From: Natronococcus sp. CG52
GTDB taxonomy: Archaea > Halobacteriota > Halobacteria > Halobacteriales > Natrialbaceae
DNA: 64,000 bases
Reading direction: 5' to 3'
NCBI RefSeq assembly: GCF_023913515.1
Contig: NZ_CP099391.1
Location: forward strand, 1,364,001 to 1,428,000
Shown: piece by piece, positions 1-64,000 of the stretch
How positions within the stretch are numbered: position 1 is the stretch's first letter
Layout of the letters: each line of letters starts with the position of its first letter
Translations under genes and position numbers: made by a program
The notes under the pieces: generated by a model
Databases searched by the model: none
The model's input: only the letters and a program-made list of their open reading frames with translations
Told to the model about the DNA's origin: nothing

Positions 1-1182
<1,182 letters not shown>

Positions 1183-1260
1183 CCGGATCGTCCGTTCCCG
1201 AAGCGTCGCCCGTTGTGAAGAATTTCAGAATTGATAAATGGATCCTTCTCGAGTACTCGA

Positions 1261-1380
1261 ATGGATATGTCACGCACTATCAAAATCCTGATCGCCACGT
1301 TCGTCATCGTCGCCCTCTGGAAGGTCGTCTTCAGCGGCCCCTCGGACGTCGAGTACGAGTACGAACCCGAAACGCAGTAA
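1261..1380 (+). CDS. Small single-helix membrane protein
   Basis: A 39-residue open frame from ATG 1261 (an alternative ATG is at 1267). A short basic N-terminus (MDMSRTIK) is followed by one hydrophobic helix (ILIATFVIVALW) and an acidic Tyr/Glu tail (DVEYEYEPETQ). This layout is typical of small haloarchaeal membrane proteins with the tail outside. It stands alone between pyrI and the next gene on the same strand, with an AT-rich stretch just upstream that may be its promoter. The function is unknown. Confidence 0.6.
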   Translation: MDMSRTIKILIATFVIVALWKVVFSGPSDVEYEYEPETQ

Positions 1381-1427
1381 CGCACCGTTCCGAACGGCTT
1401 ACGAGTGCGGCGCCGTACAGTTTTGGT

Positions 1428-2267
1428 ATGTACGGCGTCGTCACGCGTAACGCGGAGGAAGTCCGCTGGCCGGAGTTCGACCGCGGTTTCTACGAGGTCA
1501 AGGACGTTACCGGTCGGTCCGCCGAACCGATCGCCGACGGTGTGAACATGGTGTCCTGTTTCGGCGACAACGCCGCCGCCGACGCCGATCCGTCGCTCGT
1601 TCCGGTCGACGACCTCGGCCGGCCGGCGACCCGGGATCGGCAGTACTTCGACTGGGCGTACGTCTGTCCCTCCCGGAAGGACTACCGCGAGGGGCTGTTC
1701 GAGATCATCGACGACTGCGCCGAGGCGAACGAGGACGTTCGGCTGGACGACATCGGATTCCCGCGGGCCGAGTACTGTCGCTGCGGAATCTGCGAGCGGA
1801 ACTTCGAGGAGAGCGAGTACGACGACCGGTTCGACTGGCGTGCGAGCGTCATCACCGAGTTCGTCGCCGAGGCCGTCGAGCACGTTCCCGGTCGCGTCTA
1901 CATGACGCTCTACCCCGATCCCTACCCGGGCCACCTCTACGAACGCGCGGGGATCGACCTCGAGGCGCTTGAGGAGTACGTCGACGAGTTCGTCGTTCCG
2001 CTGTACGACACGGCCTACGAGACGACCTACTGGCTCGAGACGATCGCGAAGGGGTTCGAGAGCGCGCTCGAGACGCCGTTCAGCATCGAACTGTACGCGG
2101 TCAACGTCGACATCGACAACCTGATCCACGCGACGGAGGTCGCGGAGGCGTACGGAGAGGACGTCTTCTTCGGCTACGAGGCGTCGAACGCTCGAGCCGC
2201 GCTGCGACGGCGACGGGCGGACGACCGCGAGGGCGTCACTCACGGTGAGCCAGAGGGCGACGCCTGA
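1428..2267 (+). CDS. Conserved haloarchaeal protein, possible TIM-barrel glycosidase-like fold
   Basis: 279 residues from ATG 1428. The frame is open further upstream to 1215, but that part is Arg-rich, overlaps the 39-residue gene and reads like a shadow. I do not know a named family with certainty. The sequence CPSRKDYREGLFEIIDD, then RLDDIGFPRAEYC with a CRCGIC cysteine pair, followed by alternating strands and helices, resembles the catalytic-barrel layout of uncharacterised glycoside-hydrolase-like proteins (a conserved D/E after a strand and an early YVCP motif). That is an inference from pattern. It is probably cytoplasmic: there is no signal peptide. Confidence 0.7.
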   Translation: MYGVVTRNAEEVRWPEFDRGFYEVKDVTGRSAEPIADGVNMVSCFGDNAAADADPSLVPVDDLGRPATRDRQYFDWAYVCPSRKDYREGLFEIIDDCAEANEDVRLDDIGFPRAEYCRCGICERNFEESEYDDRFDWRASVITEFVAEAVEHVPGRVYMTLYPDPYPGHLYERAGIDLEALEEYVDEFVVPLYDTAYETTYWLETIAKGFESALETPFSIELYAVNVDIDNLIHATEVAEAYGEDVFFGYEASNARAALRRRRADDREGVTHGEPEGDA

Positions 2268-2424
2268 CTCGATCGAGCCCGAGTGACGCCGTCGCGGCGA
2301 TTCGGTCGAGCATACTACGACTCGAGTCGCTTTCGATGGGACGGCGACGGCTTCCCTCGCGAAGGTGCTGAGCATTGGTACCGTTGAACATACACTTTTG
2401 GTTCTTCGCCCCGAATCGACGACC

Positions 2425-2856
2425 GTGTACGACCGCATCCTGCTCCCGACCGACGGCGGCGCACCCGCAGAGCAGGCGCTCGAGACCGCACTCGATCTCG
2501 CCGAGCAGTACGAGGCGGAGTTGCACCTGCTCAACGTCGTCGATACGACGATCTTCGCCGGCGAGGTCGAGACCGGGCCCGTCATCGAGCAGTTCGAGCA
2601 GACGGGATCGGCGACCGTCGAAACCCTCGTCGAAGAGGTCTGCGAGCAGGGACACGATCGAGTCGCCGGGAGAGTCGTTCACGGCCGTCCCCACAGCGGG
2701 ATTCTCTCCTACGCCGAGAAGAACGACATCGATCTGATCGTGATGGGAACGCACGGACGGACGGGTCTCGACCGGTACCTGCTCGGGAGCGTAACGGAGA
2801 AGGTCGTCCGACTGGCGGACGTGCCGGTGTTGACGGTTCGTCACGGATCGGAGTAA
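2425..2856 (+). CDS. Universal stress protein UspA family
   Basis: 143 residues, normal for a single-domain UspA protein. GTG 2425 is chosen because it begins the canonical first strand ([12 protein letters not shown]); the frame extends upstream to 2365 without family features. The ATP-binding loop near the C-terminus is visible as [22 protein letters not shown], matching the G-2x-G-9x-G-S/T pattern of ATP-binding members. It is a cytoplasmic nucleotide-binding stress protein; the physiological trigger cannot be read from the sequence. It stands alone, convergent with the PRC-barrel gene. Confidence 0.93.
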
Positions 2857-3050
2857 GTGGACGGCGGTAATGGACAACGAGAACGGGTAGCGAACGCGTT
2901 ACCTGGGAGGACGAGGGCTGTTTTCGGCTCGAGTGACGCCTCTCCAGAGATCCGGCTGTCGTCCGAACCCGCGGTTGAACGACGTCTAGCCGTCGAAAAA
3001 CCCAGAATTTGAACCGTGATCGACCGGCGTCGAACTCCTGGAAGTCGCGG

Positions 3051-3728
3051 TTACCGCGTGTCGTCGTCCAGGAGATCGTCGTCGTCGTCGCCAACACGAT
3101 TATCGTCGTCATCGCCGATGAGATCGTCGTCGTCATCGTTACCGATGAGGCCATCATCATCGTCGTCGCCGATGAGACCGTCATCGTCGTCATCGCCGAT
3201 GAGGCTGTCGTCATCGCGGGTGCGGCTATCATCGTCACCGATGAGATCGCCGTCACCGGGACCTCGTTCGGTGGTCGTGTCGTTACCGCCGATCATGTCG
3301 TCGTCGTCGGTGCCTCGCTCGGTGGTCGTGTCGTCACCGCCGATCATGTCGTCGCCGTCGGTGCCTCGCTCGGTGGTCGTGTCGTCACCGCCGATCATGT
3401 CGTCGCCGTCGGTGCCTCGACCGGTTTCGGTCCCGGCTGTCGATCCAGCACCGGCGCCGGCACCCGCACCCGCCGCACCGCCGGACTCGAGGTCGTGCTG
3501 AAGATGAACCTCGTCGCTGGTCACTTCGGCGACCGACTGCTCCTGGAGGGGGTACGTGTCACCGTTCGTACCCCCCCAGCCGAGTTTCGCCTTGATCGTG
3601 TCCGTGATTCCGGGGTCGGGTTCGACGTGTGCGGTGCCGTGTTCGACCTCCGCGACGATGCCGACCTCGTCTCCCTCTGCGTTAACAACTGCCTTGCCGA
3701 TGTCGTCGTCGGTAAACTCTGGGGTCAT
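3051..3728 (-). CDS. PRC-barrel domain protein with acidic repeat tail
   Basis: 225 residues. Residues 1-75 form a PRC-barrel-like domain (MTPEFTDDDIGKAVVNAEG, then GIVAEVEHGTAHVEPDPG). Next comes a Gly/Ala linker (AGAGAGAGAG), three 17-residue repeats built on RGTDGDDMIGGDDTTTE, and a run of shorter units of the DDxLIGDDDD type ending in almost pure Asp. The first repeats resemble the GGxGxD-type calcium-binding motifs of RTX proteins. PRC barrels are usually cytoplasmic and mediate RNA or protein contacts; no signal peptide is seen here. The tail probably binds cations or keeps the protein soluble in salt (inference). Repeat number probably varies between strains. Confidence 0.8.
   Translation of the reverse strand: MTPEFTDDDIGKAVVNAEGDEVGIVAEVEHGTAHVEPDPGITDTIKAKLGWGGTNGDTYPLQEQSVAEVTSDEVHLQHDLESGGAAGAGAGAGAGSTAGTETGRGTDGDDMIGGDDTTTERGTDGDDMIGGDDTTTERGTDDDDMIGGNDTTTERGPGDGDLIGDDDSRTRDDDSLIGDDDDDGLIGDDDDDGLIGNDDDDDLIGDDDDNRVGDDDDDLLDDDTR
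3262..3414 (-). repeat. Three 51-bp in-frame tandem repeats
   Basis: On the plus strand CCTCG anchors recur at 3262, 3313, 3364 and 3415, giving three 51-bp units. The last two are nearly identical and the first differs by a few bases. Each unit encodes 17 residues of the tail of the PRC-barrel protein. The near-identity of the units points to recent slippage or recombination. Confidence 0.9.
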
Positions 3729-3840
3729 TACGATTTGAAATACGACGGAGAGCCGTACAATGGTACTGCTTGCGGTGGCTTGCGACTCGAGTAACAGACG
3801 GGGAGGCTTTCACCGGGTTCCGTCGAGTTGGGTCCGGTCG

Positions 3841-4608
3841 TCACTCGTTGAACTCGGGATCCCGTCCTTCGAGGAACGCGGCGACCCCCTCCTCGTGGGA
3901 GTCGGAGGAGCGCGCCTGGACCTGGAGCACGTTCTCGTAGTCCAGCGCTTCGTTCCAGTGGCGGCCCATGTTCTCGTGGAGCGCCTGTTTCGTCATCCCG
4001 ATAACGTCGGTGGGCCGACGACCGAGTCGGTCGACGGTGTCACGCACCCGGTCGTCCAGTTCGTCCGCGGGAACGGTCTCGTTGACCAGGTCCAGGTCGG
4101 CCGCCCGCCCGGCGTCGAAGAACTCACCGGTGAACGCGAGTTTCTTCGCCGCTCGCAGGCCGATAATGTGGGGGAGCATGAACGTCCCGCCGGTATCCGG
4201 GATGAGACCGACCCTGACGAACGCACAGGAGAACGTGACGTCCTCGGCCGCGTAGGCGATATCCGAGAGCGTGACGATCGCCAGCCCCGCACCGACGGCG
4301 TCGCCGTTTACCTTCGCGACGATCGGAACGGGGCACTCGAGCATCGCCTCGACGACGCGGCCGAACGTCTCGGTGACCTCCGCGTAAGACTCCCGGGGCG
4401 CGGCGGGCTCTTCGGTCATCGCTTCGATGTCACCGCCGGCGCTGAAGGCGTCTCCCTCGCCGGTGATCGTGATCGCGTGGTACTCCTCGGGATCGGCGCT
4501 CTCGACCGTCTCGGCTAGCTCGGTGGCGATCTCTCGGGTGATCGCGTTGAGTACGCTCGGTCGATCGAACCTGATTTCGAGAACGCCGTCCTCGCTGTCG
4601 ACGTGCAT
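3841..4608 (-). CDS. Enoyl-CoA hydratase/isomerase family protein, PaaG-like
   Basis: 255 residues, the normal crotonase length. The oxyanion-hole segments are AFSAGGDIEAM (about 50-60) and GAGLAIVTLSDIAYA (about 100-115). The active-site loop reads GLIPDTGGTFMLP: the Asp where classical hydratases carry the second catalytic Glu is the pattern of 1,2-epoxyphenylacetyl-CoA isomerase (PaaG) and related isomerases. It may therefore act in aromatic or fatty acyl-CoA breakdown as an isomerase rather than a hydratase. It stands alone, so context gives no substrate. Confidence 0.9.
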   Translation of the reverse strand: MHVDSEDGVLEIRFDRPSVLNAITREIATELAETVESADPEEYHAITITGEGDAFSAGGDIEAMTEEPAAPRESYAEVTETFGRVVEAMLECPVPIVAKVNGDAVGAGLAIVTLSDIAYAAEDVTFSCAFVRVGLIPDTGGTFMLPHIIGLRAAKKLAFTGEFFDAGRAADLDLVNETVPADELDDRVRDTVDRLGRRPTDVIGMTKQALHENMGRHWNEALDYENVLQVQARSSDSHEEGVAAFLEGRDPEFNE

Positions 4609-4730
4609 AGCTCGAGCACGTCGTTCACGACTAATAATGGTACTCGATTCGCGACCGGCACGCCGCTTCCCGGCTGACGACCGCTAAAATAGTGAAACCG
4701 ACCGATAGCGGACTGATTACGGACGGAACG

Positions 4731-5408
4731 TTAGTCCGACGGAACCGGCGGGGCGGTCGCCTCCTCCTCGGCCACGTTGAGCTCGGAGGTAACCAGCGCG
4801 CGGTACGCCCGGCGGAGTCGCTCCGAGAGGGCCTGGTGGGAGATACCGAGTTCCTCGGAGAGCTCCTGCATCGAGACCTCGCGCGGGATCTCGAAGTAGC
4901 CGTGGTCGATCGCAGCGACCAGCGTCTCGTACTGTCGTTCGGTGAGTCCGCACTGGGAGTGAGACTCGTCCGCGACGTCGAACAGGCGGACGATCGTCGG
5001 CGTGATGTCGCGATCGACGAGTTCGTCGTAGAGCGAACTGACGTCCTCACGATCGAGGACCCGGACGCTCAGCAGCCAGGAGCCGTCCGAGGCCGACGCG
5101 CTCAGGACGGTTCCGCCCTCCTCGAGGACGAGTTCGAAGACGTCGACCGTCTCCGGATCGAACTCGATGTCGAACAGCCAGCGATCCTCGTCGCTGCTTA
5201 TCAGCGAGTACTCCTCGACTGCGGACGCGTCCGACAGCGCCTCCTCGATCTCGGCCTGGGATGGGCCGGAAAGCCAGAGGCAGTGGCCGCTCGAGGCGAT
5301 AACACGCTCCATCTCGCACGTGAGCGATGGAGCGGCTTCGAACAACTCCGCCAGTCCGGTTCCGTCGCCCGGGATCTCGAGGTCCGCGATCGATGTCATA
5401 GTTCTCAC
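4731..5408 (-). CDS. Bacterio-opsin-activator-type HTH transcriptional regulator
   Basis: 225 residues. The C-terminal ~55 residues form the HTH-10 domain typical of haloarchaeal Bat-like regulators: LTERQYETLVAAIDHGYFEIPRE, then the recognition helix region ELGISHQALSERLRRAYR. The N-terminal ~155 residues are the alpha/beta sensor-like region usual for this family. The upstream gap up to 5470 is AT-rich and presumably holds the promoter. The target genes and ligand are unknown; the neighbouring enoyl-CoA hydratase is on the same strand but separated by 122 bp. Confidence 0.9.
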   Translation of the reverse strand: MRTMTSIADLEIPGDGTGLAELFEAAPSLTCEMERVIASSGHCLWLSGPSQAEIEEALSDASAVEEYSLISSDEDRWLFDIEFDPETVDVFELVLEEGGTVLSASASDGSWLLSVRVLDREDVSSLYDELVDRDITPTIVRLFDVADESHSQCGLTERQYETLVAAIDHGYFEIPREVSMQELSEELGISHQALSERLRRAYRALVTSELNVAEEEATAPPVPSD

Positions 5409-5942
5409 CTACAGGTACAGTAGGAAACGCAATAACCCCACTTCCAAAGTGATTTGCAACCGCGATAGTGACTCTCAATTTCTACAGAGATTTCATTCTA
5501 TTCACGTGTGAAGAACTGAAGTCGTTTGGTTATGATCGATCAAATTCGTGGTAGAGAGTCCCTTACGGGACAGTATACCGGGTTTTCGACCGCGTCCGGT
5601 CTCGGGGTTCGTCGCTCGAGGGCTCGAGAACGCGGCTGGTCGACGGCGGGCCGGATCTCGTGACCGATCGTCGGCGCCGTCGTCGTACCGAGTACGGTCG
5701 GGATTACGCGGTTTCGCGATGACTCACGGAACTGTTCGCTGTGAGAAACCGGGTAGACGCGACTTCTGCCTCGGAGTCAGTCAAACCGGACGGGAGCCGT
5801 TTACTGAGTAGTTCGATTCAGACGGCAGAAAGGCTACCTCTCTTTCCGCCCTACCCAGCTGTTACGAGTCAAAGACACGCAGATCAGCACAGTCTTCCAC
5901 ACCTCGCCCAGAGATTTTCCTCGCAGTTAACGAGGAGTTGCT
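5409..5942 (+). other. Intergenic stretch, nothing recognised
   Basis: 534 bp between the HTH regulator and the lipoprotein gene. Open frames here are Arg/Ser-rich and lack plausible starts. The first 60 bp next to 5408 are AT-rich and probably carry the promoter of the HTH gene. No repeat, RNA gene or transposon end was seen. Confidence 0.5.
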
Positions 5943-7619
5943 CTATGCGTCGTCAGCGTCGTCGATCTCTTCGACTTCCTCCGCATAGATACGGAAACCG
6001 TACGTAAGGTCGGCAGGAGCGCATTGGCCACCTGTGTTCCAAAAGTCAGCTGTTTCACCCGGCTCGAGCTCGACCGCGGTGTGGAACTCACCGTCCGGCC
6101 CTCTAACGGTGAGCCGATAGTCCTCAGTGATGTTTTCCACCGTTGCGGACTTACCGCAGCGTTTACTATCGTAGATCGGAGCGTAGTCGCTATCTCCAAA
6201 CCCGATCGAAGCGTCCGTGACCTCGAGTTTCTCTTCGAGCTCAGCGTCGAGGTCGAAGTCGGGCTCTAAGTCATCGACATGCACGTACGCGTTGAAATTT
6301 GAAATTCGGACCCTGTACCCAGCTGCTTCCTCAACCCCCTCAGGATCTATACCGACTGAGTACATTCGGATCTCGCCTTCGTCGAGTTGCTCACGTCCAC
6401 TCGGACCAAGGCGTGGATTCCCAGTGATCGTCTCACCGTCGTCGTCATAGACGGTTGTACCGGACCTAAAGGAGAAGTGATACTTATCGGCGCTGGTTTT
6501 CTCAAGTTCAATGCGAACCTCAACCTCGGTTCGGTCTGCGTCACGCCAGACGAGGGCGTGGTCTCGAACCTCCAGATGCTCTTCGGCTTCTTCGGAGAGG
6601 GTCACTTCGCCTTCTGCATCGATCTCCTCGTTGTGATCGTTGACAACTTCGGCGTCATCGATCTTGTAGTCTTCCGTTCCGATCTGAACCATATATCGTT
6701 CGATGTCCTCGGTACAGGACCCCTCAATCTCCTTGCTATCACTTTTACCTGGCTCGAGGTTGGTTAATCCGCGATCGATATCATTGCTATTTGCGGTGGC
6801 ACTGATGACGGAATCCTGGGTAACGTTTCGGGCACTTATATTGATTCGACATCGACCACTACCAGGTTCATCCACCCAGCTGAACTCGTGATCGATCTCG
6901 AGCTTCTCCTCGAGCTGGGGATGGATGTCGACATCAGCCTCCATCGCGTCGGCCGATAGGATGGCGCCGAAATTCGCAACCTGGAACGTATACTGATCGG
7001 CCCCATCGCAGTCATCGAAACTGATCGAGTAGACTCGGCTCTCGCCCTCTCCGGGATCATCCCTACTCATACTCGGGCCTGATTTCTCTGCGATCGTCTC
7101 ACCGTCGTCAGAGTAGAGCGTTATCTCGGTATCGAAGAAGACGTGGTACTCGTCTTCGCTGCTGGTTCGCTCGAGTTCCACGTAAAACTCGCACCCATCC
7201 CCACTCGATTCGAGATCGTGATTTCGGACGTCCAGATGCGCTTCAGCTTCCTCAGGAAGGATCACATCGGGTCGCTCTTCCGGTTCGTCGTTAGAATCGT
7301 CCTCTTCAGTGTCCTCGTCCTGCTCCTCGTCTTGATCCTGTTCGTCCTCCTCTTGGATCTCGTACTCCTCTTCTTCGTCCGACTGCTCGTCATCCTGATC
7401 GGGATCCTCGCTTTCCTGGTCCTCCTGATCGTCGGCGCTATCGTCCCCACCGAGATCGTCGTCCTCACTGAAATCGTCGGCACCGTCATCTTGGTCGTTC
7501 TTCTGATCATCGAGGTCGTCGCCATCTTTCTCTTCAGCGTCGTCCTCGAGCTCGGAACAGCCAGCGAGCGCAGCAGAGAATGTAATACCAGTACTCGCTA
7601 ATACCGTTCTTCTATCCAT
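5943..7619 (-). CDS. Large acidic Tat lipoprotein with two tandem domains
   Basis: 558 residues from ATG 7619 (an in-frame GTG at 7637 would only add six residues ahead of the signal). The N-terminus MDRRTVLASTG...AALAGC is a Tat signal with a lipobox, so the product is exported folded and anchored outside. Residues ~22-110 are an Asp/Glu/Gln linker. After that, two related units of about 200 residues follow, each starting EEAExHLxVRxH and containing a YHVFFDT/YHFSFRS strand, a DDGETI turn and an ExRxYSxxxD strand. The function is unknown; the units look like beta-sandwich domains for an extracellular structural or binding role (inference). Confidence 0.85.
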   Translation of the reverse strand: MDRRTVLASTGITFSAALAGCSELEDDAEEKDGDDLDDQKNDQDDGADDFSEDDDLGGDDSADDQEDQESEDPDQDDEQSDEEEEYEIQEEDEQDQDEEQDEDTEEDDSNDEPEERPDVILPEEAEAHLDVRNHDLESSGDGCEFYVELERTSSEDEYHVFFDTEITLYSDDGETIAEKSGPSMSRDDPGEGESRVYSISFDDCDGADQYTFQVANFGAILSADAMEADVDIHPQLEEKLEIDHEFSWVDEPGSGRCRINISARNVTQDSVISATANSNDIDRGLTNLEPGKSDSKEIEGSCTEDIERYMVQIGTEDYKIDDAEVVNDHNEEIDAEGEVTLSEEAEEHLEVRDHALVWRDADRTEVEVRIELEKTSADKYHFSFRSGTTVYDDDGETITGNPRLGPSGREQLDEGEIRMYSVGIDPEGVEEAAGYRVRISNFNAYVHVDDLEPDFDLDAELEEKLEVTDASIGFGDSDYAPIYDSKRCGKSATVENITEDYRLTVRGPDGEFHTAVELEPGETADFWNTGGQCAPADLTYGFRIYAEEVEEIDDADDA

Positions 7620-7892
7620 ACTGAAAGTATCAGACACAGCTGTTGATAAGATTGGCGGAAAGAACTGTACATATGAAATATTTTAGAACAAGATGCTACC
7701 ATCACGCAATTTTATATGGGCTCGTTCCGTTTCATTATTGCAGCAGAGACGGGATCTCGTTTCATACTTTGAAAATTAGATACCGTCAAGAGAGAATTTT
7801 GGTATCTCTCAGCGGAGCATGACGAGGGGCACAACGATAGCCAAGTACTGGAACCATGACGGATAGACCTGGCTTCAGCGGATCCGACAGCG

Positions 7893-7961
7893 ATGGGTCT
7901 GCTGATCGTTCTCGGCATCACGCTGTTCAGCGGCTCGTTTGCTGTTCTGATGGAAGCCTAA
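7893..7961 (+). other. Possible remnant of a small membrane protein
   Basis: A 22-codon frame (ATG 7893 to TAA 7961) encodes the hydrophobic sequence MGLLIVLGITLFSGSFAVLMEA. Upstream in the same frame are a few more codons (IDLASADPTA) and then a stop at 7857. It may be a tiny membrane protein or the tail of a decayed gene next to the insertion point. Apart from this, 7620-8172 holds nothing I can name. Confidence 0.3.
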
Positions 7962-8172
7962 TGCTTTGATCGCGACTCAACGTCGTGAAGGAAGGAATCG
8001 GGGTTGACGCGATTGTGAACTACGCTGAGACGTTCCAGTTCGCTCTGCTCGCTCACGGGCGTCGGCGCTTTGTGCTGACTGCTCGAGGGCTCTTCGATCC
8101 CTCGCGGGCTGTGACTCGTCTACTTCAAATCGCTCTAGTCGCTTTCGCTCGTCACGAAATAGTTCGTCGCAA

Positions 8173-8200
8173 AAGCGGGCCGGGCGCGATTTAAACACGC
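8173..8200 (-). repeat. Left attachment site, tRNA-Lys 3' fragment
   Basis: 28 bp matching the acceptor and T-arm end of tRNA-Lys at 46743-46770, with one difference (A at 8193 against G). It contains GGGCCGGGCGCGATTT but is not followed by a D arm or anticodon arm, so it is a fragment rather than a gene. It marks the distal end of the element. Confidence 0.85.
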
Positions 8201-8351
8201 CCACCTTTTACCTGCGCGGGCGTGCGGCGGCTTACGCCGCCGTTCCTGCTCGCAAAAGCTGGACCAAAAATTGAAGAGTCAGCCACTGTCAAAAGTGGAG
8301 CTACAGGTCTCTTGCGCGCGTCAGGCCTCGGGTCGAGTCGCTCACGCAACC

Positions 8352-9374
8352 ATGACAACAAACGACCTCGACCCGATCGACCCCGGAACAACGCTCGAAA
8401 TGTACTTGCAATCCCGGCAGAGCGAACTCGCTAATAGTTCACTTGCAGCGCATCGACGACGGTTATCTCTGTTCGTCGATTGGTGTGACGAAGCGGGGAT
8501 CAATACTCTCGACGAGCTGTCTGCCCGAGACCTGCACGAGTTCCGCGTATGGAGACAGCAGGGGATTAAGAAAGATAGTATCTCACCAGAGACGCTCCGT
8601 TCTTCATTGTTGACATTACGTGTCTACCTCCGATTTGCAGCTTCGGTGGATGCTGTCGATCCCGATCTTCCTGAACAACTCGTACTACCAGCCGAAGCGA
8701 AGCGAGCAAGAGACGTAATGCTCGATACGGATCATGCTGAGGAGCTTCTTTCACACTTAAGTAAGTTTGAGTATGCGACCACCCCACATAGTATGCTGCG
8801 CATTTTTTGGGAGACGGGTATCCGTTCAGGAACACTCAGAGCATTAGATCTGGATGATTATCGTCGAGATCAACAATGCCTTAGAATCCGGCATCGGCCG
8901 AAGACTGGAACACCCTTGAAAAACGGCAATGACGCGAATCGTCTCGTTGCAATCAAAGAGCGGACGTGCCGTATTCTCGATGATTATATCGACGAGTACA
9001 GGTACGATGTGACAGATGAACACGGACGACGACCGCTATTCAGCACGGAATTCGGTCGTCGATCATGCCAATCTGTTCGGGCGAACGCCTATTTTTGGAC
9101 ATGCCCGTGTAGAGTAAACCTGCAGTGCCCACACGGGCGAGATCCGGATACGTGTGAGAGTAATAACTGGGAGGATGCATCAACGTGCCCGAGTAGCGTA
9201 TCGACGCACCCAATTCGACGAGGCTCAATCACGCATCACCTCCGTGAAGGCGTACCTGTAGCCGTAGCGTCCGACAAAACGGATGTATCACCATCTATAC
9301 TAGACGCCCACTACTCAGAAATTTCCGAATCGGAGGCTATGGAGGTGAGAAGAGATTATCTGAGCAATATTTAA
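8352..9374 (+). CDS. Tyrosine recombinase/integrase
   Basis: 340 residues from ATG 8352 (the frame extends to 8271 over the att flank). The N-terminal SAM-like DNA-binding domain (about 10-110) is followed by the catalytic domain with Arg158 (ETGIRSGTLRAL), His286 and Arg289 (HPIRRGSITHHL) and the nucleophile Tyr321 (LDAHYSEIS). A Cys-rich insert at 251-279 (CPC, C259, C268, C279) precedes the HxxR motif and may bind zinc, as in other haloarchaeal integrases. Its place just inside the left att site shows it integrates and excises this element at tRNA-Lys. Confidence 0.95.
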   Translation: MTTNDLDPIDPGTTLEMYLQSRQSELANSSLAAHRRRLSLFVDWCDEAGINTLDELSARDLHEFRVWRQQGIKKDSISPETLRSSLLTLRVYLRFAASVDAVDPDLPEQLVLPAEAKRARDVMLDTDHAEELLSHLSKFEYATTPHSMLRIFWETGIRSGTLRALDLDDYRRDQQCLRIRHRPKTGTPLKNGNDANRLVAIKERTCRILDDYIDEYRYDVTDEHGRRPLFSTEFGRRSCQSVRANAYFWTCPCRVNLQCPHGRDPDTCESNNWEDASTCPSSVSTHPIRRGSITHHLREGVPVAVASDKTDVSPSILDAHYSEISESEAMEVRRDYLSNI

Positions 9375-9419
9375 AGACATCTCAAGACCAGTCTCGTAGA
9401 ATATTAAGCCATACAACCG

Positions 9420-10109
9420 TTACTCGTCATCTTCACCATTATTTTCGCTGTCCTTTAGTACCGAATATTGCATCGTCAATATGTAGTGTAGGCCACCTAT
9501 GATTAACACCCCAACAACGACGAGAAGGGCGACTTGAACCCAATACGCAAGCGTCACGAATAGGAGAATACCACCAATTGAGAGAGTGAGAACACCAACA
9601 ACCAGTGCCGAAAGAGCATACCGAAGACGTCGGCCCTTTGCTCGCATTACCTTGATATTGTTCTTGATGTTCTTTGAGTAACTCTTTGTAACTAGTCCAG
9701 GGTAGTCCTCATCATCAATGTTACCTTCATTTAGAGCATCTGCGAGTTCAACCCTGAGACCGAATCCAGCCGTCGTACTTAGAATACACAGTGCAGCAAA
9801 AATAAGCGACACAACCAGCGCCGAGATCCCCACACTTACCGCAACGATCACAGGGAGATGTTCTACGGTCAGTTGTACAGTTACGTCGGCTGAGAAGACT
9901 GATATACCAGTGAAAAGCACCCCTAAGAGAATACCGACTAACCGCGCAACCCTCCAAGCCTTCGTGTCAAAATTCTCAATTGCAGACAACTGGCTATCTA
10001 GCATATCCTGATAGCGGTCAGCTAGATCCTCCTTCGCTGAGAGTTCACTCTTTTCTACAATCTCAATGTCATTTTCCGCTTGTATTAGAACTTCAGCGTC
10101 CTCTCCCAT
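9420..10109 (-). CDS. Four-helix membrane protein, third gene of unknown operon
   Basis: 229 residues. The N-terminal ~60 residues are polar and helical (QAENDIEIVEKSELSAKEDL). Two hydrophobic segments follow (about 57-75 and 88-113), then a cytosolic-looking stretch, then two more (about 168-190 and 192-215). This gives four membrane helices with both ends probably inside. It starts 5 bp after the stop of the 384-residue gene, so the three genes 12397 to 9420 are co-transcribed. In defence operons such a terminal membrane protein often acts as the effector; that role is inferred here from position only. Confidence 0.8.
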   Translation of the reverse strand: MGEDAEVLIQAENDIEIVEKSELSAKEDLADRYQDMLDSQLSAIENFDTKAWRVARLVGILLGVLFTGISVFSADVTVQLTVEHLPVIVAVSVGISALVVSLIFAALCILSTTAGFGLRVELADALNEGNIDDEDYPGLVTKSYSKNIKNNIKVMRAKGRRLRYALSALVVGVLTLSIGGILLFVTLAYWVQVALLVVVGVLIIGGLHYILTMQYSVLKDSENNGEDDE

Positions 10110-10114
10110 TAGTA

Positions 10115-11269
10115 TTAGAATTCTCCAAGTTCAGGTTGTGTAAGATCTTTTCGAGGCTCGTCAGGGCCGTTCGATGTATCTGCTTTCACCAATTCTTGGA
10201 GTTCCCTGTCCTCCATTTCAACAGTATTTTCACAGTGCCATTCGGCAAAGAGGTGAGCTAAATCAGAGTGTTCACTTCGGTCGCTAAGTGCGTCGTTATA
10301 TTCTCTGCGCTTGTCTCGAAGATTTCGGAATTTTATGTAGTACTCACCCTCGGAAATTTTCTCGGCAGTTTCTGCAACACACATGTACTCCAACGTATTG
10401 GTCACCCATCCCTCATGCACACCTCCACCGGGAATGTAATCATGATTCAGACGCTCAGTAAGGTCATTTACATCGACGACAAGATCAAGAGTCTTGGTTG
10501 GATCCCTTCGTTGCCATATGATTCGCTGGTCATCGTCCAGAAGGTCGTATAGGACTGTGTGCCAAATATAACACGCGAGATACAGTGACGGAGGCTCACT
10601 ATTGAATAATACCCCGGTCGCCTTCCGATCATAGAAGACCGCGGACGGAATATCGACGTTCTCGAACGTGCCTCCTTCCATCGACATACGTGTGCTCATC
10701 TGAAGCCTATCGGGTAGGGGGTCATCTCGGAAATTGTCCCCAACCATTGAGGCCCTTTGGAACTGGTACTTTGGATTGGTATCTTGGTCAATATACTTGT
10801 AGCTCAGCAACACCAGATTTGAATTGATACTCAACTTATCGCTCTCAAGCGCTTTCTTGATACGAAGCTTTTCGGTTTGGAAGTTATCCCCATGAATTAA
10901 CAGCACAATATCATGCTGTGGAGGAACGGTTGACCCACCGTTTCCGGTGTGGAACTGCAAGTCCTGGTCGTATCGTTCCAGCTCGCGGAGTTTCGATTCA
11001 AATTTGGTCTCTACTGATGGTAGCTGTTGGTTCACGTCAAATACGATGCCATAGTCTTCATTGAACAGTACTGAGAAGCTTGGTTCTATTGGCTCATCTG
11101 AATCGTTGGGGTAATACGCTGGGAATCGGTCAAATTCGAACGTGTCGTTGATATCGTACTGCTCAATGAGGAAATGTTCCCAACAGGACACTACGTCAAC
11201 GTATTGGTCATAGGCTCGAAAGTTTTCAAATGTGCTTTCAACGCACTCCCGGTACTCTTCCTCACCCAT
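10115..11269 (-). CDS. Unknown protein, second gene of three-gene operon
   Basis: 384 residues, no family recognised. A mixed alpha/beta composition, with a strand-turn DIVLLIHGDNF around residue 125 and aromatic-rich segments (YLACYIWHTVLYDLLDDDQ) near 230; no signal peptide, membrane helix or nucleotide-binding loop is visible. It lies 6 bp downstream of the 373-residue gene and 5 bp upstream of the membrane-protein gene. GC content is clearly lower than in the chromosomal flanks, consistent with transfer. Confidence 0.75.
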   Translation of the reverse strand: MGEEEYRECVESTFENFRAYDQYVDVVSCWEHFLIEQYDINDTFEFDRFPAYYPNDSDEPIEPSFSVLFNEDYGIVFDVNQQLPSVETKFESKLRELERYDQDLQFHTGNGGSTVPPQHDIVLLIHGDNFQTEKLRIKKALESDKLSINSNLVLLSYKYIDQDTNPKYQFQRASMVGDNFRDDPLPDRLQMSTRMSMEGGTFENVDIPSAVFYDRKATGVLFNSEPPSLYLACYIWHTVLYDLLDDDQRIIWQRRDPTKTLDLVVDVNDLTERLNHDYIPGGGVHEGWVTNTLEYMCVAETAEKISEGEYYIKFRNLRDKRREYNDALSDRSEHSDLAHLFAEWHCENTVEMEDRELQELVKADTSNGPDEPRKDLTQPELGEF

Positions 11270-11275
11270 GCGTGT

Positions 11276-12397
11276 CTACCCCTCTGAGAAATAATCGTCA
11301 AAATCGCGTTTAGATCCGCGTCCGACGGATATTTCTCCTTCGCGGAATCCCTCAAGAATTTGGTCTGTAATTCGGGAGAGAGCCTGTTGGGAGGCGTTGA
11401 AGCCTGGAATGATGGAGACATTGCTGTCGGAGGTGAGGAACACGTCAGCTGAGGTCCCGTCGTTGAAATCAAGAACGGACGCATGCATGTATGGATTGTC
11501 ATGATATACAGTGACAGAGGATTTGCTCAGGCCGTCTAGTGCGCGGATTAACCGGTAATTCTCTTCACGGCCTTCAATCGCCCCCTCCCGGTAGGTGATT
11601 TGTATGGGTTCGGCCTCTCTGGAACCGTATTTCCGAGATCGGTTAGAGAATAGGTCACTCTTGTCAGAAATGAGTGACGCAATGTTTTCCAGCAAGAGCT
11701 GAAAGTAAATTACACTTTCACCATCAACGAAGCGGGATTCACCCTTTCGAGAAACTTGTCCGCTGAATTCGCGGGATGATTGCCTGACTTCAAATTCCAG
11801 TTTATCTACGTAGTAGGCCTCTTCGTTGACTTCGGGTGAATTGAATACCTCGAAGTAGTCGGTGTCATCAAAATACCGAACATCAGTGTTTGCTCCAGGG
11901 GACTTGATAACCGCTCGCGTAGCAATAAGTTGTCCATCGATACTATCATCCAGTGCTTCGAATAGACGCCGAAGGTCACTGCTGTCTATGAAGGACAGAG
12001 TCAGTTCTGGTGGGAGAGCCTGGAGGTAGCGCTTGAGTCCGTATTGGTAGAAATCGTTGTCAGAGATTGTGTATGCAGTATAGACCTCTGGGTTGGTGTG
12101 TGAGAAGAGGTAGAATTCACCGTTGACATAGCGGTATCCATCTTCGTCGTATTCTTCTCCCTGACCCTTTAGCCGTCGTGTAAGAGAAGCAGTAACGAAC
12201 TCGCCTTGATCTTCAATCTCAATACGGAACCCATCTGGCTCAAATTCATTGAAGATTTTGACTGGAGATCGTTCTGAGACGAAGGTAATTGCTCTAACGG
12301 GGTCGTCTTCACGTTGTACCCGCTGCTCGGTATATTGCGACAATTTGGAGAGCGTATCGATCTGTGCGAAATCGAGCAGTGTTCCTGATTTTTCCAT
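11276..12397 (-). CDS. Unknown protein, first gene of three-gene operon
   Basis: 373 residues, no family recognised. The N-terminal ~150 residues are beta-rich (VKIFNEFEPDGFRIEIED). The C-terminal part, from about 290, contains SSVTVYHDNPYMHASVLDF and SNVSIIPGFNASQQALSRI, which reads like a compact alpha/beta domain. It lacks a Walker motif, a zinc cluster and the HKD motif of phospholipase D. It is the first gene of the operon; the promoter should lie just upstream of 12397, facing left. Confidence 0.75.
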   Translation of the reverse strand: MEKSGTLLDFAQIDTLSKLSQYTEQRVQREDDPVRAITFVSERSPVKIFNEFEPDGFRIEIEDQGEFVTASLTRRLKGQGEEYDEDGYRYVNGEFYLFSHTNPEVYTAYTISDNDFYQYGLKRYLQALPPELTLSFIDSSDLRRLFEALDDSIDGQLIATRAVIKSPGANTDVRYFDDTDYFEVFNSPEVNEEAYYVDKLEFEVRQSSREFSGQVSRKGESRFVDGESVIYFQLLLENIASLISDKSDLFSNRSRKYGSREAEPIQITYREGAIEGREENYRLIRALDGLSKSSVTVYHDNPYMHASVLDFNDGTSADVFLTSDSNVSIIPGFNASQQALSRITDQILEGFREGEISVGRGSKRDFDDYFSEG

Positions 12398-12911
12398 CCT
12401 TTCTCTTCGTGGTGAGCGCGAGCGTCAGGTTGGTTGCTTTATGATTTTCTGACGGGTTGTTTAATGTATCTTTCCTTCTACGGTTGCCTACGATGTTGTA
12501 CCCGAACTACCCCACCTGGATTGACTCGCAGATCTCATGTGTTAGACTCTAATGCGGAAATGGATATAACTGGGTGAACCGGATCGGAAGTGAAATACGA
12601 GACTGATAGCGGACTCTACTGGAGTTCGCTTAGCGTGGTGTATTTACGAACCATCTCTGCTGCCCATACACTACGCTAAACGTGGTGTGCGCCGGCTCAT
12701 TTCTGACCAGAATCGTATTTGCGTATCTGGATCTGCAGGTACCGGTTCGACTGTTGAACAAATCGACCTTTCAGGCGTGAGGCGTCCAAATTCGACCGTC
12801 TCAAAATCACCGTTTCTAACAACCAAATCGCACGTCTGTGCTTTCTATACAGGATATCGCGTGCGAATCTCTGACGACCAATGGAGTAGCGCTAGGGAGT
12901 TCTGAACGAGG
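12398..12911. other. Intergenic region with diverged 53-bp repeat
   Basis: 514 bp. It carries the promoter of the three-gene operon at the left and one copy (12601-12653) of a 53-bp sequence that recurs at 15121-15173. The rest contains no convincing gene. Confidence 0.5.
12601..12653 (+). repeat. 53-bp dispersed repeat, copy 1
   Basis: Starts GACTGATAGCGGA and ends near TTACGAACCAT. The copy at 15121-15173 matches it at about 80 percent of positions without gaps, and a weaker relative lies near 15490-15532. The two good copies bracket the decayed copper cluster. Confidence 0.7.
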
Positions 12912-13700
12912 CTATCGTTCTCCGACTTGCACGTCGAAAGACGTCGTAATCAGTTCCCCGTCGGGTTTCGTTTGGAGGAAGAGGCGGTATCGACCGGAAG
13001 TAGGGAATCGGACAGCGAATCGAACGACTCCATCCTCCGGATCCGTCTCTTCAGGGTGGACGTGGAGATACCCGAGGTCTCCGTCCCGAAGCGCGACGAG
13101 GTGACCGAGTGCACCGAGGTAGGGGTCGAGGCGAGCGCCACCATCGTCTCCGCGCACTTCGAACTCGATACTAACAGTCTCGCCAGCGGGGATCTGCTCC
13201 GGAGTGAGTTCGACAGTGTACCCCTCGACCACAGCCTCGCGCGTGGTTTGCGGACGGTCTTCGTACTGGGCCGGACCCGATGACAGTACGTCTACGCCGA
13301 GTGTTGTCGGCTGACCATCCACGAGTACGTCAACGAATGCCCGATAGACGCCAGGATCCGGAAGGACAAACTCGGCGGACCACGTCCCATCATTGGCAAG
13401 TGTCGGGTGGAGATGCTGGAACCGAGTAAGGTCACGACGGACAAGAATCAAGTGAGCGAGTTGATCGTGCGTCTCTTCGAACGCAGTGACTACGTTTCCA
13501 TCCTCCGTGTGAATTTGGTACGTCCACTTGTGGGTCTCCCCTGACTCGACTCGCGTCTCGGACGCCTCAAGTTGGAGTCCTTCCGCTGCGACAGTGAGGC
13601 CACCGGGGAGCGCGTGACTACCTGCGTCAGTGTAGCCGTGAGGAGCGTCGTGGCCGCGATCATTCGTCCCATGCCCAGAATCGTGGTGTTCGTCAGCCAT
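12912..13700 (-). CDS. His-rich protein of a copper-resistance cluster
   Basis: 262 residues from ATG 13700; a start at 13745 is also possible. The N-terminus is His/Asp-rich (HHDSGHGTNDRGHDAPHG), a likely metal-binding segment. Two beta-sandwich-like halves follow, with HLILVRRDLTRFQHLHP and ALRDGDLGYLHVHPEE, a pattern seen in proteins that accompany heavy-metal P-type ATPases. No export signal is visible. Its neighbours are remnants of a SHOCT membrane protein and a copper ATPase, so it appears to be the only intact gene of a former metal-resistance cluster. Confidence 0.75.
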   Translation of the reverse strand: MADEHHDSGHGTNDRGHDAPHGYTDAGSHALPGGLTVAAEGLQLEASETRVESGETHKWTYQIHTEDGNVVTAFEETHDQLAHLILVRRDLTRFQHLHPTLANDGTWSAEFVLPDPGVYRAFVDVLVDGQPTTLGVDVLSSGPAQYEDRPQTTREAVVEGYTVELTPEQIPAGETVSIEFEVRGDDGGARLDPYLGALGHLVALRDGDLGYLHVHPEETDPEDGVVRFAVRFPTSGRYRLFLQTKPDGELITTSFDVQVGER

Positions 13701-13805
13701 ATGCAACGTATGCTCGCCAGCACCTACTGTCTTGTTCCGCTCCAAAGGCGGTCAGCAAACAGAGTTACCAGCAACGGGAGTTACAGGTCTACGGAATCTC
13801 GGAGA

Positions 13806-14164
13806 TTACATATACGGATACTCTTGGTCTCTCTGCAGGCGCTGTCGCCGTTGCTCGAACTCCTCGTCAGTCAGGTCCCCGCGGGCATACGCTGTTCGCA
13901 ACTCTTCGAGCGCACGATCGTGTCCGAGAACCTGACCGCCCACAAGACCACGGTACAGTAAGTATCCGATACCGAGTAGGACGAGGAAAAAAGAAGCCTC
14001 ATTCCGAGGCCCCAAATCGGTGAAACTCCCATACCTGAGCCGCCACTCCACCACCCCATCATTCCCATCATCGGCATCGCAAACACCATCATCAACAGGG
14101 GAACGAGCACGATGACAGCGAGTACGATGAGGACTATTCGAAGGAGCGAGTCGCCCTGATGTTA
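13806..14164 (-). pseudogene. SHOCT-domain membrane protein, frameshifted and 5'-truncated
   Basis: The upstream half reads [19 protein letters not shown] and MPMMGMMGWWSGGSGM in one frame. The downstream half reads FFLVLLGIGYLLYRGLVGG and the SHOCT motif ALEELRTAYARGDLTDEEFEQR in another. The frames part at a run of six A on the plus strand (13987-13992). No start codon lies ahead of the first helix, and upstream sequence is directly joined to the truncated copper ATPase. Intact relatives have two helices and a C-terminal SHOCT oligomerisation motif. Confidence 0.8.
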
Positions 14165-14727
14165 CTCTCAGTGATGTGTTCAGCAGTATCCGGAATCAGC
14201 TTCGCCAGTTCGTCGAGCGCACTGGATGCGCGATGAACGCTGCGCATCTCGATCCAGTGCCCGAGCAGCATGATGTCGATCAAAGTCACGAGCTCTCAAA
14301 AGAACGCGGTCTGTGAGGGGAAGACGAGGGTCGCCAAACTGTAGACGAACGCCACGCTGATTGCCATGGAGATGAGTGTCATCATCCCCGGCGAGTGATC
14401 TCGCACTTCCGGGACGGCCATCTCCAAGAAGGGTATCCCACCGTAAGCGAACACAATCACTGCGAAGACAGTGTTGATCCATTCGCTGCCGGAGAACGCC
14501 GGGACAGAGAAGCCCAGACAATTCTGGAGCATCGGGCTGTATAAGAGGACGGGAATTGAGAGCAGCGTCGAGACGGAAAATCGCCGCTGGAACATCTGCT
14601 CGTGGCCTTCGTGCATCCCGCCGTGACCGTCATGACCATCGGTGTTGATCGTGTGTACTTTGGTGCTCTTCGTGGGATGGCTGGGCTGCGTAACGGCCTC
14701 GCATCCGTCATCGAAGGGGGCCTGCTC
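14165..14727 (-). pseudogene. Heavy-metal (copper-type) P-type ATPase, N-terminal remnant
   Basis: Reading leftward, the frame gives a His-rich leader (DGHDGHGGMHEGHEQM), the first membrane helices (RFSVSTLLSIPVLLYSPML; FAVIVFAYGGIPFLEMAVPE; SPGMMTLISMAISVAFVYS), then FPSQTAFF, a TGA in place of what is probably Trp, then [19 protein letters not shown] and [16 protein letters not shown]. Sequence then stops matching and runs into the SHOCT remnant. The phosphorylation, ATP-binding and remaining transmembrane parts are gone, and the N-terminus is cut at a stop (14728-14730). It is clearly non-functional. Confidence 0.85.
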
Positions 14728-15149
14728 TCAGAGTTTAGCACCCATCACTGACAAGTGAGTGACTCCGTCAAAATCTTGGTAGTCATCGATTCGAGACCCA
14801 AGCACTGTTTCACTGTAAGAACCCGTTCTGCGTCGCTGCTTCGTTCGATGAATATTCAAGCGGTGATTTGTTTTCTCGAATACGGCCAGTTTGGCTGTAC
14901 GCGAATCCCTGTGGAAACCACTCCCTTGTTCGACCATCAAACGAAAGCAAAATCAGGCCTGTTCGACCGATAATCGCTGCCCTATCCGACGATTATCGTG
15001 TGTCAAATGGAGGTGCGCTGTAGGCTCTAGTTCGATCATCTATCGAAGTCCGATCTCCTTGCCAGTGTGAACCTCAATAGAGCTATCAAATACGAATAAC
15101 GTATTCCACAATAAACAATAGACTGATAGCGGAATCTGTTGGGGTTCGT
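14728..15149. other. Intergenic region, mostly featureless
   Basis: About 420 bp between the ATPase remnant and the 93-residue gene. It contains the start of the second 53-bp repeat copy (15121-15173). No convincing gene was seen. Confidence 0.5.
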
Positions 15150-15173
15150 TTACCGTGGTGTATTCATATACCA
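15121..15173 (+). repeat. 53-bp dispersed repeat, copy 2
   Basis: Gapless match to 12601-12653, about 80 percent identical, starting GACTGATAGCGGA. It overlaps the last codons and stop of the 93-residue membrane protein gene. Confidence 0.7.
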
Positions 15174-15431
15174 TAGAATTCCAGCAACAAACGATCCGAT
15201 AAACGCCTGAATCAGAACCTCCTCGATCGAGGTTGGTGGAAGGTATTCTGAAATGAAGTAGAACAGCACTGCTTCAAGGACATCACCCTCCCCGAATAGA
15301 TGTGTAAGCCCAGTTAGGAATGACAGAATACCTCCCCCAAAAAGGTACATCGAAATAAAACCCACTACGGTTAGCGGTGTTTTGATGATGTATTTCACGA
15401 GTCCTCTTTCGTAACCGAATGCTTTTCCCAT
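15150..15431 (-). CDS. Small membrane protein
   Basis: 93 residues with three likely membrane helices: about 14-38 (IIKTPLTVVGFISMYLFGG), about 50-63 (LEAVLFYFISEYL) and about 70-88 (VLIQAFIGSFVAGILWYM). No family was recognised. It has a good ATG start and a hydrophobicity pattern unlikely to be a shadow. It stands alone. Confidence 0.6.
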   Translation of the reverse strand: MGKAFGYERGLVKYIIKTPLTVVGFISMYLFGGGILSFLTGLTHLFGEGDVLEAVLFYFISEYLPPTSIEEVLIQAFIGSFVAGILWYMNTPR

Positions 15432-16186
15432 ATTCTACCCCCTACCAATGCAATTGGGATTATAACAATATAGACTTTCAGGAATAATTGGATATAAGAT
15501 CGGTAGTGAGTTCTGCTGGAGTCCGAGTCGGATGGCCAAGTACCGTCTTAACGCACCTAATCTATCGTAGATTGATTACCAGCCACTTACGCGAGATACA
15601 CTCGTAGTGCGGACGAGTGAATCATTGTGTACGGTGACAGTGAATAACGGTACCACGGAGCAGTATCGTGGTGGTGTGCCATGTATCCATGACACGGTAC
15701 TGGCACTCGGATCAGTACCAGGATAGTGTACCAAGTTTCTGTACCACGGTACAGATCCGTGCTCTAGTACCATGGTCCTGTACCAAGAGCCAGATACAAG
15801 CGAATGTTCCTCGTCAGTGTACCGTAACGAATCAAAATCACCAATAATTCACTGACCTACTTGACGGCACTAAGAGCGGAGAAATTGACCACGTAGTCGT
15901 GTGGAATATCTCTCGTATCTAACGTCAGGGTTCAATACTCTAACAACTCTTCGATACGTACGAAGAGAATGAAGTAACGGTGTGGACTCACCCAATATAA
16001 TCTCTAATGATTCAAGGCGTGACTCGTACGCCGTCGCGCGGCTCATCATGTTCGTTCATTTCTTGATTGATGTTCTACGATCCTATGAGACGTGATGGAA
16101 AGAACACCTGAAAAACAAATCTTTAGAAGTGTAATTTAGACACCCAGGTTACTTAATTGGGGGCGGGGGAGCAAAGAGTGCCAACA
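15432..16186. other. Intergenic region holding a 13-bp repeat array
   Basis: 755 bp without a convincing gene. The notable content is the 13-bp-period GTACC array at 15650-15805. Around 15490-15532 there is a weak relative of the 53-bp repeat. The last 150 bp are AT-rich and should contain the promoter for the gene at 16187. Confidence 0.6.
15650..15805 (-). repeat. Iteron-like array A, 12 units of exactly 13 bp
   Basis: On the plus strand GTACC recurs in strict 13-bp register: exact at 15650, 15715, 15728, 15741, 15767 and 15780, with near matches at the remaining register points (GTATC 15663, GTGCC 15676, GATCC 15754, GATAC 15793). On the minus strand the core is TGGTAC. Unit 15741 is a perfect palindrome, GTACCACGGTAC. 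The same core and period recur in opposite orientation at 44050-44166. A binding array for one protein is the likely meaning. Confidence 0.85.
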
Positions 16187-16471
16187 ATGACAACAACCGA
16201 AACCACACTCAATGCGACCACTCTAAAGGAAATCCACGAACTCAATCGGGAGCACTTTACCGATTTCCGTGACAACTATGATGTCGTGTTTGAAAACGAC
16301 AAACTCGTCGTGTTCTGCGGGGCAAACGCCGAACTCAACGCAGTAGCTGACTACTACGACGTGCCGTATAGTGTCGTCTGTGAAATGATGTGGGACGAGT
16401 GCCCCTCCCATCTCGGGAGTGGCGTCGGCACTGCGTTCGAATACGGCACCCCGTTCGTCGTCAAAAAGTAA
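16187..16471 (+). CDS. Small unknown protein
   Basis: 94 residues from ATG 16187 (the frame extends upstream without a better start). It is acidic and mixed alpha/beta, with VVFENDKLVVFCGANAELNAVADYYDV in the middle; no known family. It is the first of three plus-strand small genes (16187, 16534, 17061) that may belong to the plasmid backbone. Confidence 0.6.
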   Translation: MTTTETTLNATTLKEIHELNREHFTDFRDNYDVVFENDKLVVFCGANAELNAVADYYDVPYSVVCEMMWDECPSHLGSGVGTAFEYGTPFVVKK

Positions 16472-16533
16472 CCCGCGTTGGCATAACTGGGAGTGTTACC
16501 TCGGATGGGCTTCCGCTGCTGGAACCACAGACT

Positions 16534-16989
16534 ATGCACACAATCACAGACCGAAACGAGACTGAGCCAATGCGCACGATCGGCATTGATCCCGACGACA
16601 TCATCGCCGCGCTCCAACTCAACGCAACGCTTGACGGCGAAAAATACTTTTTCAATATCCAATGGAACGGGACATGCTATGCGACCGCTGAACTCGTCGT
16701 ATACGATCCGAACGAACCCTTCGACCCAACTGACGAAGCGTTGATCGCTCCGACCGCATTCGTGCGAGACAGTGCAATATGGGGCGTACCGCCGACACGC
16801 GACAAAATTAGCACGGAACTCGCCGAGATGAACCCGTCCTCAAGAGACGTGGACGAAATCCACGCACGAAGCGTCGCTGCGTGGCGACGCGAAGTCCGCA
16901 AACGCGTCGTGACCGATGTCATGCTCGATCGGATTGACAGAGAGGTAGCGCGCGTTGAAATCACTGACAATGATGAGCAGCAACCCTGA
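16534..16989 (+). CDS. Small unknown protein
   Basis: 151 residues from ATG 16534, with an alternative ATG at 16570 that begins MRTIGIDPDDIIAALQLN. The middle is strand-rich (KYFFNIQWNGTCYATAELVVYD) and the C-terminal third is a basic/acidic helix (RREVRKRVVTDVMLDRIDREV). It is cytoplasmic by composition. No family was recognised. It lies 62 bp after the preceding gene, possibly in the same transcript. Confidence 0.6.
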   Translation: MHTITDRNETEPMRTIGIDPDDIIAALQLNATLDGEKYFFNIQWNGTCYATAELVVYDPNEPFDPTDEALIAPTAFVRDSAIWGVPPTRDKISTELAEMNPSSRDVDEIHARSVAAWRREVRKRVVTDVMLDRIDREVARVEITDNDEQQP

Positions 16990-17060
16990 GCGGTGGCACC
17001 TCCATTGGTTCAACTCCTGGGCAAGGCTACCGTCAACAACTAGCCAGCAAAGATTCAACT

Positions 17061-17447
17061 ATGAACGCAAAAGCTGAATTAGACTTAACCGACTTTGGGA
17101 CCAAAGAAACGTTTCAGAAACTCCTGGACAAGCACGGTCTTGAATACTCCGGAGTCGAGTTACCAACCGAACTCGAAGGTGTGGAACTACCTGGTGTACA
17201 CGTGTGGAGCGGTGAAGAAGTTAGAATCCACACGACGTGCAACCCGTTAACGGGTGAACACACTACGATCGAAGCGACTCAAGACCTCGGGTGGGCGTCG
17301 TTCGTCACGATCATGGGCGAGGAAAAGGCCGCGGCAGACCTGTACTGCGACGTTTTGTGCACGGCGAAAAACGTCAAGGGTGAGATCGACCCGCTCATGA
17401 CTGACAATGGGCGCGTGATAGCATCAACAACAATTCTAGAACCGTAG
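17061..17447 (+). CDS. Small unknown protein
   Basis: 128 residues from ATG 17061. It contains GVELPTELEGVELPGVHVW and a strand-turn-strand HTTCNPLTGEHTTIEATQD, followed by a helix with two cysteines (DLYCDVLCTAKNV). The fold is unknown. It follows the two other small genes on the same strand and may be part of the element backbone. Confidence 0.6.
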   Translation: MNAKAELDLTDFGTKETFQKLLDKHGLEYSGVELPTELEGVELPGVHVWSGEEVRIHTTCNPLTGEHTTIEATQDLGWASFVTIMGEEKAAADLYCDVLCTAKNVKGEIDPLMTDNGRVIASTTILEP

Positions 17448-17505
17448 TGAATAGACATCATTCACTCGATAACTCAGCTGAGTAAAAGTCATGCAAAATT
17501 CTGAC

Positions 17506-17751
17506 TTACTCAAACTGATTGGTCTCCTTGAGACTCTCGACACCACACTTCGAGATTCTCCACTCACTATCCTCGTCCTCGACCAAACCCCGATCTCGAA
17601 GTTTCGGTAATTGCTCGCGGAGCTCTTACTCATCGTTCCGTTCGGACGGCGAACTCGTGTTCGTGAGCGACACGGTATCTGTCGCCAAGAGTTACTGCAT
17701 ACGGAGTACATCAACAGCTGAAAAGCCATTCCAGAACGAGTCGTCACTCAT
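17506..17751 (-). pseudogene. Winged-helix-like small protein with two in-frame stops
   Basis: Read from ATG 17751, the frame gives MSDDSFWNGFSAVDVLRMQ, a TAA, LLATDTVSLTNTSSPSERNDE, a second TAA, then ELREQLPKLRDRGLVEDEDS and EWRISKCGVESLKE to a final TAA at 17506. The helix plus the strand-turn-strand ending is the usual pattern of short haloarchaeal winged-helix proteins related to phage PhiH1-type repressors. The homologous-looking sequence continues across both stops in one frame, so this is a decayed gene rather than chance. Confidence 0.6.
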
Positions 17752-18403
17752 ACTTCTGCTTCGTCGCATCAGATGTTAATCGTTTGTCCGTGTGGATTGG
17801 GCCCTAATCCGGCCCACAAATGATGAGTGAGTTATGGCTCTCCGTTTGGAATCTGCGGAGTGGCCCTGTAACCAATGAAGTGGTTGTCTTTAGTCTGCAG
17901 CGGAAATTAGGCCCATATATAGAATAGATAGCACAAACTACAGTCAGGTATATTCCGAGAATAGATTGTAATTTTCTATACATTAGTATCTCATCACTGT
18001 TTGAGACATAAAATAGGCCTAATTCGACTCTCCGATGGAATCTTACCGGAGAAGGGACCCCTCGTTTGGAGTGAGCATGTTTCAATCCGGACAATTCTAT
18101 TTGTGATATTGAATCGCCATGATTTCCAACGAATATTACAATTCAGAACATGTCATATTCTGTCTGTAGATTGAACATCTTCAGAGGAGGGTGCGTAGAT
18201 TCCAAACGTGATTTGGTTGCCGTACAGCGTTTTCAAGCAAAACACGGTATAGACCAGGTTCCAAACGGTCATTTAGGCTGAGAGTCCCCCAAAACCCATT
18301 TTTAGGACTTCTAACGATTATTCTATGGCTAATAGGGCTGGATAGTATAATGGTCAAAAACCACCCAAAAGGAACTGAGTGTGTGCGACTGCAGGAACGG
18401 AGA
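17752..18403. other. AT-rich intergenic region with inverted-repeat arm
   Basis: About 650 bp without a convincing gene. It contains CCGTTTGGAATCTGCG at 17843 and the left arm (18055-18268) of an imperfect inverted repeat whose partner lies at 23868-24054. Confidence 0.55.
18055..18268 (-). repeat. Left arm of large imperfect inverted repeat
   Basis: Read on the minus strand, this arm gives CCGTTTGGAACCTGGT (18268-18253), 59 bp later ACGTTTGGAATCTACGCACC (18209-18190) and further on CTCACTCCAAACGAGGGG (from 18075). The plus strand at 23868-24054 gives the same three blocks in the same order, the first two with an identical 59-bp spacing. Sequence between the first two blocks also aligns (TTTGCT, AAAACGC). 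Confidence 0.8.
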
Positions 18404-19093
18404 TCAACGACCATACTCGTAGAGTGTCTCGTCGTACCACTCGACACCGCGGTTCGAAATCCGTGACACTGTTGCTGCAGGTACTCCGGTTGCGTCCGCG
18501 ACGGCACGCACGGACTCTCCCCGCTCCCGGCGGTCAATAACCTCTTCAACGATCTCCCATTCGGGACCGTGACGTTCTAGATGGCACTTGTCGTCAGCGA
18601 ACGTAAGACCGAACGGGACCGATCCTTGGTAGCACCCATTCCGCTGCCGTTCACGAATCGCTGCCTTCGCTTTCTTAATCTCCTCTTCTTTCGTTTGTCG
18701 TTCAACACGCCGGTGAATGTCGAATGCGAGGTCGTCGGTTTGCACGTCGTCGCTCACGTATGCGAACTCGCAATTACTCTGCACGGCGGCGTGTTTGATC
18801 ACGTTGAAGTACTCATCACGGCACAACCGTCGGTCGTCCCACGCGACGAGTAGATCGTACTCACCACGTCGAATCGTATCAACGGTCTCTCTCACGTCGT
18901 CACGTTGATCGAGAAGCCCATCCGGGTCGTCACGGGTGAGTGTGCTGAACCCAGACTGCACGCCTAAGTCGAGCGTGTGAACGTTGTCAGCGAGTTCCTC
19001 AGCGAGCGCCGGGACTTTTTCACGCTGCAGTTTGAGACCGACGTCATCATCGCTACCTTTCGACTTGCGAATCCACGCGAGTGCCCGGGTCAC
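18404..19093 (-). CDS. Serine recombinase (resolvase family)
   Basis: 229 residues. The catalytic Ser is probably Ser11 (ALAWIRKSKGS). A central ARG-rich active-site segment reads DLLVAWDDRRLCRDEYFN (about 76-94), and the C-terminus ends in an HTH (SVRAVADATGVPAATVSRI) as in small resolvases/invertases. It cuts and rejoins DNA at short sites through a phosphoserine intermediate. It overlaps the AbrB-type gene by 4 bp (ATGA-type coupling at 19090-19093). It lies just inside the left arm of the inverted repeat and could act there or in resolving plasmid multimers (inference). Confidence 0.88.
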   Translation of the reverse strand: MTRALAWIRKSKGSDDDVGLKLQREKVPALAEELADNVHTLDLGVQSGFSTLTRDDPDGLLDQRDDVRETVDTIRRGEYDLLVAWDDRRLCRDEYFNVIKHAAVQSNCEFAYVSDDVQTDDLAFDIHRRVERQTKEEEIKKAKAAIRERQRNGCYQGSVPFGLTFADDKCHLERHGPEWEIVEEVIDRRERGESVRAVADATGVPAATVSRISNRGVEWYDETLYEYGR

Positions 19094-19278
19094 TGGTTAT
19101 CACCCATGTTTTCCGCTTCGGTGAATTCTACTTGGACCTTTCCGTTCTCCGGGTTTATCGACCACTCAACCTCGATGTCTGACTCTACGGGAACATCTTT
19201 GATTGCGAGTATCTCTCTCGGGACAGTCGAAGCATAACTGTTTTGCGAACGCTTCCACAGCTTCGTGGTAAACTTCAT
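19090..19278 (-). CDS. AbrB/SpoVT-like DNA-binding protein
   Basis: 62 residues: MKFTTKLWKRSQNSYASTVP followed by REILAIKDVP and a strand-rich acidic end. The swapped-hairpin AbrB pattern (KLxxRxQxSxxSTVPREIL) is recognisable. It probably autoregulates itself and the recombinase, to which it is coupled by a 4-bp overlap. Confidence 0.75.
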   Translation of the reverse strand: MKFTTKLWKRSQNSYASTVPREILAIKDVPVESDIEVEWSINPENGKVQVEFTEAENMGDNQ

Positions 19279-19688
19279 GCTTCTCCACCTCTGAAGAGGT
19301 GATTTCGGTTGTCTCCAGTCATGTTCTATTACATGTTATACTGAGTGTTATATCTATTTAAAAGATAGGTGGGTTGTTCAGGTGTTTCAGCTACCCCGGT
19401 CTATGAAACGATCATCAGCAAAATAGAAATCGAGGGGTGTCAAACAACCACACTGTTTAACGACCATGTATTGGTATCAGTGGATGTAGCACAGTTTCAT
19501 CATTTATATATATATGATTAAATCTGGTCAGGCGATACAGCAACTACAGATGCATAGTTATCGGAGAGCCAGTGATGGAACAGATAGTTTGCTCACTTGT
19601 TGGTTGGGGATTAGTTTGAAGGTAGCCAACTGCTCTGTAATCCCTCCACGATACACTTAATTATCATTAATACAAATACGCCAACACT
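19279..19688. other. AT-rich intergenic promoter region
   Basis: 410 bp between divergent transcription units. It has TATATATATATGATTAAA around 19505-19523 and strongly AT-rich tracts up to 19680. It is expected to carry promoters for the AbrB/recombinase pair (left) and the QueC-type operon (right). No gene was seen. Confidence 0.5.
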
Positions 19689-20648
19689 ATGGGTGGAGGA
19701 GGAGGCGGCTACAATCGCCCGTCTAATAGCGGCGGATCGGGAGAGGGTTCTGACAATTCTGATGAAGATGGATCTAATAGCGTACCTCCTCCTGAATCAG
19801 ATTCTGAGGGGGAGACGACTGGAGATCAGTCTGATGGGTCAAATGGAACAAATGACGAAGCGACTCCAGAAGGTCTACCAGCAACTGGTGGTGGGGGAGG
19901 TAGCGGTGCACCAGTAGCTGGCCCCGGAGAAGGGTCCGATGTCACGTCTGAAGAGGATGATTCAGAGTCTGTAGAGGAAAATACCGACTCTAAAAAAGAT
20001 GAGCAGAAAAGTGATCAAGAAGATTGTGGGGAGGAGCATGAAGAAGAGCGAGGCGATGAGGAGGCTGACGATAATCAGGAAGAAGACGAAGAGGATGACG
20101 AGGCCGATGATGAAGAAGACGAGTGTCTAATTGCAGAATCAGCTCTTCTCCACTCGCCGAACCCGGAACCGTTAGAAGATGCAGTTGAGGGAGATATCTG
20201 TTCAGTACGTCTTCGAGAGAAGGCAGTCTGTGTTGTAGATTCACGAGGAAGGACCATCGGAGCTATCGCTGAACCGTGGGTTAGTACATTGAAGGAGTGT
20301 ATCGAACAGGGCCGACAGTATCGGGCTCGGATTCTCGACATCGATGGTGGGAAATGCGAAGTCCAAGTAACCAATAAGTGTCTGCTTCACAAGGACATCA
20401 ATCTGACCGCTATCAATACTGCAGTACGGGATCAGCTTCATCCGGAGCTTCCCTTGTCAGTTGAAACAACGACTGAAGAGGTGGTTATTGTCACCGCTGA
20501 CGGATCCAAAGTTGGCGACGTTCCTGATCCATGGGCTCAACTTTTTAAGGAGTGTATCGATCAAGGACGGTCATACCAGGCAGAGGTTCGTGATGTTACA
20601 CCGGAGTATTGCAAAGTCAATATTCAGAGCGACACAAGTGACGAATGA
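19689..20648 (+). CDS. Gly-leader acidic protein with two C-terminal repeats, first gene of QueC-type operon
   Basis: 319 residues. It starts MGGGGGGYNRPSNSGG, goes on through a Gly/Ser/Asp/Glu-rich stretch with a second glycine cluster (ATGGGGGSGAP, about 65-75), and reaches almost pure Asp/Glu by 145. The C-terminal ~165 residues hold two related units (about 165-225 and 250-313), each with a strand, an R/S-x-G turn, then PWxxxxKECIxQGRxYxAxxxD. The ATG of the next gene overlaps its stop (20645-20648). No family was recognised. In Qat and type IV CBASS the QueC-like enzyme is encoded near a partner with an N-terminal Met-Gly; this protein fits that position (inference). Confidence 0.8.
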   Translation: MGGGGGGYNRPSNSGGSGEGSDNSDEDGSNSVPPPESDSEGETTGDQSDGSNGTNDEATPEGLPATGGGGGSGAPVAGPGEGSDVTSEEDDSESVEENTDSKKDEQKSDQEDCGEEHEEERGDEEADDNQEEDEEDDEADDEEDECLIAESALLHSPNPEPLEDAVEGDICSVRLREKAVCVVDSRGRTIGAIAEPWVSTLKECIEQGRQYRARILDIDGGKCEVQVTNKCLLHKDINLTAINTAVRDQLHPELPLSVETTTEEVVIVTADGSKVGDVPDPWAQLFKECIDQGRSYQAEVRDVTPEYCKVNIQSDTSDE

Positions 20649-21865
20649 TTATCGCAGGTGGCACTTATCACGAGTTGTGCCAGTTTCCTCCTGACACAGC
20701 TTTCTTTGGGTCAGGTGTACGAGCAGCCGCAGCTACTGAGACCATCGTCTCCTCTCGTAACCAACTCCACACATACATCGGGCCTGCCGACAAAGAGACA
20801 CTCGAAACTTACGCGGCCACGTTTGACTTCGATGTCCACATAACCGGAATTCCAGAGACAGTTAGCTTCGATTATCTGCATAACCACTCAAATCCCGTGC
20901 TCTCTCCATCAGAGGCATCCAACTATAATCGTAAACTTTCAGGAATTAGTGGAGACGCAATCCTACGATTCGGGCTCCTTGAAGGGACAGCAATTGTTTC
21001 CGGTGAGCGCGTTGTCTATGACCCTCAATCAGCAGATCCTGTCTCGTTCCATGCGAACGGCTCAACTGCCGATGAACTCGCTCTCGTTCTGAACTGTGAC
21101 GAAGCTGCGCAACTATCTGGAGAAGACGACTTAGAATCGATTTTTACAGAACTCATGACAGGCACTACTGCCGCAGACGTGGTCGTCCTCAAGCGGGGAG
21201 CCAGAGGGGCAATCGTTAGAACACCCAGTATGACAACCCGAATCCCAGTTTTTCAGACGAAATCTATTTGGGGAATTGGAAGTGGGGATGTGTTCACTGC
21301 TGTCTTTGCTGGGGAATGGGCCGAAAACGGCGAAACTGCCGTAGACGCTGCAATGACCGCTTCAAAGGCGACAGCGTATTACTGTAGACATCGGCATCTG
21401 CCGATTTCCAAAGAACTCGGTGAATCAGTATCCAATAGTGGTTCATCAACATTTATTTCACCGAACGCTACTCCTCCGACGGTTTATCTGGCAGGACCGT
21501 TCTTCGACATTGGCGAACGGTTCGTTGTTGAGGAAGTCAAACACCTCTTGGAGGGCGAGGGAGCTAACGTAATTTCACCCGTCCATGATATTGGTCGAGC
21601 TGCTGATTACGATAGTCCAGAGGAGGTAGCACAGCAAGACTTAGATGCAATTGAGCGAGCAGATCTCGTGTTTGCGTTATTGGACCATTTGGATTCTGGA
21701 ACGCACTTTGAGTTGGGATATGCTCGGAAGGATGGGACACCAGTTATCGGGTATGCGAATGATTTCGATACAAGCAGTGAAACCATGCTTTGCGGCTCTG
21801 GGTGTGAGGTGTATGAGGATCTGTCATCAGCGATCTATAATGCAATCTGGAGGGCATATGCCTGA
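20645..21865 (+). CDS. PfkB-like kinase fused to nucleoside 2-deoxyribosyltransferase
   Basis: 406 residues. Residues 1-260 look like the ribokinase/PfkB fold, with the late catalytic loop SIWGIGSGDVFTAVFAGEWA (Asp215 as likely base). Residues 277-406 are a nucleoside 2-deoxyribosyltransferase domain: PTVYLAGPFFDIGERF at its start and the catalytic Glu356 in SGTHFELGYARKDGTPVIGY. Such enzymes phosphorylate sugars/nucleosides and cut or transfer N-glycosidic bonds, so the fusion could recover or make a modified nucleobase or nucleotide. It overlaps both neighbours (4 bp and 8 bp), so the three proteins are made together. Confidence 0.88.
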   Translation: MIIAGGTYHELCQFPPDTAFFGSGVRAAAATETIVSSRNQLHTYIGPADKETLETYAATFDFDVHITGIPETVSFDYLHNHSNPVLSPSEASNYNRKLSGISGDAILRFGLLEGTAIVSGERVVYDPQSADPVSFHANGSTADELALVLNCDEAAQLSGEDDLESIFTELMTGTTAADVVVLKRGARGAIVRTPSMTTRIPVFQTKSIWGIGSGDVFTAVFAGEWAENGETAVDAAMTASKATAYYCRHRHLPISKELGESVSNSGSSTFISPNATPPTVYLAGPFFDIGERFVVEEVKHLLEGEGANVISPVHDIGRAADYDSPEEVAQQDLDAIERADLVFALLDHLDSGTHFELGYARKDGTPVIGYANDFDTSSETMLCGSGCEVYEDLSSAIYNAIWRAYA

Positions 21866-22445
21866 GTCCGTTCTATTATTATCCGGCGGTCTCGATTCTG
21901 CTACACTTGCATATACACATAATCCGGACCTTACGGTGACTGTTGATTACGGGCAATGCTGTGCGGACGCAGAGATCCAAGCCTCAGCACAAATTGCCGA
22001 TCAGCTGAATCTTGAGCATGAGGTCATCGATGTGGATTGTAGAAGTTTAGGTGCTGGTACAATGGCAGGCCAGCAGGAGACTGACCTCGGTGATGCTCCG
22101 GAGTGGTGGCCATACCGGAATCAACTCGTGATCACGCTAGTCGCAATGGATGTCGTTCGTCGAGATGCAGAGCGATTGTTAGTCGGTGCGGTCGCCGACG
22201 ATCAAGACCATGCTGATGGGCGGGAAGAGTTTTTCGAGCTAATGGATTCTCTCCTCTCTTTTCAAGAAGGAGATCTCAGGGTTGAAGCTCCGGCAATAGA
22301 TAGAACAACAGAAGAGTTTGTACGCGAAGCCAACCCTCCTGAATCACTCCTCGGGTGGACTCATTCTTGTACAGCATTGAACGCCGCATGCGGCGAATGC
22401 GGTAGTTGCAAGAAACGGCAACGTGTTCTCACTCGCATCTACTAG
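21858..22445 (+). CDS. QueC-like 7-cyano-7-deazaguanine synthase family protein
   Basis: 195 residues from ATG 21858, overlapping the previous gene's stop by 8 bp. The PP-loop ATP pyrophosphatase motif SGGLDSAT is at 9-16, and four cysteines for the structural zinc are at 171, 178, 181 and 184 (HSCTALNAACGECGSC). True QueC makes preQ0 from carboxy-deazaguanine in archaeosine synthesis. Here no queD, queE or tgt is adjacent and the partners are a Gly-leader protein and a deoxyribosyltransferase, so a specialised role in a conflict system is more likely than housekeeping. It is shorter than typical QueC (~220-230). Confidence 0.88.
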   Translation: MPESVLLLSGGLDSATLAYTHNPDLTVTVDYGQCCADAEIQASAQIADQLNLEHEVIDVDCRSLGAGTMAGQQETDLGDAPEWWPYRNQLVITLVAMDVVRRDAERLLVGAVADDQDHADGREEFFELMDSLLSFQEGDLRVEAPAIDRTTEEFVREANPPESLLGWTHSCTALNAACGECGSCKKRQRVLTRIY

Positions 22446-22503
22446 ATATCGCACGGTTACGACCACTAAGTGGGTTCACCAATGTACCTTCTACCGTCGA
22501 AAC

Positions 22504-22587
22504 TATAGTAGCCACTGAAACTGTTTACACACCGATCGTACAGCACTCGTGCGATCGGGTGTGCACTGACTGTCAGTGGCTACTATA
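22504..22587. mobile_element. MITE-like element, copy 1
   Basis: 84 bp with perfect 15-bp terminal inverted repeats, TATAGTAGCCACTGA (22504-22518) and TCAGTGGCTACTATA (22573-22587). The interior contains GTGCGATCGGGTGTGCACTG. A related 72-bp copy lies in the chromosome at 50033-50104. There is no room for a transposase, so it would move with enzymes supplied elsewhere. It sits between the QueC-like gene and a convergent gene. Confidence 0.75.
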
Positions 22588-22608
22588 TTTCTATCAACGG
22601 CCGATACC

Positions 22609-23016
22609 CTACTCTTCTGTTTCTTCTTCTAGAAGTTCCCGTGCGCGCTCTTCCCCTACTTCCCCGATTAGGTCCGATAATGACTCACGGGACACGGTGT
22701 CGAGGTACTCTTGAGACTGAACGTACATCTCTACACGTGTTCCTGTCGCCTCAGCAACGGCCTGTGCTGCTTCGAAGGCAGCTCGATTATCCCGATCCGC
22801 ATCCTTGTCGTCAAACGAACTCCCCCATCGTCCTGGTATGTAGATAGGACCGGCTCCATCTTCACTTCGGTTGTACTGGAATCGAAACCGACCCATACAG
22901 TTGTAGTGCTCGTACAGACCAAGAGCGACCTCTATTGATACGTCAACGTCACCCCCACGCTCAATTTCCTCTATTCGCCACTGCTTGAACTCCGAGCTAA
23001 AATTATCGGACCCCAT
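22609..23016 (-). CDS. Unknown protein, 135 residues
   Basis: From ATG 23016 (a GTG at 23025 adds three residues). It contains VSIEVALGLYEHYNCMGRFRFQYN, an AIYIPGRW-like turn (PIYIPGRWGSS), and an acidic helical C-terminus (ESLSDLIGEVGEERARELLEEE). No family was recognised. It is convergent with the QueC-type operon and separated from it by the MITE-like element; there is no sign that it belongs to that system. Confidence 0.6.
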   Translation of the reverse strand: MGSDNFSSEFKQWRIEEIERGGDVDVSIEVALGLYEHYNCMGRFRFQYNRSEDGAGPIYIPGRWGSSFDDKDADRDNRAAFEAAQAVAEATGTRVEMYVQSQEYLDTVSRESLSDLIGEVGEERARELLEEETEE

Positions 23017-23025
23017 AATGTCCAC

Positions 23026-23363
23026 TTTCAGAATGGCTGCATCAGTATTCCGGTGGACACACTCTGGCTCTAATGGGTGAATTGATGTGCTAAGTAGGTT
23101 CAGGCGATAGTCGAGATAGGCTTTGGTGAATCACTATCAATAGATAGTGGCATGGATTCGTAATTTAGAATTCTATCTGAAACTGAAGCGGATGGTTCGG
23201 TAACAACGTGTGTGTATATTAACCACAAAACCAAAGTGATAATAGATCTTATAGATCTATCTGTGTCCGTCACGACCTAGGGGATGCAAACGGGTTCAAA
23301 TCCCCAGAAGGGAATGGGCTCAACACCCAGTCGGTAGGGAAGGTACTGCTGAACCTGGGCAAA
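23026..23363. other. Intergenic region with tRNA-like T-loop motif
   Basis: About 340 bp. It contains GGGTTCAAATCCCC around 23293-23306, which resembles a tRNA T arm, but no cloverleaf can be built around it. No gene was seen. Confidence 0.4.
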
Positions 23364-23555
23364 GTGGCGGTCACAGGCGGTATTGAAGAGGTGGTCATCT
23401 ACATTGGAAAACAAATGCTGAGAAAGATTGCAGTACGACTTAACGAGAGGTATAGCATCAAACCGAAAGCGGCCAAGTGGGGCATGAGGGTCGTCAATCG
23501 GGTCAAATCCCGACTAAAGTCTCACATTCCCTTTTCCCTCCCGACAACAGACTGA
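23364..23555 (+). CDS. Possible small basic protein
   Basis: 63 codons from a GTG or similar start at 23364. The C-terminal half is strongly basic and amphipathic (RKIAVRLNERYSIKPKAAKW, then RVVNRVKSRLKSH), unlike the acidic proteins around it. It may be a small nucleic-acid-binding or viral protein, or a chance frame. No promoter or ribosome binding site decides the question. Confidence 0.3.
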   Translation: MAVTGGIEEVVIYIGKQMLRKIAVRLNERYSIKPKAAKWGMRVVNRVKSRLKSHIPFSLPTTD

Positions 23556-23721
23556 GTTTCTACACTATACTTGCCGTAATTTCCACACCATTATTTGGCG
23601 AAAAATCCACCGCCAACTACTGCTATAGGTCTTCAACATAGGGGTCTCCAGCCCTTTCTTTACTAGCAAATAAATAAACACTGTCCAGTCGAATTCCGTA
23701 GGTTTATGCCAGCAGAAAGTC

Positions 23722-23801
23722 CTGTCGACAGTGCCGACGCGCGCCGGCACCTCACAGAATCCTTGTGTGGTGACCCTCTGCGCAGTGTGGTGACTGCGCA
23801 G
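23722..23801. other. Cluster of perfect hairpins, possible structured RNA or recombination site
   Basis: Three exact inverted repeats lie in 80 bp: CTGTCGACAG (23722-23731), GTGCCG/CGGCAC with an 8-nt loop (23731-23750), and CTGCGCAGT/ACTGCGCAG with a 6-nt loop (23778-23801). GTGTGGTGA also occurs twice nearby. This could be a small RNA, the subterminal hairpins of an IS200/IS605-type end, or a recombinase site. No TnpA or TnpB gene is present. Confidence 0.5.
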
Positions 23802-23867
23802 ATCTCCACATCGTCTAGTCATTATTTACTCAAAAGCCGACATTAGATGCGCTTATATGCAGGATTT

Positions 23868-24054
23868 CCGTTTGGAATGTGGTCAGGATAGTCATTTGCT
23901 GAAAAACGCCCGACAGCGATCAATTTACGTTTGGAATCTGCGCACCTTGTTGTGTGGAACTCGAATAGGATTTTGATTGATCAAGGACGTTATTAACTGT
24001 CCTACGCTATAAATAGCTCAGTTAGAATTATCCGATCTCACTCCAAACAAGGGG
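23868..24054 (+). repeat. Right arm of large imperfect inverted repeat
   Basis: Contains CCGTTTGGAATGTGGT (23868-23883), ACGTTTGGAATCTGCGCACC (23927-23946) and CTCACTCCAAACAAGGGG (24037-24054), the mirror of the left arm at 18055-18268. The arm lies 126 bp upstream of the zinc-ribbon gene at 24180 and may contain its control region. Confidence 0.8.
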
Positions 24055-24179
24055 TGGTCCATATCTGTTTCCGGACTAATGGATAGAGAATGTGAAATCA
24101 CTGCAGTAAAATATAAAACAATGAACTACTGTGTCGACATGAGTGTTCGCCCAAGATCGGCACTCCACAACCACCACTT

Positions 24180-24545
24180 ATGCCAATACAATTTGAGTAC
24201 ACATGTCAGACGTGCACACGAGAAGTAGTCTGGATATACAATGAAGACGCACATCAAATTGAGGAAAGTACCAGGATAGGTTGTCCTGGCAAGGGATGTA
24301 CCGAGATTCATGAAGTCAATACACGGAGACTCGATAAAGAAGAAGGCGACAGTCTCGCTATTGAATTCAAATACCTGTGTTTGAATTGTACAAATGAAAT
24401 AAAATGGGTGTACGATGAGGAGAAGAACGGGATTAGAGGGAGGAATTTAATGGGGTGTCCCGGAGATGAGTGCACTTCGATTCATGAACTATCTACAAGC
24501 AGACTCAACGGGGAAAATGGATCTGTTCCGATTGAGATCTCCTAA
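24180..24545 (+). CDS. Tandem zinc-ribbon-like small protein
   Basis: 121 residues made of two copies of one ~58-residue unit. Unit 1 reads IQFEYTCQTCTREVVWIYNE then IGCPGKGCTEIHEVNTRRLD. Unit 2 reads IEFKYLCLNCTNEIKWVYDE then MGCPGDECTSIHELSTSRLN. Each has a CxxC plus CPGxxC cysteine set, a good zinc-ribbon pattern. It is acidic overall. It may bind nucleic acid or a protein partner near the origin; no named family was recognised. Confidence 0.75.
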   Translation: MPIQFEYTCQTCTREVVWIYNEDAHQIEESTRIGCPGKGCTEIHEVNTRRLDKEEGDSLAIEFKYLCLNCTNEIKWVYDEEKNGIRGRNLMGCPGDECTSIHELSTSRLNGENGSVPIEIS

Positions 24546-24641
24546 TACGTAGATAGGGACATAATTGACTCCGTAGTCACCTCAAAGTAGTGTAAAACTT
24601 GGAGTACGCTCCTGGGATAAAATAAGGTGTTTTGACGACTA

Positions 24642-24661
24642 CCCCCACCCCCCTCATTTCG
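24642..24661 (-). repeat. ORB-like repeat, distal copy
   Basis: CCCCCACCCCCCTCATTTCG, an exact 20-bp inverse of 25162-25181. It is preceded by TTTTGACGACTA, which recurs in degenerate form at 24718 (TTTTGACAACCA). Confidence 0.7.
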
Positions 24662-24957
24662 GACGTTCTTTTGACTAAGAGTAACCCACTACTCCAGCTA
24701 CCATGAGTGATTAGGCGTTTTGACAACCACATTCTCCTCTCATTTAGATATTGCTTAAGTTGAGGATGTAGAGGAATGCATATAGGATCAGTAGTGATCT
24801 GGATTCGGGTTAGATGTATATAAAGAAATCGCACCAATCAACTGATGGAAATTCATATGGTGCTCTTAGATGCTCTTAACCACATTCAGATAATAGAACG
24901 TAACTTGAAAGGGGATAGAACACCCGGTATAGTAAAGTATATAATAACGTTCTAGAT

Positions 24958-24978
24958 AGTAGTAGTAGTAGTAGTAGT
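24958..24978 (+). repeat. AGT trinucleotide microsatellite
   Basis: Seven consecutive AGT units inside the origin region. Such runs are rare in haloarchaeal DNA and could vary in length between strains. Confidence 0.8.
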
Positions 24979-25131
24979 ACTCCATACTAGGATTAGATGT
25001 CTCGCAGAACCATGTAGGATCAATCACTAAGCACAAGATCTATTTAACCTATAATCTCCATAGAGCGTCTGTACCTACCGGTTCCAAGAATTCATAATCG
25101 CTCGCTTTCAGTTCCTCATCTGTGAATCACT

Positions 25132-25181
25132 CCCCCACCCCCTTTCGAGACTAACTACGCGCGAAATGAGGGGGGTGGGGG
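25132..25181. repeat. Paired ORB-like inverted repeats, proximal
   Basis: A C-rich copy (25132-25147) and a G-rich copy (25162-25181) face each other across 14 bp (AGACTAACTACGCG). They lie about 190 bp upstream of the orc1/cdc6 start. This is a likely initiator binding site and probably also controls the gene. Confidence 0.65.
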
Positions 25182-25370
25182 TCCCCATCTCTCAACAGGT
25201 CATAAACAGTATCGGCTATCAGTTCAGTAGTGTCTGTCAAGGGATCTCGTAAACACAATAGATCAGTGATTTTGATGGTGGTTATCGCTCTCATCGTTAG
25301 GATGATGTTTGGGTTCTTCACTCAGCTAAAAGTATATTAATTACTACACCATTCTTCTACACAGTTTCAA

Positions 25371-26672
25371 ATGGACACACCCTTCCGAACTCGATCGCAC
25401 AAAACGGAACCGAATCCATTAGCGGATATCTTTGAAACTAGAGAGCCATTCACAGAGGGATTCATCCCAAACAGGATTGTTGAACCTGAAGAGGAATTCC
25501 AGCAGCTCGTGTTTACCTTCCAAGAATATGTATCTGGAATGGAGATGAAGGATATATTTGTATATGGAAGACCAGGTGTAGGGAAGCGTACAGTAGTTAA
25601 ACACTTGATAAGACTCGTTAGAGATGAGATTGATAAAGAAATCAATGTAGTGACCATCGATTGTAGATTACACAGTACAATTTATCAAATATATATTGAA
25701 CTTGCTAACAGCCTAACTGAGGAAAGATACAAAGAAGGATATCCAGAGCAAACTCTCTTAACGTCGGCATTCTCTCAAATAGAGAAATCGGATACACCAC
25801 ATTATATTCTTGTAGAGAATATGGAGCACCTTAGTCCAAGCGAGTGTCTTTTCTACGAATTTGAGACAAGCTGGTCAGAATATGGATCTCCTGATAATGA
25901 ACTCGGAGTTATTGGTTTTTCTAATGAAAATAAAATCAGAGATGCTCTACTAGATCATTCAGCAAAGAGGCTACTTAGTAGAGCACAAGTTGCGGAAATC
26001 AAATTCCATACGCATGACTCCCAACATCTCAACGATATCTTAGAACTGCATGCAGATATAGCATTTGTAGATGACGTACTCAATTCAGGTGTTATACCCA
26101 AATGTGGGGCGATAGCAGCTCAACTCACTGGTAGCGCAAAAACAGCCTTACAATTACTTGAACTATCTGGATATATCGCGTCTCAACTGGACGAAAAAGA
26201 GGTAACAGAGGATCATGTGGAGTTAGCCAAAGACGCATTGGAAGAGCTGGAGGTGTTTTTGACCTTCACTCAAAATCTGAGCATTCAAGAGCAGTTACTT
26301 TGTGTTTTGATTACTGTGGATAACGTTGTTACTGGGGAAAGAGTTACTTCTAAAAAATTATATAAGGAATACATTGATGATTGTGAGGTGTTTAATTTAG
26401 ATCCTGTTTCAAAACGGCGTGTTCGGGATTACATTCACACCTTGGAAGACAATCATCTTGTTACATCCACTGAACACAATACTGGAAGGCGAAAAGGAAA
26501 ATGGTATGAATACCACCTATTACCCCATCCAAAACCGGTTGTAGAGGCAGCTGTCGTAACAGCTCCACAATTTGAGCGCATACTTCAACAAAAAGGTGCA
26601 ACAGTTGGAGATTTGAATAATGATGCAGAGTTTAACATAAACCTTGAGCATTTTACAATGCGTTCTCTCTAA
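25371..26672 (+). CDS. Orc1/Cdc6-family replication initiator with altered Walker B
   Basis: 433 residues. AAA+ ATPase with Walker A GRPGVGKRT (about 66-74), a sensor-1 region VIGFSNENKIRDALL, the sensor-2-like stretch GSAKTALQLLELSG, and a C-terminal winged helix from about 300 (YIHTLEDNHLVTSTE). Archaeal Orc1/Cdc6 binds origins and loads MCM. The Walker B strand reads YILVENMEHL where the family has hhhDE, so the metal-coordinating acidic pair is changed and ATP hydrolysis may be weak. It is encoded beside the origin-like region, so it is probably the element's own initiator. The codon use is AT-rich compared with the chromosome. Confidence 0.92.
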   Translation: MDTPFRTRSHKTEPNPLADIFETREPFTEGFIPNRIVEPEEEFQQLVFTFQEYVSGMEMKDIFVYGRPGVGKRTVVKHLIRLVRDEIDKEINVVTIDCRLHSTIYQIYIELANSLTEERYKEGYPEQTLLTSAFSQIEKSDTPHYILVENMEHLSPSECLFYEFETSWSEYGSPDNELGVIGFSNENKIRDALLDHSAKRLLSRAQVAEIKFHTHDSQHLNDILELHADIAFVDDVLNSGVIPKCGAIAAQLTGSAKTALQLLELSGYIASQLDEKEVTEDHVELAKDALEELEVFLTFTQNLSIQEQLLCVLITVDNVVTGERVTSKKLYKEYIDDCEVFNLDPVSKRRVRDYIHTLEDNHLVTSTEHNTGRRKGKWYEYHLLPHPKPVVEAAVVTAPQFERILQQKGATVGDLNNDAEFNINLEHFTMRSL

Positions 26673-26955
26673 TGTGTTTTTGGTACATTTAACTCCTATC
26701 GTCTTTCCACTTACCGAAATCCGTCAATTCAAGATATCGAATCGATAAAGAGGAGTAATAACTACACAGATATACACAACTTGTTCTCTCTCCACTGAAT
26801 TGATAGCGAGCGCATCAATTCCCATATAGTCTCCCTCCTGTCTGAATTGCTGATTACAACTGGAGGTCTCATAGCTACTAACCAGTTTGCAATAAGCACT
26901 GACAAACTTCACCTCTAGTTGTGAACTGACTACATCTTCTTACTGAATTCTGTTC

Positions 26956-28122
26956 TTAAGGGTTAAACGAAGTACAGCTTCGGCACCGAAGTGAATCTTT
27001 GATAGTCTGTAGAGGATTCTCTGCGGTAAGTTCTCGATCACAAGACGAACATTGAGCGTTTTCTGTGGGTCCGATACCGTTCCCATATCCGACAGTGACT
27101 GTTCGGATTACTCCTTCCTCAGCCAATTCGATATCCATCTCTCCTCGCTCATACTCTACTTGCGTTACCGTGAGAGGGGCCACTCGAACGTCTAACGCGT
27201 GGCGCTTACGGATCTCTTCCTGCTTCTGAGGATATCCCTGATCTCGTTGCTCGTGCAGGTCTCTTAATTCCGAATCAATCTCCTCGTACTCTGCTTTCAG
27301 CTTTTTTCTCTCCTTAAGTGCCTCTACGCGGTCATCTTGGTCACTACCGTTGATCGCTTCACTCAGTTCGTCGATCTTCGAGGATAGCTTCGAACGTTCT
27401 TCTTCCAACTCTTGGATACGTTGTTGTTGCAGCTCGCGGTACTCTTCGACCTCTGCGTCTGCAGCTCTGGATGCCTCTCTGTGAACTTCGTCAATTTCGG
27501 TCTGCACCTTTTCCATTAGCTGACTCTGAGCGGTGTCGAGAAGTGAACGAGTGTCTGTTTCCGAAAACGACGATTGAGAGTTAGTAGATATCTTGTCTGT
27601 GGTCATCGACGTCATTCGGAGAAACGTCTCTTCCAACTCTGGAAGGCTCTGTTCCGAGTGACCATCTATGGCGATGGCCCGAAGGAACTCTTGCTGATAC
27701 TCACTGACGGTCTCGATACTCACCCGGAAGAGCACCACAATCGCCGCTCGGTCGTAATATGGTGTGAATTGGGTTTCCTTTACTTCAACATCGCTTCCCT
27801 CCAGCCACTGTGGTATCTCTACTTCGGCCTGATCGGTTTCTATCGTCAGCTTTCCCGTGGGATGACGTTCACTCGCTTCTCTGAGAATCCGCTGGAAAAA
27901 CTCACTCTCCGGATGAAGAGGCTCTCCAGTAAACTCCTCATCGATGTCGTCGCCAGTGAGTAACGACATCTTCCCGGCTGGCAATCCCGTGTCCTCATTC
28001 TCGGGGACGATAACCTCCCATTTGTCCCCTTGTTTCTCGATAGTACCGCCAAGCGATTCTAAGTAGCGTTCGGTAAATTCCTCGACTGCGGACTGTGTAA
28101 CCGCGAGGGCTGCATCAGTCAT
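26956..28122 (-). CDS. Coiled-coil zinc-ribbon protein partnered with SNF2 helicase
   Basis: 388 residues from ATG 28122, which overlaps the helicase stop by 8 bp; the frame extends upstream only as a shadow of the helicase. Residues ~215-330 are a long charged coiled coil (RELQQQRIQELEEERSKLSS). The C-terminus has two CxxC pairs (CSSCDREL, CRSCTSF), a probable zinc ribbon. The N-terminal ~200 residues are alpha/beta and unrecognised. It is the second gene of the leftward helicase operon and divergent from the ATPase, so it probably belongs to the same defence complex. Confidence 0.8.
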   Translation of the reverse strand: MTDAALAVTQSAVEEFTERYLESLGGTIEKQGDKWEVIVPENEDTGLPAGKMSLLTGDDIDEEFTGEPLHPESEFFQRILREASERHPTGKLTIETDQAEVEIPQWLEGSDVEVKETQFTPYYDRAAIVVLFRVSIETVSEYQQEFLRAIAIDGHSEQSLPELEETFLRMTSMTTDKISTNSQSSFSETDTRSLLDTAQSQLMEKVQTEIDEVHREASRAADAEVEEYRELQQQRIQELEEERSKLSSKIDELSEAINGSDQDDRVEALKERKKLKAEYEEIDSELRDLHEQRDQGYPQKQEEIRKRHALDVRVAPLTVTQVEYERGEMDIELAEEGVIRTVTVGYGNGIGPTENAQCSSCDRELTAENPLQTIKDSLRCRSCTSFNP

Positions 28123-29869
28123 CGCTTTCCCCCAGATCAAAGCCTTCGAAGACACCGCTGTTGAACTCCTCCAGTTTGTCAGCGAGTTCGCGTTGCTCCT
28201 GTAAATCGACGGCCATCGCATCGAAGTCGTTCTCCAAATCGACTTCTGAATCAGCATTGACCAGTCGCTCGAAAATCTGGTCTTCGAAACTCGTCCCGGA
28301 CTCTTCTAATCGACTCAGGATTGAACTCAGTTCTCCCACACTCTGTTGGAACAAGTCGATTTTATGGTAGAGCCGCTCCAGCACGTATTCTTCAACAGTA
28401 TCCTTCAGTGCCATATTGAAAATGAAGACATCTCGTTTCTGTCCGATACGATGGACACGCCCGATCCGCTGTTCAACGCGCATCGGATTCCACGGTAAAT
28501 CCATGTTCACCAGCAAATTACAGAACTGGAGATTGCGTCCTTCACTCATCGCATCGGTTGAAACGAGGATACCTCCTTGCTCCTCGAAGTTCTCCACGAT
28601 CTCCTCTTTCTCACTACTGGAGTGCCCGCCATGGAACGCGTGAACTGTATACCCCTCTGAGGCAAGTCGGTCGAGCACCTGTCGTTGGGTCGCTCGGAAC
28701 TGCGTGAAGACGATCACGCGCCCCATCTCGACATTGTCGCGGGCCTCTTCGACGATGTCCAGGAGTCGCTCCTGTTTCGTTACCGTATCGATATCTTCGA
28801 TCAGGTCCAGAATTGACTCCAGTTCGTCCGCGTGAGTGAGTTCAGATTGCTCATAGAGTCGTTTCTCGATTGTTTTCTTGAGCGCTACGGGGCTGCTAAC
28901 GACCTCCTTCTGGAGGAGCATCAACACGAGCTTCTGTCCCTGATTCTGGCTGTAGGCACCCTTGACGTAGTCAGAGACTGCTTGGTAGAGTTCACGTTCC
29001 TTTGGAGTCGGATCGAACGTCCGTGTATCGACAGTTCGGTCCGTGAAGTCAATATCCGTGTCTTCTCGTCGGTTCCGGATCATCACCTTGTTCAGTCGTT
29101 CCTGTAGCTCGTCTCGGTTCACCAGCGTCTCCTGATTGCTGTTCACGAAGTACTGATGGAAGACATCGCGTGTGCCGAACAGGCCGGGGCGGAGTAGCGA
29201 GACGACGTTGTACAAGTCCGTTAATTCGTTCTGGATTGGCGTTGCCGTCAGGAAGAACGCGTAGTTGTACGTGAGCCGGTCGATCAGGGCATATCGGTCT
29301 GTCTCTTCGTTCTTGACGTAGTGTGCCTCGTCGAGTACCAAAACGTCCCAGTTGCGGTCAAGTACCGTCTGTCGGTGTCGTTCACTCTTCGCAGTGTCGA
29401 TGCTCGCAATGATGTAGTCGTGTGCGTCAAAATCCTCGAACTCATCGTCATAGTTGCATACAAAGTCGAGGCCGAACTTCTCACGGAGCTCAGCCTGCCA
29501 CTGTTTCGCCAGTTGTGCAGGCGTGAGAACGAGCACGGACTCATCCGTGTCCCGAAAATGCATCTCCTTGAGAATCATCCCGACCTCAATGGTCTTTCCA
29601 AGTCCGACCTCGTCAGCAAGGAGGGCTTTCCCATCCATCTCGAAGAGGGCTCGGTAGGCTGCATCCACTTGATGTTCGAGTAGCTTGACGGAGTTTTCGT
29701 CCAACTCCTTCAGCGACCGAAGTTCAGAGTCCGGCTGACCCGCCTGAAGACGAACGGCCTGGATACTCTGTAGATGGTTCCCATCGGTAGTGTCGGTAGA
29801 TAGGGAGTCGAGAAGATCGTCCGCAGGCTCGTGTGAGACCTCAACATCGACGAGGTCGTAGCCTCTCAT
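28115..29869 (-). CDS. SWI2/SNF2-family helicase of Hma-like system
   Basis: 584 residues. The SF2 motifs are in order: ADEVGLGKTIE (Walker A, about 85-95), DEAH (180-183), FLTATPIQNEL (motif III), VIVFTQFRATQRQVL (motif IV), and VEQRIGRVHRIGQKR (motif VI). This is the RapA/SNF2 type of ATP-driven DNA translocase. It is the first gene of a two-gene leftward operon whose promoter region (29870-30011) is shared with the divergent ATPase gene. Helicase, large ATPase and DUF1156 methylase together match the arrangement named Hma (helicase, methylase, ATPase). Confidence 0.93.
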   Translation of the reverse strand: MRGYDLVDVEVSHEPADDLLDSLSTDTTDGNHLQSIQAVRLQAGQPDSELRSLKELDENSVKLLEHQVDAAYRALFEMDGKALLADEVGLGKTIEVGMILKEMHFRDTDESVLVLTPAQLAKQWQAELREKFGLDFVCNYDDEFEDFDAHDYIIASIDTAKSERHRQTVLDRNWDVLVLDEAHYVKNEETDRYALIDRLTYNYAFFLTATPIQNELTDLYNVVSLLRPGLFGTRDVFHQYFVNSNQETLVNRDELQERLNKVMIRNRREDTDIDFTDRTVDTRTFDPTPKERELYQAVSDYVKGAYSQNQGQKLVLMLLQKEVVSSPVALKKTIEKRLYEQSELTHADELESILDLIEDIDTVTKQERLLDIVEEARDNVEMGRVIVFTQFRATQRQVLDRLASEGYTVHAFHGGHSSSEKEEIVENFEEQGGILVSTDAMSEGRNLQFCNLLVNMDLPWNPMRVEQRIGRVHRIGQKRDVFIFNMALKDTVEEYVLERLYHKIDLFQQSVGELSSILSRLEESGTSFEDQIFERLVNADSEVDLENDFDAMAVDLQEQRELADKLEEFNSGVFEGFDLGESDD

Positions 29870-30011
29870 ACTTTCGTAGAGACAAGTATGCGTGAAATAC
29901 GTTTTGTGACCGACAACCCTGATCAGTACATCTTACGAGACTCACAAAACAGACTGAACCCACAGGACCATAGTGCTTATTGGGTGTCAAAGGAGTCTGG
30001 TAAGTATCAAG

Positions 30012-33000
30012 ATGGCACAAACCGGATCTTTATCAAATACCCTCGAAGACACGGTGACTCTCAGCCGTGAACTTCGAGAAGACGGACAGATCGATGGTCA
30101 AGTAAAGCTCTACAACGTTGACGACGACAACGAATTCGAGTCCGACGCGGAGCTCTTCTTCGAACGGACGCTGATGACTCAGGGGCTCCGAGAGGCCCTC
30201 TCGATCCTCCGAGATTCCTTGACTGGCGATGACCCACGGGGGACGCACATCCTCTATGGCCCGTACGGCAGTGGGAAGTCGCACCAGATGGTAGCACTAT
30301 ACCACTGTTTTGATGACCCCCAAGCAGCAGGCGCATGGACGAGCGATTCAATCGAAGGGTTTGATGCTGCGCTCCCGGAGTCGGCAACGCCGATTACGGT
30401 CGCCATGCAGAACGAACAGTACGAGTACCTCTGGGAACCGTTCTTCGAGGCACTCGATTACGATCCTGGAACGTTCAGCTCGGGCGGGTATCCCGATATG
30501 CAGACGATTCAGGAGGCTGTCGGCGACGAAACGGTCGCGTTCTTCGTGGACGAACTGGAGGACTGGTTTGACACACTCCAGGGCGACCGCAAGAGTGCGA
30601 ACAAAGCCTTCCTTCAGTCACTCCTCGAATCGACGGCGCTCTCGGACCTCGAACTGTACACTATCGTCTCGGTGCTCCGTGAGGGTTCCGAGGTTCACGA
30701 CATTCTGAACCGGGAACAGGCGGTCGAGGTTAATATGAACAACCAGGTGGACAAACGCGAGGTCCTTCGCCACCGCCTGATCGACTCCGTGGACGAGAAT
30801 GCTGCCCGTGAGATCGTCAACGGGTACTTTGATGCCTACGACCAGTCCGACCACGTCACCATTCCCGACGGTCTGCTGTCGGAAATGCATGACCTGTATC
30901 CGTTCCATCCCGTGCTTCTGGACGCGCTTGAGACGCGCTACTACGCCGACGAGGACAATCAGAACACGCGCGGGATGATCTACCTCTTCTCGAAGGTCCT
31001 CTTGCAGATGCAGGATCAGACGGACCTGATCACGCACGGCGACATCGACGCCATCGAGTTCGAGGACGAGCTGGCGAAGATCAATTACGAACGGTTGAAC
31101 GCCGCAACTGGTGACATCAAAAGCCGTGTCGACACAGATGAAGTTCCTCACGGTCGCCGCATCTTGAATACGATTCTGCTATACTCGTTGAAGCCCAGTG
31201 AGGGCGAGGGGGCGGAGGTCTCTGAGATCGTGATGGGGGCCTACCAAACGGACGACCTCGTCTCCGACGTCGTGCTCAACCTCGAACGACTCCACGGTGT
31301 CGCGTGGCACCTCCACAAACTGAACGGGAAGTATGCTATCCGTGACCGTCAGAACCCGAACGCACTTATTCGAAATGCAGCTGTTGATGTCTCGGAGACG
31401 TCAGCGAAAGCCGAGATCGCGGACTTCATTACGGATATCTTTGGCTCGAACGCGTACCCGGTCGGGTTCCGGACGAACGACATGCGGGACATCCCGGATG
31501 ACCGTGAGGTGAAAGTCGTCGTGAAGGACAGTCAGTGGGTGCAGGAGGAAGTTAAGAAAGTAATCACGAACGATGGCCGCGGACGCGAATGGCGCAACAC
31601 GCTCGTGTTCGTCCAGCCATCCGGTGACAAAGCCATCGAATCAGGCACGCGGTACATCGACAAGGCGCGGTACATCGAGGGAGCGCGGCAGGTACTCGCG
31701 GATGAGTCCCTCGACAACGAAATCCGCGCGTCGATTCGGGGTATGAAGGAGCAAGAGGAGAACGAACTCCGTGAAGAGCTTCAACTCCTGTACGGCGAAG
31801 TCATTGACGGCGAGAATCTGTTGGATGACGACGAGTGGGCAGACGTAGAGCCGATGGATCTCGACGTTTTCGTCCTCGATGACGCCGAACTCGACGCGAC
31901 AAATATCGCAGATTCAGCTGCTGCTGACCCGTTCGATCTTCAGTCGCACGTCTGGGATATCGCTGAAGACCTGCTGGAGCGACGCGGGGAGATCTCGGTC
32001 GAAGACATCTACGAGCAGTTCCTCCGCGACCCGGAACTCCCGATTCCCGGAAGCGCGAACGACGTGCTGAACGCGACGGTCAAGGCGCTCTCAGACAAGC
32101 CGGTTCTCGCCCGTGATACAGGTGGATTCCGCGACGACCTCTCTGGAAGCTCGCTTGATACCGTCCTCGTCCGGCAAGATGACGTGGACGTGTGGGGTGT
32201 TGATGACGTCGAACAGGAACTACGCCAGCGCTTCGGTAGTGGGACGACGGCGCTCGATATCGGAGACTTCGAACTGGAACTCGTCGAAGATGGGGAAATC
32301 TGGCTCGATGGCGATAGCCACGACGTCGTTATGCGTGCCATTGGTCGGCTCGCCCGTGAGGCACAGTATGTCATCGTGAAAGGGAACGAGATTCTCGACA
32401 AGCCGCAGTCCGACGCAACGCTCCGCGATGTCGGCGGTGCGGATGTCGTCGGTGCATCGTCCCTCGTGGACCGCATCGAGACACACATCAACGAAGACGG
32501 CTACGCGAACCTCGACACGATCATCGGCGAAATCCGCGGGGAGGAATCGGTGTTCCTCCCGCCGGACGAGACTGAGTCCGTCGCCCGCGAGGCGGTCAAC
32601 GATTTCCTTGTGGACGACTACGTCTTGGAAGCCGGCGGTCGATACCTCGGGTCGCTTGGCGACCGCGACCCGACGACGGTGAAGATCGTCCCGACGGTTC
32701 CCGACCGGATCGGTGACCAGATTCTGGAATACATCGAGGACCTAGAACCGGGTGACCAGTTCACGGTGAACAAAGTCACCGATCGGTTCGACAGCAGCGT
32801 CACCGAGTATATGGTACGGACATACCTGCTGGAGAACATCGGGAAGGACGAAGAACCAGAGTACGTCGTCAACACGACCGGCTCGGAGAAAGCCTCCGAC
32901 TGGGTACCTGGGTACCCGTTCCGGAAGGCCGACACGGAAATTCCCACGTGGCGCTTCGAGTACAACGGTGACGACGTCGCTGCGATGCGGAGCAAGTGGC

Positions 33001-33224
33001 GGAACAATCACCAGACAGGGAGTGTCGATTACGGCGACGTCACGTTCATGCTACCGGACAGGGAGGGTGTTCCCGGCGCTCTTCAGGGGACCGCCGACGT
33101 CGATCGGACGCAGGTCAGCCTAACATTGCGGTCTGGGCAAGACTACACGAAAGTGCAGGACCTGTTCGAGCGAATGCCCGATGAAGCATCGAGTCTGAAG
33201 ATCGAGATCAGTTTCCAGAAGTAA
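30012..33224 (+). CDS. Large DUF499-type AAA ATPase of Hma-like system
   Basis: 1070 residues from ATG 30012 (MAQTGSLSN); an in-frame start at 29973 lies in the promoter region. Walker A GPYGSGKSH is at 83-91 and Walker B VAFFVDELEDW at about 175-185. The length and the layout of an N-terminal ATPase followed by a long helical and winged-helix-rich C-terminus (EDIYEQFLRDPELP and similar) fit the DUF499 / BREX PglY-like ATPases. It probably powers target surveillance together with the divergent helicase. It is GC-rich compared with the next gene. Confidence 0.87.
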   Translation: MAQTGSLSNTLEDTVTLSRELREDGQIDGQVKLYNVDDDNEFESDAELFFERTLMTQGLREALSILRDSLTGDDPRGTHILYGPYGSGKSHQMVALYHCFDDPQAAGAWTSDSIEGFDAALPESATPITVAMQNEQYEYLWEPFFEALDYDPGTFSSGGYPDMQTIQEAVGDETVAFFVDELEDWFDTLQGDRKSANKAFLQSLLESTALSDLELYTIVSVLREGSEVHDILNREQAVEVNMNNQVDKREVLRHRLIDSVDENAAREIVNGYFDAYDQSDHVTIPDGLLSEMHDLYPFHPVLLDALETRYYADEDNQNTRGMIYLFSKVLLQMQDQTDLITHGDIDAIEFEDELAKINYERLNAATGDIKSRVDTDEVPHGRRILNTILLYSLKPSEGEGAEVSEIVMGAYQTDDLVSDVVLNLERLHGVAWHLHKLNGKYAIRDRQNPNALIRNAAVDVSETSAKAEIADFITDIFGSNAYPVGFRTNDMRDIPDDREVKVVVKDSQWVQEEVKKVITNDGRGREWRNTLVFVQPSGDKAIESGTRYIDKARYIEGARQVLADESLDNEIRASIRGMKEQEENELREELQLLYGEVIDGENLLDDDEWADVEPMDLDVFVLDDAELDATNIADSAAADPFDLQSHVWDIAEDLLERRGEISVEDIYEQFLRDPELPIPGSANDVLNATVKALSDKPVLARDTGGFRDDLSGSSLDTVLVRQDDVDVWGVDDVEQELRQRFGSGTTALDIGDFELELVEDGEIWLDGDSHDVVMRAIGRLAREAQYVIVKGNEILDKPQSDATLRDVGGADVVGASSLVDRIETHINEDGYANLDTIIGEIRGEESVFLPPDETESVAREAVNDFLVDDYVLEAGGRYLGSLGDRDPTTVKIVPTVPDRIGDQILEYIEDLEPGDQFTVNKVTDRFDSSVTEYMVRTYLLENIGKDEEPEYVVNTTGSEKASDWVPGYPFRKADTEIPTWRFEYNGDDVAAMRSKWRNNHQTGSVDYGDVTFMLPDREGVPGALQGTADVDRTQVSLTLRSGQDYTKVQDLFERMPDEASSLKIEISFQK

Positions 33225-33310
33225 TCTATCAAGGTCTTATACTGCTGTCACAGCGTTCCTGTGTACCGGACTCTAGAAAGCTATTCAACATTTCAGTATA
33301 CACACTCAAT

Positions 33311-34438
33311 ATGGCTCAATACGAGAATTACAAAAATACCGCAGTTAACTCTTTCCGGATTGCTGTTGAGTTATTTAATCGGCCCTTCAATAACGGTCGA
33401 ACGGAAGGTGTGCTGATATTTCTTGATCACAGTTTTGAAATGTTACTGAAAGCAGCGATTTTACGAAGGGGTGGCGAGATCCGAGGTGGGGGAGGTACCG
33501 GTCAGACGATCTCGCTGGAAAAATGTGTAAAAAGGTGCCGAGATGGAACAAGAGATAATCAGCGGATGCAATGTCTATCGCCTTCCGAATCAGCCGCGGT
33601 TTTTTCGCTAAATAATTTGAGAGACTATGCCCAACACGAGCAGGTTGATGTCACAGAGCAACAGCTGTATTTACAGTCAAGGCAGTGTACAGACATTTTT
33701 GAGCGTGTGCTTAACAATGTATTCAACGAGTCGCTATCCGATTACCTCCCCGGTCGTGTATTGCCTCTATCGACTACACTTCCAGTAGATATTTCGGCTG
33801 TTATAGACCGAGAGATGGAAGAGATACAGAATCTGATGCGGGATGGTGCCACTAACAAGGCTAGAAGGAAAATGAAAGCCTTGGATTCGTTGGAACGGGG
33901 TCTCGCTGATGAAGGTCAAACACCTGATCTTAGTGAATTGAATTCAAAATTAGAGTCAGTTGACGATCAGGAGATAGACGAAATCTTTCCGAGTACTTTC
34001 GCAGCGCTTTCTGACGGTGTAGATTCAGGAGGCGGCATTCGGATAAATTTGGGATCGGATGATCCCGGTATTCCTGCACGGTACGTTCCTGAAGATCAAA
34101 TTGGCGAAGAGGATGATGTATACCTATTCACAGAAAAGAATATACATGGGCGATATCCTTTTAATCCAATGCAGTTCAAGAAACAGGTTGATTCTGAATT
34201 ATCAGATGATTGCAGTTGGAAAAATGAACTCTCTTTACCAAGGCTGAAGACGATCTTAATGGAAATGGGGATTTGGGAGCGAGATGAATTTCATCAATCC
34301 GAATTATCACTAGGGGCTGGCGATACCCGGCCCGGTTATAGTCCGAAATGTGTGGATCGGGTTGTAGATACTATTGAGGCAGAAGAGGCCATCGTGGAGG
34401 ATGCTTGGGATAATTGGAAATCTGAACTAGGTTACTGA
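33311..34438 (+). CDS. DUF3644-type HEPN protein within the Hma-like locus
   Basis: 375 residues. The N-terminal helical part has HSFEMLLKAAILRRGG and the HEPN signature RDYAQH (Arg104, His109; R-x4-H), the catalytic motif of HEPN ribonucleases; the set matches the DUF3644 family. The C-terminal ~200 residues are acidic and unrecognised. HEPN proteins of this sort usually act as RNA-cutting toxins in defence, so an abortive-infection arm is plausible (inference). It lies between the ATPase and methylase genes, but its base composition is clearly more AT-rich than either, suggesting later insertion. Confidence 0.82.
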   Translation: MAQYENYKNTAVNSFRIAVELFNRPFNNGRTEGVLIFLDHSFEMLLKAAILRRGGEIRGGGGTGQTISLEKCVKRCRDGTRDNQRMQCLSPSESAAVFSLNNLRDYAQHEQVDVTEQQLYLQSRQCTDIFERVLNNVFNESLSDYLPGRVLPLSTTLPVDISAVIDREMEEIQNLMRDGATNKARRKMKALDSLERGLADEGQTPDLSELNSKLESVDDQEIDEIFPSTFAALSDGVDSGGGIRINLGSDDPGIPARYVPEDQIGEEDDVYLFTEKNIHGRYPFNPMQFKKQVDSELSDDCSWKNELSLPRLKTILMEMGIWERDEFHQSELSLGAGDTRPGYSPKCVDRVVDTIEAEEAIVEDAWDNWKSELGY

Positions 34439-34565
34439 TATCTTCGACCCCCCTCGTTAAGGATGACTATTGTCAAACCAGCCAATTGTACTTTTCCGGT
34501 TAGTCTCTAACCAAGAGAACGCACACTTATGTGGCTCGTGGATAATCGCATCTACATACTGAATA

Positions 34566-37250
34566 ATGTCTGAGCAATCTGGATCTTCACAGGGTCGGCA
34601 GGAACGGACGGAACTCCCCATCGAACGCGGGTTCCCCATTGAGCGCGTGAACGAGATCGCCGAGAAAGAGGGAAGGGCGAAGATGTACTACCGGCCGATC
34701 TACACGATGCACAAGTGGTGGGCGCGACGCCTCGGCTGTGTCTTCCGTGCGATCTCTCTCTACACACTACTTGACGATCCGGAGAAGGTCTCGGTGTTCG
34801 AACCGGGCCACGAGGGCAGCACCCTCGCAGCCTACGGTGACGACGCCGACGGCGAGTCCGATCTCGATGTCGCCTCGCTCCTTGAACGTGTGGATATGAC
34901 TGACCCGGAGAGCCTTTGGGAGCTCTACCCGAAGGACGTTCAGGTTGAGGACAAGAAGATTCTCGATCCGTTCATGGGCGGTGGGACATCGCTCGTCGAG
35001 GCGTCACGCTTCGGCGCGGAGGTCGTCGGCAACGACCTGAACCCCGTCGCCTGGTTCGTCACCAAGAAGGAACTCGAAGCGGGCCAGACCGACGTCGAAG
35101 AGCTTGAGGAAGCCTTCGAGCAGGTGAAAGAGGAGGTTGCCGACGAGATCACCCAGTACTACAAGACGCCTTGTCCGAACGGCGACCACGACGCCGACGT
35201 GATGTACAACTTCTGGGTGAAGGAACTAGACTGCATCTCTTGTGACTCAGAAGTCTCGCTAACTAATGACTACCGGCTTGGTAAAGGTAGGTATAGCGAA
35301 GATGACCGTTATAATGTAGTCTGCCCTGAGTGTGACTTCACTAACTTAGTGAAAGACTGGCATGAGGAGACTGTTTGTGGAGATTGTGGCAATGGATTCG
35401 TTCCGGATCAAGGGACTGTCGGACAGGGGAAATACACTTGTCGTGATTGCGGGCAGAAATATAAGATTGTAGATGCTGTAAACGAGCAGGACGGATTCTC
35501 TACTCGTCTGTATGCGATCGAGTACTATTGTTCGGTGTGCGAACAACAGGGAGCCAATAAGAGTGAATATAAGGGGTATAAGCGGGCTGAAGAGGAGGAT
35601 ATCAAACTCTTCAATGAAGCATGCAAACAGTGGGAAAACACAGATGAACACAAAAAATTTGTACCTGATGAAGAGATTCCGTTAGGAATTCTGTCAGATA
35701 GTTCAGCGTTTGAAGGCGGTATCGGCGGTGGACACAATATCCTGCGACAGGGGTACGAAGAATGGGCTGATATGTTCAATGAACGCCAGCTTCTTTGTCT
35801 GTCTAATATCTTAAGTCAGATTGACGAAATTGAGAACGAGAACATTCAAGAATATCTGCTCTTGGCGTTTTCTGAGAGTCTGAACTATAATACTATGTTG
35901 ACAGACTATAATCCCGGATATAACAAAATCCAACCGATTTTCAAAACAAACGCCTTCAGGCCTCCAGTAAAACCTATAGAAAACAATGTGTGGGGGACTG
36001 ATGAAGGGTCAGGCACATTCTCTGCAATGTGGGATATGGTGAAAACAGGAGTTGACTACGCTAATGCACCAACAGACCGTTACGTCACGAATGGAGAAAC
36101 AAATAAGACTGCAGAATTTGAGCAGACAGTCGGTAGTGCGAGTGAGTTGTTCTGTGGTGACGCCCGAAAGTTGGATTTCGAAGACGAATTTGATGCAGTA
36201 ATAACTGACCCACCATACTACGATAATGTGATTTACTCCGAACTATCGAATTACTTCTACGTATGGCAGCGTCTGCTATTGAAGGAACGCTACGATCATT
36301 TTCAACCTCACGAAACACCAAGAGCAGAGAGTATCGTTGCGAATCCCGCGGAAGGCAAGGGAGCTCCAGAATTTGAATCTGAATTGAAACAGGCATTCAG
36401 TTCGGTTCACAAAGCTCTGACATCAGATGGATCACTCACCTTCACTTATCACCACGCAAGTTCAGAGTCTTGGGGAGAACTGCTTGAAGCCCTCTGCGAG
36501 GTCGGATTTGAAGTTACCGCCACATATCCACTCACGGCAGACATTAACAAATTCATTGAGGGCGAAGCCGTCTCCTTCGACATCGTCGTCGTCGCCCGCC
36601 CTCTAGACGACACCGAGCCCGCCTCATGGAAGTCGCTCCGCCGTGACATCTACCGCACAGCCCGCCGCACCCGAAAACAACTCGAAGAGAACCGCGACCT
36701 CTCACGTGGTGACATCGGTGTGATGGAGATGGGGGCGTGTTTCCGCGAGTACTCGAAGCACCACGGTAAGGTCCAGCGCGACGGCGAGATCATGAGCGCG
36801 AAGGAGGTCGTCCAGGAGATCTACGGCATCATCCAGGAGGCCAGCGACATCGGCGTCGAGGACGTCTTCATCGACCTGCTGGACACATCGAACGTCTCCT
36901 ACGACGACGTGAACAAGCTCTGCCGCGGGACCAATGCCACCCCGGAGGACCTCAAGGAAACGTGCCTCTACAATCAGGATGACGGCTTCGAACTCGGTAC
37001 CTGGGACAACGAGAAGCGCCAGGCGTACATCCAGGAGCGTGTCAATGGCGACGGCGGCGACCACCTGTCGAACCTCGACAAGCTCCAATTCCTCCGCTAC
37101 CGCTACGAGAAGGGTCAGGCTGTCCAGAACTACGTCGAGAAGTGGGATGTTGATGACGACATGCGTGAGCTCGCTGGCCGACTCGCGGACGTGACTGGCG
37201 ACGACACGTACACGCGCGTGCTTGGGGACCGAGACATCACGAGTTACTGA
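34566..37250 (+). CDS. DUF1156-type DNA methyltransferase of Hma-like system
   Basis: 894 residues. The DUF1156 N-terminus (YYRPIYTMHKWWARRL, 41-56) is followed by the AdoMet site DPFMGGGT (134-141) and the catalytic motif DPPY (548-551, DPPYYDNVIYSE), giving an amino-methyltransferase (adenine N6 or cytosine N4). Between them are several zinc ribbons (CISC, CPEC, CGDCG, CRDCG, CSVC). The gene is a mosaic: about 35225-36550 is AT-rich, while both ends are GC-rich like the ATPase. It probably marks host DNA as self for the locus. Confidence 0.93.
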   Translation: MSEQSGSSQGRQERTELPIERGFPIERVNEIAEKEGRAKMYYRPIYTMHKWWARRLGCVFRAISLYTLLDDPEKVSVFEPGHEGSTLAAYGDDADGESDLDVASLLERVDMTDPESLWELYPKDVQVEDKKILDPFMGGGTSLVEASRFGAEVVGNDLNPVAWFVTKKELEAGQTDVEELEEAFEQVKEEVADEITQYYKTPCPNGDHDADVMYNFWVKELDCISCDSEVSLTNDYRLGKGRYSEDDRYNVVCPECDFTNLVKDWHEETVCGDCGNGFVPDQGTVGQGKYTCRDCGQKYKIVDAVNEQDGFSTRLYAIEYYCSVCEQQGANKSEYKGYKRAEEEDIKLFNEACKQWENTDEHKKFVPDEEIPLGILSDSSAFEGGIGGGHNILRQGYEEWADMFNERQLLCLSNILSQIDEIENENIQEYLLLAFSESLNYNTMLTDYNPGYNKIQPIFKTNAFRPPVKPIENNVWGTDEGSGTFSAMWDMVKTGVDYANAPTDRYVTNGETNKTAEFEQTVGSASELFCGDARKLDFEDEFDAVITDPPYYDNVIYSELSNYFYVWQRLLLKERYDHFQPHETPRAESIVANPAEGKGAPEFESELKQAFSSVHKALTSDGSLTFTYHHASSESWGELLEALCEVGFEVTATYPLTADINKFIEGEAVSFDIVVVARPLDDTEPASWKSLRRDIYRTARRTRKQLEENRDLSRGDIGVMEMGACFREYSKHHGKVQRDGEIMSAKEVVQEIYGIIQEASDIGVEDVFIDLLDTSNVSYDDVNKLCRGTNATPEDLKETCLYNQDDGFELGTWDNEKRQAYIQERVNGDGGDHLSNLDKLQFLRYRYEKGQAVQNYVEKWDVDDDMRELAGRLADVTGDDTYTRVLGDRDITSY

Positions 37251-37344
37251 AGGTCGTACCCTAACTCTACGCGGCTACGTTTTTCCTCCGTCGATTCCGA
37301 TATTGTCAGTGATGTTTTCACCGCCTCTCCTGCTATAGTGATCT

Positions 37345-38061
37345 ATGACTACATCTGGCGAGACAATCGTCGGCGTCGATGCCTGCCCGATCGGATGGTT
37401 TGCGACAGTTATTCACAACGACGGCGTCAGAACGGAGACCTACGAAGAGTTCGAGACACTCAGTGAAACCTACACTGAAGCAGACAGAATCCTCGTAGAC
37501 ATCCCTATTGGACTCCCAGAAGACGAGCGACGTCGATGTGACGAGGATGCAAGCGATCTACTAGGTAGCCGGGGAATGTCGGTCTTCTACCCGCCGTGTC
37601 GAAGCGCAGCTGAACTCACTCATTACGAAGAGGCGAACGATGAACACCGCGACCAAATCGGCCACGGACTTTCTCAACAGGCACACAATATCGGTCGAAA
37701 GAGTCTGCAGGTCGCCGACGTCGTTGGAGAGCGATATGACGGGGTGGTGCGTGAGAGCCATCCCGAACTATGTTTTGCTGCCCTGAACGGCCAGCCAATC
37801 GCCTATTCGAAATCTTCAGACCGAGGTCGCGGGCTTCGGATGAAACTGCTCAGTAACGAACTCGACGACGCCGAAGCGCTTTATCGGGATACACGAGATG
37901 AATACCTTCTCAAAGAGGTCCGAAGAGACGACATCCTCGACTCTATGGTGCTTGCCGTCGCCGCGCGAGATGGGAACTTGACGACAGTACCCCCGGATCC
38001 CTCATCGACTGAACCACGAATCTATTACCCGGAGTTCGATGTGCCGATCTTGGAGAGATAA
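37345..38061 (+). CDS. DUF429 family protein (predicted RNase H-like nuclease)
   Basis: 238 residues, the normal length. Family motifs are visible in order: VGVDACPIGW at the start, LVDIPIGLP (about 50), RRCDEDASDLLG, ESHPELCFAAL (about 140), and DDILDSMVLAVAAR near the C-terminus. The fold is predicted to be RNase H-like with acidic active-site residues. Such genes occur in defence islands and near DNA repair genes, but their substrate is not established. It stands on its own between the methylase and the GmrSD-type gene. Confidence 0.88.
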   Translation: MTTSGETIVGVDACPIGWFATVIHNDGVRTETYEEFETLSETYTEADRILVDIPIGLPEDERRRCDEDASDLLGSRGMSVFYPPCRSAAELTHYEEANDEHRDQIGHGLSQQAHNIGRKSLQVADVVGERYDGVVRESHPELCFAALNGQPIAYSKSSDRGRGLRMKLLSNELDDAEALYRDTRDEYLLKEVRRDDILDSMVLAVAARDGNLTTVPPDPSSTEPRIYYPEFDVPILER

Positions 38062-38105
38062 TGACATCCCAAGGTACTTTCTACCCTCCCTGAGCAATCA
38101 ACTGT

Positions 38106-40235
38106 ATGGAATCAGGAAAGAAATCGTTAGAGGAACTGACGACAGCGGGGGTGTTCCACGTTCCGGAGTATCAGCGCTACTACTCCTGGACCGAACCAGA
38201 GTGGGACGACCTCTGGACTGACCTCTACACGCTTCCACCGGACAAACAGCACTACTTCGGGACGATCATCATCCAGAAGACGGACAAAACGGAAAGCGGC
38301 GGGAGTACCAGTGGCTACGGCTCTTCCAGAGCGAAACCGATCAATCTCCTCATCGATGGCCAACAGCGCCTTACCTCGCTTTCGCTGCTGGTCCGCTCGA
38401 TGACGGAGTGTCTGGAGAAAATCGCGCCGGAGACGGATCACGAGGCTGAGATCCTCGATGACGTCGAAGAGATGCGCGAGACGCTTCTCGTTGAGGACAA
38501 CATCTACCAGCTCCAGTTACTCGACAAAGAGGACAACAAGTACCTCGAATGGCTGCTCACTGGGCACAACGTTCACGAGCCGGAGCGTCCGTCCCAGCGG
38601 AAGATGATCGAGGCGAAGGAATACTTTGACGAGCAACTCGACGACCTCACTGCATCCCCCAATGTCGATCCCGTGGACGTCGCTAAGAAACTCAAGCAAC
38701 TCTGGGAGGCCATCCTAGAACTCGAACTGATGGTATATGTCGTTGACGCAGCCAACCCCGAAAAGGCGACACTAATCTTTGACAGCGTCAACGACCGCGG
38801 TCGGTCGCTCTCAACGTTCGATAAGACGAAATCTTTCCTGATGCGGATGGCCTACCTCGCTGCGGACGATGAAAGCGAGGCGCAGGCAACCATTCACCGA
38901 ATTCGGCAATCCTTCGGGGAAATGTACAATGACCACCAAACGATGCTTGAGTCGCCATATGTCACCGACATCAGCGATGATGCGGTCCAGCGCTACCACT
39001 TCATCTCGTACTTCGACTGGTCGAACTCCGACGAGTACAGTGATCCTGCCTTCCTCAGCGAACTGAAAGAGCACGTTCGTACGCTTCGGCGGGAAGATCC
39101 CCAAGCGTGCTTGGAATACATTCGAGACTACACCAACAGCTTGGAGCGCGGATTCAACGCATTAGCAAAAGTGCTTGACTGTACCGGCGATGACGAAATT
39201 TCGAACCTCGTCTACCGAATACACCGTCTCCGTCATGCGACGAAATTCTACCCGTTGCTCCTCAAAGCGTGGCCGACCCTCAATGACGATGAAAAACGGG
39301 ATCTACTGAACGCGATTGAGACGTACATCTTTCGCGTCTATTCGATTGGCAACCATCGTAGCCACACCGGAGAGTCCAGCCTCTACGTCCGCACACGGGA
39401 CATCAGCGAAGACAGTCCCGCTGACGTCTGGGTGAGTAAGGTAGTTTCTCTGATGAACCGATACGAGGATGACTCGCAGTTTCGGCGATCCCTTACAGCT
39501 TCTGACCTGTACTCGAAAGCGAGCTCGCAGGATCTCCGGTACCTCTTCTACTTCTACAACAAACATCGAGCTGACGAGAAGGGTGAGCGCGGTGGACCAA
39601 CGCTCACGGAAGCGATGAGCAACGATTACACGGTCGAACACATTTGGCCACAAAGTCCTGACGAACTCCCGATCGAGAACGCCGACGAGTATCCTAGCCC
39701 CGAAGCACGGTACGACGCGTATGTTCACCGACTCGGGAACCTCACGCTGGCGAGCAGACCGTGGAACTCGAAGTGGGGTAACGCTGAGTTCGAGACAAAG
39801 CGCGACGAGGGGTACGTGGAGTCGAAACTCTGGGTGCAATGGGACATCCAGAACGAGTACGACGAGTGGTCCGTCGAAAACATCGAGAACCGCGAGGAGA
39901 CAATAATCGAGTTTGTCCTCGAAGAGTGGGCGGCACCCGAGACACGTCTTGGCGATATCGAAGAACCTGCAGACGCGGTTGACCGGCTTACGAAGGGGGA
40001 ACAGTTCGTTCTCAAGGCGCTTCGCCAGAACACCGGCGGCGCGGTTCGTCGTGTCATCCACGGAGATGCGAGCGAACTTCCCGATTCACCGTTCGAAGAA
40101 CCAAATTCGAACGGCAAAGAACGAAGCGAGGTGGGTTCAATTCTGAGTCGCCTACAGAACGTTGGCCTTGCTGAGCAGAATAAGTATACCTGGTCACCTA
40201 CCGATGAGGCACTCGCCGCTGAGGTCCCTCCCTAA
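38106..40235 (+). CDS. GmrSD-type DUF262/DUF1524 restriction enzyme
   Basis: 709 residues. The N-terminal DUF262 domain has VPEYQRYYSW and the nucleotide-binding motif DGQQR (84-88, LLIDGQQRLTSLSLL). The C-terminal DUF1524 nuclease has an HNH pattern (YTVEHIWPQSP, then HRLGNLTLASRPWN with the NxxxxN part). An extra ~100-residue C-terminal winged-helix-like region (VLKALRQNTGGAVRRVIHG) follows. GmrSD-type enzymes cut DNA with modified cytosines in an NTP-dependent way. It is a single-chain fusion, complete to the eye. Confidence 0.92.
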   Translation: MESGKKSLEELTTAGVFHVPEYQRYYSWTEPEWDDLWTDLYTLPPDKQHYFGTIIIQKTDKTESGGSTSGYGSSRAKPINLLIDGQQRLTSLSLLVRSMTECLEKIAPETDHEAEILDDVEEMRETLLVEDNIYQLQLLDKEDNKYLEWLLTGHNVHEPERPSQRKMIEAKEYFDEQLDDLTASPNVDPVDVAKKLKQLWEAILELELMVYVVDAANPEKATLIFDSVNDRGRSLSTFDKTKSFLMRMAYLAADDESEAQATIHRIRQSFGEMYNDHQTMLESPYVTDISDDAVQRYHFISYFDWSNSDEYSDPAFLSELKEHVRTLRREDPQACLEYIRDYTNSLERGFNALAKVLDCTGDDEISNLVYRIHRLRHATKFYPLLLKAWPTLNDDEKRDLLNAIETYIFRVYSIGNHRSHTGESSLYVRTRDISEDSPADVWVSKVVSLMNRYEDDSQFRRSLTASDLYSKASSQDLRYLFYFYNKHRADEKGERGGPTLTEAMSNDYTVEHIWPQSPDELPIENADEYPSPEARYDAYVHRLGNLTLASRPWNSKWGNAEFETKRDEGYVESKLWVQWDIQNEYDEWSVENIENREETIIEFVLEEWAAPETRLGDIEEPADAVDRLTKGEQFVLKALRQNTGGAVRRVIHGDASELPDSPFEEPNSNGKERSEVGSILSRLQNVGLAEQNKYTWSPTDEALAAEVPP

Positions 40236-40298
40236 CATCCGATTGCCGTAGCCCGCTTGAACTTGTCACACCGAGCTAGAATCAATCAATCACAGGTG

Positions 40299-40439
40299 AT
40301 GAAACGGTTATTCTGTCTCATACGTGAAGTTGAGTATGAAGAACCATGCGACAAGCTGAAAGCAGACGCCGACGAGCGTGCCGACCAACCAGACTTCGAC
40401 GCGTTACTCCCGCCGGAAGGCTTCGTCCGCGAAGACTGA
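40299..40439 (+). CDS. Small acidic protein
   Basis: 46 codons from ATG 40299: MKRLFCLIREVEYEEP, followed by an acidic end with DFDALLPPEGFVRED. It lies 44 bp ahead of the 127-residue gene on the same strand and has haloarchaeal-like codon use. The function is unknown; a real gene is plausible but unproven. Confidence 0.4.
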   Translation: MKRLFCLIREVEYEEPCDKLKADADERADQPDFDALLPPEGFVRED

Positions 40440-40483
40440 AGTACCGTACCCCTTTTTGACCCCTCGCCAACATTCCGTAGGTA

Positions 40484-40867
40484 ATGGCAGGACCTGGACA
40501 AATACCCGGACAGTATAATCTTGTTATCGAAGGTGCCTACGAAACCTTCGAACATCAGATCCCTGTGGAAGAGTTCCTCCAGCGGCTCAAGAAAGACGAT
40601 GTCCCCAAGAAGGTGAGTGTCGTCGGACTCTCAGATGCCTTGAGTGATGACGACCTGGCGAACGAACTCGCCCATGAGATGGACCGACGTGCGAACGATC
40701 TGGAGTATCAGAGCCCCACGGTACAGTTCGTTGTCAAAGGATCGTTCCACCGAAGCGGGAAGACCTACGACCTTCGATACGATGATGAACTCTACCCTCT
40801 CCAGCAGATCTTCGGTCCACAGCTTGAACGGAAAGAGGACGGAGAGTGGCTCGTCGCGCCGTTCTAA
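40484..40867 (+). CDS. Small unknown protein
   Basis: 127 residues. It contains QYNLVIEGAYETFEHQIPVE, a helical middle (LSDDDLANELAHEMDRRAND), and a strand-rich end with VQFVVKGSFHRSGKTYDLRYD. No family was recognised. It lies between GmrSD and McrC and is convergent with mcrC, with only 4 bp between the stops. Confidence 0.6.
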   Translation: MAGPGQIPGQYNLVIEGAYETFEHQIPVEEFLQRLKKDDVPKKVSVVGLSDALSDDDLANELAHEMDRRANDLEYQSPTVQFVVKGSFHRSGKTYDLRYDDELYPLQQIFGPQLERKEDGEWLVAPF

Positions 40868-40871
40868 CGCG

Positions 40872-42629
40872 CTACAGAAGTTTCAGTGGTCCTTCTTTCT
40901 CGACTTCACCACTTCCGTTCAGGAAGTACAGGTCGATCCACTCCTGACCCTGTTCACGGCAGAACACAGGGATGCACGTTGTCGTGTGCTCGTAGCGCTG
41001 CTTACAGCGCGTCTCGATTTGCTCCCGCGTCCAGTCACCGTCCTGCTCTAGGTCGTACCGATTGCGGACCTCCCACGAGTGCTCGTCGGCGGCAGCCTTG
41101 AGAACGCGCAGCGAGAAATCCCGAACGTCCTTGAAGATGAACGGCCCACTCATTGATTTCGCTTCACTCAGATCCGCCTCTTCGACGCCGTCGAGGCATA
41201 GTCGATTCTCTGCGACAGCGCGGAAGGCTTCGAGTTCGGTTGATTTCCGAACGAGTACGTCGTGCAGGTAGCCGTGGACGACGTTGCCGTATCGGTCCAA
41301 GGTGAATTCGCCCTCAGGTGAGACAATTTGCAGTTCAGCACCAGTTTGGGTGACTCGCCGGCGCTTCGGTTCAAGTAGCGGACAGAGGAACGCGAGTCGG
41401 TCAGCGTGGAGGAGGTAGGCGTAGCTGAACAGTCGTGACCTGGACGGTGATTCCTTAACCGGATCGTGACCCTCCGCGTAGTACTTCGAATCCAGTACGG
41501 CCAGTGTCTCGTCACCCTCCTGCAGCGCGTGGTCCGGTTCGTGGTATATTTGTCCCTCTCCCTCGAACGGATTCACGGACGGTGACCGAACGGGTGTCAC
41601 GTCGTCGAGGTCGCCGAGGTGGTCGTAGGACTTGATGTACGAGAGCTCGCGCTCGATGACGACCTGAGAGTACTGTTCAAACAATGACTCCATGTTTAGG
41701 ACGTAATCTACGACCAACTCTCGCGGACCGTCACGAAGTTGCTGGCCGAGTGACGACGACATCACCGCTTTAGCGACGTCGAACGCCTTTTGATAGTACC
41801 GTCGCTGCTTCGGAATGTCACTGAGCGAGAGGCGTCGATACTCGTCCATCCGGTCCAACCCGCTCCCGACACCCATACTCTCCAAGCGTTCCACCTCTCG
41901 GTGAACTTCCGAGAAGATGCGGTCGTACGCAGGGTGGTCGTTCTGCTGCGAGTTCTGTCGGAAGAGCCGAAGCAGGGTCTTTCCGGCGAAGTGGAGCAGC
42001 GAGTTCGCGGCGTTATCGTACTCAGTCTCGTTGCGGACCCAATGTGGCTCCAGCGTCCCGCGCGCGTGGTTCAAGAGCGTCTGTTCGACGTCGATCTCAC
42101 CCCGCCCATCGAGACTGTCGAGTCGCCGGATGACCAGATCGCGGATGTACCCTTGTCGGTGAATCGTCTCTAACCCGTCGAGGTAGTTGATTGCCAAGAC
42201 CACAAAGACGTCGTCGAGGTGGATATCGTCGGAGAGGAAATCCTGCAGCGGGATCCCATGATACTCGATGGACCGGTTCTGGTCGTAGACGGCCAACAGC
42301 ATGTCGAAGATGTGCTCCCAGTCAATCTTCGGATCGACCTGTACTTTCGACGACGGTGTGAGGCTCACTACGCCGATGATGTCCGTCGCCTCGACGTGGA
42401 TCACCTCGTTCTCGTCTCCGTCTACGGTGACCGTCACGACCTCGTACTCCTGATCGCCGTTGAGTGCCGCCTGACTCTTCGTGAAGACGCCTGGACTCTT
42501 TTGTGTGAAGGAAGCGCGACGAAGCTGGTCCCCGATGGACGACGGACAGCCCTCTATCCGGATCTCCCCTCGCTCGGGGACGTTGAAAGTGTCTTGCCCG
42601 TACTCGTAGACTTCGTCAACGGTGCTCAT
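40872..42629 (-). CDS. mcrC: McrC-like nuclease subunit of McrBC restriction system
   Basis: 585 residues. The N-terminal and middle regions follow the McrC pattern (IDWEHIFDMLLAVYDQN, then HPAYDRIFSEVHREV). The nuclease motif is visible as YHEPDHALQEGD and LAVLDSKYYAEG, a PD-(D/E)xK site with Asp and DSK. McrC joins McrB to cut DNA with modified cytosines. Its ATG overlaps the mcrB stop by one base (TAATG), so both are made together. It is longer than E. coli McrC (~350) owing to N- and C-terminal extensions that are common in archaea. Confidence 0.92.
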   Translation of the reverse strand: MSTVDEVYEYGQDTFNVPERGEIRIEGCPSSIGDQLRRASFTQKSPGVFTKSQAALNGDQEYEVVTVTVDGDENEVIHVEATDIIGVVSLTPSSKVQVDPKIDWEHIFDMLLAVYDQNRSIEYHGIPLQDFLSDDIHLDDVFVVLAINYLDGLETIHRQGYIRDLVIRRLDSLDGRGEIDVEQTLLNHARGTLEPHWVRNETEYDNAANSLLHFAGKTLLRLFRQNSQQNDHPAYDRIFSEVHREVERLESMGVGSGLDRMDEYRRLSLSDIPKQRRYYQKAFDVAKAVMSSSLGQQLRDGPRELVVDYVLNMESLFEQYSQVVIERELSYIKSYDHLGDLDDVTPVRSPSVNPFEGEGQIYHEPDHALQEGDETLAVLDSKYYAEGHDPVKESPSRSRLFSYAYLLHADRLAFLCPLLEPKRRRVTQTGAELQIVSPEGEFTLDRYGNVVHGYLHDVLVRKSTELEAFRAVAENRLCLDGVEEADLSEAKSMSGPFIFKDVRDFSLRVLKAAADEHSWEVRNRYDLEQDGDWTREQIETRCKQRYEHTTTCIPVFCREQGQEWIDLYFLNGSGEVEKEGPLKLL

Positions 42630-43861
42630 TATTCGTAGGAGCCCATCTGACGTCTTTCCTGTTCGAGTTCTCGTTCGGCTAACTCAGCAGCAGGGGCGAG
42701 GTCGAACTCCTCGAACTCTCCGTTCATCGCGCGGTAGTGTTCTGCGATTCGCTCGATTTGCGGGAACGCGGCGGCGTTCAGGAGTCGCGGAACGATGTAC
42801 GTCCGGAACGCCTGTCCGACCGCATCAGTCTGGTCGTACTCATACTCGCCACCCTCCCGACAGCCGACGCCGAGGAAAACGGCGACGTCGCGGTAGTGCA
42901 TCGGACCGAAGCGCATGATCGATCCTTGCGACGTCGATTCGTGACCGTGATTAATTCCCTGATAATCGCGCTCGAACAGTCGAAGGATCTCGCTTTCGCC
43001 GAGATCCGTGTTTTCGGTGACGTGTGTGGTGATCCAATCTTTGAACAGCTGCCGGCGTTTGTCCTCCTCGTACTCGTCCAGTTCGATCATGGCGAACCGG
43101 CGGGTGATCGCGTTGTCAAGTTCGTTCACCGTCCGGTCGGACATATTCATAGTGCAGATGATGTTCACCCGCTCGTCGAGTTCAATTGTCTCACCTTCGT
43201 CAGTCTCGAAAATGGTCTGGTGAGGATTCTCGATAGCAGTATACAGCGGGCCAAAGATTTTGGAGATATCTGCGCGAGTGATTTCGTCTAGGATCACGCC
43301 GTATTGGACGTCAAATCGACGGGCACGCTGTACGGCCTCCGAAACGCAGCCTAATTTCGTACGGTAGCTCAGAGATTCTCCGGTATAGTCTGGGCTGATG
43401 CCCCCGATGATATCTGACGGTGTCCACGAAGGCGTTGCAGTATTGAGACTGTATCCGATACCGGTGTCTTGGGCCAGCTGTTTTGCGAAGGTTGTTTTCC
43501 CTGTACCAGTAGGACCGTACAGAACGACTGGCTTTCCGGTTTTGAGGGCAACCTTTGCGTTTCGCATCACATCGTCTGGGACAAGGACTTCCTCAGGTGT
43601 TTCATCTCCTCGCAAACTCACGAGACGCTTAAGGCTGTCAGAAGCAATCGAGGATTCCAAGACTGCACGTCGAACTTTACCGAGTCCACGCTTTCCATCG
43701 TGGATCCTATCCAGTTCTTCGTCTTCGATCAAATACCGAACTACGCTTTCGTCTTCTGCGTTTTTGATTGCATCTACAACATCCTCCTCGACGCGACGAA
43801 GGATATCTATCTCCTCCTCTGCATCCTCTCGTGTGTAGACCTCGTCAGATGAATTACCCAT
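42629..43861 (-). CDS. mcrB: McrB-like AAA+ GTPase/ATPase subunit
   Basis: 410 residues. Walker A YGPTGTGKTTF is at 115-125, Walker B GVILDEITRADISK about 190-203, and the sensor region IICTMNMSDRTVNELDNAITRRF about 235-257. The N-terminal ~95 residues are helical (YTREDAEEEIDILRR) and replace the methylcytosine-binding domain of E. coli McrB, so the target may differ. It drives translocation for McrC. It is the first gene of the leftward mcrBC operon, facing away from iteron array B. Confidence 0.92.
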   Translation of the reverse strand: MGNSSDEVYTREDAEEEIDILRRVEEDVVDAIKNAEDESVVRYLIEDEELDRIHDGKRGLGKVRRAVLESSIASDSLKRLVSLRGDETPEEVLVPDDVMRNAKVALKTGKPVVLYGPTGTGKTTFAKQLAQDTGIGYSLNTATPSWTPSDIIGGISPDYTGESLSYRTKLGCVSEAVQRARRFDVQYGVILDEITRADISKIFGPLYTAIENPHQTIFETDEGETIELDERVNIICTMNMSDRTVNELDNAITRRFAMIELDEYEEDKRRQLFKDWITTHVTENTDLGESEILRLFERDYQGINHGHESTSQGSIMRFGPMHYRDVAVFLGVGCREGGEYEYDQTDAVGQAFRTYIVPRLLNAAAFPQIERIAEHYRAMNGEFEEFDLAPAAELAERELEQERRQMGSYE

Positions 43862-44254
43862 TTATAGAGAGAAGCCATGGAAACCTTATAAATTCTCTCG
43901 AACGAATCTGTCAGACCAACTTCTTCGGTAGATAGGTGTCAGAGCCAGCAATGAATAGCGGAATGTCTGCAATTGAATGACTCAAATCACAGTATGACGA
44001 TATCCCGGCAAAAAGGAGTAACAGAGAACATCATCAGTAACTGACTCGTGTTACAGAACTGTGGTACTGTATCATGGTACAGGAGCGTGGTACTGGAATT
44101 CGGTACTAGATCGTGGTACACAATCTTGGCACTACCTCCTGTACCAGTAATCAGGTACTGGACCCCGTCACGCCTCTACAATATAGTTCGATTCTTGAAG
44201 GGCGCACCAACTTTGCATAGATATTTAATAGCCTATCCAGGAATCGAAAGCAGA
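43862..44254. other. Divergent intergenic region holding array B
   Basis: 393 bp between mcrB and the plus-strand gene at 44255. It contains array B (44050-44166) and, on the left side, an AT-rich stretch that should hold the mcrBC promoter. No gene was seen. Confidence 0.6.
44050..44166 (+). repeat. Iteron-like array B, nine units of exactly 13 bp
   Basis: GGTAC recurs in strict 13-bp register at 44063, 44076, 44089, 44102, 44115 and 44154, with near matches at the other register points (GTTAC 44050, GGCAC 44128, GTACC 44141). The base before the core is mostly T, giving TGGTAC, then loosely TGnAT. It is the same core and period as array A (15650-15805) but on the other strand. Its place directly upstream of the gene at 44255 suggests control of, or binding by, that gene's product. 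Confidence 0.88.
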
Positions 44255-45232
44255 ATGCCACTACCATACCCCGAACAGGCTCGATTCTACGGACTTGACG
44301 AATACCAGGTTGACGTTCTCTTCATCATCACATGGTGGTATAACGGGAAATGCCTGAAAATGGGCAATGAGAAACGGCAGCTAGGGACTCATTCCGAACC
44401 CCAACTTCGGGAATTGTTCAGTGGATGGTCAGCTGAGGAGTACTCTGATCATGAAGACGCTCATCAACAGTTATTGGATCGGGGCTTTCTACGCGAAGGA
44501 TGGATTTGTCGTCGAAAAATCGATTGGATTCCGACCGAGCAAGGACTTCAAGCCATTCGTGACATCTTCAAGGACTGTGCAGATGATTTTAACCTCCGCC
44601 CTGGCTGGGCTTCAGAGGATGACTCCGGTCCAATTTTCGGAGATCCGAACGAACTACTCCTACACCGGAAAGGTGTCGAGGCTGCTGCCCACTATGTGGA
44701 GAATTACACGTGGGTCGAACGCCTCACCTGGTACCCAATATTAGGTACCCACGAACATCATCCAGATCTTAAGATGCGCACGCCACAGAAGACTTTAGAT
44801 TGGTTTGTAGAGGTTCTCACTAGCACAGGTGATCGTGATGGATGGGTTGAAAAGTGGGAAAGTTACAAGAAACGGTTTGTGAAAGTGTGGTGGATCTTTG
44901 AGGGACGGTCGGATATGTGTGCCTTTTTCAACAAGCTACACGATGAAAGGATCTACACGCTTGATGGTGGTCCGTTCTCTGAACCATACAAAAATTGGTC
45001 AGCAGACGCTGTGAACCGGAAAATTTGGCGCAGCCGTAAGGTTGGGAACAACGATCAAGAAGCGGCACATCTCGTTAGTACGATTACGAGCCTTGTTGAG
45101 GCCGAGTCAGATGATGTGACGGAGTGGTTTGATACCCACTTTGAAATGAGAGATACACTCAATCCAGTCCAGCAATATCACGGGGTAGATGAGTTCGGTA
45201 ACGAGAAATGGTCAGGAATCCGAAAATACTGA
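44255..45232 (+). CDS. Unknown protein with winged-helix-like N-terminus, next to array B
   Basis: 325 residues from ATG 44255 (the open frame reaches back through the repeat array, which is non-coding). The N-terminal ~95 residues alternate helices and a wing (YQVDVLFIITWWYNGKCLKM; QLLDRGFLREGWICRRKIDW), as in winged-helix DNA-binding proteins. The rest is unrecognised, with Trp-rich segments (FVKVWWIFEGRS). The array begins 200 bp upstream, so it may be a plasmid replication, partition or control protein (inference). Confidence 0.65.
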   Translation: MPLPYPEQARFYGLDEYQVDVLFIITWWYNGKCLKMGNEKRQLGTHSEPQLRELFSGWSAEEYSDHEDAHQQLLDRGFLREGWICRRKIDWIPTEQGLQAIRDIFKDCADDFNLRPGWASEDDSGPIFGDPNELLLHRKGVEAAAHYVENYTWVERLTWYPILGTHEHHPDLKMRTPQKTLDWFVEVLTSTGDRDGWVEKWESYKKRFVKVWWIFEGRSDMCAFFNKLHDERIYTLDGGPFSEPYKNWSADAVNRKIWRSRKVGNNDQEAAHLVSTITSLVEAESDDVTEWFDTHFEMRDTLNPVQQYHGVDEFGNEKWSGIRKY

Positions 45233-45552
45233 AATACCGGGTGTATAGACACTTACCGAATGGGAGACGTGGGGTACCGCAGTGTGGATGCATACACAGA
45301 TTTCGCCGTTTTGAATTCAGGTGTCTATGACTCTCTCTGGCCTGTGTATCTGTGTAGAGGTGCTCTCTATCCCTGTGTAAAATTCCCCCGGCTGTGCAAA
45401 TCACCATTTACACACATTCTATAACAATTCTAGACTATTGGTTCGAGAATTTGTTCGTGCTCTTGTTCAACAATTCACTACAGTAGTGCGACTATATTAT
45501 TACACATACATTTCCATCATCAGCCTGTACAAGGGTCGTTAGCGTGATTGGC
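45233..45552. other. Intergenic region, no gene seen
   Basis: 320 bp with imperfect inverted sequences (GTGTATAGACAC at 45240 and GTGTCTATGAC near 45323) that could fold. On the minus strand a 24-codon frame overlapping the end of the HicB-like gene (MITNRPITLTTLVQADD...) runs to a stop at 45492; it may be the stump of a partner gene. Confidence 0.4.
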
Positions 45553-45855
45553 CTATTCGTGATCATTTGAGGGCCACCGGCCATCCAGTGCGGTCCCACC
45601 GAAATCCAACTCGTCCAGCGTTCGGCTACTATCCTTACGTCGTGGCCGATCCTCCTTAGGATCAATACCGGCGTCGCGGAGTTCCTCGTTGGTGTATTCC
45701 TGTGTCCCTTCGCCTGTGGTAGCGTCGATGACATCATCGAGTGCAGAGAGCGCCTCAGTGCGGGTGTCTGCATGAGCATCAATTGTTAGGATTTCGTCTC
45801 TCGCAGTCCATGTCCCCTTCTCATCCTTCAGGAGTGTAATGATGCGCTCGTTCAT
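45553..45855 (-). CDS. HicB-like antitoxin family protein
   Basis: 100 residues. The N-terminal ~50 residues match the HicB/UPF0150 fold: IITLLKDEKGTWTARDE, then THIDAHADT-like turn (LTIDAHADTRTEALSALDDV). The C-terminal half is acidic and low complexity (GTQEYTNEELRDAGIDPKED), as in haloarchaeal members. HicB normally neutralises the HicA mRNA interferase. No HicA gene is adjacent; only a 24-codon frame follows, so it is an orphan or its partner is lost. Confidence 0.75.
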   Translation of the reverse strand: MNERIITLLKDEKGTWTARDEILTIDAHADTRTEALSALDDVIDATTGEGTQEYTNEELRDAGIDPKEDRPRRKDSSRTLDELDFGGTALDGRWPSNDHE

Positions 45856-46134
45856 ATAGGAGTGTACGTAATGAGATTACAAAAACATCCGCTTAGACTC
45901 AATTTCTCAATAAGTATTGTCGATGTGCCAATGAGCCATATATGCTGCAGCGGCAGCAGGCTCAGGTTCCATGGCTTAGCGTCGCCAGGCCCATTGAGGC
46001 GAGCGACATCGAGATACGCCTAACGCCTGTCAGCAATCCACTGTGGCAACCAGTGTGAGTACAGGAGCGAGTAACCACACACCACGTACCGACCGCAGTA
46101 GTGTGCGAGGAAGCAGTCTTCACCGAGTTACTTG
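45856..46134. other. Intergenic region with possible gene remnant
   Basis: On the minus strand a frame without a start codon reads DCFLAHYCGRYVVCGYSLL and SHWLPQWIADRR before a stop, with codon use that looks protein-like. It is directly preceded by an in-frame stop, so it may be a decayed gene. Nothing else was seen. Confidence 0.3.
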
Positions 46135-46329
46135 TCAATGATGGCCAACGATATCTCGAACATACCTGATCTCAGTAAAGAATCTACTACCACGCGCGAG
46201 TAGCGAACGCGCACTAAGCGTTGCGCGGTCAGAACCAAACGAATCCTGCGACCCCACGGCGATCATACTCAACTCGATCAGTAGGATCCGAATTTGCTCA
46301 GGTCCGATCACGTCACGAACCGCAGTCAT
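46135..46329 (-). CDS. Small unknown protein, coupled to membrane protein
   Basis: 64 codons starting at an ATG that overlaps the stop of the 57-residue membrane protein (ATGA, 46326-46329). It contains EQIRILLIELSMIAVGSQ, a possible helix, and an Arg-rich end. The overlap supports a real two-gene unit, but the protein is unrecognised. Confidence 0.4.
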   Translation of the reverse strand: MTAVRDVIGPEQIRILLIELSMIAVGSQDSFGSDRATLSARSLLARGSRFFTEIRYVRDIVGHH

Positions 46330-46499
46330 GCAAGCACCGCCGATTGGATTATGGATACCAATTCAGCGCTGATGAGAACTGCGAATACTACACCAGTCAC
46401 CCATAAGACCCACGCAGGGACCATAGAGGCGAGGGTTAGGACCGCGGCGGTAGCAGTGAGAATCGCCGCGATAGTCGTGACGCCCTGTAACCCGATCAT
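46326..46499 (-). CDS. Small two-helix membrane protein
   Basis: 57 codons from ATG 46499: VTTIAAILTATAAVLTLASM and AWVLWVTGVVFAVLISAEL form two clear membrane helices separated by a short turn (VPAW). Haloarchaeal plasmids and pleolipoviruses carry many such proteins. It lies about 250 bp inside the right end of the element. Confidence 0.5.
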   Translation of the reverse strand: MIGLQGVTTIAAILTATAAVLTLASMVPAWVLWVTGVVFAVLISAELVSIIQSAVLA

Positions 46500-46742
46500 C
46501 ACGGTCTAAGTGAGGTGTGGTCTGACTAATAATCGACCCCGGACAGCTAGCGCAGCCAGCAATCCCACTCGCGCGCACCATCTTGTTAACGCCCATAGCT
46601 TTAACACGTACACCCTCGAATCGCGGGATGACTCTGACCCGAGCAACCCGACGTTGCGCACCGTCTCGCAGAATGCGTGCCAGCGCAAGCTCAACTCGAC
46701 GCATGCTGGCGATTACTCTGGACTCTGTTACGCAAGGCGCAG

Positions 46743-46770
46743 AAGCGGGCCGGGCGCGATTTGAACACGC
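46743..46770 (-). repeat. Right attachment site within tRNA-Lys
   Basis: 28-bp direct repeat of 8173-8200 with one mismatch. It covers the acceptor end and T arm of tRNA-Lys plus four flanking bases, as is usual for tyrosine integrases that use tRNA 3' ends and leave the tRNA intact. Confidence 0.85.
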
Positions 46771-46819
46771 GACCGTCTGATTAAGAGTCAGACGCTCTGC
46801 CGGACTGAGCTACCGGCCC
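46747..46819 (-). tRNA. tRNA-Lys (anticodon CTT)
   Basis: Read on the minus strand it forms a full cloverleaf: acceptor stem GGGCCGG/CCGGCCC, D arm GCTC...GAGC, anticodon arm TCTGA-CTCTTAA-TCAGA (anticodon CTT), variable loop, T arm GCGTG-TTCAAAT-CGCGC. The 3' CCA is not encoded. The gene survives integration because the element carries the missing 3' end. Confidence 0.95.
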
Positions 46820-46978
46820 TGTACCTGCGACTTTCGGGTGTGGACAAATATACGTTTCCCTTAGCAGGCGTCGTGTGAGTGGTCGCCAAGCCGCTTGTAA
46901 CCGTGTCCCCCACGTTCGCTGACGTAACGTGCCAATGTTCGGGACCGTTAAGTACGGTCGGTTCGACCACACTGTCAC

Positions 46979-48430
46979 ATGAGTACGGGGGTTACGATCT
47001 CGTCCATCTCGGATTACGCGATTCTCGGCTGCGGGAGTGTGGGGTACGCCGTCGCCGAGGAACTCGTCGAGCAGGGGAAGGACGTCGTCATTATCGACCG
47101 CGATGAGAGCCGCGTCGAATCCCTGCGCGATCAGGATCTCGACGCCCGCACCGCCGACATCCGCGAACCCGAGTCCGCCGACCTCGTCGCCGAACGCGAC
47201 GTCGTCTTGATCCTCGCCTCCGACGTCGAGGCGAACAAGAAAGCGGTCGAGCACATCCGTTCCAGAAACGACGAGAGCCAGTTCCTCGTCGCACGCGCGA
47301 GCGACCCGGTCTCCGGCGACGAACTCTCCGACCTCGGCGCCGACATCGTCATCAACCCCTCGTCCGTCATCGCGGAGTCCGCGCTCCGGGCGCTCGAGTC
47401 CGGCGAACTCGAGTACAACGCCGGCAAACTCTCCCAGCTGGTCGAGGAGACGGACTCGCGGCTGGCGATCCTGACCCAGGACAGTCCCGATCCGGACTCG
47501 ATTGCTAGCGCGGCCGCGCTGCAGGCGATCGCCGACCATCTCGACATCGAGTCGGACATCATCTATCTGGGCGACGTCGGCCACCAGGAGAACCGCGCGT
47601 TCGTCAACCTTCTGGGAATCGACCTCGTCCAGTGGGACGAGATCGAGGACCACTCGGTGTACGACACCGTCGCGCTCGTCGATCACGCGACGTCCGCCGA
47701 AATGAACCTCACGGTCGACATCATCATCGACCACCACGAGGCCGAGGAGACCCACGATCCCGACTTCGTCGACATCCGACCGAACATGTCCTCGACGTCG
47801 ACGATCATGACGAAGTACATCCAGGAGTTCGATATGAACGTCTCCGAGGAGGTCGCCACGGCACTCCTCTACGGGATCCGCGCGGAGACCCTGGATTTCA
47901 AACGCGACACTACCCCCGCCGACCTGACCGCTGCGGCCTATCTCTACCCCTTCGCGAACCACGACACCTTAGAGCAGGTCGAGTCGCCGTCGATGTCACC
48001 CGAGACGCTGGACGTCCTCGCCGAAGCGATCACCAACCGGGACGTCCAGGGGAGTCACCTCGTTTCGAACGCCGGATTCGTCCGGGATCGAGAGGCGCTC
48101 ACGCAGGCCGCGAGTCACCTCCTCGATCTCGAGGGCGTCACGACGACCGCCGTCTTCGGCATCGCCGACGAGACGATCTTCCTCGCGGGTCGTTCGAAGG
48201 ACATCCGTATCAACATCGGGAAGGTGTTAGCCGACGCCTACGGCGAGATCGGCGAGACCGCAGGCCACTCGACGCAGGCCAGCGCAGAGATTCCGCTGGG
48301 TATCTTTACCGGGATCGAGATCTCGGAGGATACCCGCGATACGTTGCTCAAGCTAACCGAAGAGGCGGTCAAGCGGACGTTGTTCGACGCGATGGGTGTC
48401 GACGGCAGCGAAGGGTCCAACGGGAACTGA
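46979..48430 (+). CDS. TrkA-N / DHH-DHHA1 phosphoesterase fusion
   Basis: 483 residues. Residues ~10-125 form an NAD-binding Rossmann domain (YAILGCGSVGYAVAEELV; VVIIDRDESRVESL). From ~150 comes a DHH phosphoesterase, with DPDSIASAAALQ, DIIIDHHEAEE (the DHH motif) and a C-terminal DHHA1-like part (GHSTQASAEIPLGIF). DHH proteins cleave phosphodiesters such as cyclic or short nucleotides; a nucleotide-signal or RNA-degradation role is inferred. The tRNA gene lies upstream on the other strand. Confidence 0.9.
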   Translation: MSTGVTISSISDYAILGCGSVGYAVAEELVEQGKDVVIIDRDESRVESLRDQDLDARTADIREPESADLVAERDVVLILASDVEANKKAVEHIRSRNDESQFLVARASDPVSGDELSDLGADIVINPSSVIAESALRALESGELEYNAGKLSQLVEETDSRLAILTQDSPDPDSIASAAALQAIADHLDIESDIIYLGDVGHQENRAFVNLLGIDLVQWDEIEDHSVYDTVALVDHATSAEMNLTVDIIIDHHEAEETHDPDFVDIRPNMSSTSTIMTKYIQEFDMNVSEEVATALLYGIRAETLDFKRDTTPADLTAAAYLYPFANHDTLEQVESPSMSPETLDVLAEAITNRDVQGSHLVSNAGFVRDREALTQAASHLLDLEGVTTTAVFGIADETIFLAGRSKDIRINIGKVLADAYGEIGETAGHSTQASAEIPLGIFTGIEISEDTRDTLLKLTEEAVKRTLFDAMGVDGSEGSNGN

Positions 48431-48739
48431 TCAGGCGACGATCTCGTCTTCCTCTTCCTCGTCCGGTTCGCGAACCCGTTCGATGACGTCGTTGACGAGA
48501 ATCACGTCGCCGACGGATCGGACCCAGCGGTACGGGACGATTACGCCCTGTCCGATCTTGGCCTCCTCGCTAAACAGTTCCGAGTTCAGGTTGCCGAGCG
48601 CGAGTCCCTGAATCGTCTCGCTGTCGACGTTCAACTGGAGGTCTTCGACCTCGCCGACGAAAACGCCGTTGTTCGAGTAGACCTCACGACCGACGAGAGA
48701 AGTGATCTCCTGGTGTGTGTCGTCCATACCAGCAGTCAT
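48431..48739 (-). CDS. PRC-barrel domain protein
   Basis: 102 residues (an internal ATG would start 12 bp later). The barrel pattern is clear: ITSLVGREVYSNNGVFVGEV, then GLALGNLNSELF and VIVPYRWVRSVGDVILVND. The C-terminus is acidic (EPDEEEEDE). PRC-barrel proteins of this size in haloarchaea are widespread and probably bind RNA or ribosomal partners, like RimM. It is convergent with the DHH gene, the stops touching at 48430/48431. Confidence 0.85.
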   Translation of the reverse strand: MTAGMDDTHQEITSLVGREVYSNNGVFVGEVEDLQLNVDSETIQGLALGNLNSELFSEEAKIGQGVIVPYRWVRSVGDVILVNDVIERVREPDEEEEDEIVA

Positions 48740-48829
48740 GTGTGGGTGACTCTTAATTCTTGGTCAGACGTAATCTACACGAATCTGTGACTGTATCTCT
48801 GCATGATCGGTTTGCTGCGGTGTAACTGC

Positions 48830-49675
48830 TCACTCCACCGCCGGGTCGGGAGACAGGCGCCGGGCGTTCGTCCATATCGTCTCGAGTCGCTCTCTCGCCC
48901 ACTCGAGTGCGGCGGGCGTCTCGTTGACGACGAACCCGCGTATCGCGTCGTCGACGCAGACGGCGACGATGGCCGCAGCGTCTGCCTCCTCGCTCGCCAG
49001 TCCACTGCCGTCGACACGCTCGACGACGATCAGCGCGTACGGCGGCGTCCGCTCCGTTTCGTGGATCGTCAGTCGTCCCGTCTCGAGCGCCGCGACGGTC
49101 GACTGACGGCGATCGACGAGCAACGTCTCGATGTCGGCACTCGGCAGGGCAACGGCGACCGAGATCCCCTCGTGGATCGCGTCACGGTAGGCGTCGATGA
49201 CGTGGTGTCTAACGTCGGGGAGGACCGCGCGGTGAGAGTCGCCGGTCGCGAGCAGTTTCTCGAGCGCGCGTTCGGGTTCGATTCGCTCCGCGCGAGGTGT
49301 GTGCAGCGTCGAACCGGGGGCCTCGCTCGCGGATGTGAGCACGACGTTACAGCCTTCCAGAAACGGCGGATCGAGCGGTACGTTGGTCGCTATCGGCGCG
49401 AAGAGGTGGCTCACGCTGGCAGCAGTGGTCAGACGATCCGCGAGTCGATCGAACTCCTCGAGCGCGAGTACTCCGGCGACGGTCGTTCGGTACCGGCCGT
49501 TCGTCCGTTCGATCAACCCGGCCGTCTCGAGGTCCGACACCGCCCTGTCGACGGTCGACCGCGACCGGCCGAGTTCGGCGGCCAGCCCGCTCGCATCTAG
49601 CGCGTCCGTCACGAGTCGTTCGAGGATCGTCCGTCGGGCGCTCACGACGTCCAGTACCTCGTCCTCCTCGCTCAT
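48830..49675 (-). CDS. Winged-helix transcriptional regulator
   Basis: 281 residues from ATG 49675; the frame is open further to 49903 but there it overlaps promoter sequence. The N-terminal HTH is plain: LVTDALDASGLAAELGRSRS then TVDRAVSDLETAGLIERTNG. The remaining ~190 residues form a sensor-like alpha/beta domain of the kind found in many haloarchaeal regulators. A TATTTAAAC-type promoter lies upstream near 49770. Its target is unknown. Confidence 0.85.
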   Translation of the reverse strand: MSEEDEVLDVVSARRTILERLVTDALDASGLAAELGRSRSTVDRAVSDLETAGLIERTNGRYRTTVAGVLALEEFDRLADRLTTAASVSHLFAPIATNVPLDPPFLEGCNVVLTSASEAPGSTLHTPRAERIEPERALEKLLATGDSHRAVLPDVRHHVIDAYRDAIHEGISVAVALPSADIETLLVDRRQSTVAALETGRLTIHETERTPPYALIVVERVDGSGLASEEADAAAIVAVCVDDAIRGFVVNETPAALEWARERLETIWTNARRLSPDPAVE

Positions 49676-50099
49676 CGTTCTCCCTCGCACAGATACCGAA
49701 ATAAGAATGACGATCGGCGCTTTCCAGTACCAACGGGCAACGGCGACGTTCCTACATAAATTACGGAAATGTTTAAATACGATTAGGCAGCGAATGAGGT
49801 GTCGTTCGGGGAATGAGGGTATATCAACGGCGATCGATAGGTGAACTGCCGGGGTGCCTCTGACATCCGGCAGTTTTCGGGAGGGGTGGTGTGCCCGGAC
49901 CACCCCTCTCGAGCACGTTTTCGGTCCGACTGGGAGCCGCGAAATTCGACGAGGGCTACCCGTCCTCTCGAGACCGCGTTTTTCCGGAGAAGAGAGTTCG
50001 TCACCGACGGTCGGCTATCGGACTCCTCACTCTATCGTACCGACTGAAACGGGTTACACGCCGATCGCACGACGGCTGTGCACTGACTGTCAGTGGCTA
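49676..50099. other. Intergenic region with hairpin and MITE-like copy
   Basis: It holds the promoter of the winged-helix regulator, a perfect 9-bp inverted repeat AACTGCCGG/CCGGCAGTT (49844-49875, 14-nt loop), and the MITE-like copy 2 (50033-50104). No gene was seen. Confidence 0.6.
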
Positions 50100-50104
50100 C
50101 TATA
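50033..50104. mobile_element. MITE-like element, copy 2
   Basis: 72 bp. The right terminal repeat TCAGTGGCTACTATA (50090-50104) is identical to that of copy 1 and the left end (TATCGTACCGACTGA, 50033-50047) matches at 12 of 15 positions. The interior is shorter than in copy 1 but shares GTGCACTGACTG and ACACGCCGATCGCAC. Its right end supplies the stop codon of the phosphotransacetylase-like gene. Confidence 0.7.
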
Positions 50105-51206
50105 GTATCGCATCGACGGCCGCGTGATCGGCGAGCAACGCCTCCATTCGATCGACCGTCTCCGCATCTCGAGTGCGCCCGCTCCGGACGACGTCCTCCG
50201 CGCGCTCGACCGTCGTCAGCGTATCCGTTTGCACCGAAAGGATCGGGACGCCTTTCTCGGTAGCCTGGCCGAGGATTGCGCCGGACGGCCGATGTCCACC
50301 CGTCAGGATAAGACAGCGGACACCCGGCGCCTCGAGCGCGGCGGTGTGGATTTCGGCCCGATCACCGCCCGTGATGACCGCGACGTCCTTCGTGCGTCGA
50401 AAGTGGCGCAGGGCGCTGTCGGCGCTCATCGCACCGACGGTAAACCGCTCGACGTAGGCGTCGGCACCCTCCTCGACGAGCATCGACGCGCCCAGTTCGT
50501 CCCCGAGATTCGCGACCGTCACACCCGAGAGCGTTCGTTCGCTCGGAATCACGCCGTGAACCGGGATTCCGCGCCCCTCGAGGAAGGGGACGACGTCCGT
50601 CTCGAGCTGATCGTACGCCGCGTCCGCGACGTCGTTGAAGACGATACCGGCGAGTCGATCGCCGAACGTCTCGACGGCCGCGAGCACGTCGTCGACGTCG
50701 CCCGGAACCTCGTAGGGAGCGACCAGCAGCACGCGTGCGTCGAGCAGATTTGCGAGGTCGACATCGGTGAGGTCGACGATTCCTCCGACGTCGTACCGCC
50801 CGCCGCCCTCGAGAAACATCCGGTCGTGATCGGCCGCGAGTCCGTCGAACGCTTCTCGGACGCGCTCGCCGAGTTCGTTCGGATCCTCGCGGCCGCGAAC
50901 CGCCTGCTCGACGAACGTCGGCGAGTAGACGACCGGCTCGAGGTCGTGCATCTCGGCCTCGAGATCGAGCAGTTCGCGGGCGAGCATCGGATCCTCATCT
51001 ACGGTCTTTCCGACGTTGCTCTGCAGGCGAGTCCCCTTCGGTTTCATGTAGCCGACGCTGTCGCCCTTCTCGCGGGCGAGGCGGGCGAGCGCCAGCGTGA
51101 TCGCCGTCTTGCCGGTGCTCTCCTCGAGCGAACTGACGAGGAGCGTCCCCGCGTCGGTCGTGGTGTCGGTCGATTCGATCTCCGTGTCGGTGTCGGTGTC
51201 AGTCAT
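50100..51206 (-). CDS. Phosphotransacetylase-family protein (AAA-type N-terminus plus DRTGG domain)
   Basis: 368 residues. The N-terminus is a dethiobiotin-synthase-like P-loop domain (LLVSSLEESTGKTAITLAL, about 17-35; MFLEGGGRYDVGGIVDL). The middle DRTGG domain (GAMSADSALRHFRRTKD, RAEIHTAALEAPGVRCLIL) follows. The ATG overlaps the acd stop (51203-51206), so it is co-translated with acetate-CoA ligase. It is probably a regulator or partner in acetyl-CoA/acetate metabolism, but the C-terminal acetyltransferase domain of bacterial Pta is absent. The stop TAG lies inside a MITE-like end. Confidence 0.85.
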   Translation of the reverse strand: MTDTDTDTEIESTDTTTDAGTLLVSSLEESTGKTAITLALARLAREKGDSVGYMKPKGTRLQSNVGKTVDEDPMLARELLDLEAEMHDLEPVVYSPTFVEQAVRGREDPNELGERVREAFDGLAADHDRMFLEGGGRYDVGGIVDLTDVDLANLLDARVLLVAPYEVPGDVDDVLAAVETFGDRLAGIVFNDVADAAYDQLETDVVPFLEGRGIPVHGVIPSERTLSGVTVANLGDELGASMLVEEGADAYVERFTVGAMSADSALRHFRRTKDVAVITGGDRAEIHTAALEAPGVRCLILTGGHRPSGAILGQATEKGVPILSVQTDTLTTVERAEDVVRSGRTRDAETVDRMEALLADHAAVDAIL

Positions 51207-53299
51207 AGTTCCTCCGTGTCGACGGTGAGTCTGAGGTCGATCGCCCGTACGCCGTTCGGGCCGGCGACGAGCGGGTTCACGTCGAGTTCGAGAATCGACG
51301 GGAACTCCGTTACCAGCTGTGAGAGCCGCTGGATCGTCTCGACGATGGCCTCGACGTCGGCCGGTTCGCGGCCGCGGGCGCCGCGCAACAGCGGCGCTGC
51401 CTTGATCTCGTCGACCATCCCGCGAGCCTCGCCCTCGCCGATCGGGGCCACCCGGACCGAGGTGTCCTCGAGGATCTCGACGAAGATGCCCCCGAGACCG
51501 AACAGGAGCAGCGGGCCGAACTGCGGGTCGCGGTTCATCCCGACGATCGTCTCCGTCGACTCGTCCATGTCGAGCATCTCCTGGACCTGGACGCCCAGGA
51601 TCGACGCGTCGGGCTGGTAGTTGCGCGCTCGAGCGACGAGATCCTCGTAGGCGTCGTAGACGTCGTCGTCCTCGACGCCGACTTTCACGCCGCCGATGTC
51701 CGACTTGTGGGTGATGTCGGGGCTGACGATCTTCATGACGACGTTGCCTTCGATCGACGCCGCGACGTCGCGGGCCCGGTCGGGATCGTCGACGATATCG
51801 CCGTCAGGCGTCGGGATACCGTAGGCCTCGAGTAAGTCCATCGACTCGACGCCGAGCCGGTTGTCGTCGCGGTCGCGGGCGCGCTCCAGAATCTCGCGGG
51901 CGCGATCGCGATCGGCGTCGAAGCCGGTCGGTTCGTCGATCGTTCGGTCCCGCACGTCGCGGTAGCGAGCCAGCGCGTCGACTCCCGCCACCGCTCGCGA
52001 GGGGTCGAAGTAGTTCGGGATGCCGAACTCGCGGAGGACCTCCTCGGCGGCGCGCGCGCGGTCGCCGCCCATCAAACAGGTGACGACCGGCTTCTCGTAC
52101 TCTTCGCGTTTTTCGATCACTACCTCGGCGAGTTTGTCGTACTTGAGGACGGCCGTGGGGGCGCTGACGACGACCGCGCTGCCCACGTTCGGATCGTCGA
52201 GCGCGACGTCGAGTGCCGTCCCGAAGCGCTCGACGTCGGCGTCGCCGATGGCGTCGATCGGGTTGTAGACGTTCGCCTCCTCTGGCATCGCCTCCGCGAG
52301 CGCGTCGATCGTCTCGTCGGTGAAGTTCGCCATCTCAAGGCTCGAGTCGCCGACGGCGTCGGTGGTCAACACCCCGGGGCCGCCGGCGTTGGTCACGACG
52401 GCGACGCCGTCGGTGTCGGGTTCGGGAAGTCCCGACAGCGCCCGCGCGCAGTCGAACAACTGCTGGACCGACGTGGCGCGGATTACGCCCGCCTGCTCGA
52501 GGCCGGCCTCGTAGGCCCGTTCGCTGCCGGCGATCGCACCGGTGTGCGAGGACGCGGCCTGCGCGCCGGCGTCCGTTCGACCCGATTTGACGAGGACGAT
52601 CGGCGTGTCGTCGGTTACCTCGCGGGCCGTTTGCACGAACCCCTGACCGTCGTCGATGTCCTCGAGGTAGCCGATGATGACGTCCGTCTCCGGATCGTCG
52701 CCCCACTCGCGGACGAAGTCGGTCTCGTCCAGCACGGTCTTGTTGCCCAGCGAGACGACGTCCTGAAAGCCGATCCCCTGCTCGTTCGCCCAGTCGAGCA
52801 CGGCCGTGATGAACGCGCCAGACTGACTCATAAAGGAGATCGACCCGTCGAGGGCGTTTTCGGGGCCGAACGTGGCGTTCATGTCGACCGGCGTCGACAT
52901 CACGCCCAGACTGTTCGGACCGACGACGTTGAGATCGTACTCCGCGGCGATCTCGCGGAGCCGTCGCTCGCGTTCGGCCCCCTCGCCGCCGGTTTCTGAG
53001 AAACCCGCGGTGATGACGACCACGTCGTCGGTTCCGGCCTCGGCGACGTCCTCGAGCGCGTCGATCACGACGCTCGGCGGGACGACGATCAGGGCCAGAT
53101 CGATCGACGGCGCGCTCTGCACGTCCTGATAGCACTCGAGTCCGAGGACCTGATCGCGGTTGGGGTTGATCGGGATCACCTCGCCCGCGAACTCGTCCTG
53201 CAGATTCTCGAGGATCGCCCGACCGACGGCGCCCTCGCGATCGGTGGCACCGATCACGGCGACGGACTCGGGTGTAAAGAGGTCAGATAACCGTCCCAT
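51203..53299 (-). CDS. acd: ADP-forming acetate-CoA ligase, fused alpha and beta subunits
   Basis: 698 residues from ATG 53299 (MGRLSDLFTPESVAVIGATD). Residues 1-450 are the CoA-binding and ligase-CoA alpha part with the Rossmann start above and a likely active-site His in SGRTDAGAQAASSHTGAIAG (about 250). From ~470 the ATP-grasp beta part follows (GIPTPDGDIVDDP, EGNVVMKIVSPDITHKSDIGG, LLLFGLGGIFVEIL). It converts acetyl-CoA, ADP and phosphate to acetate, CoA and ATP, as known for haloarchaeal Acd. It is first in a two-gene operon. Confidence 0.95.
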   Translation of the reverse strand: MGRLSDLFTPESVAVIGATDREGAVGRAILENLQDEFAGEVIPINPNRDQVLGLECYQDVQSAPSIDLALIVVPPSVVIDALEDVAEAGTDDVVVITAGFSETGGEGAERERRLREIAAEYDLNVVGPNSLGVMSTPVDMNATFGPENALDGSISFMSQSGAFITAVLDWANEQGIGFQDVVSLGNKTVLDETDFVREWGDDPETDVIIGYLEDIDDGQGFVQTAREVTDDTPIVLVKSGRTDAGAQAASSHTGAIAGSERAYEAGLEQAGVIRATSVQQLFDCARALSGLPEPDTDGVAVVTNAGGPGVLTTDAVGDSSLEMANFTDETIDALAEAMPEEANVYNPIDAIGDADVERFGTALDVALDDPNVGSAVVVSAPTAVLKYDKLAEVVIEKREEYEKPVVTCLMGGDRARAAEEVLREFGIPNYFDPSRAVAGVDALARYRDVRDRTIDEPTGFDADRDRAREILERARDRDDNRLGVESMDLLEAYGIPTPDGDIVDDPDRARDVAASIEGNVVMKIVSPDITHKSDIGGVKVGVEDDDVYDAYEDLVARARNYQPDASILGVQVQEMLDMDESTETIVGMNRDPQFGPLLLFGLGGIFVEILEDTSVRVAPIGEGEARGMVDEIKAAPLLRGARGREPADVEAIVETIQRLSQLVTEFPSILELDVNPLVAGPNGVRAIDLRLTVDTEEL

Positions 53300-53371
53300 C
53301 GCCCGGAAGTTGGGCGAGGAGCGGGTTAAACGTATAGCGTGGTCCCGCCGTCCGGGAACGGCACTCACGCG

Positions 53372-54388
53372 CTAGTGCATCGAGATCGCGGTTCCGGATC
53401 GGTTGGAGACGAGAAGCGCCAGCAGGTAGATCCCGATCGCCACGACGACGATCGATCCGCCGGGCGGCAGCCCCTGCGAAATCGCGAACGCGAAGCCGCC
53501 GAGAATCGACGCCTGGCCGAACAGGATCGAGAGCGAGAGCGTCTCTCGGAAGCCGTGTGCGACCTCCGAGGCGGCCGCGACCGGAATTACCAACATCGCA
53601 GCGACGAGGATTACGCCGAGAATCTGCATCGCGCCGACGACGACGACGGCCGTCATCACGATCAACAGCGTGTTGTACCAGGTGACGTTGAGTCGGGCGA
53701 CGCGGGCGGCCTGCTCGTCGAAGGTGATGAACAGCAGTTGTTTGTACGTCAGCGCGACGACGCCGACGACGGCGACGGTGAGAATTGCGACCATCCGTGC
53801 ACCCTCGGCGGGGATGACGGCGGCGCTGCCGAACAGGTAGTCCTCGATGCTGACGCCGGAGAATCCGCCGCGGCCGTAGCTGATGATGAGCGTTCCGACG
53901 GCGAAGCTGCCGGTGAGCATGATCGCGATCGGGACGTCGCCGTACGTGTTGGTCCGCTCGGCGAGGAACTGCACGAGAAGCGCGCCGATCACGCCGACGA
54001 CGAGCGCGGCGAACAGCAGCGAGCCGTCCCACTCGGTCGTCGCGCTGAACAGCAGTCCGATAGCGACGCCCGCGAAGGCGGTGTGGGCCAGCGTCTCGCC
54101 GATCAGCGCCATCTCCCGGTGGACGAGGTAGGTGCCGACCAGCGGCGCGGCGATCCCGATAAGCACGCCCGTCGCGATCGACCGCAGCATAAACGAGTAG
54201 CTGAAGACGCTCGTCCCGAGGAGGTAATCGAGCCACATGCCCGCGATCATGAACTGGTCGTAAAGCATCCCCGCGTAGGGGTACTCCTGGAGCCACTCGA
54301 GCGTCAGAAAGCCGATCATCACAACCGCCAGCAGGCCCGTAAGCGCGATACCGACTCGCTCGAGGGCTCGTCTGGTGTCGTGGTGCAT
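53372..54388 (-). CDS. znuB: Zinc/manganese ABC transporter permease
   Basis: 338 residues, an ABC-3 family permease with 8-9 membrane helices (VGIALTGLLAVVMIGFLTL; ILGVILVAAMLVIPVAAAS near the end, the family's conserved segment). It forms the membrane channel of a metal importer. Its start overlaps the ATPase stop (TGATG, 54386-54390). The operon order 56594 to 53372 is binding protein, ATPase, permease. Confidence 0.93.
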   Translation of the reverse strand: MHHDTRRALERVGIALTGLLAVVMIGFLTLEWLQEYPYAGMLYDQFMIAGMWLDYLLGTSVFSYSFMLRSIATGVLIGIAAPLVGTYLVHREMALIGETLAHTAFAGVAIGLLFSATTEWDGSLLFAALVVGVIGALLVQFLAERTNTYGDVPIAIMLTGSFAVGTLIISYGRGGFSGVSIEDYLFGSAAVIPAEGARMVAILTVAVVGVVALTYKQLLFITFDEQAARVARLNVTWYNTLLIVMTAVVVVGAMQILGVILVAAMLVIPVAAASEVAHGFRETLSLSILFGQASILGGFAFAISQGLPPGGSIVVVAIGIYLLALLVSNRSGTAISMH

Positions 54389-55212
54389 CAGTGGTGGTGG
54401 TGAACGACCTGTCCGGTCGATCCGTACGCCTGCTCTAGGGCGTCGCTTTCGACGAACGATTCCGTATCCCCGTGGTGGTAGACCTCCTGGTTGATGCAGG
54501 TGATCCGATCCGCACGGTCGGTGACGACGCCGATGTCGTGTTCGATCAGGACGATCGTGATTCCGGCGTCGTTCAGCGAATCCAGGAGCCGGTAGAACGC
54601 GTCTCGCGATTCCGCGTCGACGCCGACGGTCGGCTCGTCGAGTGCCAACAGATCCGCTTCGGACGCGAGCGCTCGGGCGATGTACGCTCGCTGTCGCTGT
54701 CCCCCCGATAGCTGATTGACCCGGCGATCGGCGAGATTGGAAATGCCGACGGTTTCCATGGCGTCGTCGACGATCTCGGAATCGGTCGCGGTCAGCCGCG
54801 AGTGGCCGGCGTGGGCGAACCGCCCCATCGTGACGGCCTCGCGGACGGTGACCGGCATCGTCCCGCCGCGGCTCGTGGCCTTCTGGGAGACGTACCCGAT
54901 GCGGCTTCCCTGATCGAACTCGTCGACCGGCTGGCCGAACAGTTCGATCGTTCCGCTATCGGGCTCGTGCAGGCCGAGCATCAGGTGCAGCAGGGTCGTC
55001 TTCCCCGACCCGTTCGGACCGACCAGTCCGAGAAAGTCACCCTCTTCGATCGTCAGTGAGACGTCTCGAACGGCGACGGTCTCGCCGTATGCGAACGTCA
55101 CGTTCTGGATGTCGACGATCGGGGTCACAGTAGCTTCACCAACGTCTCGAACGCGGATATTCTTATGTCTTCCATTTCGGTGATCGGGTTCGTTCCGGTC
55201 GTCCGCGCTCAT
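54388..55212 (-). CDS. znuC: Zinc ABC transporter ATP-binding protein
   Basis: 274 residues from ATG 55212, which overlaps the znuA stop (ATGA). A GTG at 55128 would give a shorter protein starting VTPIVDIQNV. Walker A GPNGSGKTT, Q-loop YVSQKATS, signature LSGGQRQRA, Walker B LLALDEPT and the switch His (IEHDIG) are all present. The C-terminus ends in four His (VVHHHH), which may bind metal. It energises uptake by the neighbouring permease. Confidence 0.93.
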   Translation of the reverse strand: MSADDRNEPDHRNGRHKNIRVRDVGEATVTPIVDIQNVTFAYGETVAVRDVSLTIEEGDFLGLVGPNGSGKTTLLHLMLGLHEPDSGTIELFGQPVDEFDQGSRIGYVSQKATSRGGTMPVTVREAVTMGRFAHAGHSRLTATDSEIVDDAMETVGISNLADRRVNQLSGGQRQRAYIARALASEADLLALDEPTVGVDAESRDAFYRLLDSLNDAGITIVLIEHDIGVVTDRADRITCINQEVYHHGDTESFVESDALEQAYGSTGQVVHHHH

Positions 55213-56594
55213 TCGGCATCGAGCGCCTTCGCGAGCGACGGAAGGTTGATCTCCTCCATCTGTTCGATCCATCCGTAGCCCCGTTCGTTCCACTCCTGGA
55301 GCGTCCCCCCGGTCGCCGTGATCGGTTCGGACCCGGTCGCATCGGTTTCGTCGAGTAACACGTCGACCATCTGCGGAACGTCGTCGCCCGGGTTCTGCGT
55401 CTCGAACGGATCGTAGAGGATCGTCTCGATGTCGTGTTCCTCGACGACGCCGATCAGTTCGGACACGTCCTCGCTCGACTCCACTGCATCGGGCGAGACA
55501 CCGACCGGCGTCCGAAGTTCGAAGCCGTAGCGCTCTTCGAGGTACTGGAACGAGTCGTGGCCCGCGACGACGGCAACCTCTCGAGTCGCGTTCTCGGCGA
55601 GTTCCTCGAACCGTTCGTCGACCTCGGCCATCCGGTCGGTGTAGTCGGCCGCGTTCTCCTCGTACTGCTCCGCGTTGTCCGAATCGAGTTCGCCGAGTCC
55701 CGTCGCGATCGTCTCGACCATCTCCTGTGCGAGGACCGGATCGACCCAGACGTGGGGGTCCGCAAACTCCGTCGATTCGTCGTCGGGTTCCTCGACGACT
55801 TCGACGGAAGCGTTGTCCTCGCTCGTGTCCCAGACGACCTCGCCGTCGGCGACGAGTTCGAAGACGATCATCGTCCGGCCGGTCTCGGCGCCGTGTAACT
55901 CGACGTGATCGCCCTGCGGTTCGATCTCGAGGACGTCCGGATCCGCACCGTCGACGACCCGGGCCTCGAGTTGGAACGGCTCGTCCTTCCCGAGCGGGAG
56001 AACGCGGTCCTGCTCGTCCTCGAAGACGCTCTCGATCGCGACGTGCTGGTCGAGGATCACGTCGGGAACGCCGCCGTGCCAGTGGCTGTCGTGCCAGTAC
56101 CCGACCTCCTCGCCGGTTCGACGGTCGTAAATGCCGAACTCCGCGACCTGGACCTCCGCAGGATCATCGTCGTACTCGTCTTCGGGTTCGCGGTCGTCGT
56201 CGCTGCCGCGATCCACCGGCAGTAGCTGGCTCTCGAGTCCCTCGAGGCCGTCGATCAGCGCGACGTCCTCGGCCTCGAGGTCGGCTGCGACGTCCTGCGC
56301 CCAGGCGAACTCGGGACTGTCGAGATAGATGAAGGCCGCCGATTCCGCGATCTCGCGCTGGAGGTCGACCGGCGGCTCCCAGCCGTGGCCCATCTCTCCG
56401 GTTTCGACCGGGTTCTCGATCTCCATCTCGTCGCCGACGACGTGGTTTGACCAGTCGGCGAGTGCAAAGAAGGAAGCGTAGCCGTCCTCTCCGGCCCCGC
56501 TGTCGGCGCCGGGTTCGCTCAGACAGCCGGCGAGGGCGCCGAGCGCGAGCGCCCCGGCGCCGGATCGCAGAACTGCGCGGCGTGAACGAGTCAT
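55209..56594 (-). CDS. znuA: Zinc-binding lipoprotein ZnuA with inserted domain
   Basis: 461 residues from ATG 56594, directly at a Tat lipoprotein signal (MTRSRRAVLRSG...LAGC). The TroA/ZnuA domain is split: the first half ends at about 165 (VDRGSDDDREPEDEY), then an insert of about 125 residues with EEVGYWHDSHWHGGVPD, then the second half with the metal ligands in DPHVWVDPVLAQEM, VAGHDSFQYLEERYGF and YDPFETQNPGDDV. The insert resembles the separate His-rich protein encoded next to it. It is longer than usual ZnuA (~300) for this reason. It delivers zinc to the importer. Confidence 0.92.
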   Translation of the reverse strand: MTRSRRAVLRSGAGALALGALAGCLSEPGADSGAGEDGYASFFALADWSNHVVGDEMEIENPVETGEMGHGWEPPVDLQREIAESAAFIYLDSPEFAWAQDVAADLEAEDVALIDGLEGLESQLLPVDRGSDDDREPEDEYDDDPAEVQVAEFGIYDRRTGEEVGYWHDSHWHGGVPDVILDQHVAIESVFEDEQDRVLPLGKDEPFQLEARVVDGADPDVLEIEPQGDHVELHGAETGRTMIVFELVADGEVVWDTSEDNASVEVVEEPDDESTEFADPHVWVDPVLAQEMVETIATGLGELDSDNAEQYEENAADYTDRMAEVDERFEELAENATREVAVVAGHDSFQYLEERYGFELRTPVGVSPDAVESSEDVSELIGVVEEHDIETILYDPFETQNPGDDVPQMVDVLLDETDATGSEPITATGGTLQEWNERGYGWIEQMEEINLPSLAKALDAE

Positions 56595-56624
56595 ACGAGA
56601 GACTACGCCTGCGCGGATAAAAGG

Positions 56625-56654
56625 GTTATTATCTCTAGCAGGTTGATTAATAAC
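56625..56654. promoter_or_regulatory. Inverted repeat upstream of zinc uptake operon, possible operator
   Basis: GTTATTA (56625-56631) and TAATAAC (56648-56654), separated by 16 bp, 31 bp upstream of znuA. It overlaps the expected TATA region. A metal-responsive repressor site is plausible. A similar but imperfect AT-rich sequence precedes the neighbouring His-rich gene around 57440-57472. Confidence 0.4.
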
Positions 56655-56775
56655 TCGTGGTAGCCCTCCGCTCACGATAGCAATCGGGCGGAGACGATCT
56701 GGACCGTCGCAGTCTTTTGTCGGAGAAAACGACACGCGAGTTACTCACGGCGTCGCGACGAGTTCGTTCGAGCGA

Positions 56776-57417
56776 TTAGTGGTCGTCGTCGTGACTGTGG
56801 TCGTCGTCATCGTCGTGGTCGTCATCGTGACCGTGCTCGTCGTCGGCGTGGTTCTCCGCGTCGTCGTACTCCTCGACGACTTCCGTCTCGAGTTCGGGCG
56901 AATCCCAGTCCGAGTGATCGTCGTGCCATATCTGGACGGTAATCTCGGTGATCCCCGTTTCTTCGCCGGTCAGTTCGAGGTGATCGTCGTGCGATTCGAT
57001 CTCGACGTTCTCCGCCGCGCCCTCGACGACCTCGGCCTCGAGCTGGTACTCCTCGTCCTCTCCGAAGACGATCTCCTCGCCGTCGGCGTCCTCGGCGTGG
57101 ACTTCGACCGAGAGGGTGTCCTCGAGCGGAACGTACAGCGGACCGCCGTCCCAGTGGTTGTCGTGGACGTACGCGAGCGGTTCGTCCGCATCACGGTCGA
57201 CGAGTTCGAACGTCTCGACGTTCATGCGATCGTCATCGTCGTGACCGTGATTATCATGGCCGTCATCGTGGTCGCCGTGGTCGTCATCGTAATCGTCACC
57301 GTTAGCCTCGTCGTCACCGCTGTCCTCACCCAGACAGCCGGCGATACCGAGTGTCGCGATGGAACCGGACGCCGCGAGCAGCGTTCGGCGGGTCGAACGG
57401 ATTTGGTTAGTCGTCAT
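56776..57417 (-). CDS. His/Asp-rich Tat lipoprotein, likely zinc-binding
   Basis: 213 residues. Tat lipobox signal (RSTRRTLLAASGS...GIAGC), a His/Asp-rich linker (DDHGDHDDGHDNHGHDDDD), a central domain (about 65-180), and a second His/Asp-rich tail (DEHGHDDDHDDDDDHSHDDD). The central domain aligns with the insert in ZnuA: YVHDNHWDGGPLYVPLEDTL against YWHDSHWHGGVPDVILDQHV, and EYQLEAEVVEGAAENVEIES against PFQLEARVVDGADPDVLEIE. It probably traps or hands over zinc outside the cell. It lies just upstream of znuA on the same strand. Confidence 0.9.
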   Translation of the reverse strand: MTTNQIRSTRRTLLAASGSIATLGIAGCLGEDSGDDEANGDDYDDDHGDHDDGHDNHGHDDDDRMNVETFELVDRDADEPLAYVHDNHWDGGPLYVPLEDTLSVEVHAEDADGEEIVFGEDEEYQLEAEVVEGAAENVEIESHDDHLELTGEETGITEITVQIWHDDHSDWDSPELETEVVEEYDDAENHADDEHGHDDDHDDDDDHSHDDDH

Positions 57418-57654
57418 TGATAGGTACCATCCGTAGAGTGAGAGTAATTAGTAATGAAGTTGGCGATCTTATTAACCTCCCCGCGGTCGTTTGATCAGAC
57501 TGTTAGGAAGGTATCGTCTCGAAGTCCGCCGTCACTCCGCATCGGCAACGGGATCCTTGCTCGCGAGGGATCGCAGTATCTTTCCAACGAACGCGCTTTT
57601 CGCGCCGATTTCGATCCCGAAAACGAACCGTCTCACGGAATCGGCAAGACGCTC

Positions 57655-58131
57655 TCACTCGGCGACGGACGCCGGCTCCGCATCGGCGTACTGCCGCAAC
57701 GTCTCGGGAGCGATGGGAAATACCGCCGTCGGCGTTCCCGCAGCCGCCCAGACGGTGTCGAACTCGAGCAGCGTCTCGTCGACGACGACGGGAACCCGTT
57801 CGTCGTGACAGAAGGGCGGCACGCCGCCGATCGACCAGCCGAGCGTCTCCCTGATCCGGTCGGGGGACGCCATCGTCACCTCGTCCGCCGGCGCATCGAA
57901 GGCGGCTCCGAGGGAGGGTTCGCTGACTCGGTTGGCCCCGCTCGTGACCGAGATGACGAGCGAATCGTCGATCTCGAAGACGAGGGAACTGGCGATCTGT
58001 GCGACGTCACAGCCGACGGCGTCGGCGGCGTCCGCCGCAGTTTTCGTCCCGTCGGGGAACTCCTCGACGGCCGGGTCGAAGCCGTGCTCCTCGCGGACCC
58101 GTTCGGCGAACGTCGCTGCACGCGGGTGCAT
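57655..58131 (-). CDS. YbaK/EbsC-family aminoacyl-tRNA deacylase
   Basis: 158 residues, the normal length. The family pattern is visible: TAADAADAVGCDVAQIASSL, then VISVTSGANRVSEPSLGAAF and the late loop GWSIGGVPPFCH. YbaK-type proteins remove wrongly attached amino acids from tRNA. The Lys that many members carry in the first helix (IxKSLxF) is Ser here (IASSLVF), so substrate choice may differ. It stands alone. Confidence 0.88.
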   Translation of the reverse strand: MHPRAATFAERVREEHGFDPAVEEFPDGTKTAADAADAVGCDVAQIASSLVFEIDDSLVISVTSGANRVSEPSLGAAFDAPADEVTMASPDRIRETLGWSIGGVPPFCHDERVPVVVDETLLEFDTVWAAAGTPTAVFPIAPETLRQYADAEPASVAE

Positions 58132-58186
58132 ATCCGGTCACTCCGATGCGAGGGATAAAAAGTCGTCGGCCGCGCGAGGACGGCGA

Positions 58187-58597
58187 TCACTCGAGCGAGA
58201 TATCGAGGGCGACGCCGTCGAGCCGACGGTAGGCGGGGATCGGATCGCGGACGACCTCGAACGCGTCGAACCGGATCACGAGCCGTCCGGGATCGATCGT
58301 CGTTCGAAGAACCGGCCCGCGACTCGTCACGGTAACGTACGGCGGCGCGGGAACGGGTCGAGCCTCGAGTTCACAGTCGGCTGCCTCGACCGCGTCGGCG
58401 AGGAGAAGCGGTAGCTGCTCGAGCAGACCGGCCGACTCGAGTGCCGCTCGCAGGGGAACGACGACGCGATCGGGATTCGTCGTTCTGGAGGTATCCCAGG
58501 GCTCGGCGACCCGGTTTGCACAGTCGTTGACGCCCTCGACGAGCGGCCGCCACTCGTCCTGAATTCGGCGGCGTGCCGCCCGAACTGGATGGGACAC
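58187..58597 (-). CDS. Small conserved haloarchaeal protein
   Basis: 136 residues, helical at the N-terminus (RAARRRIQDEWRPLVEGVND) and strand-rich at the C-terminus (YVTVTSRGPVLRTTIDPGRL, VIRFDAFEVVRDPIPAYRRL). No family was recognised. Codon use is typical of the chromosome. It is close to YihY but separated by about 50 bp, in the same orientation. Confidence 0.65.
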   Translation of the reverse strand: MSHPVRAARRRIQDEWRPLVEGVNDCANRVAEPWDTSRTTNPDRVVVPLRAALESAGLLEQLPLLLADAVEAADCELEARPVPAPPYVTVTSRGPVLRTTIDPGRLVIRFDAFEVVRDPIPAYRRLDGVALDISLE

Positions 58598-58647
58598 GAA
58601 GCGAAATGGGAGGGGGATCCACTAAGCTTTCCCGACTTCCACCGGCG

Positions 58648-59769
58648 TCATCGGCTCCGGTCCTCGATCGTGCCGATCCGGAGCGTGTCGACCCGCGAGG
58701 CGATCTCGTGGACCGCCTGCTTCCACTCGGGTTCGTCACGGACCTCGAGTTCGCGGCGCAGGCGTTCGTTCTCCGCCTCGAGCGTCCGCGTCGTCGCTTC
58801 GAGTTCGTCGACTCGGTCCTCGAGTCGGTACCGTCGTTCCCGGTGCGCCTCGAGGTTCTGTTGGAGCATGTTTCGCTCCCGCCGGAGTCGCTCGCTCCCC
58901 TCGCGCAATCCCTCGTTCGTTCGTCGACTGCGAGCGAGTCTGCGTTCGCGAACCGCAATCTCGTCGGCCTCCTCGTCCTCGAGGGTGATTCGGCCCGACC
59001 GCGTCGCGTTGACGACGGCGCCCGCGAGCAGAATCAGCCCGCCGAAGTACAGCCACGTGAGCAACAGCAGGATCGCTCCGACCGGTCCCGCCGCCTCCGA
59101 GTCGGACGCGACGGCGACGTACACCTGGAAGAGCGACTGGAGTGCTGCCCAGCCGACCGCGGCGACGACGACGCCGGGGAGTATCTCGCGGACGGAGACG
59201 CCGACGTCCGGGAAGAAGTAGTACATCGGAAGGAACGCGACCGTGAGTCCGACGACGAGCAGGAGCGGGTTCACCAGTCCGATGAAGGGAATCTCGGGGA
59301 AGGCCGCGAAGACGACGGTCGCGCCCCCTGCGGCGAGGAGTGCGAGCGCGATGGCTCCGAAGACGATGAACGCGTCTCGAAGCTGTTCGAAGAAGGAATT
59401 CTCACTGGCGGACTCGTAGATCTCCGAGAAGGCGGTGTCCAGTCCGCGGAAGATCTTCAGCGACCCCCACACGAGCGTGACGAGCCCGATGATCGATGCG
59501 CCGGTCGTCGCGGCCGACCCCTCGATGGAGTCTTCCAGCAGAACCTGGCCGCTCTCGGGCAGGAAGCCCTCGGTCGTCGCGGCGACCTCGGTGGCGAGTT
59601 GTTCGTCTCCGACGATCGAGACGAGAAAGAAGACGAGCACGAGCAGCGGAATGAGTGAGATGAACGCCTGGTAAGCGATGCTCGCGGCCATGAAGGGAAC
59701 GTTCTTTTCCTGGATCCCGGCCACGACAGCCTTCACGAACGAGACGGTTCCACGGGCGTCGGCAGTCAT
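58648..59769 (-). CDS. YihY/BrkB-family membrane protein with coiled-coil tail
   Basis: 373 residues from ATG 59769 (MTADARG); an ATG at 59784 adds five residues. The YihY domain has about six helices, with the family motif MAASIAYQAFISLIPLLVLV near the N-terminus and TWLYFGGLILLAGAVVNA near residue 245. The C-terminal ~100 residues are a charged coiled coil (RRERNMLQQNLEAHRERRYR). It was once named RNase BN in bacteria, but that activity belongs to another protein, so the function is unknown, perhaps transport. Confidence 0.9.
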   Translation of the reverse strand: MTADARGTVSFVKAVVAGIQEKNVPFMAASIAYQAFISLIPLLVLVFFLVSIVGDEQLATEVAATTEGFLPESGQVLLEDSIEGSAATTGASIIGLVTLVWGSLKIFRGLDTAFSEIYESASENSFFEQLRDAFIVFGAIALALLAAGGATVVFAAFPEIPFIGLVNPLLLVVGLTVAFLPMYYFFPDVGVSVREILPGVVVAAVGWAALQSLFQVYVAVASDSEAAGPVGAILLLLTWLYFGGLILLAGAVVNATRSGRITLEDEEADEIAVRERRLARSRRTNEGLREGSERLRRERNMLQQNLEAHRERRYRLEDRVDELEATTRTLEAENERLRRELEVRDEPEWKQAVHEIASRVDTLRIGTIEDRSR

Positions 59770-60152
59770 AGGAGACGGATCCACCCCAAGAAGGATAGAT
59801 CAACGGCTTGCAGCGACCTCGCCGATGCAACAAAACCGCGTGGAACCGAGAATTCGTGGCCGGTCGAGGCGACGACCCGTATCGCGCTCTCGCGACCGCG
59901 GAGATCGCAAACGATGTTGCGTTCGATCTCTCGCCGAATGAAAGGTACAATCTACTCGACACTCGCGGAACCGATACGGTTCGAGCCAGTTTTCGAGTCG
60001 GTTTCTCGATTATCAGCACGGCCGACTCGACGAGAGAGGATCGTGGAACCCGAACATGAGGGTGCGATTTAGAAATGTCTTTTTCTCGTTTCGTAAAAAT
60101 TGTTTTGTCAAGGGTAACGTTTAAGAGCGAGGCGCGTGTATTCCTGCGTACG
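59770..60152. other. Intergenic region with dpsA promoter
   Basis: About 380 bp. The last 80 bp are AT-rich (TTTTTCTCGTTTCGTAAAAA, then GTTTAAGAGC) and probably contain the dpsA promoter. No gene was seen. Confidence 0.5.
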
Positions 60153-60698
60153 ATGAGCACCCAGAAGACCGTCCGTCAATCGGCCGACGCCGTCGAGGAG
60201 AACGAACTGCGCCTCGAACAGGACAAAGCCGAGCAGATCGTCGACGCACTGAACACGGAGCTCGCGAACGCGTACGTGCTGTACCACCAGCTCAAGAAAC
60301 ACCACTGGGTCGTCGAGGGCGCTGAGTTCCTGCCGCTCCACGAGTTCTTCGAGGAGGCCTACGAGAACGTCGAGGAGGCCGCGGACATCATCGCCGAACG
60401 AGCCCAGGCGCTCGGCGGCGTCCCCGTCTCCGGACCCGCGAACCAACAGGAACGCGCAACGGTCGAGTTCGAGGGCGAGGACGTCTACGACATCCGGACG
60501 ATGATGCAAAACGACCTCGAGATGTACGGCGAGATCATCGCGTCGCTGCGCGACAGCATCGAACTCGCCGATAACCTCGGCGACTACGCCACCGCCGAGA
60601 TCCTGCGCGAGATCCTCGTCACCACCGAGGAAGACGCCCACCACTTCGAGCACTACCTCGAGGACGACACCCTGGTGCTCGAAGAGGCGACGAAGTAA
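60153..60698 (+). CDS. dpsA: DNA-protecting ferritin-like protein DpsA
   Basis: 181 residues from ATG 60153. The four-helix Dps fold shows the ferroxidase-centre residues in YHQLKKHHWVVEGAEF (His near 47 and 51, plus Asp/Glu further on), EFFEEAYENVEEAADIIAER and TTEEDAHHFEHYLE. It stores iron and protects DNA against peroxide in a dodecamer. A frame open further upstream (60075) lacks a plausible start. It stands alone. Confidence 0.95.
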   Translation: MSTQKTVRQSADAVEENELRLEQDKAEQIVDALNTELANAYVLYHQLKKHHWVVEGAEFLPLHEFFEEAYENVEEAADIIAERAQALGGVPVSGPANQQERATVEFEGEDVYDIRTMMQNDLEMYGEIIASLRDSIELADNLGDYATAEILREILVTTEEDAHHFEHYLEDDTLVLEEATK

Positions 60699-60809
60699 AC
60701 AGTCGGACGACGACGGACCCGCGCTGGCAATTCGTTCTTTTTGAAATGCCGTACGAGAGGAAGAGACGTCTCTTCGTCGATCAGTCCGAGTGAGAGGAGA
60801 ACCCGATCG

Positions 60810-60977
60810 CTACGGCTCGAGGTCGACGGCGAGGTCCGTCGCGATCCAGCCGTCGGTGTTGTTTCGTTCCGTAAAAACGATTTTTCCTGGGCGGGGCTCG
60901 TGCCTGCTCACGATTGCGTCCGGCTCCTCGACCGGATCCTCGAGGTCGGCGTCCTGCCGTCGGGCGGGTACGTCCAT
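60810..60977 (-). CDS. Small haloarchaeal protein under likely metal control
   Basis: 55 residues from ATG 60977 to TAG 60810. The N-terminal half is acidic (RRQDADLEDPVEEPDAIVSR) and the end reads GKIVFTERNNTDGWIATDLA, the strand-rich pattern of a short haloarchaeal protein family (DUF7331-like, from memory). It is preceded 10 bp upstream by the palindrome TTAGGTGCGCCTAA, so its transcription is probably repressed by a DtxR/SirR-type metal regulator. It is convergent with dpsA, which fits an iron link. Confidence 0.65.
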   Translation of the reverse strand: MDVPARRQDADLEDPVEEPDAIVSRHEPRPGKIVFTERNNTDGWIATDLAVDLEP

Positions 60978-60986
60978 CGAGTTGGA

Positions 60987-61000
60987 TTAGGTGCGCCTAA
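60987..61000. promoter_or_regulatory. DtxR/SirR-type operator palindrome
   Basis: TTAGGTGCGCCTAA, a near-perfect palindrome of the TTAGG-n4-CCTAA type used by DtxR-family iron/manganese regulators. It lies 10-23 bp ahead of the start of the 55-residue gene, over the expected promoter or start site of a leaderless transcript. TATA-like AAATCTAAAAAGG lies on the far side. Confidence 0.55.
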
Positions 61001-61187
61001 ATCTAAAAAGGTTTTGGTCGACCTAGTAACTCGAAGTGAAGAGTGTCCTCCCGTTCGTCGATCCGGTTGGCTGCGATCGCGGGCGGCGAACGGGTAGATC
61101 CGAGCACCCCCTCTCGAGACGACTACATCCCCGTTCGCTTGGCTCGCCGGGCGTACTTTCAAACTCGTCACCGTCGTAGCCGCGCCT

Positions 61188-61724
61188 ATGGAGTTCGACG
61201 TTATCCAGGGAAATATCGCCGAACAGTCCGCCGGTGCGCTGGTCAACGCCGCCGGCACGAGCCTCGAGATGGGCTCCGGCGTCGCCGGCGCGCTCCGCGA
61301 TCGGGCCGGCGAAGAGATCAACGAAGAGGCCACGGAAAAGGGGCCGATCGATCTCGGCGAGGCCGCTGCCACCGACGCGTACGACCTGAACGCCGATTAC
61401 GTCATCCACGCCGCCGCGATGCCGCACTACGGCGATGGCCAGGCGACCGGCGAGAGCATCCGCGACGCGACGCGAAACGCCCTCGAGAACGCCGACGACC
61501 TGGGGTGTCGGTCGATCGTCGTGCCGGCGCTCGGCTGCGGCGTCGCCGGCTTCGACCTCGAGGCGGGTGCCGCGATCATCGGCGAGGAGATCGAGAACTA
61601 CGAGCCGGAGCACGTAGAGGAAGTTCGGCTCATCGGCTACAGCGACGAGGAGTACGAGGCGATTCGCGCGGCGACCGGAAAGGCGACCGAATCCGAGCAG
61701 GGAGAAGCCGAAGCGGACCGATGA
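61188..61724 (+). CDS. Macro-domain (ADP-ribose-binding) protein
   Basis: 178 residues. The macro domain shows VIQGNIAEQSAGALVNAAGT at the start, then MGSGVAGALRDRAGEEIN, YVIHAAAMPHYGDGQATG, and the late loop IVVPALGCGVAGFDLEAGA. The set matches phosphatases of ADP-ribose-1''-phosphate and deacylases of O-acetyl-ADP-ribose. The C-terminus is acidic. It stands alone on the plus strand, divergent from the 55-residue gene. Confidence 0.93.
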   Translation: MEFDVIQGNIAEQSAGALVNAAGTSLEMGSGVAGALRDRAGEEINEEATEKGPIDLGEAAATDAYDLNADYVIHAAAMPHYGDGQATGESIRDATRNALENADDLGCRSIVVPALGCGVAGFDLEAGAAIIGEEIENYEPEHVEEVRLIGYSDEEYEAIRAATGKATESEQGEAEADR

Positions 61725-61752
61725 GAAGCGACTGCGACTGGATCGTCCGTAA

Positions 61753-62748
61753 TCAGGAGAGCGAGAGACCGCGAATCTCGACGCCGTCGCCCTCCTCGAC
61801 GCGGCCGATAATCTGACCGTCCGTCTCGTCGACCAGCGACTCGGCCTGCTCGTCAGGGAGTGCGACGACGAAGCCGGTTCCCGTGTTAAACGTCCGGTGC
61901 ATCTCTTCGTCGGTGACGTTCCCCTCCTCCTGGACGAACTCGAAGATCGGCTGGGCCGGCAGCGGATCGTCGATCACGTACCGGCGCTCGCCCATTCGCT
62001 CGAGGTTCGTCCACCCGCCGCCGGTGACGTGTGCCGCCGCACGCACGCCGTGTTCGCGCATCGGCTCGAGCAGGTCCGTGTAGATCCGGGTCGGTCGGAG
62101 CAGTTCCTCGCCGATAGTCACGTCGGAGTTCGGCGGGAACGGATCGGTGTAGTCGTGTTCTCGGGTCGCCGCCTCGCGAGCGAGCGTCAGCCCGTTCGAG
62201 TGGATTCCGTTCGAGGGGAAGCCGACGAGCGCGTCGCCGACCCGGGCCTCGCCCTCGAAGATCTCCCCCTTCTCCGCGAGCCCGGCGCAGGTGCCCGCGA
62301 GGTCGAAACCGGAGACGACCTCGGGCATGACCGCCGTCTCGCCGCCGAGCAGCGTGAGGTCGGCCTCCTCGAGGCCGACCGCCAGCCCCTCGCCGATCTC
62401 GTTCGTGAGGTCGTCGTCGGGCTCGTCGACCGCGAGGTAGTCGACGAAGGCGACGGGTTCGACGCCCGCCGCGACGAGGTCGTTGACGTTCATCGCGATG
62501 CAGTCGATGCCGATCGTCGAGAAGTCCTCGATCGCCTCGGCGACCAGGAGCTTGGTGCCGACGCCGTCCGTCGCGAGCGCGAGGTAGCGGTCCCCGATGT
62601 CGAGCAAGCCGGCGTACTCGGTGGTCAGATCGCTCCCGAAGGCCTCGAGCAGCGCCGCCGTCGCGTCCTCGCTGGCCCCGATGTCGACGCCGGTGTCGGC
62701 GTAGGTGAGTCGCTCGCCGTCGGTGTCGTCGTCCGCTGAGCGCGTCAT
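61753..62748 (-). CDS. purM: Phosphoribosylformylglycinamidine cyclo-ligase
   Basis: 331 residues from ATG 62748 (an ATG at 62775 adds nine). The AIR synthase motifs are clear: LTYADTGVDIGA, LALATDGVGTKLLVAEA, IGIDCIAMNVNDLVAAGVEP, AVMPEVVSGFDLAGTCAG, VGFPSNGIHSNGLTLAREAA, AAHVTGGGWTNLERM. It closes the imidazole ring in purine synthesis using ATP. It is alone on its strand in this window, without other pur genes. Confidence 0.96.
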   Translation of the reverse strand: MTRSADDDTDGERLTYADTGVDIGASEDATAALLEAFGSDLTTEYAGLLDIGDRYLALATDGVGTKLLVAEAIEDFSTIGIDCIAMNVNDLVAAGVEPVAFVDYLAVDEPDDDLTNEIGEGLAVGLEEADLTLLGGETAVMPEVVSGFDLAGTCAGLAEKGEIFEGEARVGDALVGFPSNGIHSNGLTLAREAATREHDYTDPFPPNSDVTIGEELLRPTRIYTDLLEPMREHGVRAAAHVTGGGWTNLERMGERRYVIDDPLPAQPIFEFVQEEGNVTDEEMHRTFNTGTGFVVALPDEQAESLVDETDGQIIGRVEEGDGVEIRGLSLS

Positions 62749-62802
62749 ACTCCAACGACTGCGTGGGGTGTGCAAAAGATCACCGGTCCGGGCGGCGAAC
62801 CG

Positions 62803-63432
62803 CTAGAAGGGAAACCCGAACACCAGGTAGAATCCCGCCAGAACCACCAGACTCAGCCCGAAGACGGCGGCGAAGACGAGCTTGTTCCACTCGAGGACGG
62901 ACTTTCCGTCGAGCGGGCCGAAGGGGATCATATTGAACGCGGCCAGGAAGAGGTTGATAAGGACCCCGAGGTGGCCGACCAGCTCGAGGATGCCCGGGAA
63001 GAGCATCAGTGGGAGGAACAGCAGCGCGAGCAGGTGGTTGGTCACCGGCCCCGCGATCGCGATCAGGCCGTTCTCGCGCTTCGTGATCCGACCGCGGTGG
63101 TAGACCGCGCCGGGGGCAGCGAAGAGGAAGCCGATCAGCGCGCTCATGATCGCCAGGAACAGCATCTGGTAGTCCGCTCGGAACTCCGCGGTCTGGCCGT
63201 GTTCGATCGCGACGACTTTGTGGGCGAGTTCGTGCAGCAGGAAGGCGACGCCGACGGTGACGAAGCTCAGCCCGATCATCGTGACGAAGTGACCGACGCC
63301 GACGTCTACGACGTGAATCGGCGCCAGCAACAGCGCGAAGGCCACGCTCAGGGTGACCCACGCCGCCGCGAGGTCGAACAGCTCCTTGTCGCTGAAGGAG
63401 AGCTCCGAGGTGGTATCGGTTCGGTAGCTCAC
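62803..63432 (-). CDS. Site-2 protease-like M50 metallopeptidase
   Basis: 209 residues, about six membrane helices. The zinc motif HELAH sits in the second or third helix (GVAFLLHELAHKVVAIEH), and the second motif NMIPFGPLDGKSVL carries the third ligand Asp. Such proteases cut membrane-spanning substrates inside the membrane in regulated proteolysis. Its start overlaps the stop of the upstream TraB-family gene (63429-63432), so the two are co-translated. Confidence 0.93.
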   Translation of the reverse strand: MSYRTDTTSELSFSDKELFDLAAAWVTLSVAFALLLAPIHVVDVGVGHFVTMIGLSFVTVGVAFLLHELAHKVVAIEHGQTAEFRADYQMLFLAIMSALIGFLFAAPGAVYHRGRITKRENGLIAIAGPVTNHLLALLFLPLMLFPGILELVGHLGVLINLFLAAFNMIPFGPLDGKSVLEWNKLVFAAVFGLSLVVLAGFYLVFGFPF

Positions 63433-64000
63433 GTTATCACCCCTCTGATCAGCTCGAGGCTGTTCTCGGCGCCGCGGATCAGCTCGTTCATCAGCGCGTC
63501 GACGCCGCCGACCTCCGGCGCCAGCCAGGGGAGGACGACGAGCGGGAACAGCACGGTCGCGATCATGCTCCCGACGTTAGTCAGCGCGACGATCATGATC
63601 AGCCGGAACAGCGGCACGTCGAACATCTCCTCGAGCGCGTCGCTCATCGATCGCTCGGTGTCACCGATGATGGTGTTGAGCGTCTGGATGTCCCGGACGT
63701 TGACCGGACGATGTTTGAGTTCGACGTAGCCGGCGAACCAGCCTGGCGCCAGCAGCGGGTTGATGCTGGTGAGCCAGGCGACCGAGCCGCCGACGCCCGC
63801 GCTGGTCCAGCGAGCGCCGGCCAGCCGAGCCAGCGTGAACGCGAAGATCCCGTTGAACAGGAACCACGCCAGGAAGAGCTGAAGCAGGAAGGTGTTCTGG
63901 ACTCCCGCCATGATCAGCAGGAAGAAGAACGCGAGGAAGCCGACCGTCGCCAGATAGCCGACGATCTTCACCGGCGAGAATCGTCGTCCCGACGCCGTCC
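63429..64000 (-). CDS. TraB/PrgY family membrane protein, C-terminal part only
   Basis: The frame is open to the window edge, so the N-terminal catalytic-like domain lies outside. Seen here are four membrane helices (VGYLATVGFLAFFFLLIMAG; LQLFLAWFLFNGIFAFTLAR; then LFRLIMIVALTNVGSMIATV and LFPLVVLPWL) and the late motif TSINPLLAPGWFAGYVELKH with TERSMSDALEEMFDVPLFRL. This matches the membrane end of TraB-family proteins, which include bacterial pheromone-shutdown protein PrgY. A GTG at 63971 is internal. Confidence 0.85.
   Translation of the reverse strand, partial: TASGRRFSPVKIVGYLATVGFLAFFFLLIMAGVQNTFLLQLFLAWFLFNGIFAFTLARLAGARWTSAGVGGSVAWLTSINPLLAPGWFAGYVELKHRPVNVRDIQTLNTIIGDTERSMSDALEEMFDVPLFRLIMIVALTNVGSMIATVLFPLVVLPWLAPEVGGVDALMNELIRGAENSLELIRGVIT

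Follow-up and report, generated by a model that had tools for sequence, protein, structure and literature searches.

Gap-free 13-bp repeat arrays without a par operon on an integrated element of Natronococcus sp. CG52, possibly orphan centromere-like sites

Short repeats that keep an unvarying 13-bp step raise the question of what would read such a step, and what for. The window, by which we mean the whole 64,000-nucleotide stretch that was analysed, lies on contig C1 (3.97 Mb) of the 4.74-Mb, three-contig genome of Natronococcus sp. CG52. A sequence-only reading of it had described 12 units at 15650-15805, with GTACC at exact 13-bp intervals. Located by a motif chain that was derived from related arrays, this block is somewhat longer, and there is a second one, array B, which was absent from that reading:

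15643..15824, minus strand: array A, 14 units of 13 bp without indels, consensus TGGTACWGTAWCN as read on the minus strand
44036..44165, plus strand: array B, 10 units of 13 bp with the motif of array A in the opposite orientation, between the divergent McrB-like and 44255 genes

The place of the first block thus stands, and its extent and unit count are corrected. The chain scores are 111 for A and 100.9 for B, as compared to a best of 16.3 in eight one-strand shuffles of the element that carries them. Lag-13 self-identity has its window maximum at 15648 (73/140), and shuffled sequence, the control that the sequence-only reading had proposed, did not match it (mean 55, max 64 over 100 shuffles of the 64-kb window by a first-order Markov model). 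The spaced motif GTAC-N9-GTAC was observed 7 times as compared to 0.56 expected, always inside arrays A and B. The gap-free register is therefore real, but GTACC is not found in every unit; it is exact at 7 of the 14 in-register positions of array A, and the degenerate units read GTATC, GTGCC, ATGAC, GGCAC, GATCC, GATAC and GTTCC. Nor was the proposed 12-bp palindromic unit seen, perfect palindromes of 10, 12, 14 or 16 bases being absent from array A, and the unit consensus is just pseudo-palindromic (r=0.76, permutation p=0.02). CRISPR repeats are about 23-47 bp long with unique spacers, and a CRISPR was rejected since the units here are 13 bp without separate spacers; on this, and on the array not being a simple tandem repeat, the earlier reading agrees with the sequence.

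Both arrays are found inside an integrated element of 38.6 kb, as deduced from att-like repeats at a tRNA-Lys gene and an integrase at 8271. Its features, apart from the arrays, are:

8168..8200, plus strand: left-hand att-like copy of a 33-bp direct repeat, 94% to the copy at tRNA-Lys
8271..9374, plus strand: tyrosine integrase, 72% identical to the integrase of the element in genome G118
15150..15431, minus strand: small membrane-like protein left of array A, no family found
16187..16471, plus strand: unassigned 94-aa protein right of array A, one weak match below the cut-off
18404..19093, minus strand: serine resolvase with a C-terminal HTH, candidate array binder in a rival reading
19090..19278, minus strand: 62-aa protein in front of the resolvase, AbrB-like by eye, no Pfam match
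24641..25182, no strand: G-rich inverted repeat pair upstream of orc1, arms 24641-24666 and 25157-25182
25371..26672, plus strand: Orc1/Cdc6 replication initiator of the element
42629..43861, minus strand: McrB-like AAA+ ATPase, array B beginning 175 bp upstream of its start
44255..45232, plus strand: unassigned protein of 325 aa, 90 bp to the right of array B, no family found
46738..46770, plus strand: right-hand copy of the att-like repeat, which overlaps tRNA-Lys(CTT) (46745-46819, minus strand) at its 3' end

The element also carries defence-like genes, which match HmaA/B/C-type, GmrSD and McrBC models, and a nucleoside deoxyribosyltransferase gene. The G-rich inverted repeat pair before orc1 is presumably origin-like. 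Replication-origin iterons were rejected as a reading of the arrays, which are 9.5 kb (A) and 17 kb (B) from orc1, the inverted repeat pair being what stands directly upstream of that gene. A 62-bp direct repeat (79%; 12593-12654 and 15113-15174 of the window) flanks short fragmented ORFs, possibly as the ends of an inserted unit. A search for parA (PF13614) gave no match in the window, the nearest on C1 being at 1291714 and 1483630, both outside it. Homologues of the small protein encoded after parA at haloarchaeal par loci, below called the partner, were also missing from the window (best match E=2.4), and the host genome has matches solely beside parA on contig C3.

Looked for in related integrated elements, the array is present. 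We located 16 arrays on integrated elements of eight genomes (G000, G032, G046, G091, G118, G370, G399 and G401), two of them in the window element and seven in one G032 region; one G032 array of 3 units (389200-389238) was excluded from the motif statistics. With at most 3 mismatches allowed, a strict pattern of 5 units matched 9 of 125 family genomes, and the sequence profile of the array 10 of 125 family genomes and 10 of 391 class genomes. Some matches were rejected: those in G012 and G148 (among 8/391 class-genome matches) do not extend into arrays, those of the profile in G194 and G354 are simple repeats of 26 bp, and that on contig C3 of G118 (L162, G118:C3:130990-131046) consists of TGGTA repeats in the promoter of a small gene, apparently for an RHH regulator. 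In IMG/VR, 72 stretches fit a 3-unit pattern, and only L080 (35% GC) and, weakly, L067 scored above 0 on the array profile, so the array was not seen in IMG/VR by this pattern. By blastn, array A had no match in plasmids or phages, and the G401 array none in plasmids.

Three groups of these arrays show unit-for-unit homology across 109-187 bp, in flanks that are mostly non-homologous; the exceptions are near-relatives (G091/G399, 92.7% over 1.4 kb; G046/G118, 92% over 485 bp). Between the window and G118 the identity is 0.75 in register, as compared to a mean of 0.46 when the arrays are slid by whole units, and spacer positions (0.70) are nearly as conserved as motif positions (0.79). The spacers are thus not simply free to diverge, as had been supposed, since their bases are also kept within one lineage. 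This conservation as blocks supports a reading of the arrays as centromere-like sites. A mobile MITE was set aside, as conserved blocks are present but no terminal repeats were seen in the array comparison. No gene family is present on every one of the eight elements, and no neighbour gene of the arrays is constant. Furthermore, no parA was found in the stretches read of the eight elements and no partner homologue near the arrays, which argues against the centromere-like reading.

The main rival of that reading is that the arrays are operators, where a regulator of the element or the host would bind the 13-bp sites cooperatively and repress or activate nearby cargo, such as the defence genes, McrBC or the small genes at 16.2-17.4 kb. 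Array B, intergenic between divergent genes with the McrB-like start 175 bp to the left and the next gene 90 bp to the right, also fits an operator. The G032 homologue of the McrB-like gene also has an array upstream (364097-364161), and the G118 array sits between divergent genes. A double role is moreover described for the RHH centromere proteins of pSM19035, which also regulate promoters overlapping parS (PMC9499535). However, some arrays (G032 380171, G370, G401) are found where genes converge or past a 3' end, positions at which a promoter is not expected, and their neighbour genes are not constant. We consider operators rather unlikely as the explanation of A and B. A defence block is common to the window (26956-43861) and G032 (G032:C1:364638-380034), in inverted order and with 63-97% identity for the matched proteins; arrays are present beyond both its ends in G032 and beyond the McrB end alone in the window.

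The element-borne serine resolvase could also use the arrays, for binding or for recombination, and a resolvase-like gene is found at most 10.2 kb from an array in six of the eight elements, with a fragment in a seventh. But G370 has none in the 120 kb read, and the resolvases belong to different families, several of the proteins seeming to lack the catalytic serine. Resolvases are in any case common on such integrative elements, and res sites are not known to take the form of long 13-bp arrays. We regard this explanation as very unlikely. The resolvase-like proteins seemingly without a catalytic serine are encoded 0.4 to 3.5 kb from arrays (G399:C2:197367-198239, G091:C1:1968619-1969479 and G032:C1:352211-353149). 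On two elements a small AbrB-like gene is followed by a serine resolvase gene (window 18404-19278 and G032:C1:351012-352050).

A structured non-coding RNA would account for the folding z-scores of -3.5 for array A (minus strand) and -3.9 for the G118 array (plus strand), but the homologues fold differently, eight other stretches gave z-scores of -1.0 to -2.9, and GTAC repeats pair by construction. The arrays had no Rfam match above threshold, and we find an RNA highly improbable.

Two matches from outside the element group, in G164 (strict pattern) and G235 (profile), are directly upstream of parA followed by a small acidic protein. G235 belongs to another family, and its array before parA has 46 units over roughly 600 bp, the longest seen (L170:18300-18890; G235:C6:46300-46890). 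These two arrays led to a wider survey of 40 parA loci from 11 genomes. Among loci whose ParA has an EAGG/ESGG Walker motif (n=30, made up of 11 of the 40 loci, 18 further ones and L145), 29 of 30 have an upstream 13-bp array, with at most 1 of 200 shuffles reaching the lag-13 score, some of these loci being near-copies; lag 13 was the top lag in 28 of the 30. The exception is L209, where 7/200 shuffles reached the score. By comparison, 2 of 24 KGG-type parA loci have a 13-bp array, L205 and L171 (G235). Six of the 40 loci (L185, L188, L190, L191, L201 and L202) fit neither Walker pattern and were left unscored.

The array motifs vary between parA systems while the step is constant at 13 bp, and the motif is pseudo-palindromic in five of six parA array types, that of L211/L212 failing (p=0.66). 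Most simply, the plasmid arrays before parA would be centromeres, serving the ParA-partner pair as partition site and as operator. The step upstream of one parA clade, and of few KGG-type genes, supports the centromere-like reading of A and B. The earlier proposals, of a protein that reads a fixed 13-bp step and of a comparison with haloarchaeal plasmid centromeres, are thereby well supported. An 8-bp step was observed upstream of some KGG-type parA genes (L180, L182, L183), and a 9-bp step upstream of others (L179, L184, L187, L192-L196), where a coding bias is possible as 9 is a multiple of three. It looks as if step length (8, 9 or 13 bp) were a marker of the parA clade.

The protein encoded after parA is acidic and of low complexity in its N-terminal part, which is followed by a conserved C-terminal domain. 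The partner proteins had no Pfam match (one tested) and no NCBIfam match (four tested). Read by eye, the C-terminal domain may be a ribbon-helix-helix; AlphaFold models had a low confidence (mean pLDDT 50.4 and 63.2) and did not confirm the fold, and the PDB yielded no convincing relative, the one match being at E 0.25. With one member as query, relatives were retrieved from 127 of 391 class genomes and 45 of 86 genera. Of 29 loci from this search, 27, drawn from many haloarchaeal genera, have parA in reach (not L287 and L288), and 23 of these 27 carry a 13-bp array, no significant array being seen at L267, L268, L277 and L281. All 18 strong partner matches in ten genomes are beside parA. The partner is also found on 13 named haloarchaeal plasmids, six of which were opened; in all six the pair is annotated as 'ParA family protein' followed by 'hypothetical protein', and lag 13 is elevated, five at 0/300 shuffles and L294 at 5/300. 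On two named plasmids (L294, L296) the parA-partner pair is followed by genes annotated as rod-determining factor RdfA and as archaea-specific SMC-related protein.

The motifs of the element arrays and the parA arrays could be compared directly. The window PWM correlates with the G235 parA array (r=0.85, 0/1000 permutations), a match partly ascertained as G235 was retrieved with the window-motif model, its parA adjacency being independent of this. With the ESGG type the correlation is weaker (r=0.54, p=0.019), and four other parA array types are unlike the window motif. These matches, together with the symmetry of the unit, support the centromere-like reading. The host's own two 13-bp par systems, both on C3, have other motifs than A and B, and no cognate partner is thus known in the host cell, which speaks against it. 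Compared with the haloarchaeal par arrays, A and B share the step and the pseudo-palindrome, and each exceeds the at least four contiguous units that define such arrays (14 and 10), but parA directly downstream and a partner on the element were not found. For this reason we do not file A and B as members of that class; most likely they would work like them.

A narrower form of the centromere-like reading is that the element copies the centromere of another replicon and hijacks its ParA-partner pair, in the manner of SGI1. The element is integrative, with two arrays and no par genes, its motif is near that of the parA-upstream array in G235, and there is the precedent of SGI1 itself, which carries parS twice while lacking a complete Par system (PMC10954446). 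SGI1 differs in that its sites are single 22-bp inverted repeats, it is bacterial, and its helper system is known. Unlike what is expected of such a parasite, the window motif is on no host plasmid: a profile search of the host contigs (E up to 10) gave the arrays in the element and one weak short match elsewhere on C1 (E 0.53), with none on C2 or C3, and a matching par system on a co-resident plasmid was not found. In addition, none of the placed profile matches in the 125 family genomes stands before a parA. Theft in this strict form we regard as quite unlikely.

Our preferred explanation, held tentatively and a little short of an even chance, is the broader one that A and B are centromere-like arrays of the 38.6-kb integrative element, orphaned from parA and partner, and serve segregation through a partition protein that acts in trans or has escaped recognition. 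The att repeats, the integrase, orc1 and the several arrays per element support it; the element also has defence genes, but it lacks parA and any recognisable partner. Each pseudo-palindromic 13-bp unit would take one dimer of a DNA-binding protein, and on gap-free units the dimers would stack at 13-bp intervals to form a single nucleoprotein patch. For the excised element, segregation would then most likely depend on a partition protein provided in trans, or on one not recognised. Full ParA activation in pSM19035 takes at least four repeats without gaps (PMC9499535), and a similar need would explain the absence of indels between the units. The earlier conclusion that only a protein that binds or polymerises explains the register goes further than the data, as no binder of A or B was found and the non-motif bases are also kept within one lineage.

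The likeness to the haloarchaeal ParA-partner plasmid systems consists of the gap-free 13-bp step, the pseudo-palindromic unit, the often more than one array and the orc1-bearing, replicon-type element; the difference is the missing parA and partner, and that A and B are 28 kb apart and not before a par operon. StbA of plasmid R388 binds repeat arrays as well, but their length and step differ from the 13-bp arrays and the plasmid is bacterial. The stability operon of R388 is stbABC (PMC3098194). The parS sites of pSM19035 with the RHH protein ParB (omega) are also contiguous short repeats, several per replicon and partly in promoter regions (PMC9499535), but the heptads are 7-bp and non-palindromic and the plasmid has its own ParA and ParB. 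SegAB and AspA-ParBA of the Sulfolobales are archaeal ParA-type segregation systems whose site-specific binder acts upstream of the operon (PMC5120986); their sites are palindromic, without long fixed-step arrays, and the archaea are distant.

The source on these last systems (PMC5120986), a review on segregation in archaea, names the handling of multiple replicons in halophilic archaea and the look of archaeal centromeres as open matters. In the literature covered, with subscription papers and preprints mostly outside its scope, no 13-bp-step centromere is described for haloarchaea. The 13-bp step upstream of parA and the conserved unnamed partner, in 127 of 391 class genomes, provide defined sites and a defined protein for experiments. 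It is conceivable, although we lean against it, that haloarchaeal plasmids share a class of segmented centromeres with a fixed 13-bp step and a motif for each ParA-partner pair, and that integrative elements carry orphan copies to ride on foreign partition proteins. Should the integrative elements make use of their orphan arrays as well, archaea would be a further case of the theft of centromeres known from SGI1.

What the first reader, a model, noticed from the sequence alone, without database searches (positions are those of the whole stretch)
19689..22445. Coupled operon: Gly-leader protein, PfkB-deoxyribosyltransferase fusion, QueC-like enzyme
Three genes overlap by 4 and 8 bp, so they form one functional unit. 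The first protein starts MGGGGGGYNR; the last is a QueC-family ATP-pyrophosphatase without other queuosine/archaeosine genes around. QueC-like enzymes occur in Qat and type IV CBASS defence, and I recall recent work showing them attach a deazaguanine to the N-terminus of a partner protein starting with Met-Gly. The operon could be an undescribed system of that sort: a protein N-terminus modified with a nucleobase released or made by the PfkB/NDT fusion. The two repeats at the C-terminus of the Gly-leader protein would then be the sensor or effector part.
Basis: partly seen in the sequence, partly recalled or inferred. Interest (0 to 1): 0.88.

Follow-up and report, generated by a model that had tools for sequence, protein, structure and literature searches.

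The report
QueC-like operon with Gly-tailed HIRAN partner
A small gene set found in archaea and many bacteria, usually on mobile DNA, appears to attach a purine-type base to the front end of a DNA-end-binding protein; if so it is an undescribed relative of the protein-tagging step used in two known virus-defence systems.

Summary
The three genes are real, at the stated coordinates, overlapping by 4 and 8 bp. The trio is a conserved, mobile operon. In 100 PfkB-NDT loci from haloarchaea and about ten bacterial phyla, a leader gene lies directly upstream in 100 and a QueC-like gene follows in 92; most bacterial loci add an OGG-type glycosylase (81) and a SagB-type dehydrogenase (64). The leader is a disordered tail beginning M-[S/G]-G (77/79 QueC-type loci; 1/118 neighbouring genes) joined to HIRAN-fold DNA-end-binding domain(s). 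The QueC-like enzyme is not housekeeping QueC: it forms its own clade, its model is closest to the protein-modifying enzyme Cap9, and the base-reading Asp is invariant. In one Bacteroidota clade QueC is replaced by a PurA-like enzyme, and the leader start changes too. SagB never occurs where residue 2 is Gly/Ala/Cys (0/14). Best explanation: the QueC-like enzyme couples a (deaza)purine to the leader's N-terminus and NDT/PfkB tailors it. No modification and no antiviral effect has been shown, and some hosts appear unable to make CDG. The QueC/PfkB-NDT pairing is published (PMC13329287) as possible purine salvage; I found no description of the leader, SagB, OGG or PurA swap.

The parts
19689..20648 (+). 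Leader gene (319 aa): disordered Gly/Ser/acidic tail plus two HIRAN-fold repeats; proposed substrate protein
19689..19709 (+). N-terminal MGGGGGG; proposed acceptor after removal of Met
   Evidence: 77/79 unique QueC-type leaders begin M[SGCAT]G
20148..20372 (+). HIRAN-like repeat 1 (aa 154-228)
   Evidence: E 7e-18; fold from relative L087
20400..20624 (+). HIRAN-like repeat 2 (aa 238-312)
   Evidence: E 2e-10; Pfam HIRAN E 0.004, below cut-off
20645..21865 (+). PfkB-like kinase / nucleoside 2-deoxyribosyltransferase fusion
   Evidence: PfkB GSGD and NDT catalytic Glu kept in 100/100 loci
21476..21772 (+). NDT domain (aa 278-376)
21858..22445 (+). QueC-like N-type ATP pyrophosphatase (195 aa); SGGxDS, YGQ..E, WWPxRN, DxxHxDG, CxxCxxCxK
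8173..8192 (+). Direct repeat of the tRNA-Lys 3' end; likely left attachment site of the island
   Evidence: 20-nt match to 46743-46762
8271..9374 (+). Tyrosine integrase
   Evidence: Phage_integrase
46745..46819 (-). tRNA-Lys; likely right attachment site
28115..43861 (.). Defence genes in the same island: DrmD/HmaA-like helicase, HmaC/DUF499, DUF3644 (PDC-S19), HmaB-like MTase, GmrSD, McrBC-type pair

Best explanation
The operon is an N-terminal nucleobase-conjugation system on a mobile defence island. The leader's initiator Met is removed; the QueC-like enzyme uses ATP to activate a 7-deazapurine carboxylate (as Cap9 does) or a purine carbonyl, and joins it to the exposed N-terminal amine of the leader. 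The PfkB-NDT fusion then tailors the bound base, NDT moving a deoxyribose onto it and PfkB phosphorylating the sugar, or else supplies the base. The HIRAN domains would bring the tagged protein to DNA 3' ends such as those of invading or damaged DNA. Bacterial versions add an OGG-type glycosylase (removal or sensing of the mark) and, where the leader starts with Ser/Thr, a SagB-type oxidase that could oxidise an oxazoline formed from N-acyl-Ser. Shown here by computation: gene conservation, motif, folds, catalytic residues, island context. Inferred: every chemical step, the DNA target and the antiviral role.
For: Co-occurrence 100/100 leader, 92/100 QueC, with conserved overlaps. N-terminal M-small-Gly in 77/79 QueC-type leaders against 1/118 neighbouring CDS; Gly3 is 97% conserved while other tail positions are mostly 20-60% Gly. 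QueC-like model closest to Cap9 (Z 22.6, 2.0 A over 173) ahead of QueC (19.0) and QatC (15.5); its own clade 99/98 with Cap9 on the operon side of the split from canonical QueC; D120, matching the Asp that reads the 7-deazaguanine edge in Cap9, invariant in 63 sequences, Tyr to His at the stacking position (residue roles from PMC13279940). Leader domain HIRAN fold: Z 12.4 to 3k2y, 9.7 to HLTF HIRAN. PurA swap goes with loss of the M-small-Gly start (6 of 7). SagB absent in 14/14 loci with Gly/Ala/Cys2. Rhizobial bridge locus L052: QueC + OGG + TIR-TGT fusion + PfkB with an MGGGGGG-TIR protein, close to the type IV CBASS tool set. Defence island and prophage contigs.
Against: No experiment. Most leaders have Ser2-Gly3, not Gly2 as in CBASS and Qat. 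Canonical QueC is missing in six hosts of QueC-type operons; in two (L061/G295, L118/G327) QueD and QueE were not found either, so CDG may not be the base; but those QueE/QueD searches also missed genes in hosts that do have QueC (G293, G309, G325), so this is weak. The QueC-to-PurA swap is one evolutionary event, and one PurA-type leader still starts MGGGG (L114). Two QueC-type leaders break the motif (L118 MSSKK, L050 MSSGD). The residue-2/SagB link rests on only 2 independent pairs on well-supported branches (8 on all branches).
Confidence: 0.65

Rival explanations
1. The operon makes or salvages a free modified (deoxy)nucleotide: QueC-like, NDT and PfkB are a purine-salvage or signalling pathway and the leader is a regulator that binds the product.
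For: PMC13329287 reads the QueC/PfkB-NDT pair as purine salvage. NDT and PfkB are small-molecule enzymes with intact catalytic motifs.
Against: Does not explain why the leader's extreme N-terminus, and not just its fold, is the conserved feature, nor why the start changes when QueC is replaced by PurA. The operon is a mobile accessory in defence islands, not metabolic core (4 of 292 haloarchaeal genomes).
Confidence: 0.2
2. The Gly-rich N-terminus is only a flexible linker or is modified by host enzymes (such as acetylation), and QueC-like acts on another target such as DNA or tRNA.
For: Tails are low-complexity; Met-Ser and Met-Gly starts are commonly acetylated in haloarchaea (general knowledge). 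HIRAN, OGG and Dam genes point to DNA; 7-deazaguanine DNA modification systems exist.
Against: Tail length and content vary (15-188 residues to the first Cys) but position 3 is Gly in 77/79. The QueC-like fold is nearest to the protein-modifying Cap9. No DNA-inserting TGT is present in the usual operon.
Confidence: 0.1
3. A stand-alone toxin module: PfkB-NDT depletes nucleotides or NAD on infection, the leader senses DNA ends, QueC-like is the neutraliser.
For: NDT-fold effectors are known from retron defence (general knowledge). dGTPase genes lie near 15 of 100 loci.
Against: The NDT domain is degenerate in the rhizobial variant L052, which keeps QueC, OGG and the MG-leader, so NDT is not the constant effector.
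Confidence: 0.05

Closest known systems
PF06508 sequence-similarity Cluster 4 (PMC13329287)
   Same: QueC-like, SGGxDS, YGQ..E, CxxCxGCxK, next to PfkB-PF05014 fusion in about 89% of neighbourhoods
   Different: That paper's text proposes purine salvage and mentions HTH neighbours; it does not mention HIRAN, nitroreductase, glycosylase or adenylosuccinate
Type IV CBASS Cap9/Cap10 (PMC11996544, PMC13279940)
   Same: Compact QueC-like enzyme retaining the base-reading Asp; partner with Met-Gly type start; a base transferase (TGT there, NDT here); OGG neighbour also reported for type IV CBASS (from memory)
   Different: Partner is a HIRAN protein, not a CD-NTase; NDT-PfkB instead of TGT; SagB added; Tyr to His in the base pocket
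qatABCD QatB/QatC (PMC13279940)
   Same: QueC-family enzyme with a partner bearing a disordered tail and conserved Met-Gly start
   Different: No QatC extensions (195 aa), no KAP ATPase or TatD; QatB is helical, the leader is HIRAN; QatC has Thr/Thr in the base pocket
SagB/McbC azoline oxidases of RiPP pathways
   Same: Gene downstream in 64/100 loci hits TIGR03605 (E to 1.6e-14)
   Different: Below the family cut-off; acts, if at all, on one N-terminal Ser/Thr; no YcaO cyclodehydratase seen
Adenylosuccinate synthetase PurA / phage PurZ
   Same: Replaces QueC in one Bacteroidota clade; keeps GDEGKG and AGH
   Different: Lacks the TTGRRR loop and the C-terminal part of PurA, so another amine acceptor is likely

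Membership tests
PF06508 Cluster 4 QueC-like | SGGxDS loop, YGQ..E and CxxCxxCxK motif, length slightly under QueC | tested here: met
   (S9 G10 G11 S14, Y31 G32 Q33 E39, C171 C178 C181 C184 K186 invariant)
PF06508 Cluster 4 QueC-like | Operon with a PfkB-PF05014 fusion | tested here: met
Housekeeping QueC (TIGR00364) | Score over curated cut-off and grouping with canonical QueC | tested here: not met
   78.7 bits against 150.3; separate clade 99/98; own canonical QueC elsewhere
Type IV CBASS | CD-NTase as partner of the QueC-like enzyme | tested here: not met
   the adjacent partner has a HIRAN fold; no CD-NTase domain in the three proteins
Type IV CBASS | Cap10-type TGT in the operon | tested here: not met
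   TGT appears only in the divergent rhizobial locus L052
Type IV CBASS | QueC-like enzyme with Tyr/Asp base pocket | tested here: inconclusive
   Asp kept, Tyr is His
Qat | QatC N- and C-terminal extensions; QatA and QatD genes | tested here: not met
   195-aa protein; no KAP or TatD next to the operon
N-terminally deazaguanylated substrate proteins | Disordered tail with conserved Met-small-Gly start | tested here: met
   (tail pLDDT about 55)
N-terminally deazaguanylated substrate proteins | Covalent base on the N-terminal amine | not testable with these tools
   needs mass spectrometry
HIRAN domain (leader C-terminus) | HIRAN fold | tested here: met
   relative L087: Z 9.7 to HLTF HIRAN over 86 residues, Z 12.4 to 3k2y
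HIRAN domain (leader C-terminus) | Pfam HIRAN over gathering score | tested here: not met
   17.4 against 24.7 bits
Nucleoside 2-deoxyribosyltransferase | PF05014 over cut-off and catalytic Glu | tested here: met
   66.6 bits; Glu in 100/100 loci
SagB dehydrogenase (bacterial loci) | TIGR03605 over cut-off | tested here: not met
   best 53.8 against 78.4 bits, E 1.6e-14: distant relative
Anti-phage defence system | Protects against viruses | not testable with these tools
   only context: island with Hma-like, GmrSD and McrBC genes

The most novel reading that the evidence does not exclude
Two unrelated ligases, QueC-like and PurA-like, serve the same job of joining a purine to the N-terminal region of a HIRAN protein, with NDT-PfkB turning the tag into a protein-linked deoxynucleotide and SagB converting a Ser/Thr start into an oxazole-linked base: a class of protein-nucleotide conjugates aimed at DNA ends.
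Probability: 0.3. Interest if true: 0.95.

Novelty: new variant of a known kind. Interest (0 to 1): 0.85.

Why it matters
Protein deazaguanylation has been demonstrated in one system (type IV CBASS) and inferred in a second (Qat). A third, very widespread set with a small, simple candidate substrate of about 110 residues in bacteria makes the chemistry directly testable, and its extra enzymes (NDT, kinase, SagB, OGG, PurA swap) suggest that the tag is elaborated beyond the bare base. It also gives a concrete, checkable alternative to the purine-salvage reading of QueC Cluster 4.

Tried and rejected
Housekeeping archaeosine QueC: rejected by cut-off and tree. Plain membership in CBASS or Qat: partner and gene content differ. 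PADLOC PDC-M03B match of the leader: weak, confined to the HIRAN-like region, not seen for the bacterial leader tested. A first QueC tree was spoilt by two mistranslated rows and was redone. Host tests for CDG synthesis gave suggestive absences only, since the models missed QueE or QueD in some hosts with canonical QueC. Natural fusions of two operon parts were looked for and none found. Co-folding of leader and QueC was not possible (single chains only). Literature searches on PfkB/NDT with glycosylase, SagB, HIRAN or deazaguanylation returned only the papers cited.

Full report
What is there. Three overlapping genes at 19689-20648, 20645-21865 and 21858-22445 encode a Gly-leader protein, a PfkB/nucleoside 2-deoxyribosyltransferase fusion and a QueC-like enzyme. 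The region is part of a low-GC island (0.40-0.55 against 0.63-0.67 outside) bounded by a 20-nt direct repeat of the tRNA-Lys 3' end at 8173 and 46743, with a tyrosine integrase beside the left repeat. The island also carries DrmD/HmaA-like helicase, HmaC/DUF499, HmaB-like methylase, DUF3644, GmrSD and McrBC-type genes, so the setting is a mobile defence island. The own genome has a separate QueC with QueE and QueD candidates beside it, so 7-carboxy-7-deazaguanine (CDG) should be available in this host.

Conservation. P0002 and P0003 find the same pair on plasmids of haloarchaea, Proteobacteria and a cyanobacterium. Scans of 84,980 species genomes and of viral contigs gave 80 and 7 further full-length loci. 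In 100 loci a model of the leader domain finds a leader gene directly upstream of PfkB-NDT in all 100, QueC-like in 92, OGG-type glycosylase in 81, SagB-type dehydrogenase in 64, Dam in 30, dGTPase in 15. Gene overlaps of 4 nt are conserved. The loci were picked through PfkB-NDT, so the counts say what goes with PfkB-NDT, not the reverse.

The leader. Start codons chosen blind to protein sequence (ribosome-site score and ATG preference) gave MSG 69 times and MGG 16. With curated starts, 77 of 79 unique QueC-type leaders begin M[SGCAT]G; residue 2 is Ser 64, Gly 10, Ala 2, Thr 2, Cys 1; residue 3 is Gly 77. Of 118 annotated neighbouring genes one begins so, and that one is itself a partner-like gene (below). 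A compact relative (L087) folds as a disordered 20-residue tail and an all-beta domain at pLDDT about 91 that matches lp_0118 (3k2y, Z 12.4) and HLTF HIRAN (Z 9.7, 86 residues, 2.2 A), and more weakly the C-terminus of HamB of Hachiman (Z 7.8). The window protein has two such repeats. HIRAN of HLTF binds DNA 3' ends (established knowledge).

The QueC-like enzyme. It fails the housekeeping QueC cut-off. Its predicted structure is nearest to Cap9 with the NDG product (9nto, Z 22.6), then QueC (19.0), then QatC (15.5). In the tree, 33 operon proteins form one group (99/98) apart from 21 canonical ones including the window genome's own; Cap9, with part of its sequence missing, lies on the operon side. 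The canonical YPDC pocket is H-x-D-G: the Asp that reads the base edge in Cap9 (PMC13279940) is invariant in 63 sequences and the stacking Tyr is His, unlike QatC where both are Thr (PMC13279940). This favours a guanine-like base. The motifs fit Cluster 4 of PF06508 (PMC13329287).

Tailoring enzymes. PfkB GSGD and the NDT catalytic Glu are kept in 100/100 loci. The OGG-type protein keeps its catalytic Lys and Asp in 81/81. SagB-like proteins hit TIGR03605 below cut-off. SagB is present in 55 of 66 unique loci with Ser/Thr2 and in 0 of 13 with Gly/Ala/Cys2; with six more loci the latter is 0 of 14 (Fisher p 5e-9). On the tree residue 2 changes 8 times and SagB 9 times, and independent pairs never disagree, but only 2 lie on well-supported branches. 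The sister pair L060 (MSG, SagB) and L065 (MGG, no SagB) is the cleanest case. The simplest chemistry (inference): acylated N-terminal Ser or Thr can cyclise to an oxazoline, which SagB-type enzymes oxidise; Gly cannot.

The PurA swap. In seven Bacteroidota loci the QueC slot holds an adenylosuccinate-synthetase homologue (E 5.6e-42). It keeps GDEGKG and AGH but lacks the TTGRRR loop and the C-terminal part of E. coli PurA. Six of seven leaders there start MSKR, MKGK, MKDG or MKGG instead of M-small-Gly, while six other Bacteroidota loci with QueC all start MSG or MGG. This is one evolutionary event, so it is suggestive, not statistical. PurA and several QueC-fold relatives both activate an oxygen and let an amine attack (established for PurA, GMP synthetase and TilS), which is why I read the swap as two ways to join a purine to a protein amine.

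A bridge to type IV CBASS. In pTi of Agrobacterium leguminum and in Rhizobium plasmids a related set has PfkB with a degenerate NDT, a TIR-TGT fusion, OGG, another QueC-like protein, and a ThsB-type TIR protein starting MGGGGGG or MGGGSSG. QueC plus TGT are the type IV CBASS enzymes Cap9 and Cap10 (PMC11996544). Here the partner is TIR, in our window it is HIRAN, in CBASS it is a CD-NTase: the tail looks like a portable tag. A further divergent locus (L053) holds an unannotated MGSTGSG leader overlapping its NDT gene by 4 nt.

What weakens the case. No modification has been observed. Six QueC-type hosts lack canonical QueC, and in two of them QueD and QueE were not found; the base may not be CDG, although the same searches missed genes in hosts that have QueC. 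Whether the operon defends against viruses is inferred from context only.

Verdict. The pair QueC/PfkB-NDT is already in the literature; in the papers I could search I found no description of the leader, its motif, the HIRAN fold, the SagB and OGG members, or the PurA swap.

Noticed in passing
L052:6001-10401 (pTi of Agrobacterium leguminum); L234, L235: Set with PfkB (degenerate NDT), TIR-TGT fusion, OGG, QueC-like and an MGGGGGG-TIR (ThsB-type) protein: looks like the type IV CBASS tool set with a TIR partner.
   Followed up: partly
L053:5066-5449: Unannotated MGSTGSG leader gene overlapping a divergent NDT gene by 4 nt.
   Followed up: partly
L098, L111, L112, L116, L118, L125, L135 (about +1750 to +1830 from PfkB-NDT): A second leader-type gene after QueC, again mostly starting MGG or MSG; these loci lack SagB.
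   Followed up: partly
L069, L096, L124, L126, just upstream of the leader: A conserved small gene of about 85 aa (LTDEEVLKEFVRRFECDGAVLIYLDS..EFGFGRW) in PurA-type loci; no Pfam match.
   Followed up: partly
Hosts G299, G306, G312, G314, G333, G338: Bacteroidota with QueD- and QueE-like genes but no QueC over the TIGR00364 cut-off.
   Followed up: no
window 22504-22590: Inverted repeat (tatagtagccactga...tcagtggctactata) just after the operon; seen by eye, could be a MITE-like element or a hairpin.
   Followed up: no
window 18404-19093 (-): Serine-recombinase-like ORF next to the operon, judged by eye from its sequence.
   Followed up: no
L045:8501-9040: VUT-family (queuosine salvage) transporter gene shortly after the QueC-like gene on a Roseivivax plasmid.
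   Followed up: no

Follow-up and report, generated by a model that had tools for sequence, protein, structure and literature searches.

Paired 13-bp repeat arrays in a haloarchaeal integrative island as candidate centromere-like sites related to arrays upstream of plasmid parA genes

Background

The window (the whole stretch of DNA analysed, 64,000 nt of the Natronococcus sp. CG52 contig NZ_CP099391.1) contains two arrays in opposite orientation, here called A and B, in which a short unit recurs every 13 bp. Which function do such arrays serve? The initial annotation had offered three answers, namely partition sites, replication iterons, or operators of one regulator acting at both ends of the element, and had pointed to the protein encoded at 44255, next to array B, as a possible binder.

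Results

The arrays and their unit

Array B contains nine register points at a constant spacing of 13 bp (44050, 44063, 44076, 44089, 44102, 44115, 44128, 44141 and 44154), whose pentamers are, in order, GTTAC, five times GGTAC, GGCAC, TGTAC and GGTAC, hence six exact copies of nine. Of 200 shuffles that preserved dinucleotide composition, none had more than 2 exact GGTAC in phase, versus 6 in array B. Register listing and shuffles thus bear out the first description of array B, and array A was likewise found to be its inverted partner, longer and on the minus strand, with the same unit and period over 14 points (Table 1). Over the whole 64-kb window, GGTACN8GGTAC with at most one mismatch was matched 15 times versus 2.3 expected. 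We also considered a motif-free lag test. Of the lags tested, only two exceeded the shuffle maximum (0.49), namely 13 (0.58) and twice that value, 26 (0.61). An Rfam search over array B returned no RNA except tRNA.

The consensus of the unit (n = 63 units) is TGGTAC-W-GTAnCA, that is a 13-bp dyad with 6-bp half sites around an A/T position, position 7 being A or T in 59 of the 63 units. When the second half was compared with the reverse complement of the first, the arm match ranked 4 among 720 column orders. In collinear arrays the conservation of the core was 0.83 versus 0.74 for the second half.

The island that carries the arrays

Both arrays are part of an island of 38.6 kb that is inserted in tRNA-Lys (~8168 to 46770), and GC content drops between ~8 and 46.7 kb of the window. 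Array A is 7.4 kb from the left end of the island and array B is 2.6 kb from the right end, which agrees with the earlier placing of the arrays towards the ends of the element. The ORB-like arms listed in Table 1 are a G-rich inverted pair of 26 nt each, 490 nt apart and upstream of orc1/cdc6, and judged from sequence they are probably the replication origin of the island; because of this pair we consider the arrays as separate from the origin. The serine recombinase-like gene overlaps a small upstream ORF (19090-19278).

Table 1. Features of the island and its integration site, with coordinates in the window
Feature	Coordinates	Strand	Remarks
attL	8168-8200	+	33-bp direct repeat of the tRNA-Lys 3' end, 31/33 match
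Tyrosine integrase, island left end	8271-9374	+	72% identical to the integrase of the G118 island, same tRNA
Array A	15654-15825	-	14 register points of 13 bp, 7 exact; TGGTAC unit as in array B, inverted
Decayed serine recombinase remnant	15845-15988	+	In-frame stops; abuts array A
Serine recombinase-like gene	18404-19093	-	Resolvase, marginally above the Pfam cut-off
ORB-like arm 1	24641-24666	+	Probable replication origin
ORB-like arm 2	25157-25182	-	Inverted, 26 nt, 92% complementary to arm 1; probable replication origin
Orc1/Cdc6 of the island	25371-26672	+	TIGR02928 above cut-off
McrB-like AAA+ gene	42629-43861	-	Array B 188 bp upstream of the start
Array B	44050-44166 (PWM scan: 44049-44165)	+	Nine register points of 13 bp, consensus TGGTAC-W-GTAnCA
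Orphan 325-aa gene adjoining array B	44255-45232	+	
attR	46738-46770	+	33-bp att repeat copy within/adjoining tRNA-Lys
tRNA-Lys (CTT), integration site	46745-46819	-	

Three further observations concern the island itself. The absent N-terminal part of the decayed recombinase remnant would fall at the present position of array A. A defence-type cluster (26956-43861), with DrmD/SNF2 helicase, DUF499, PDC-S19, a DUF1156-like adenine methylase, HEC-06 DUF262 and McrBC, is largely common to the window and G032. The two tRNA-Lys islands have in common, next to the tRNA, a stretch of ~190 bp without a clear gene (~46570-46760 of the window and ~630-830 of the G118 stretch), which is 79% conserved.

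Distribution among genomes

In the 4.7-Mb genome, runs of three units with at most one mismatch were found only at arrays A and B, and the scattered two-mismatch matches elsewhere were at chance level (estimate ~9). The genome-wide in-phase GGTAC search proposed in the initial annotation thus gave nothing beyond chance matches outside the two arrays, and arrays in many unrelated chromosomal places, which had been named as contrary to the reading proposed there, were not encountered.

We scanned a set of 125 Natrialbaceae genomes and found TGGTAC arrays in eight of them, the window genome and seven others. The 13 arrays are distributed as two in the window, four in G032 (one weak), two in G399 and one each in G401, G370, G091, G118 and G046. 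A four-unit scan of 391 genomes from the class gave convincing arrays in the family of the window only; a single match in G045 and a coding-type repeat in G147 were judged coincidental. The inverted pair is not conserved, since the number of arrays in the relatives ranges from one to four and their orientation varies.

The island borders were established for the window and for G118, whose island occupies the same tRNA-Lys, whereas the other array regions are island-like by gene content. Array A is collinear with the array of G118 (173 bp, 78%). Between arrays of differing contexts, homology is often restricted to the array itself, and the pairs G091/G399 and G118/G046 have additional flanking DNA in common. 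In the nine array stretches (the eight with TGGTAC arrays plus that of G164, described below) the motif-free test gave 12 hits for lag 13 and 0-3 hits for the other lags, excluding multiples of 3 and the harmonic 26.

As regards sources outside these genomes, we rejected viruses and plasmids as the origin of the arrays, zero viral contigs scoring with the array PWM, and phage and plasmid collections gave no useful match to the arrays. Runs of TGGTAC were seen in bacteria, several of them (L167, L178, L192, L194, L197, L205, L206 and L217) with a 39-bp period, and the runs with that period are possibly protein-coding repeats and not DNA sites.

13-bp arrays upstream of parA

G164 is a ninth array-bearing genome of the family, and in this case the array is on a plasmid-like contig, directly upstream of parA. 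Arrays of 13-bp period were found at ten plasmid or contig parA loci of several genera. The wider survey considered 52 haloarchaeal parA loci, representing two broad ParA groups that are ~40% identical (loci with arrays upstream of parA: L149-L157, L158, L159 and L264-L313). Lag 13 was the top lag upstream of parA in 51 of the 52 loci, which are not independent of each other (the ten initial loci are included and some are near-identical), versus 16 of 384 ordinary upstream regions. In the literature searched, with subscription journals mostly outside its reach, we found no description of these arrays.

The sequence of the array unit varies by ParA subfamily. The commonest one is ATCTGT-W-ACAGAT, a dyad with a central A/T and hence of the same geometry as the TGGTAC unit. 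The TGGTAC unit itself was in none of the examined parA loci; the nearest was TGTTACAGATATC, the class-1 unit, with a correlation of 0.45 (p ~0.10), a likeness that is no more than suggestive. The two ParA loci of the window genome carry units other than TGGTAC, with no match to arrays A and B. The predicted structure of the ParA partner is helical, with a layout consistent with ribbon-helix-helix, and gave no PDB match and no known fold. In many plasmid records the partner gene is labelled 'acyl-CoA dehydrogenase'. From their position and from bacterial precedents, we infer that the parA-linked arrays are centromeres.

Candidate readers of the arrays

No ParA, no recognisable partner and no FtsZ-like gene was found in the regions with TGGTAC arrays. 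Precisely, arrays A and B have neither a parA directly downstream nor a gene for the acidic partner, and the two arrays are thus orphans. No gene common to all the array-bearing regions was found in the nine stretches. The 44255 protein has relatives in one other genome of the 125 of the family, a genome without an array, hence it cannot explain the array class; we rejected it as the binding protein of the class, its relatives being absent from the other array genomes, and its suggested role as array binder is unlikely.

Orc1/Cdc6 was found in five of the nine array stretches, within 0.9 kb of an array in G032 and G401. Serine recombinase-like genes, some decayed or without the catalytic motif, are within ~12 kb of the arrays in seven of the eight genomes (Pfam Resolvase: 0-5 matches per genome), an association that we considered as suggestive only, because the control set was taken from other families. 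Being often near genes of these two kinds, the arrays appear linked to maintenance functions.

Alternative readings of the arrays

Arrays A and B are both between divergent gene starts (A is flanked by the 15431 and 16157 ORFs, B by mcrBC and 44255), a position expected if the arrays were operators through which a regulator controls the flanking genes. Array B is a short distance upstream of mcrB, and so is a weak, partly out-of-phase array of G032 (G032:C1 ~364050-364200) with respect to its mcrB homologue. However, when the context of all 13 arrays in the eight genomes was considered on heuristic ORF calls, four were between divergent starts, five in tandem and four between convergent 3' ends (G370, G401 and twice in G032), hence not always promoter-proximal. 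Moreover, the genes next door are mostly unrelated from genome to genome, and a common regulator gene was not found among the array regions. The convergent cases disfavour the proposal of operators of one regulator at both ends, and we consider it unlikely.

The nearby serine recombinases, and the decayed remnant that abuts array A, would fit a second reading, in which the arrays are accessory or recombination sites of these enzymes, for example a dimer-resolution site. Known resolvase sites have subsites laid out over 28-34 bp, unlike tandem units of 13 bp. The arrays are not located at recombinase promoters, there is no recombinase in G370 although it has an array, and most of the plasmid regions examined have parA-linked arrays without an annotated recombinase. 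We regard the reading as quite unlikely.

Iterons controlling the replication of the island, the second of the original proposals, are suggested by the tandem, iteron-like repeats and by the Orc1/Cdc6 genes described above. Against this, the window has the separate ORB-like pair upstream of its orc1, the G118 island has an array and no Orc1, and the array regions share no gene. As Orc1 repeats the arrays were rejected, since in other families the seven related Orc1 regions considered showed no convincing 13-bp array at a slightly lower threshold. Iterons are thus disfavoured, and we hold them to be improbable. Binding or decoy sites for a family-specific host protein, carried by the islands to titrate or recruit it, would agree with the restriction to one family across regions of differing gene content with no common gene, but no host locus has three near-exact units beyond chance and there is no candidate protein, hence this reading is no less improbable.

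Discussion

The 13-bp period, the dyad geometry, the scarcity of arrays elsewhere than in islands and the indifference to gene orientation lead us to favour partition, and we put at about an even chance that arrays A and B are centromere-like sites of the integrative element. They look like such sites because the class of 13-bp arrays is upstream of nearly all the parA genes surveyed, and a structural site would suit the way they occur whatever the arrangement of the flanking genes, convergent 3' ends among them. Of the three original proposals, partition is the best supported, by the parA-linked period and the dyad geometry.

From these sequence features we infer binding of a protein, a role in partition, excision of the island and action in trans, as follows. 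Arrays A and B would be members of the 13-bp class that precedes parA on haloarchaeal plasmids. Dimers of a DNA-binding protein would occupy neighbouring dyads (6-bp half, A/T, 6-bp half) along the array, and the loaded protein and the array would make a nucleoprotein rod, by which an excised form of the island, replicated through Orc1, could be segregated. The orphan arrays would have to depend on a reader protein whose gene lies elsewhere, or on an unrecognised gene.

Tentatively, some archaeal integrative islands may have orphan centromeres but no segregation motor, and may segregate either by borrowing the par machinery of a plasmid that is resident in the same cell or enters it, or by a ParA-independent mechanism, in an archaeal parallel to the centromere piracy of SGI1.

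Plasmid segregation in haloarchaea is little described in the literature that we found, and an array upstream of nearly every examined parA provides each system with an obvious candidate for its centromere. The orphan arrays in ParA-less islands raise in turn the question of whether archaea have centromere hijacking or motor-free partition.

Comparison with known systems

The nearest systems are the haloarchaeal par loci, with ParA and an acidic partner of ~140 aa (e.g. WP_010904097/WP_010904098 of pNRC200), which have a tandem array of 13-bp period and similar length, and in the commonest subfamily a 6+1+6 dyad with a central A/T, as in the island; they differ in having parA directly downstream of the array, and in the sequence of the unit. 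Haloarchaeal ORB origins resemble the island in having repeats near orc1/cdc6 in mobile replicons, although the ORB-like element of the island stands apart from the arrays, as two inverted arms with a wide gap between them (24641-24666 and 25157-25182).

Among bacteria, Deinococcus has iterons upstream of parAB with parS-like function (PMC7671480). In pSM19035, contiguous repeats are bound by a ribbon-helix-helix ParB (PMC9499535); its parS (omega heptad arrays) resembles the island arrays in being made of contiguous short repeats, which there are the centromere, but its units are non-palindromic and of 7 bp and it has a resident ParA/ParB pair, whereas the island has 13-bp dyads and no such pair. 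For orphan sites, the best parallel is SGI1, an integrative element in which two parS mimics, DR1 and DR2, are orphans (PMC10954446). SGI1 and the island are both integrative and both have two orphan centromere-like sites without their own ParA. The sites of SGI1 are in 31-bp repeats and are read by a known helper ParB, whereas those of the island are arrays of 9-14 units for which no reader was found in the genome, whose two resident ParA loci have other units.
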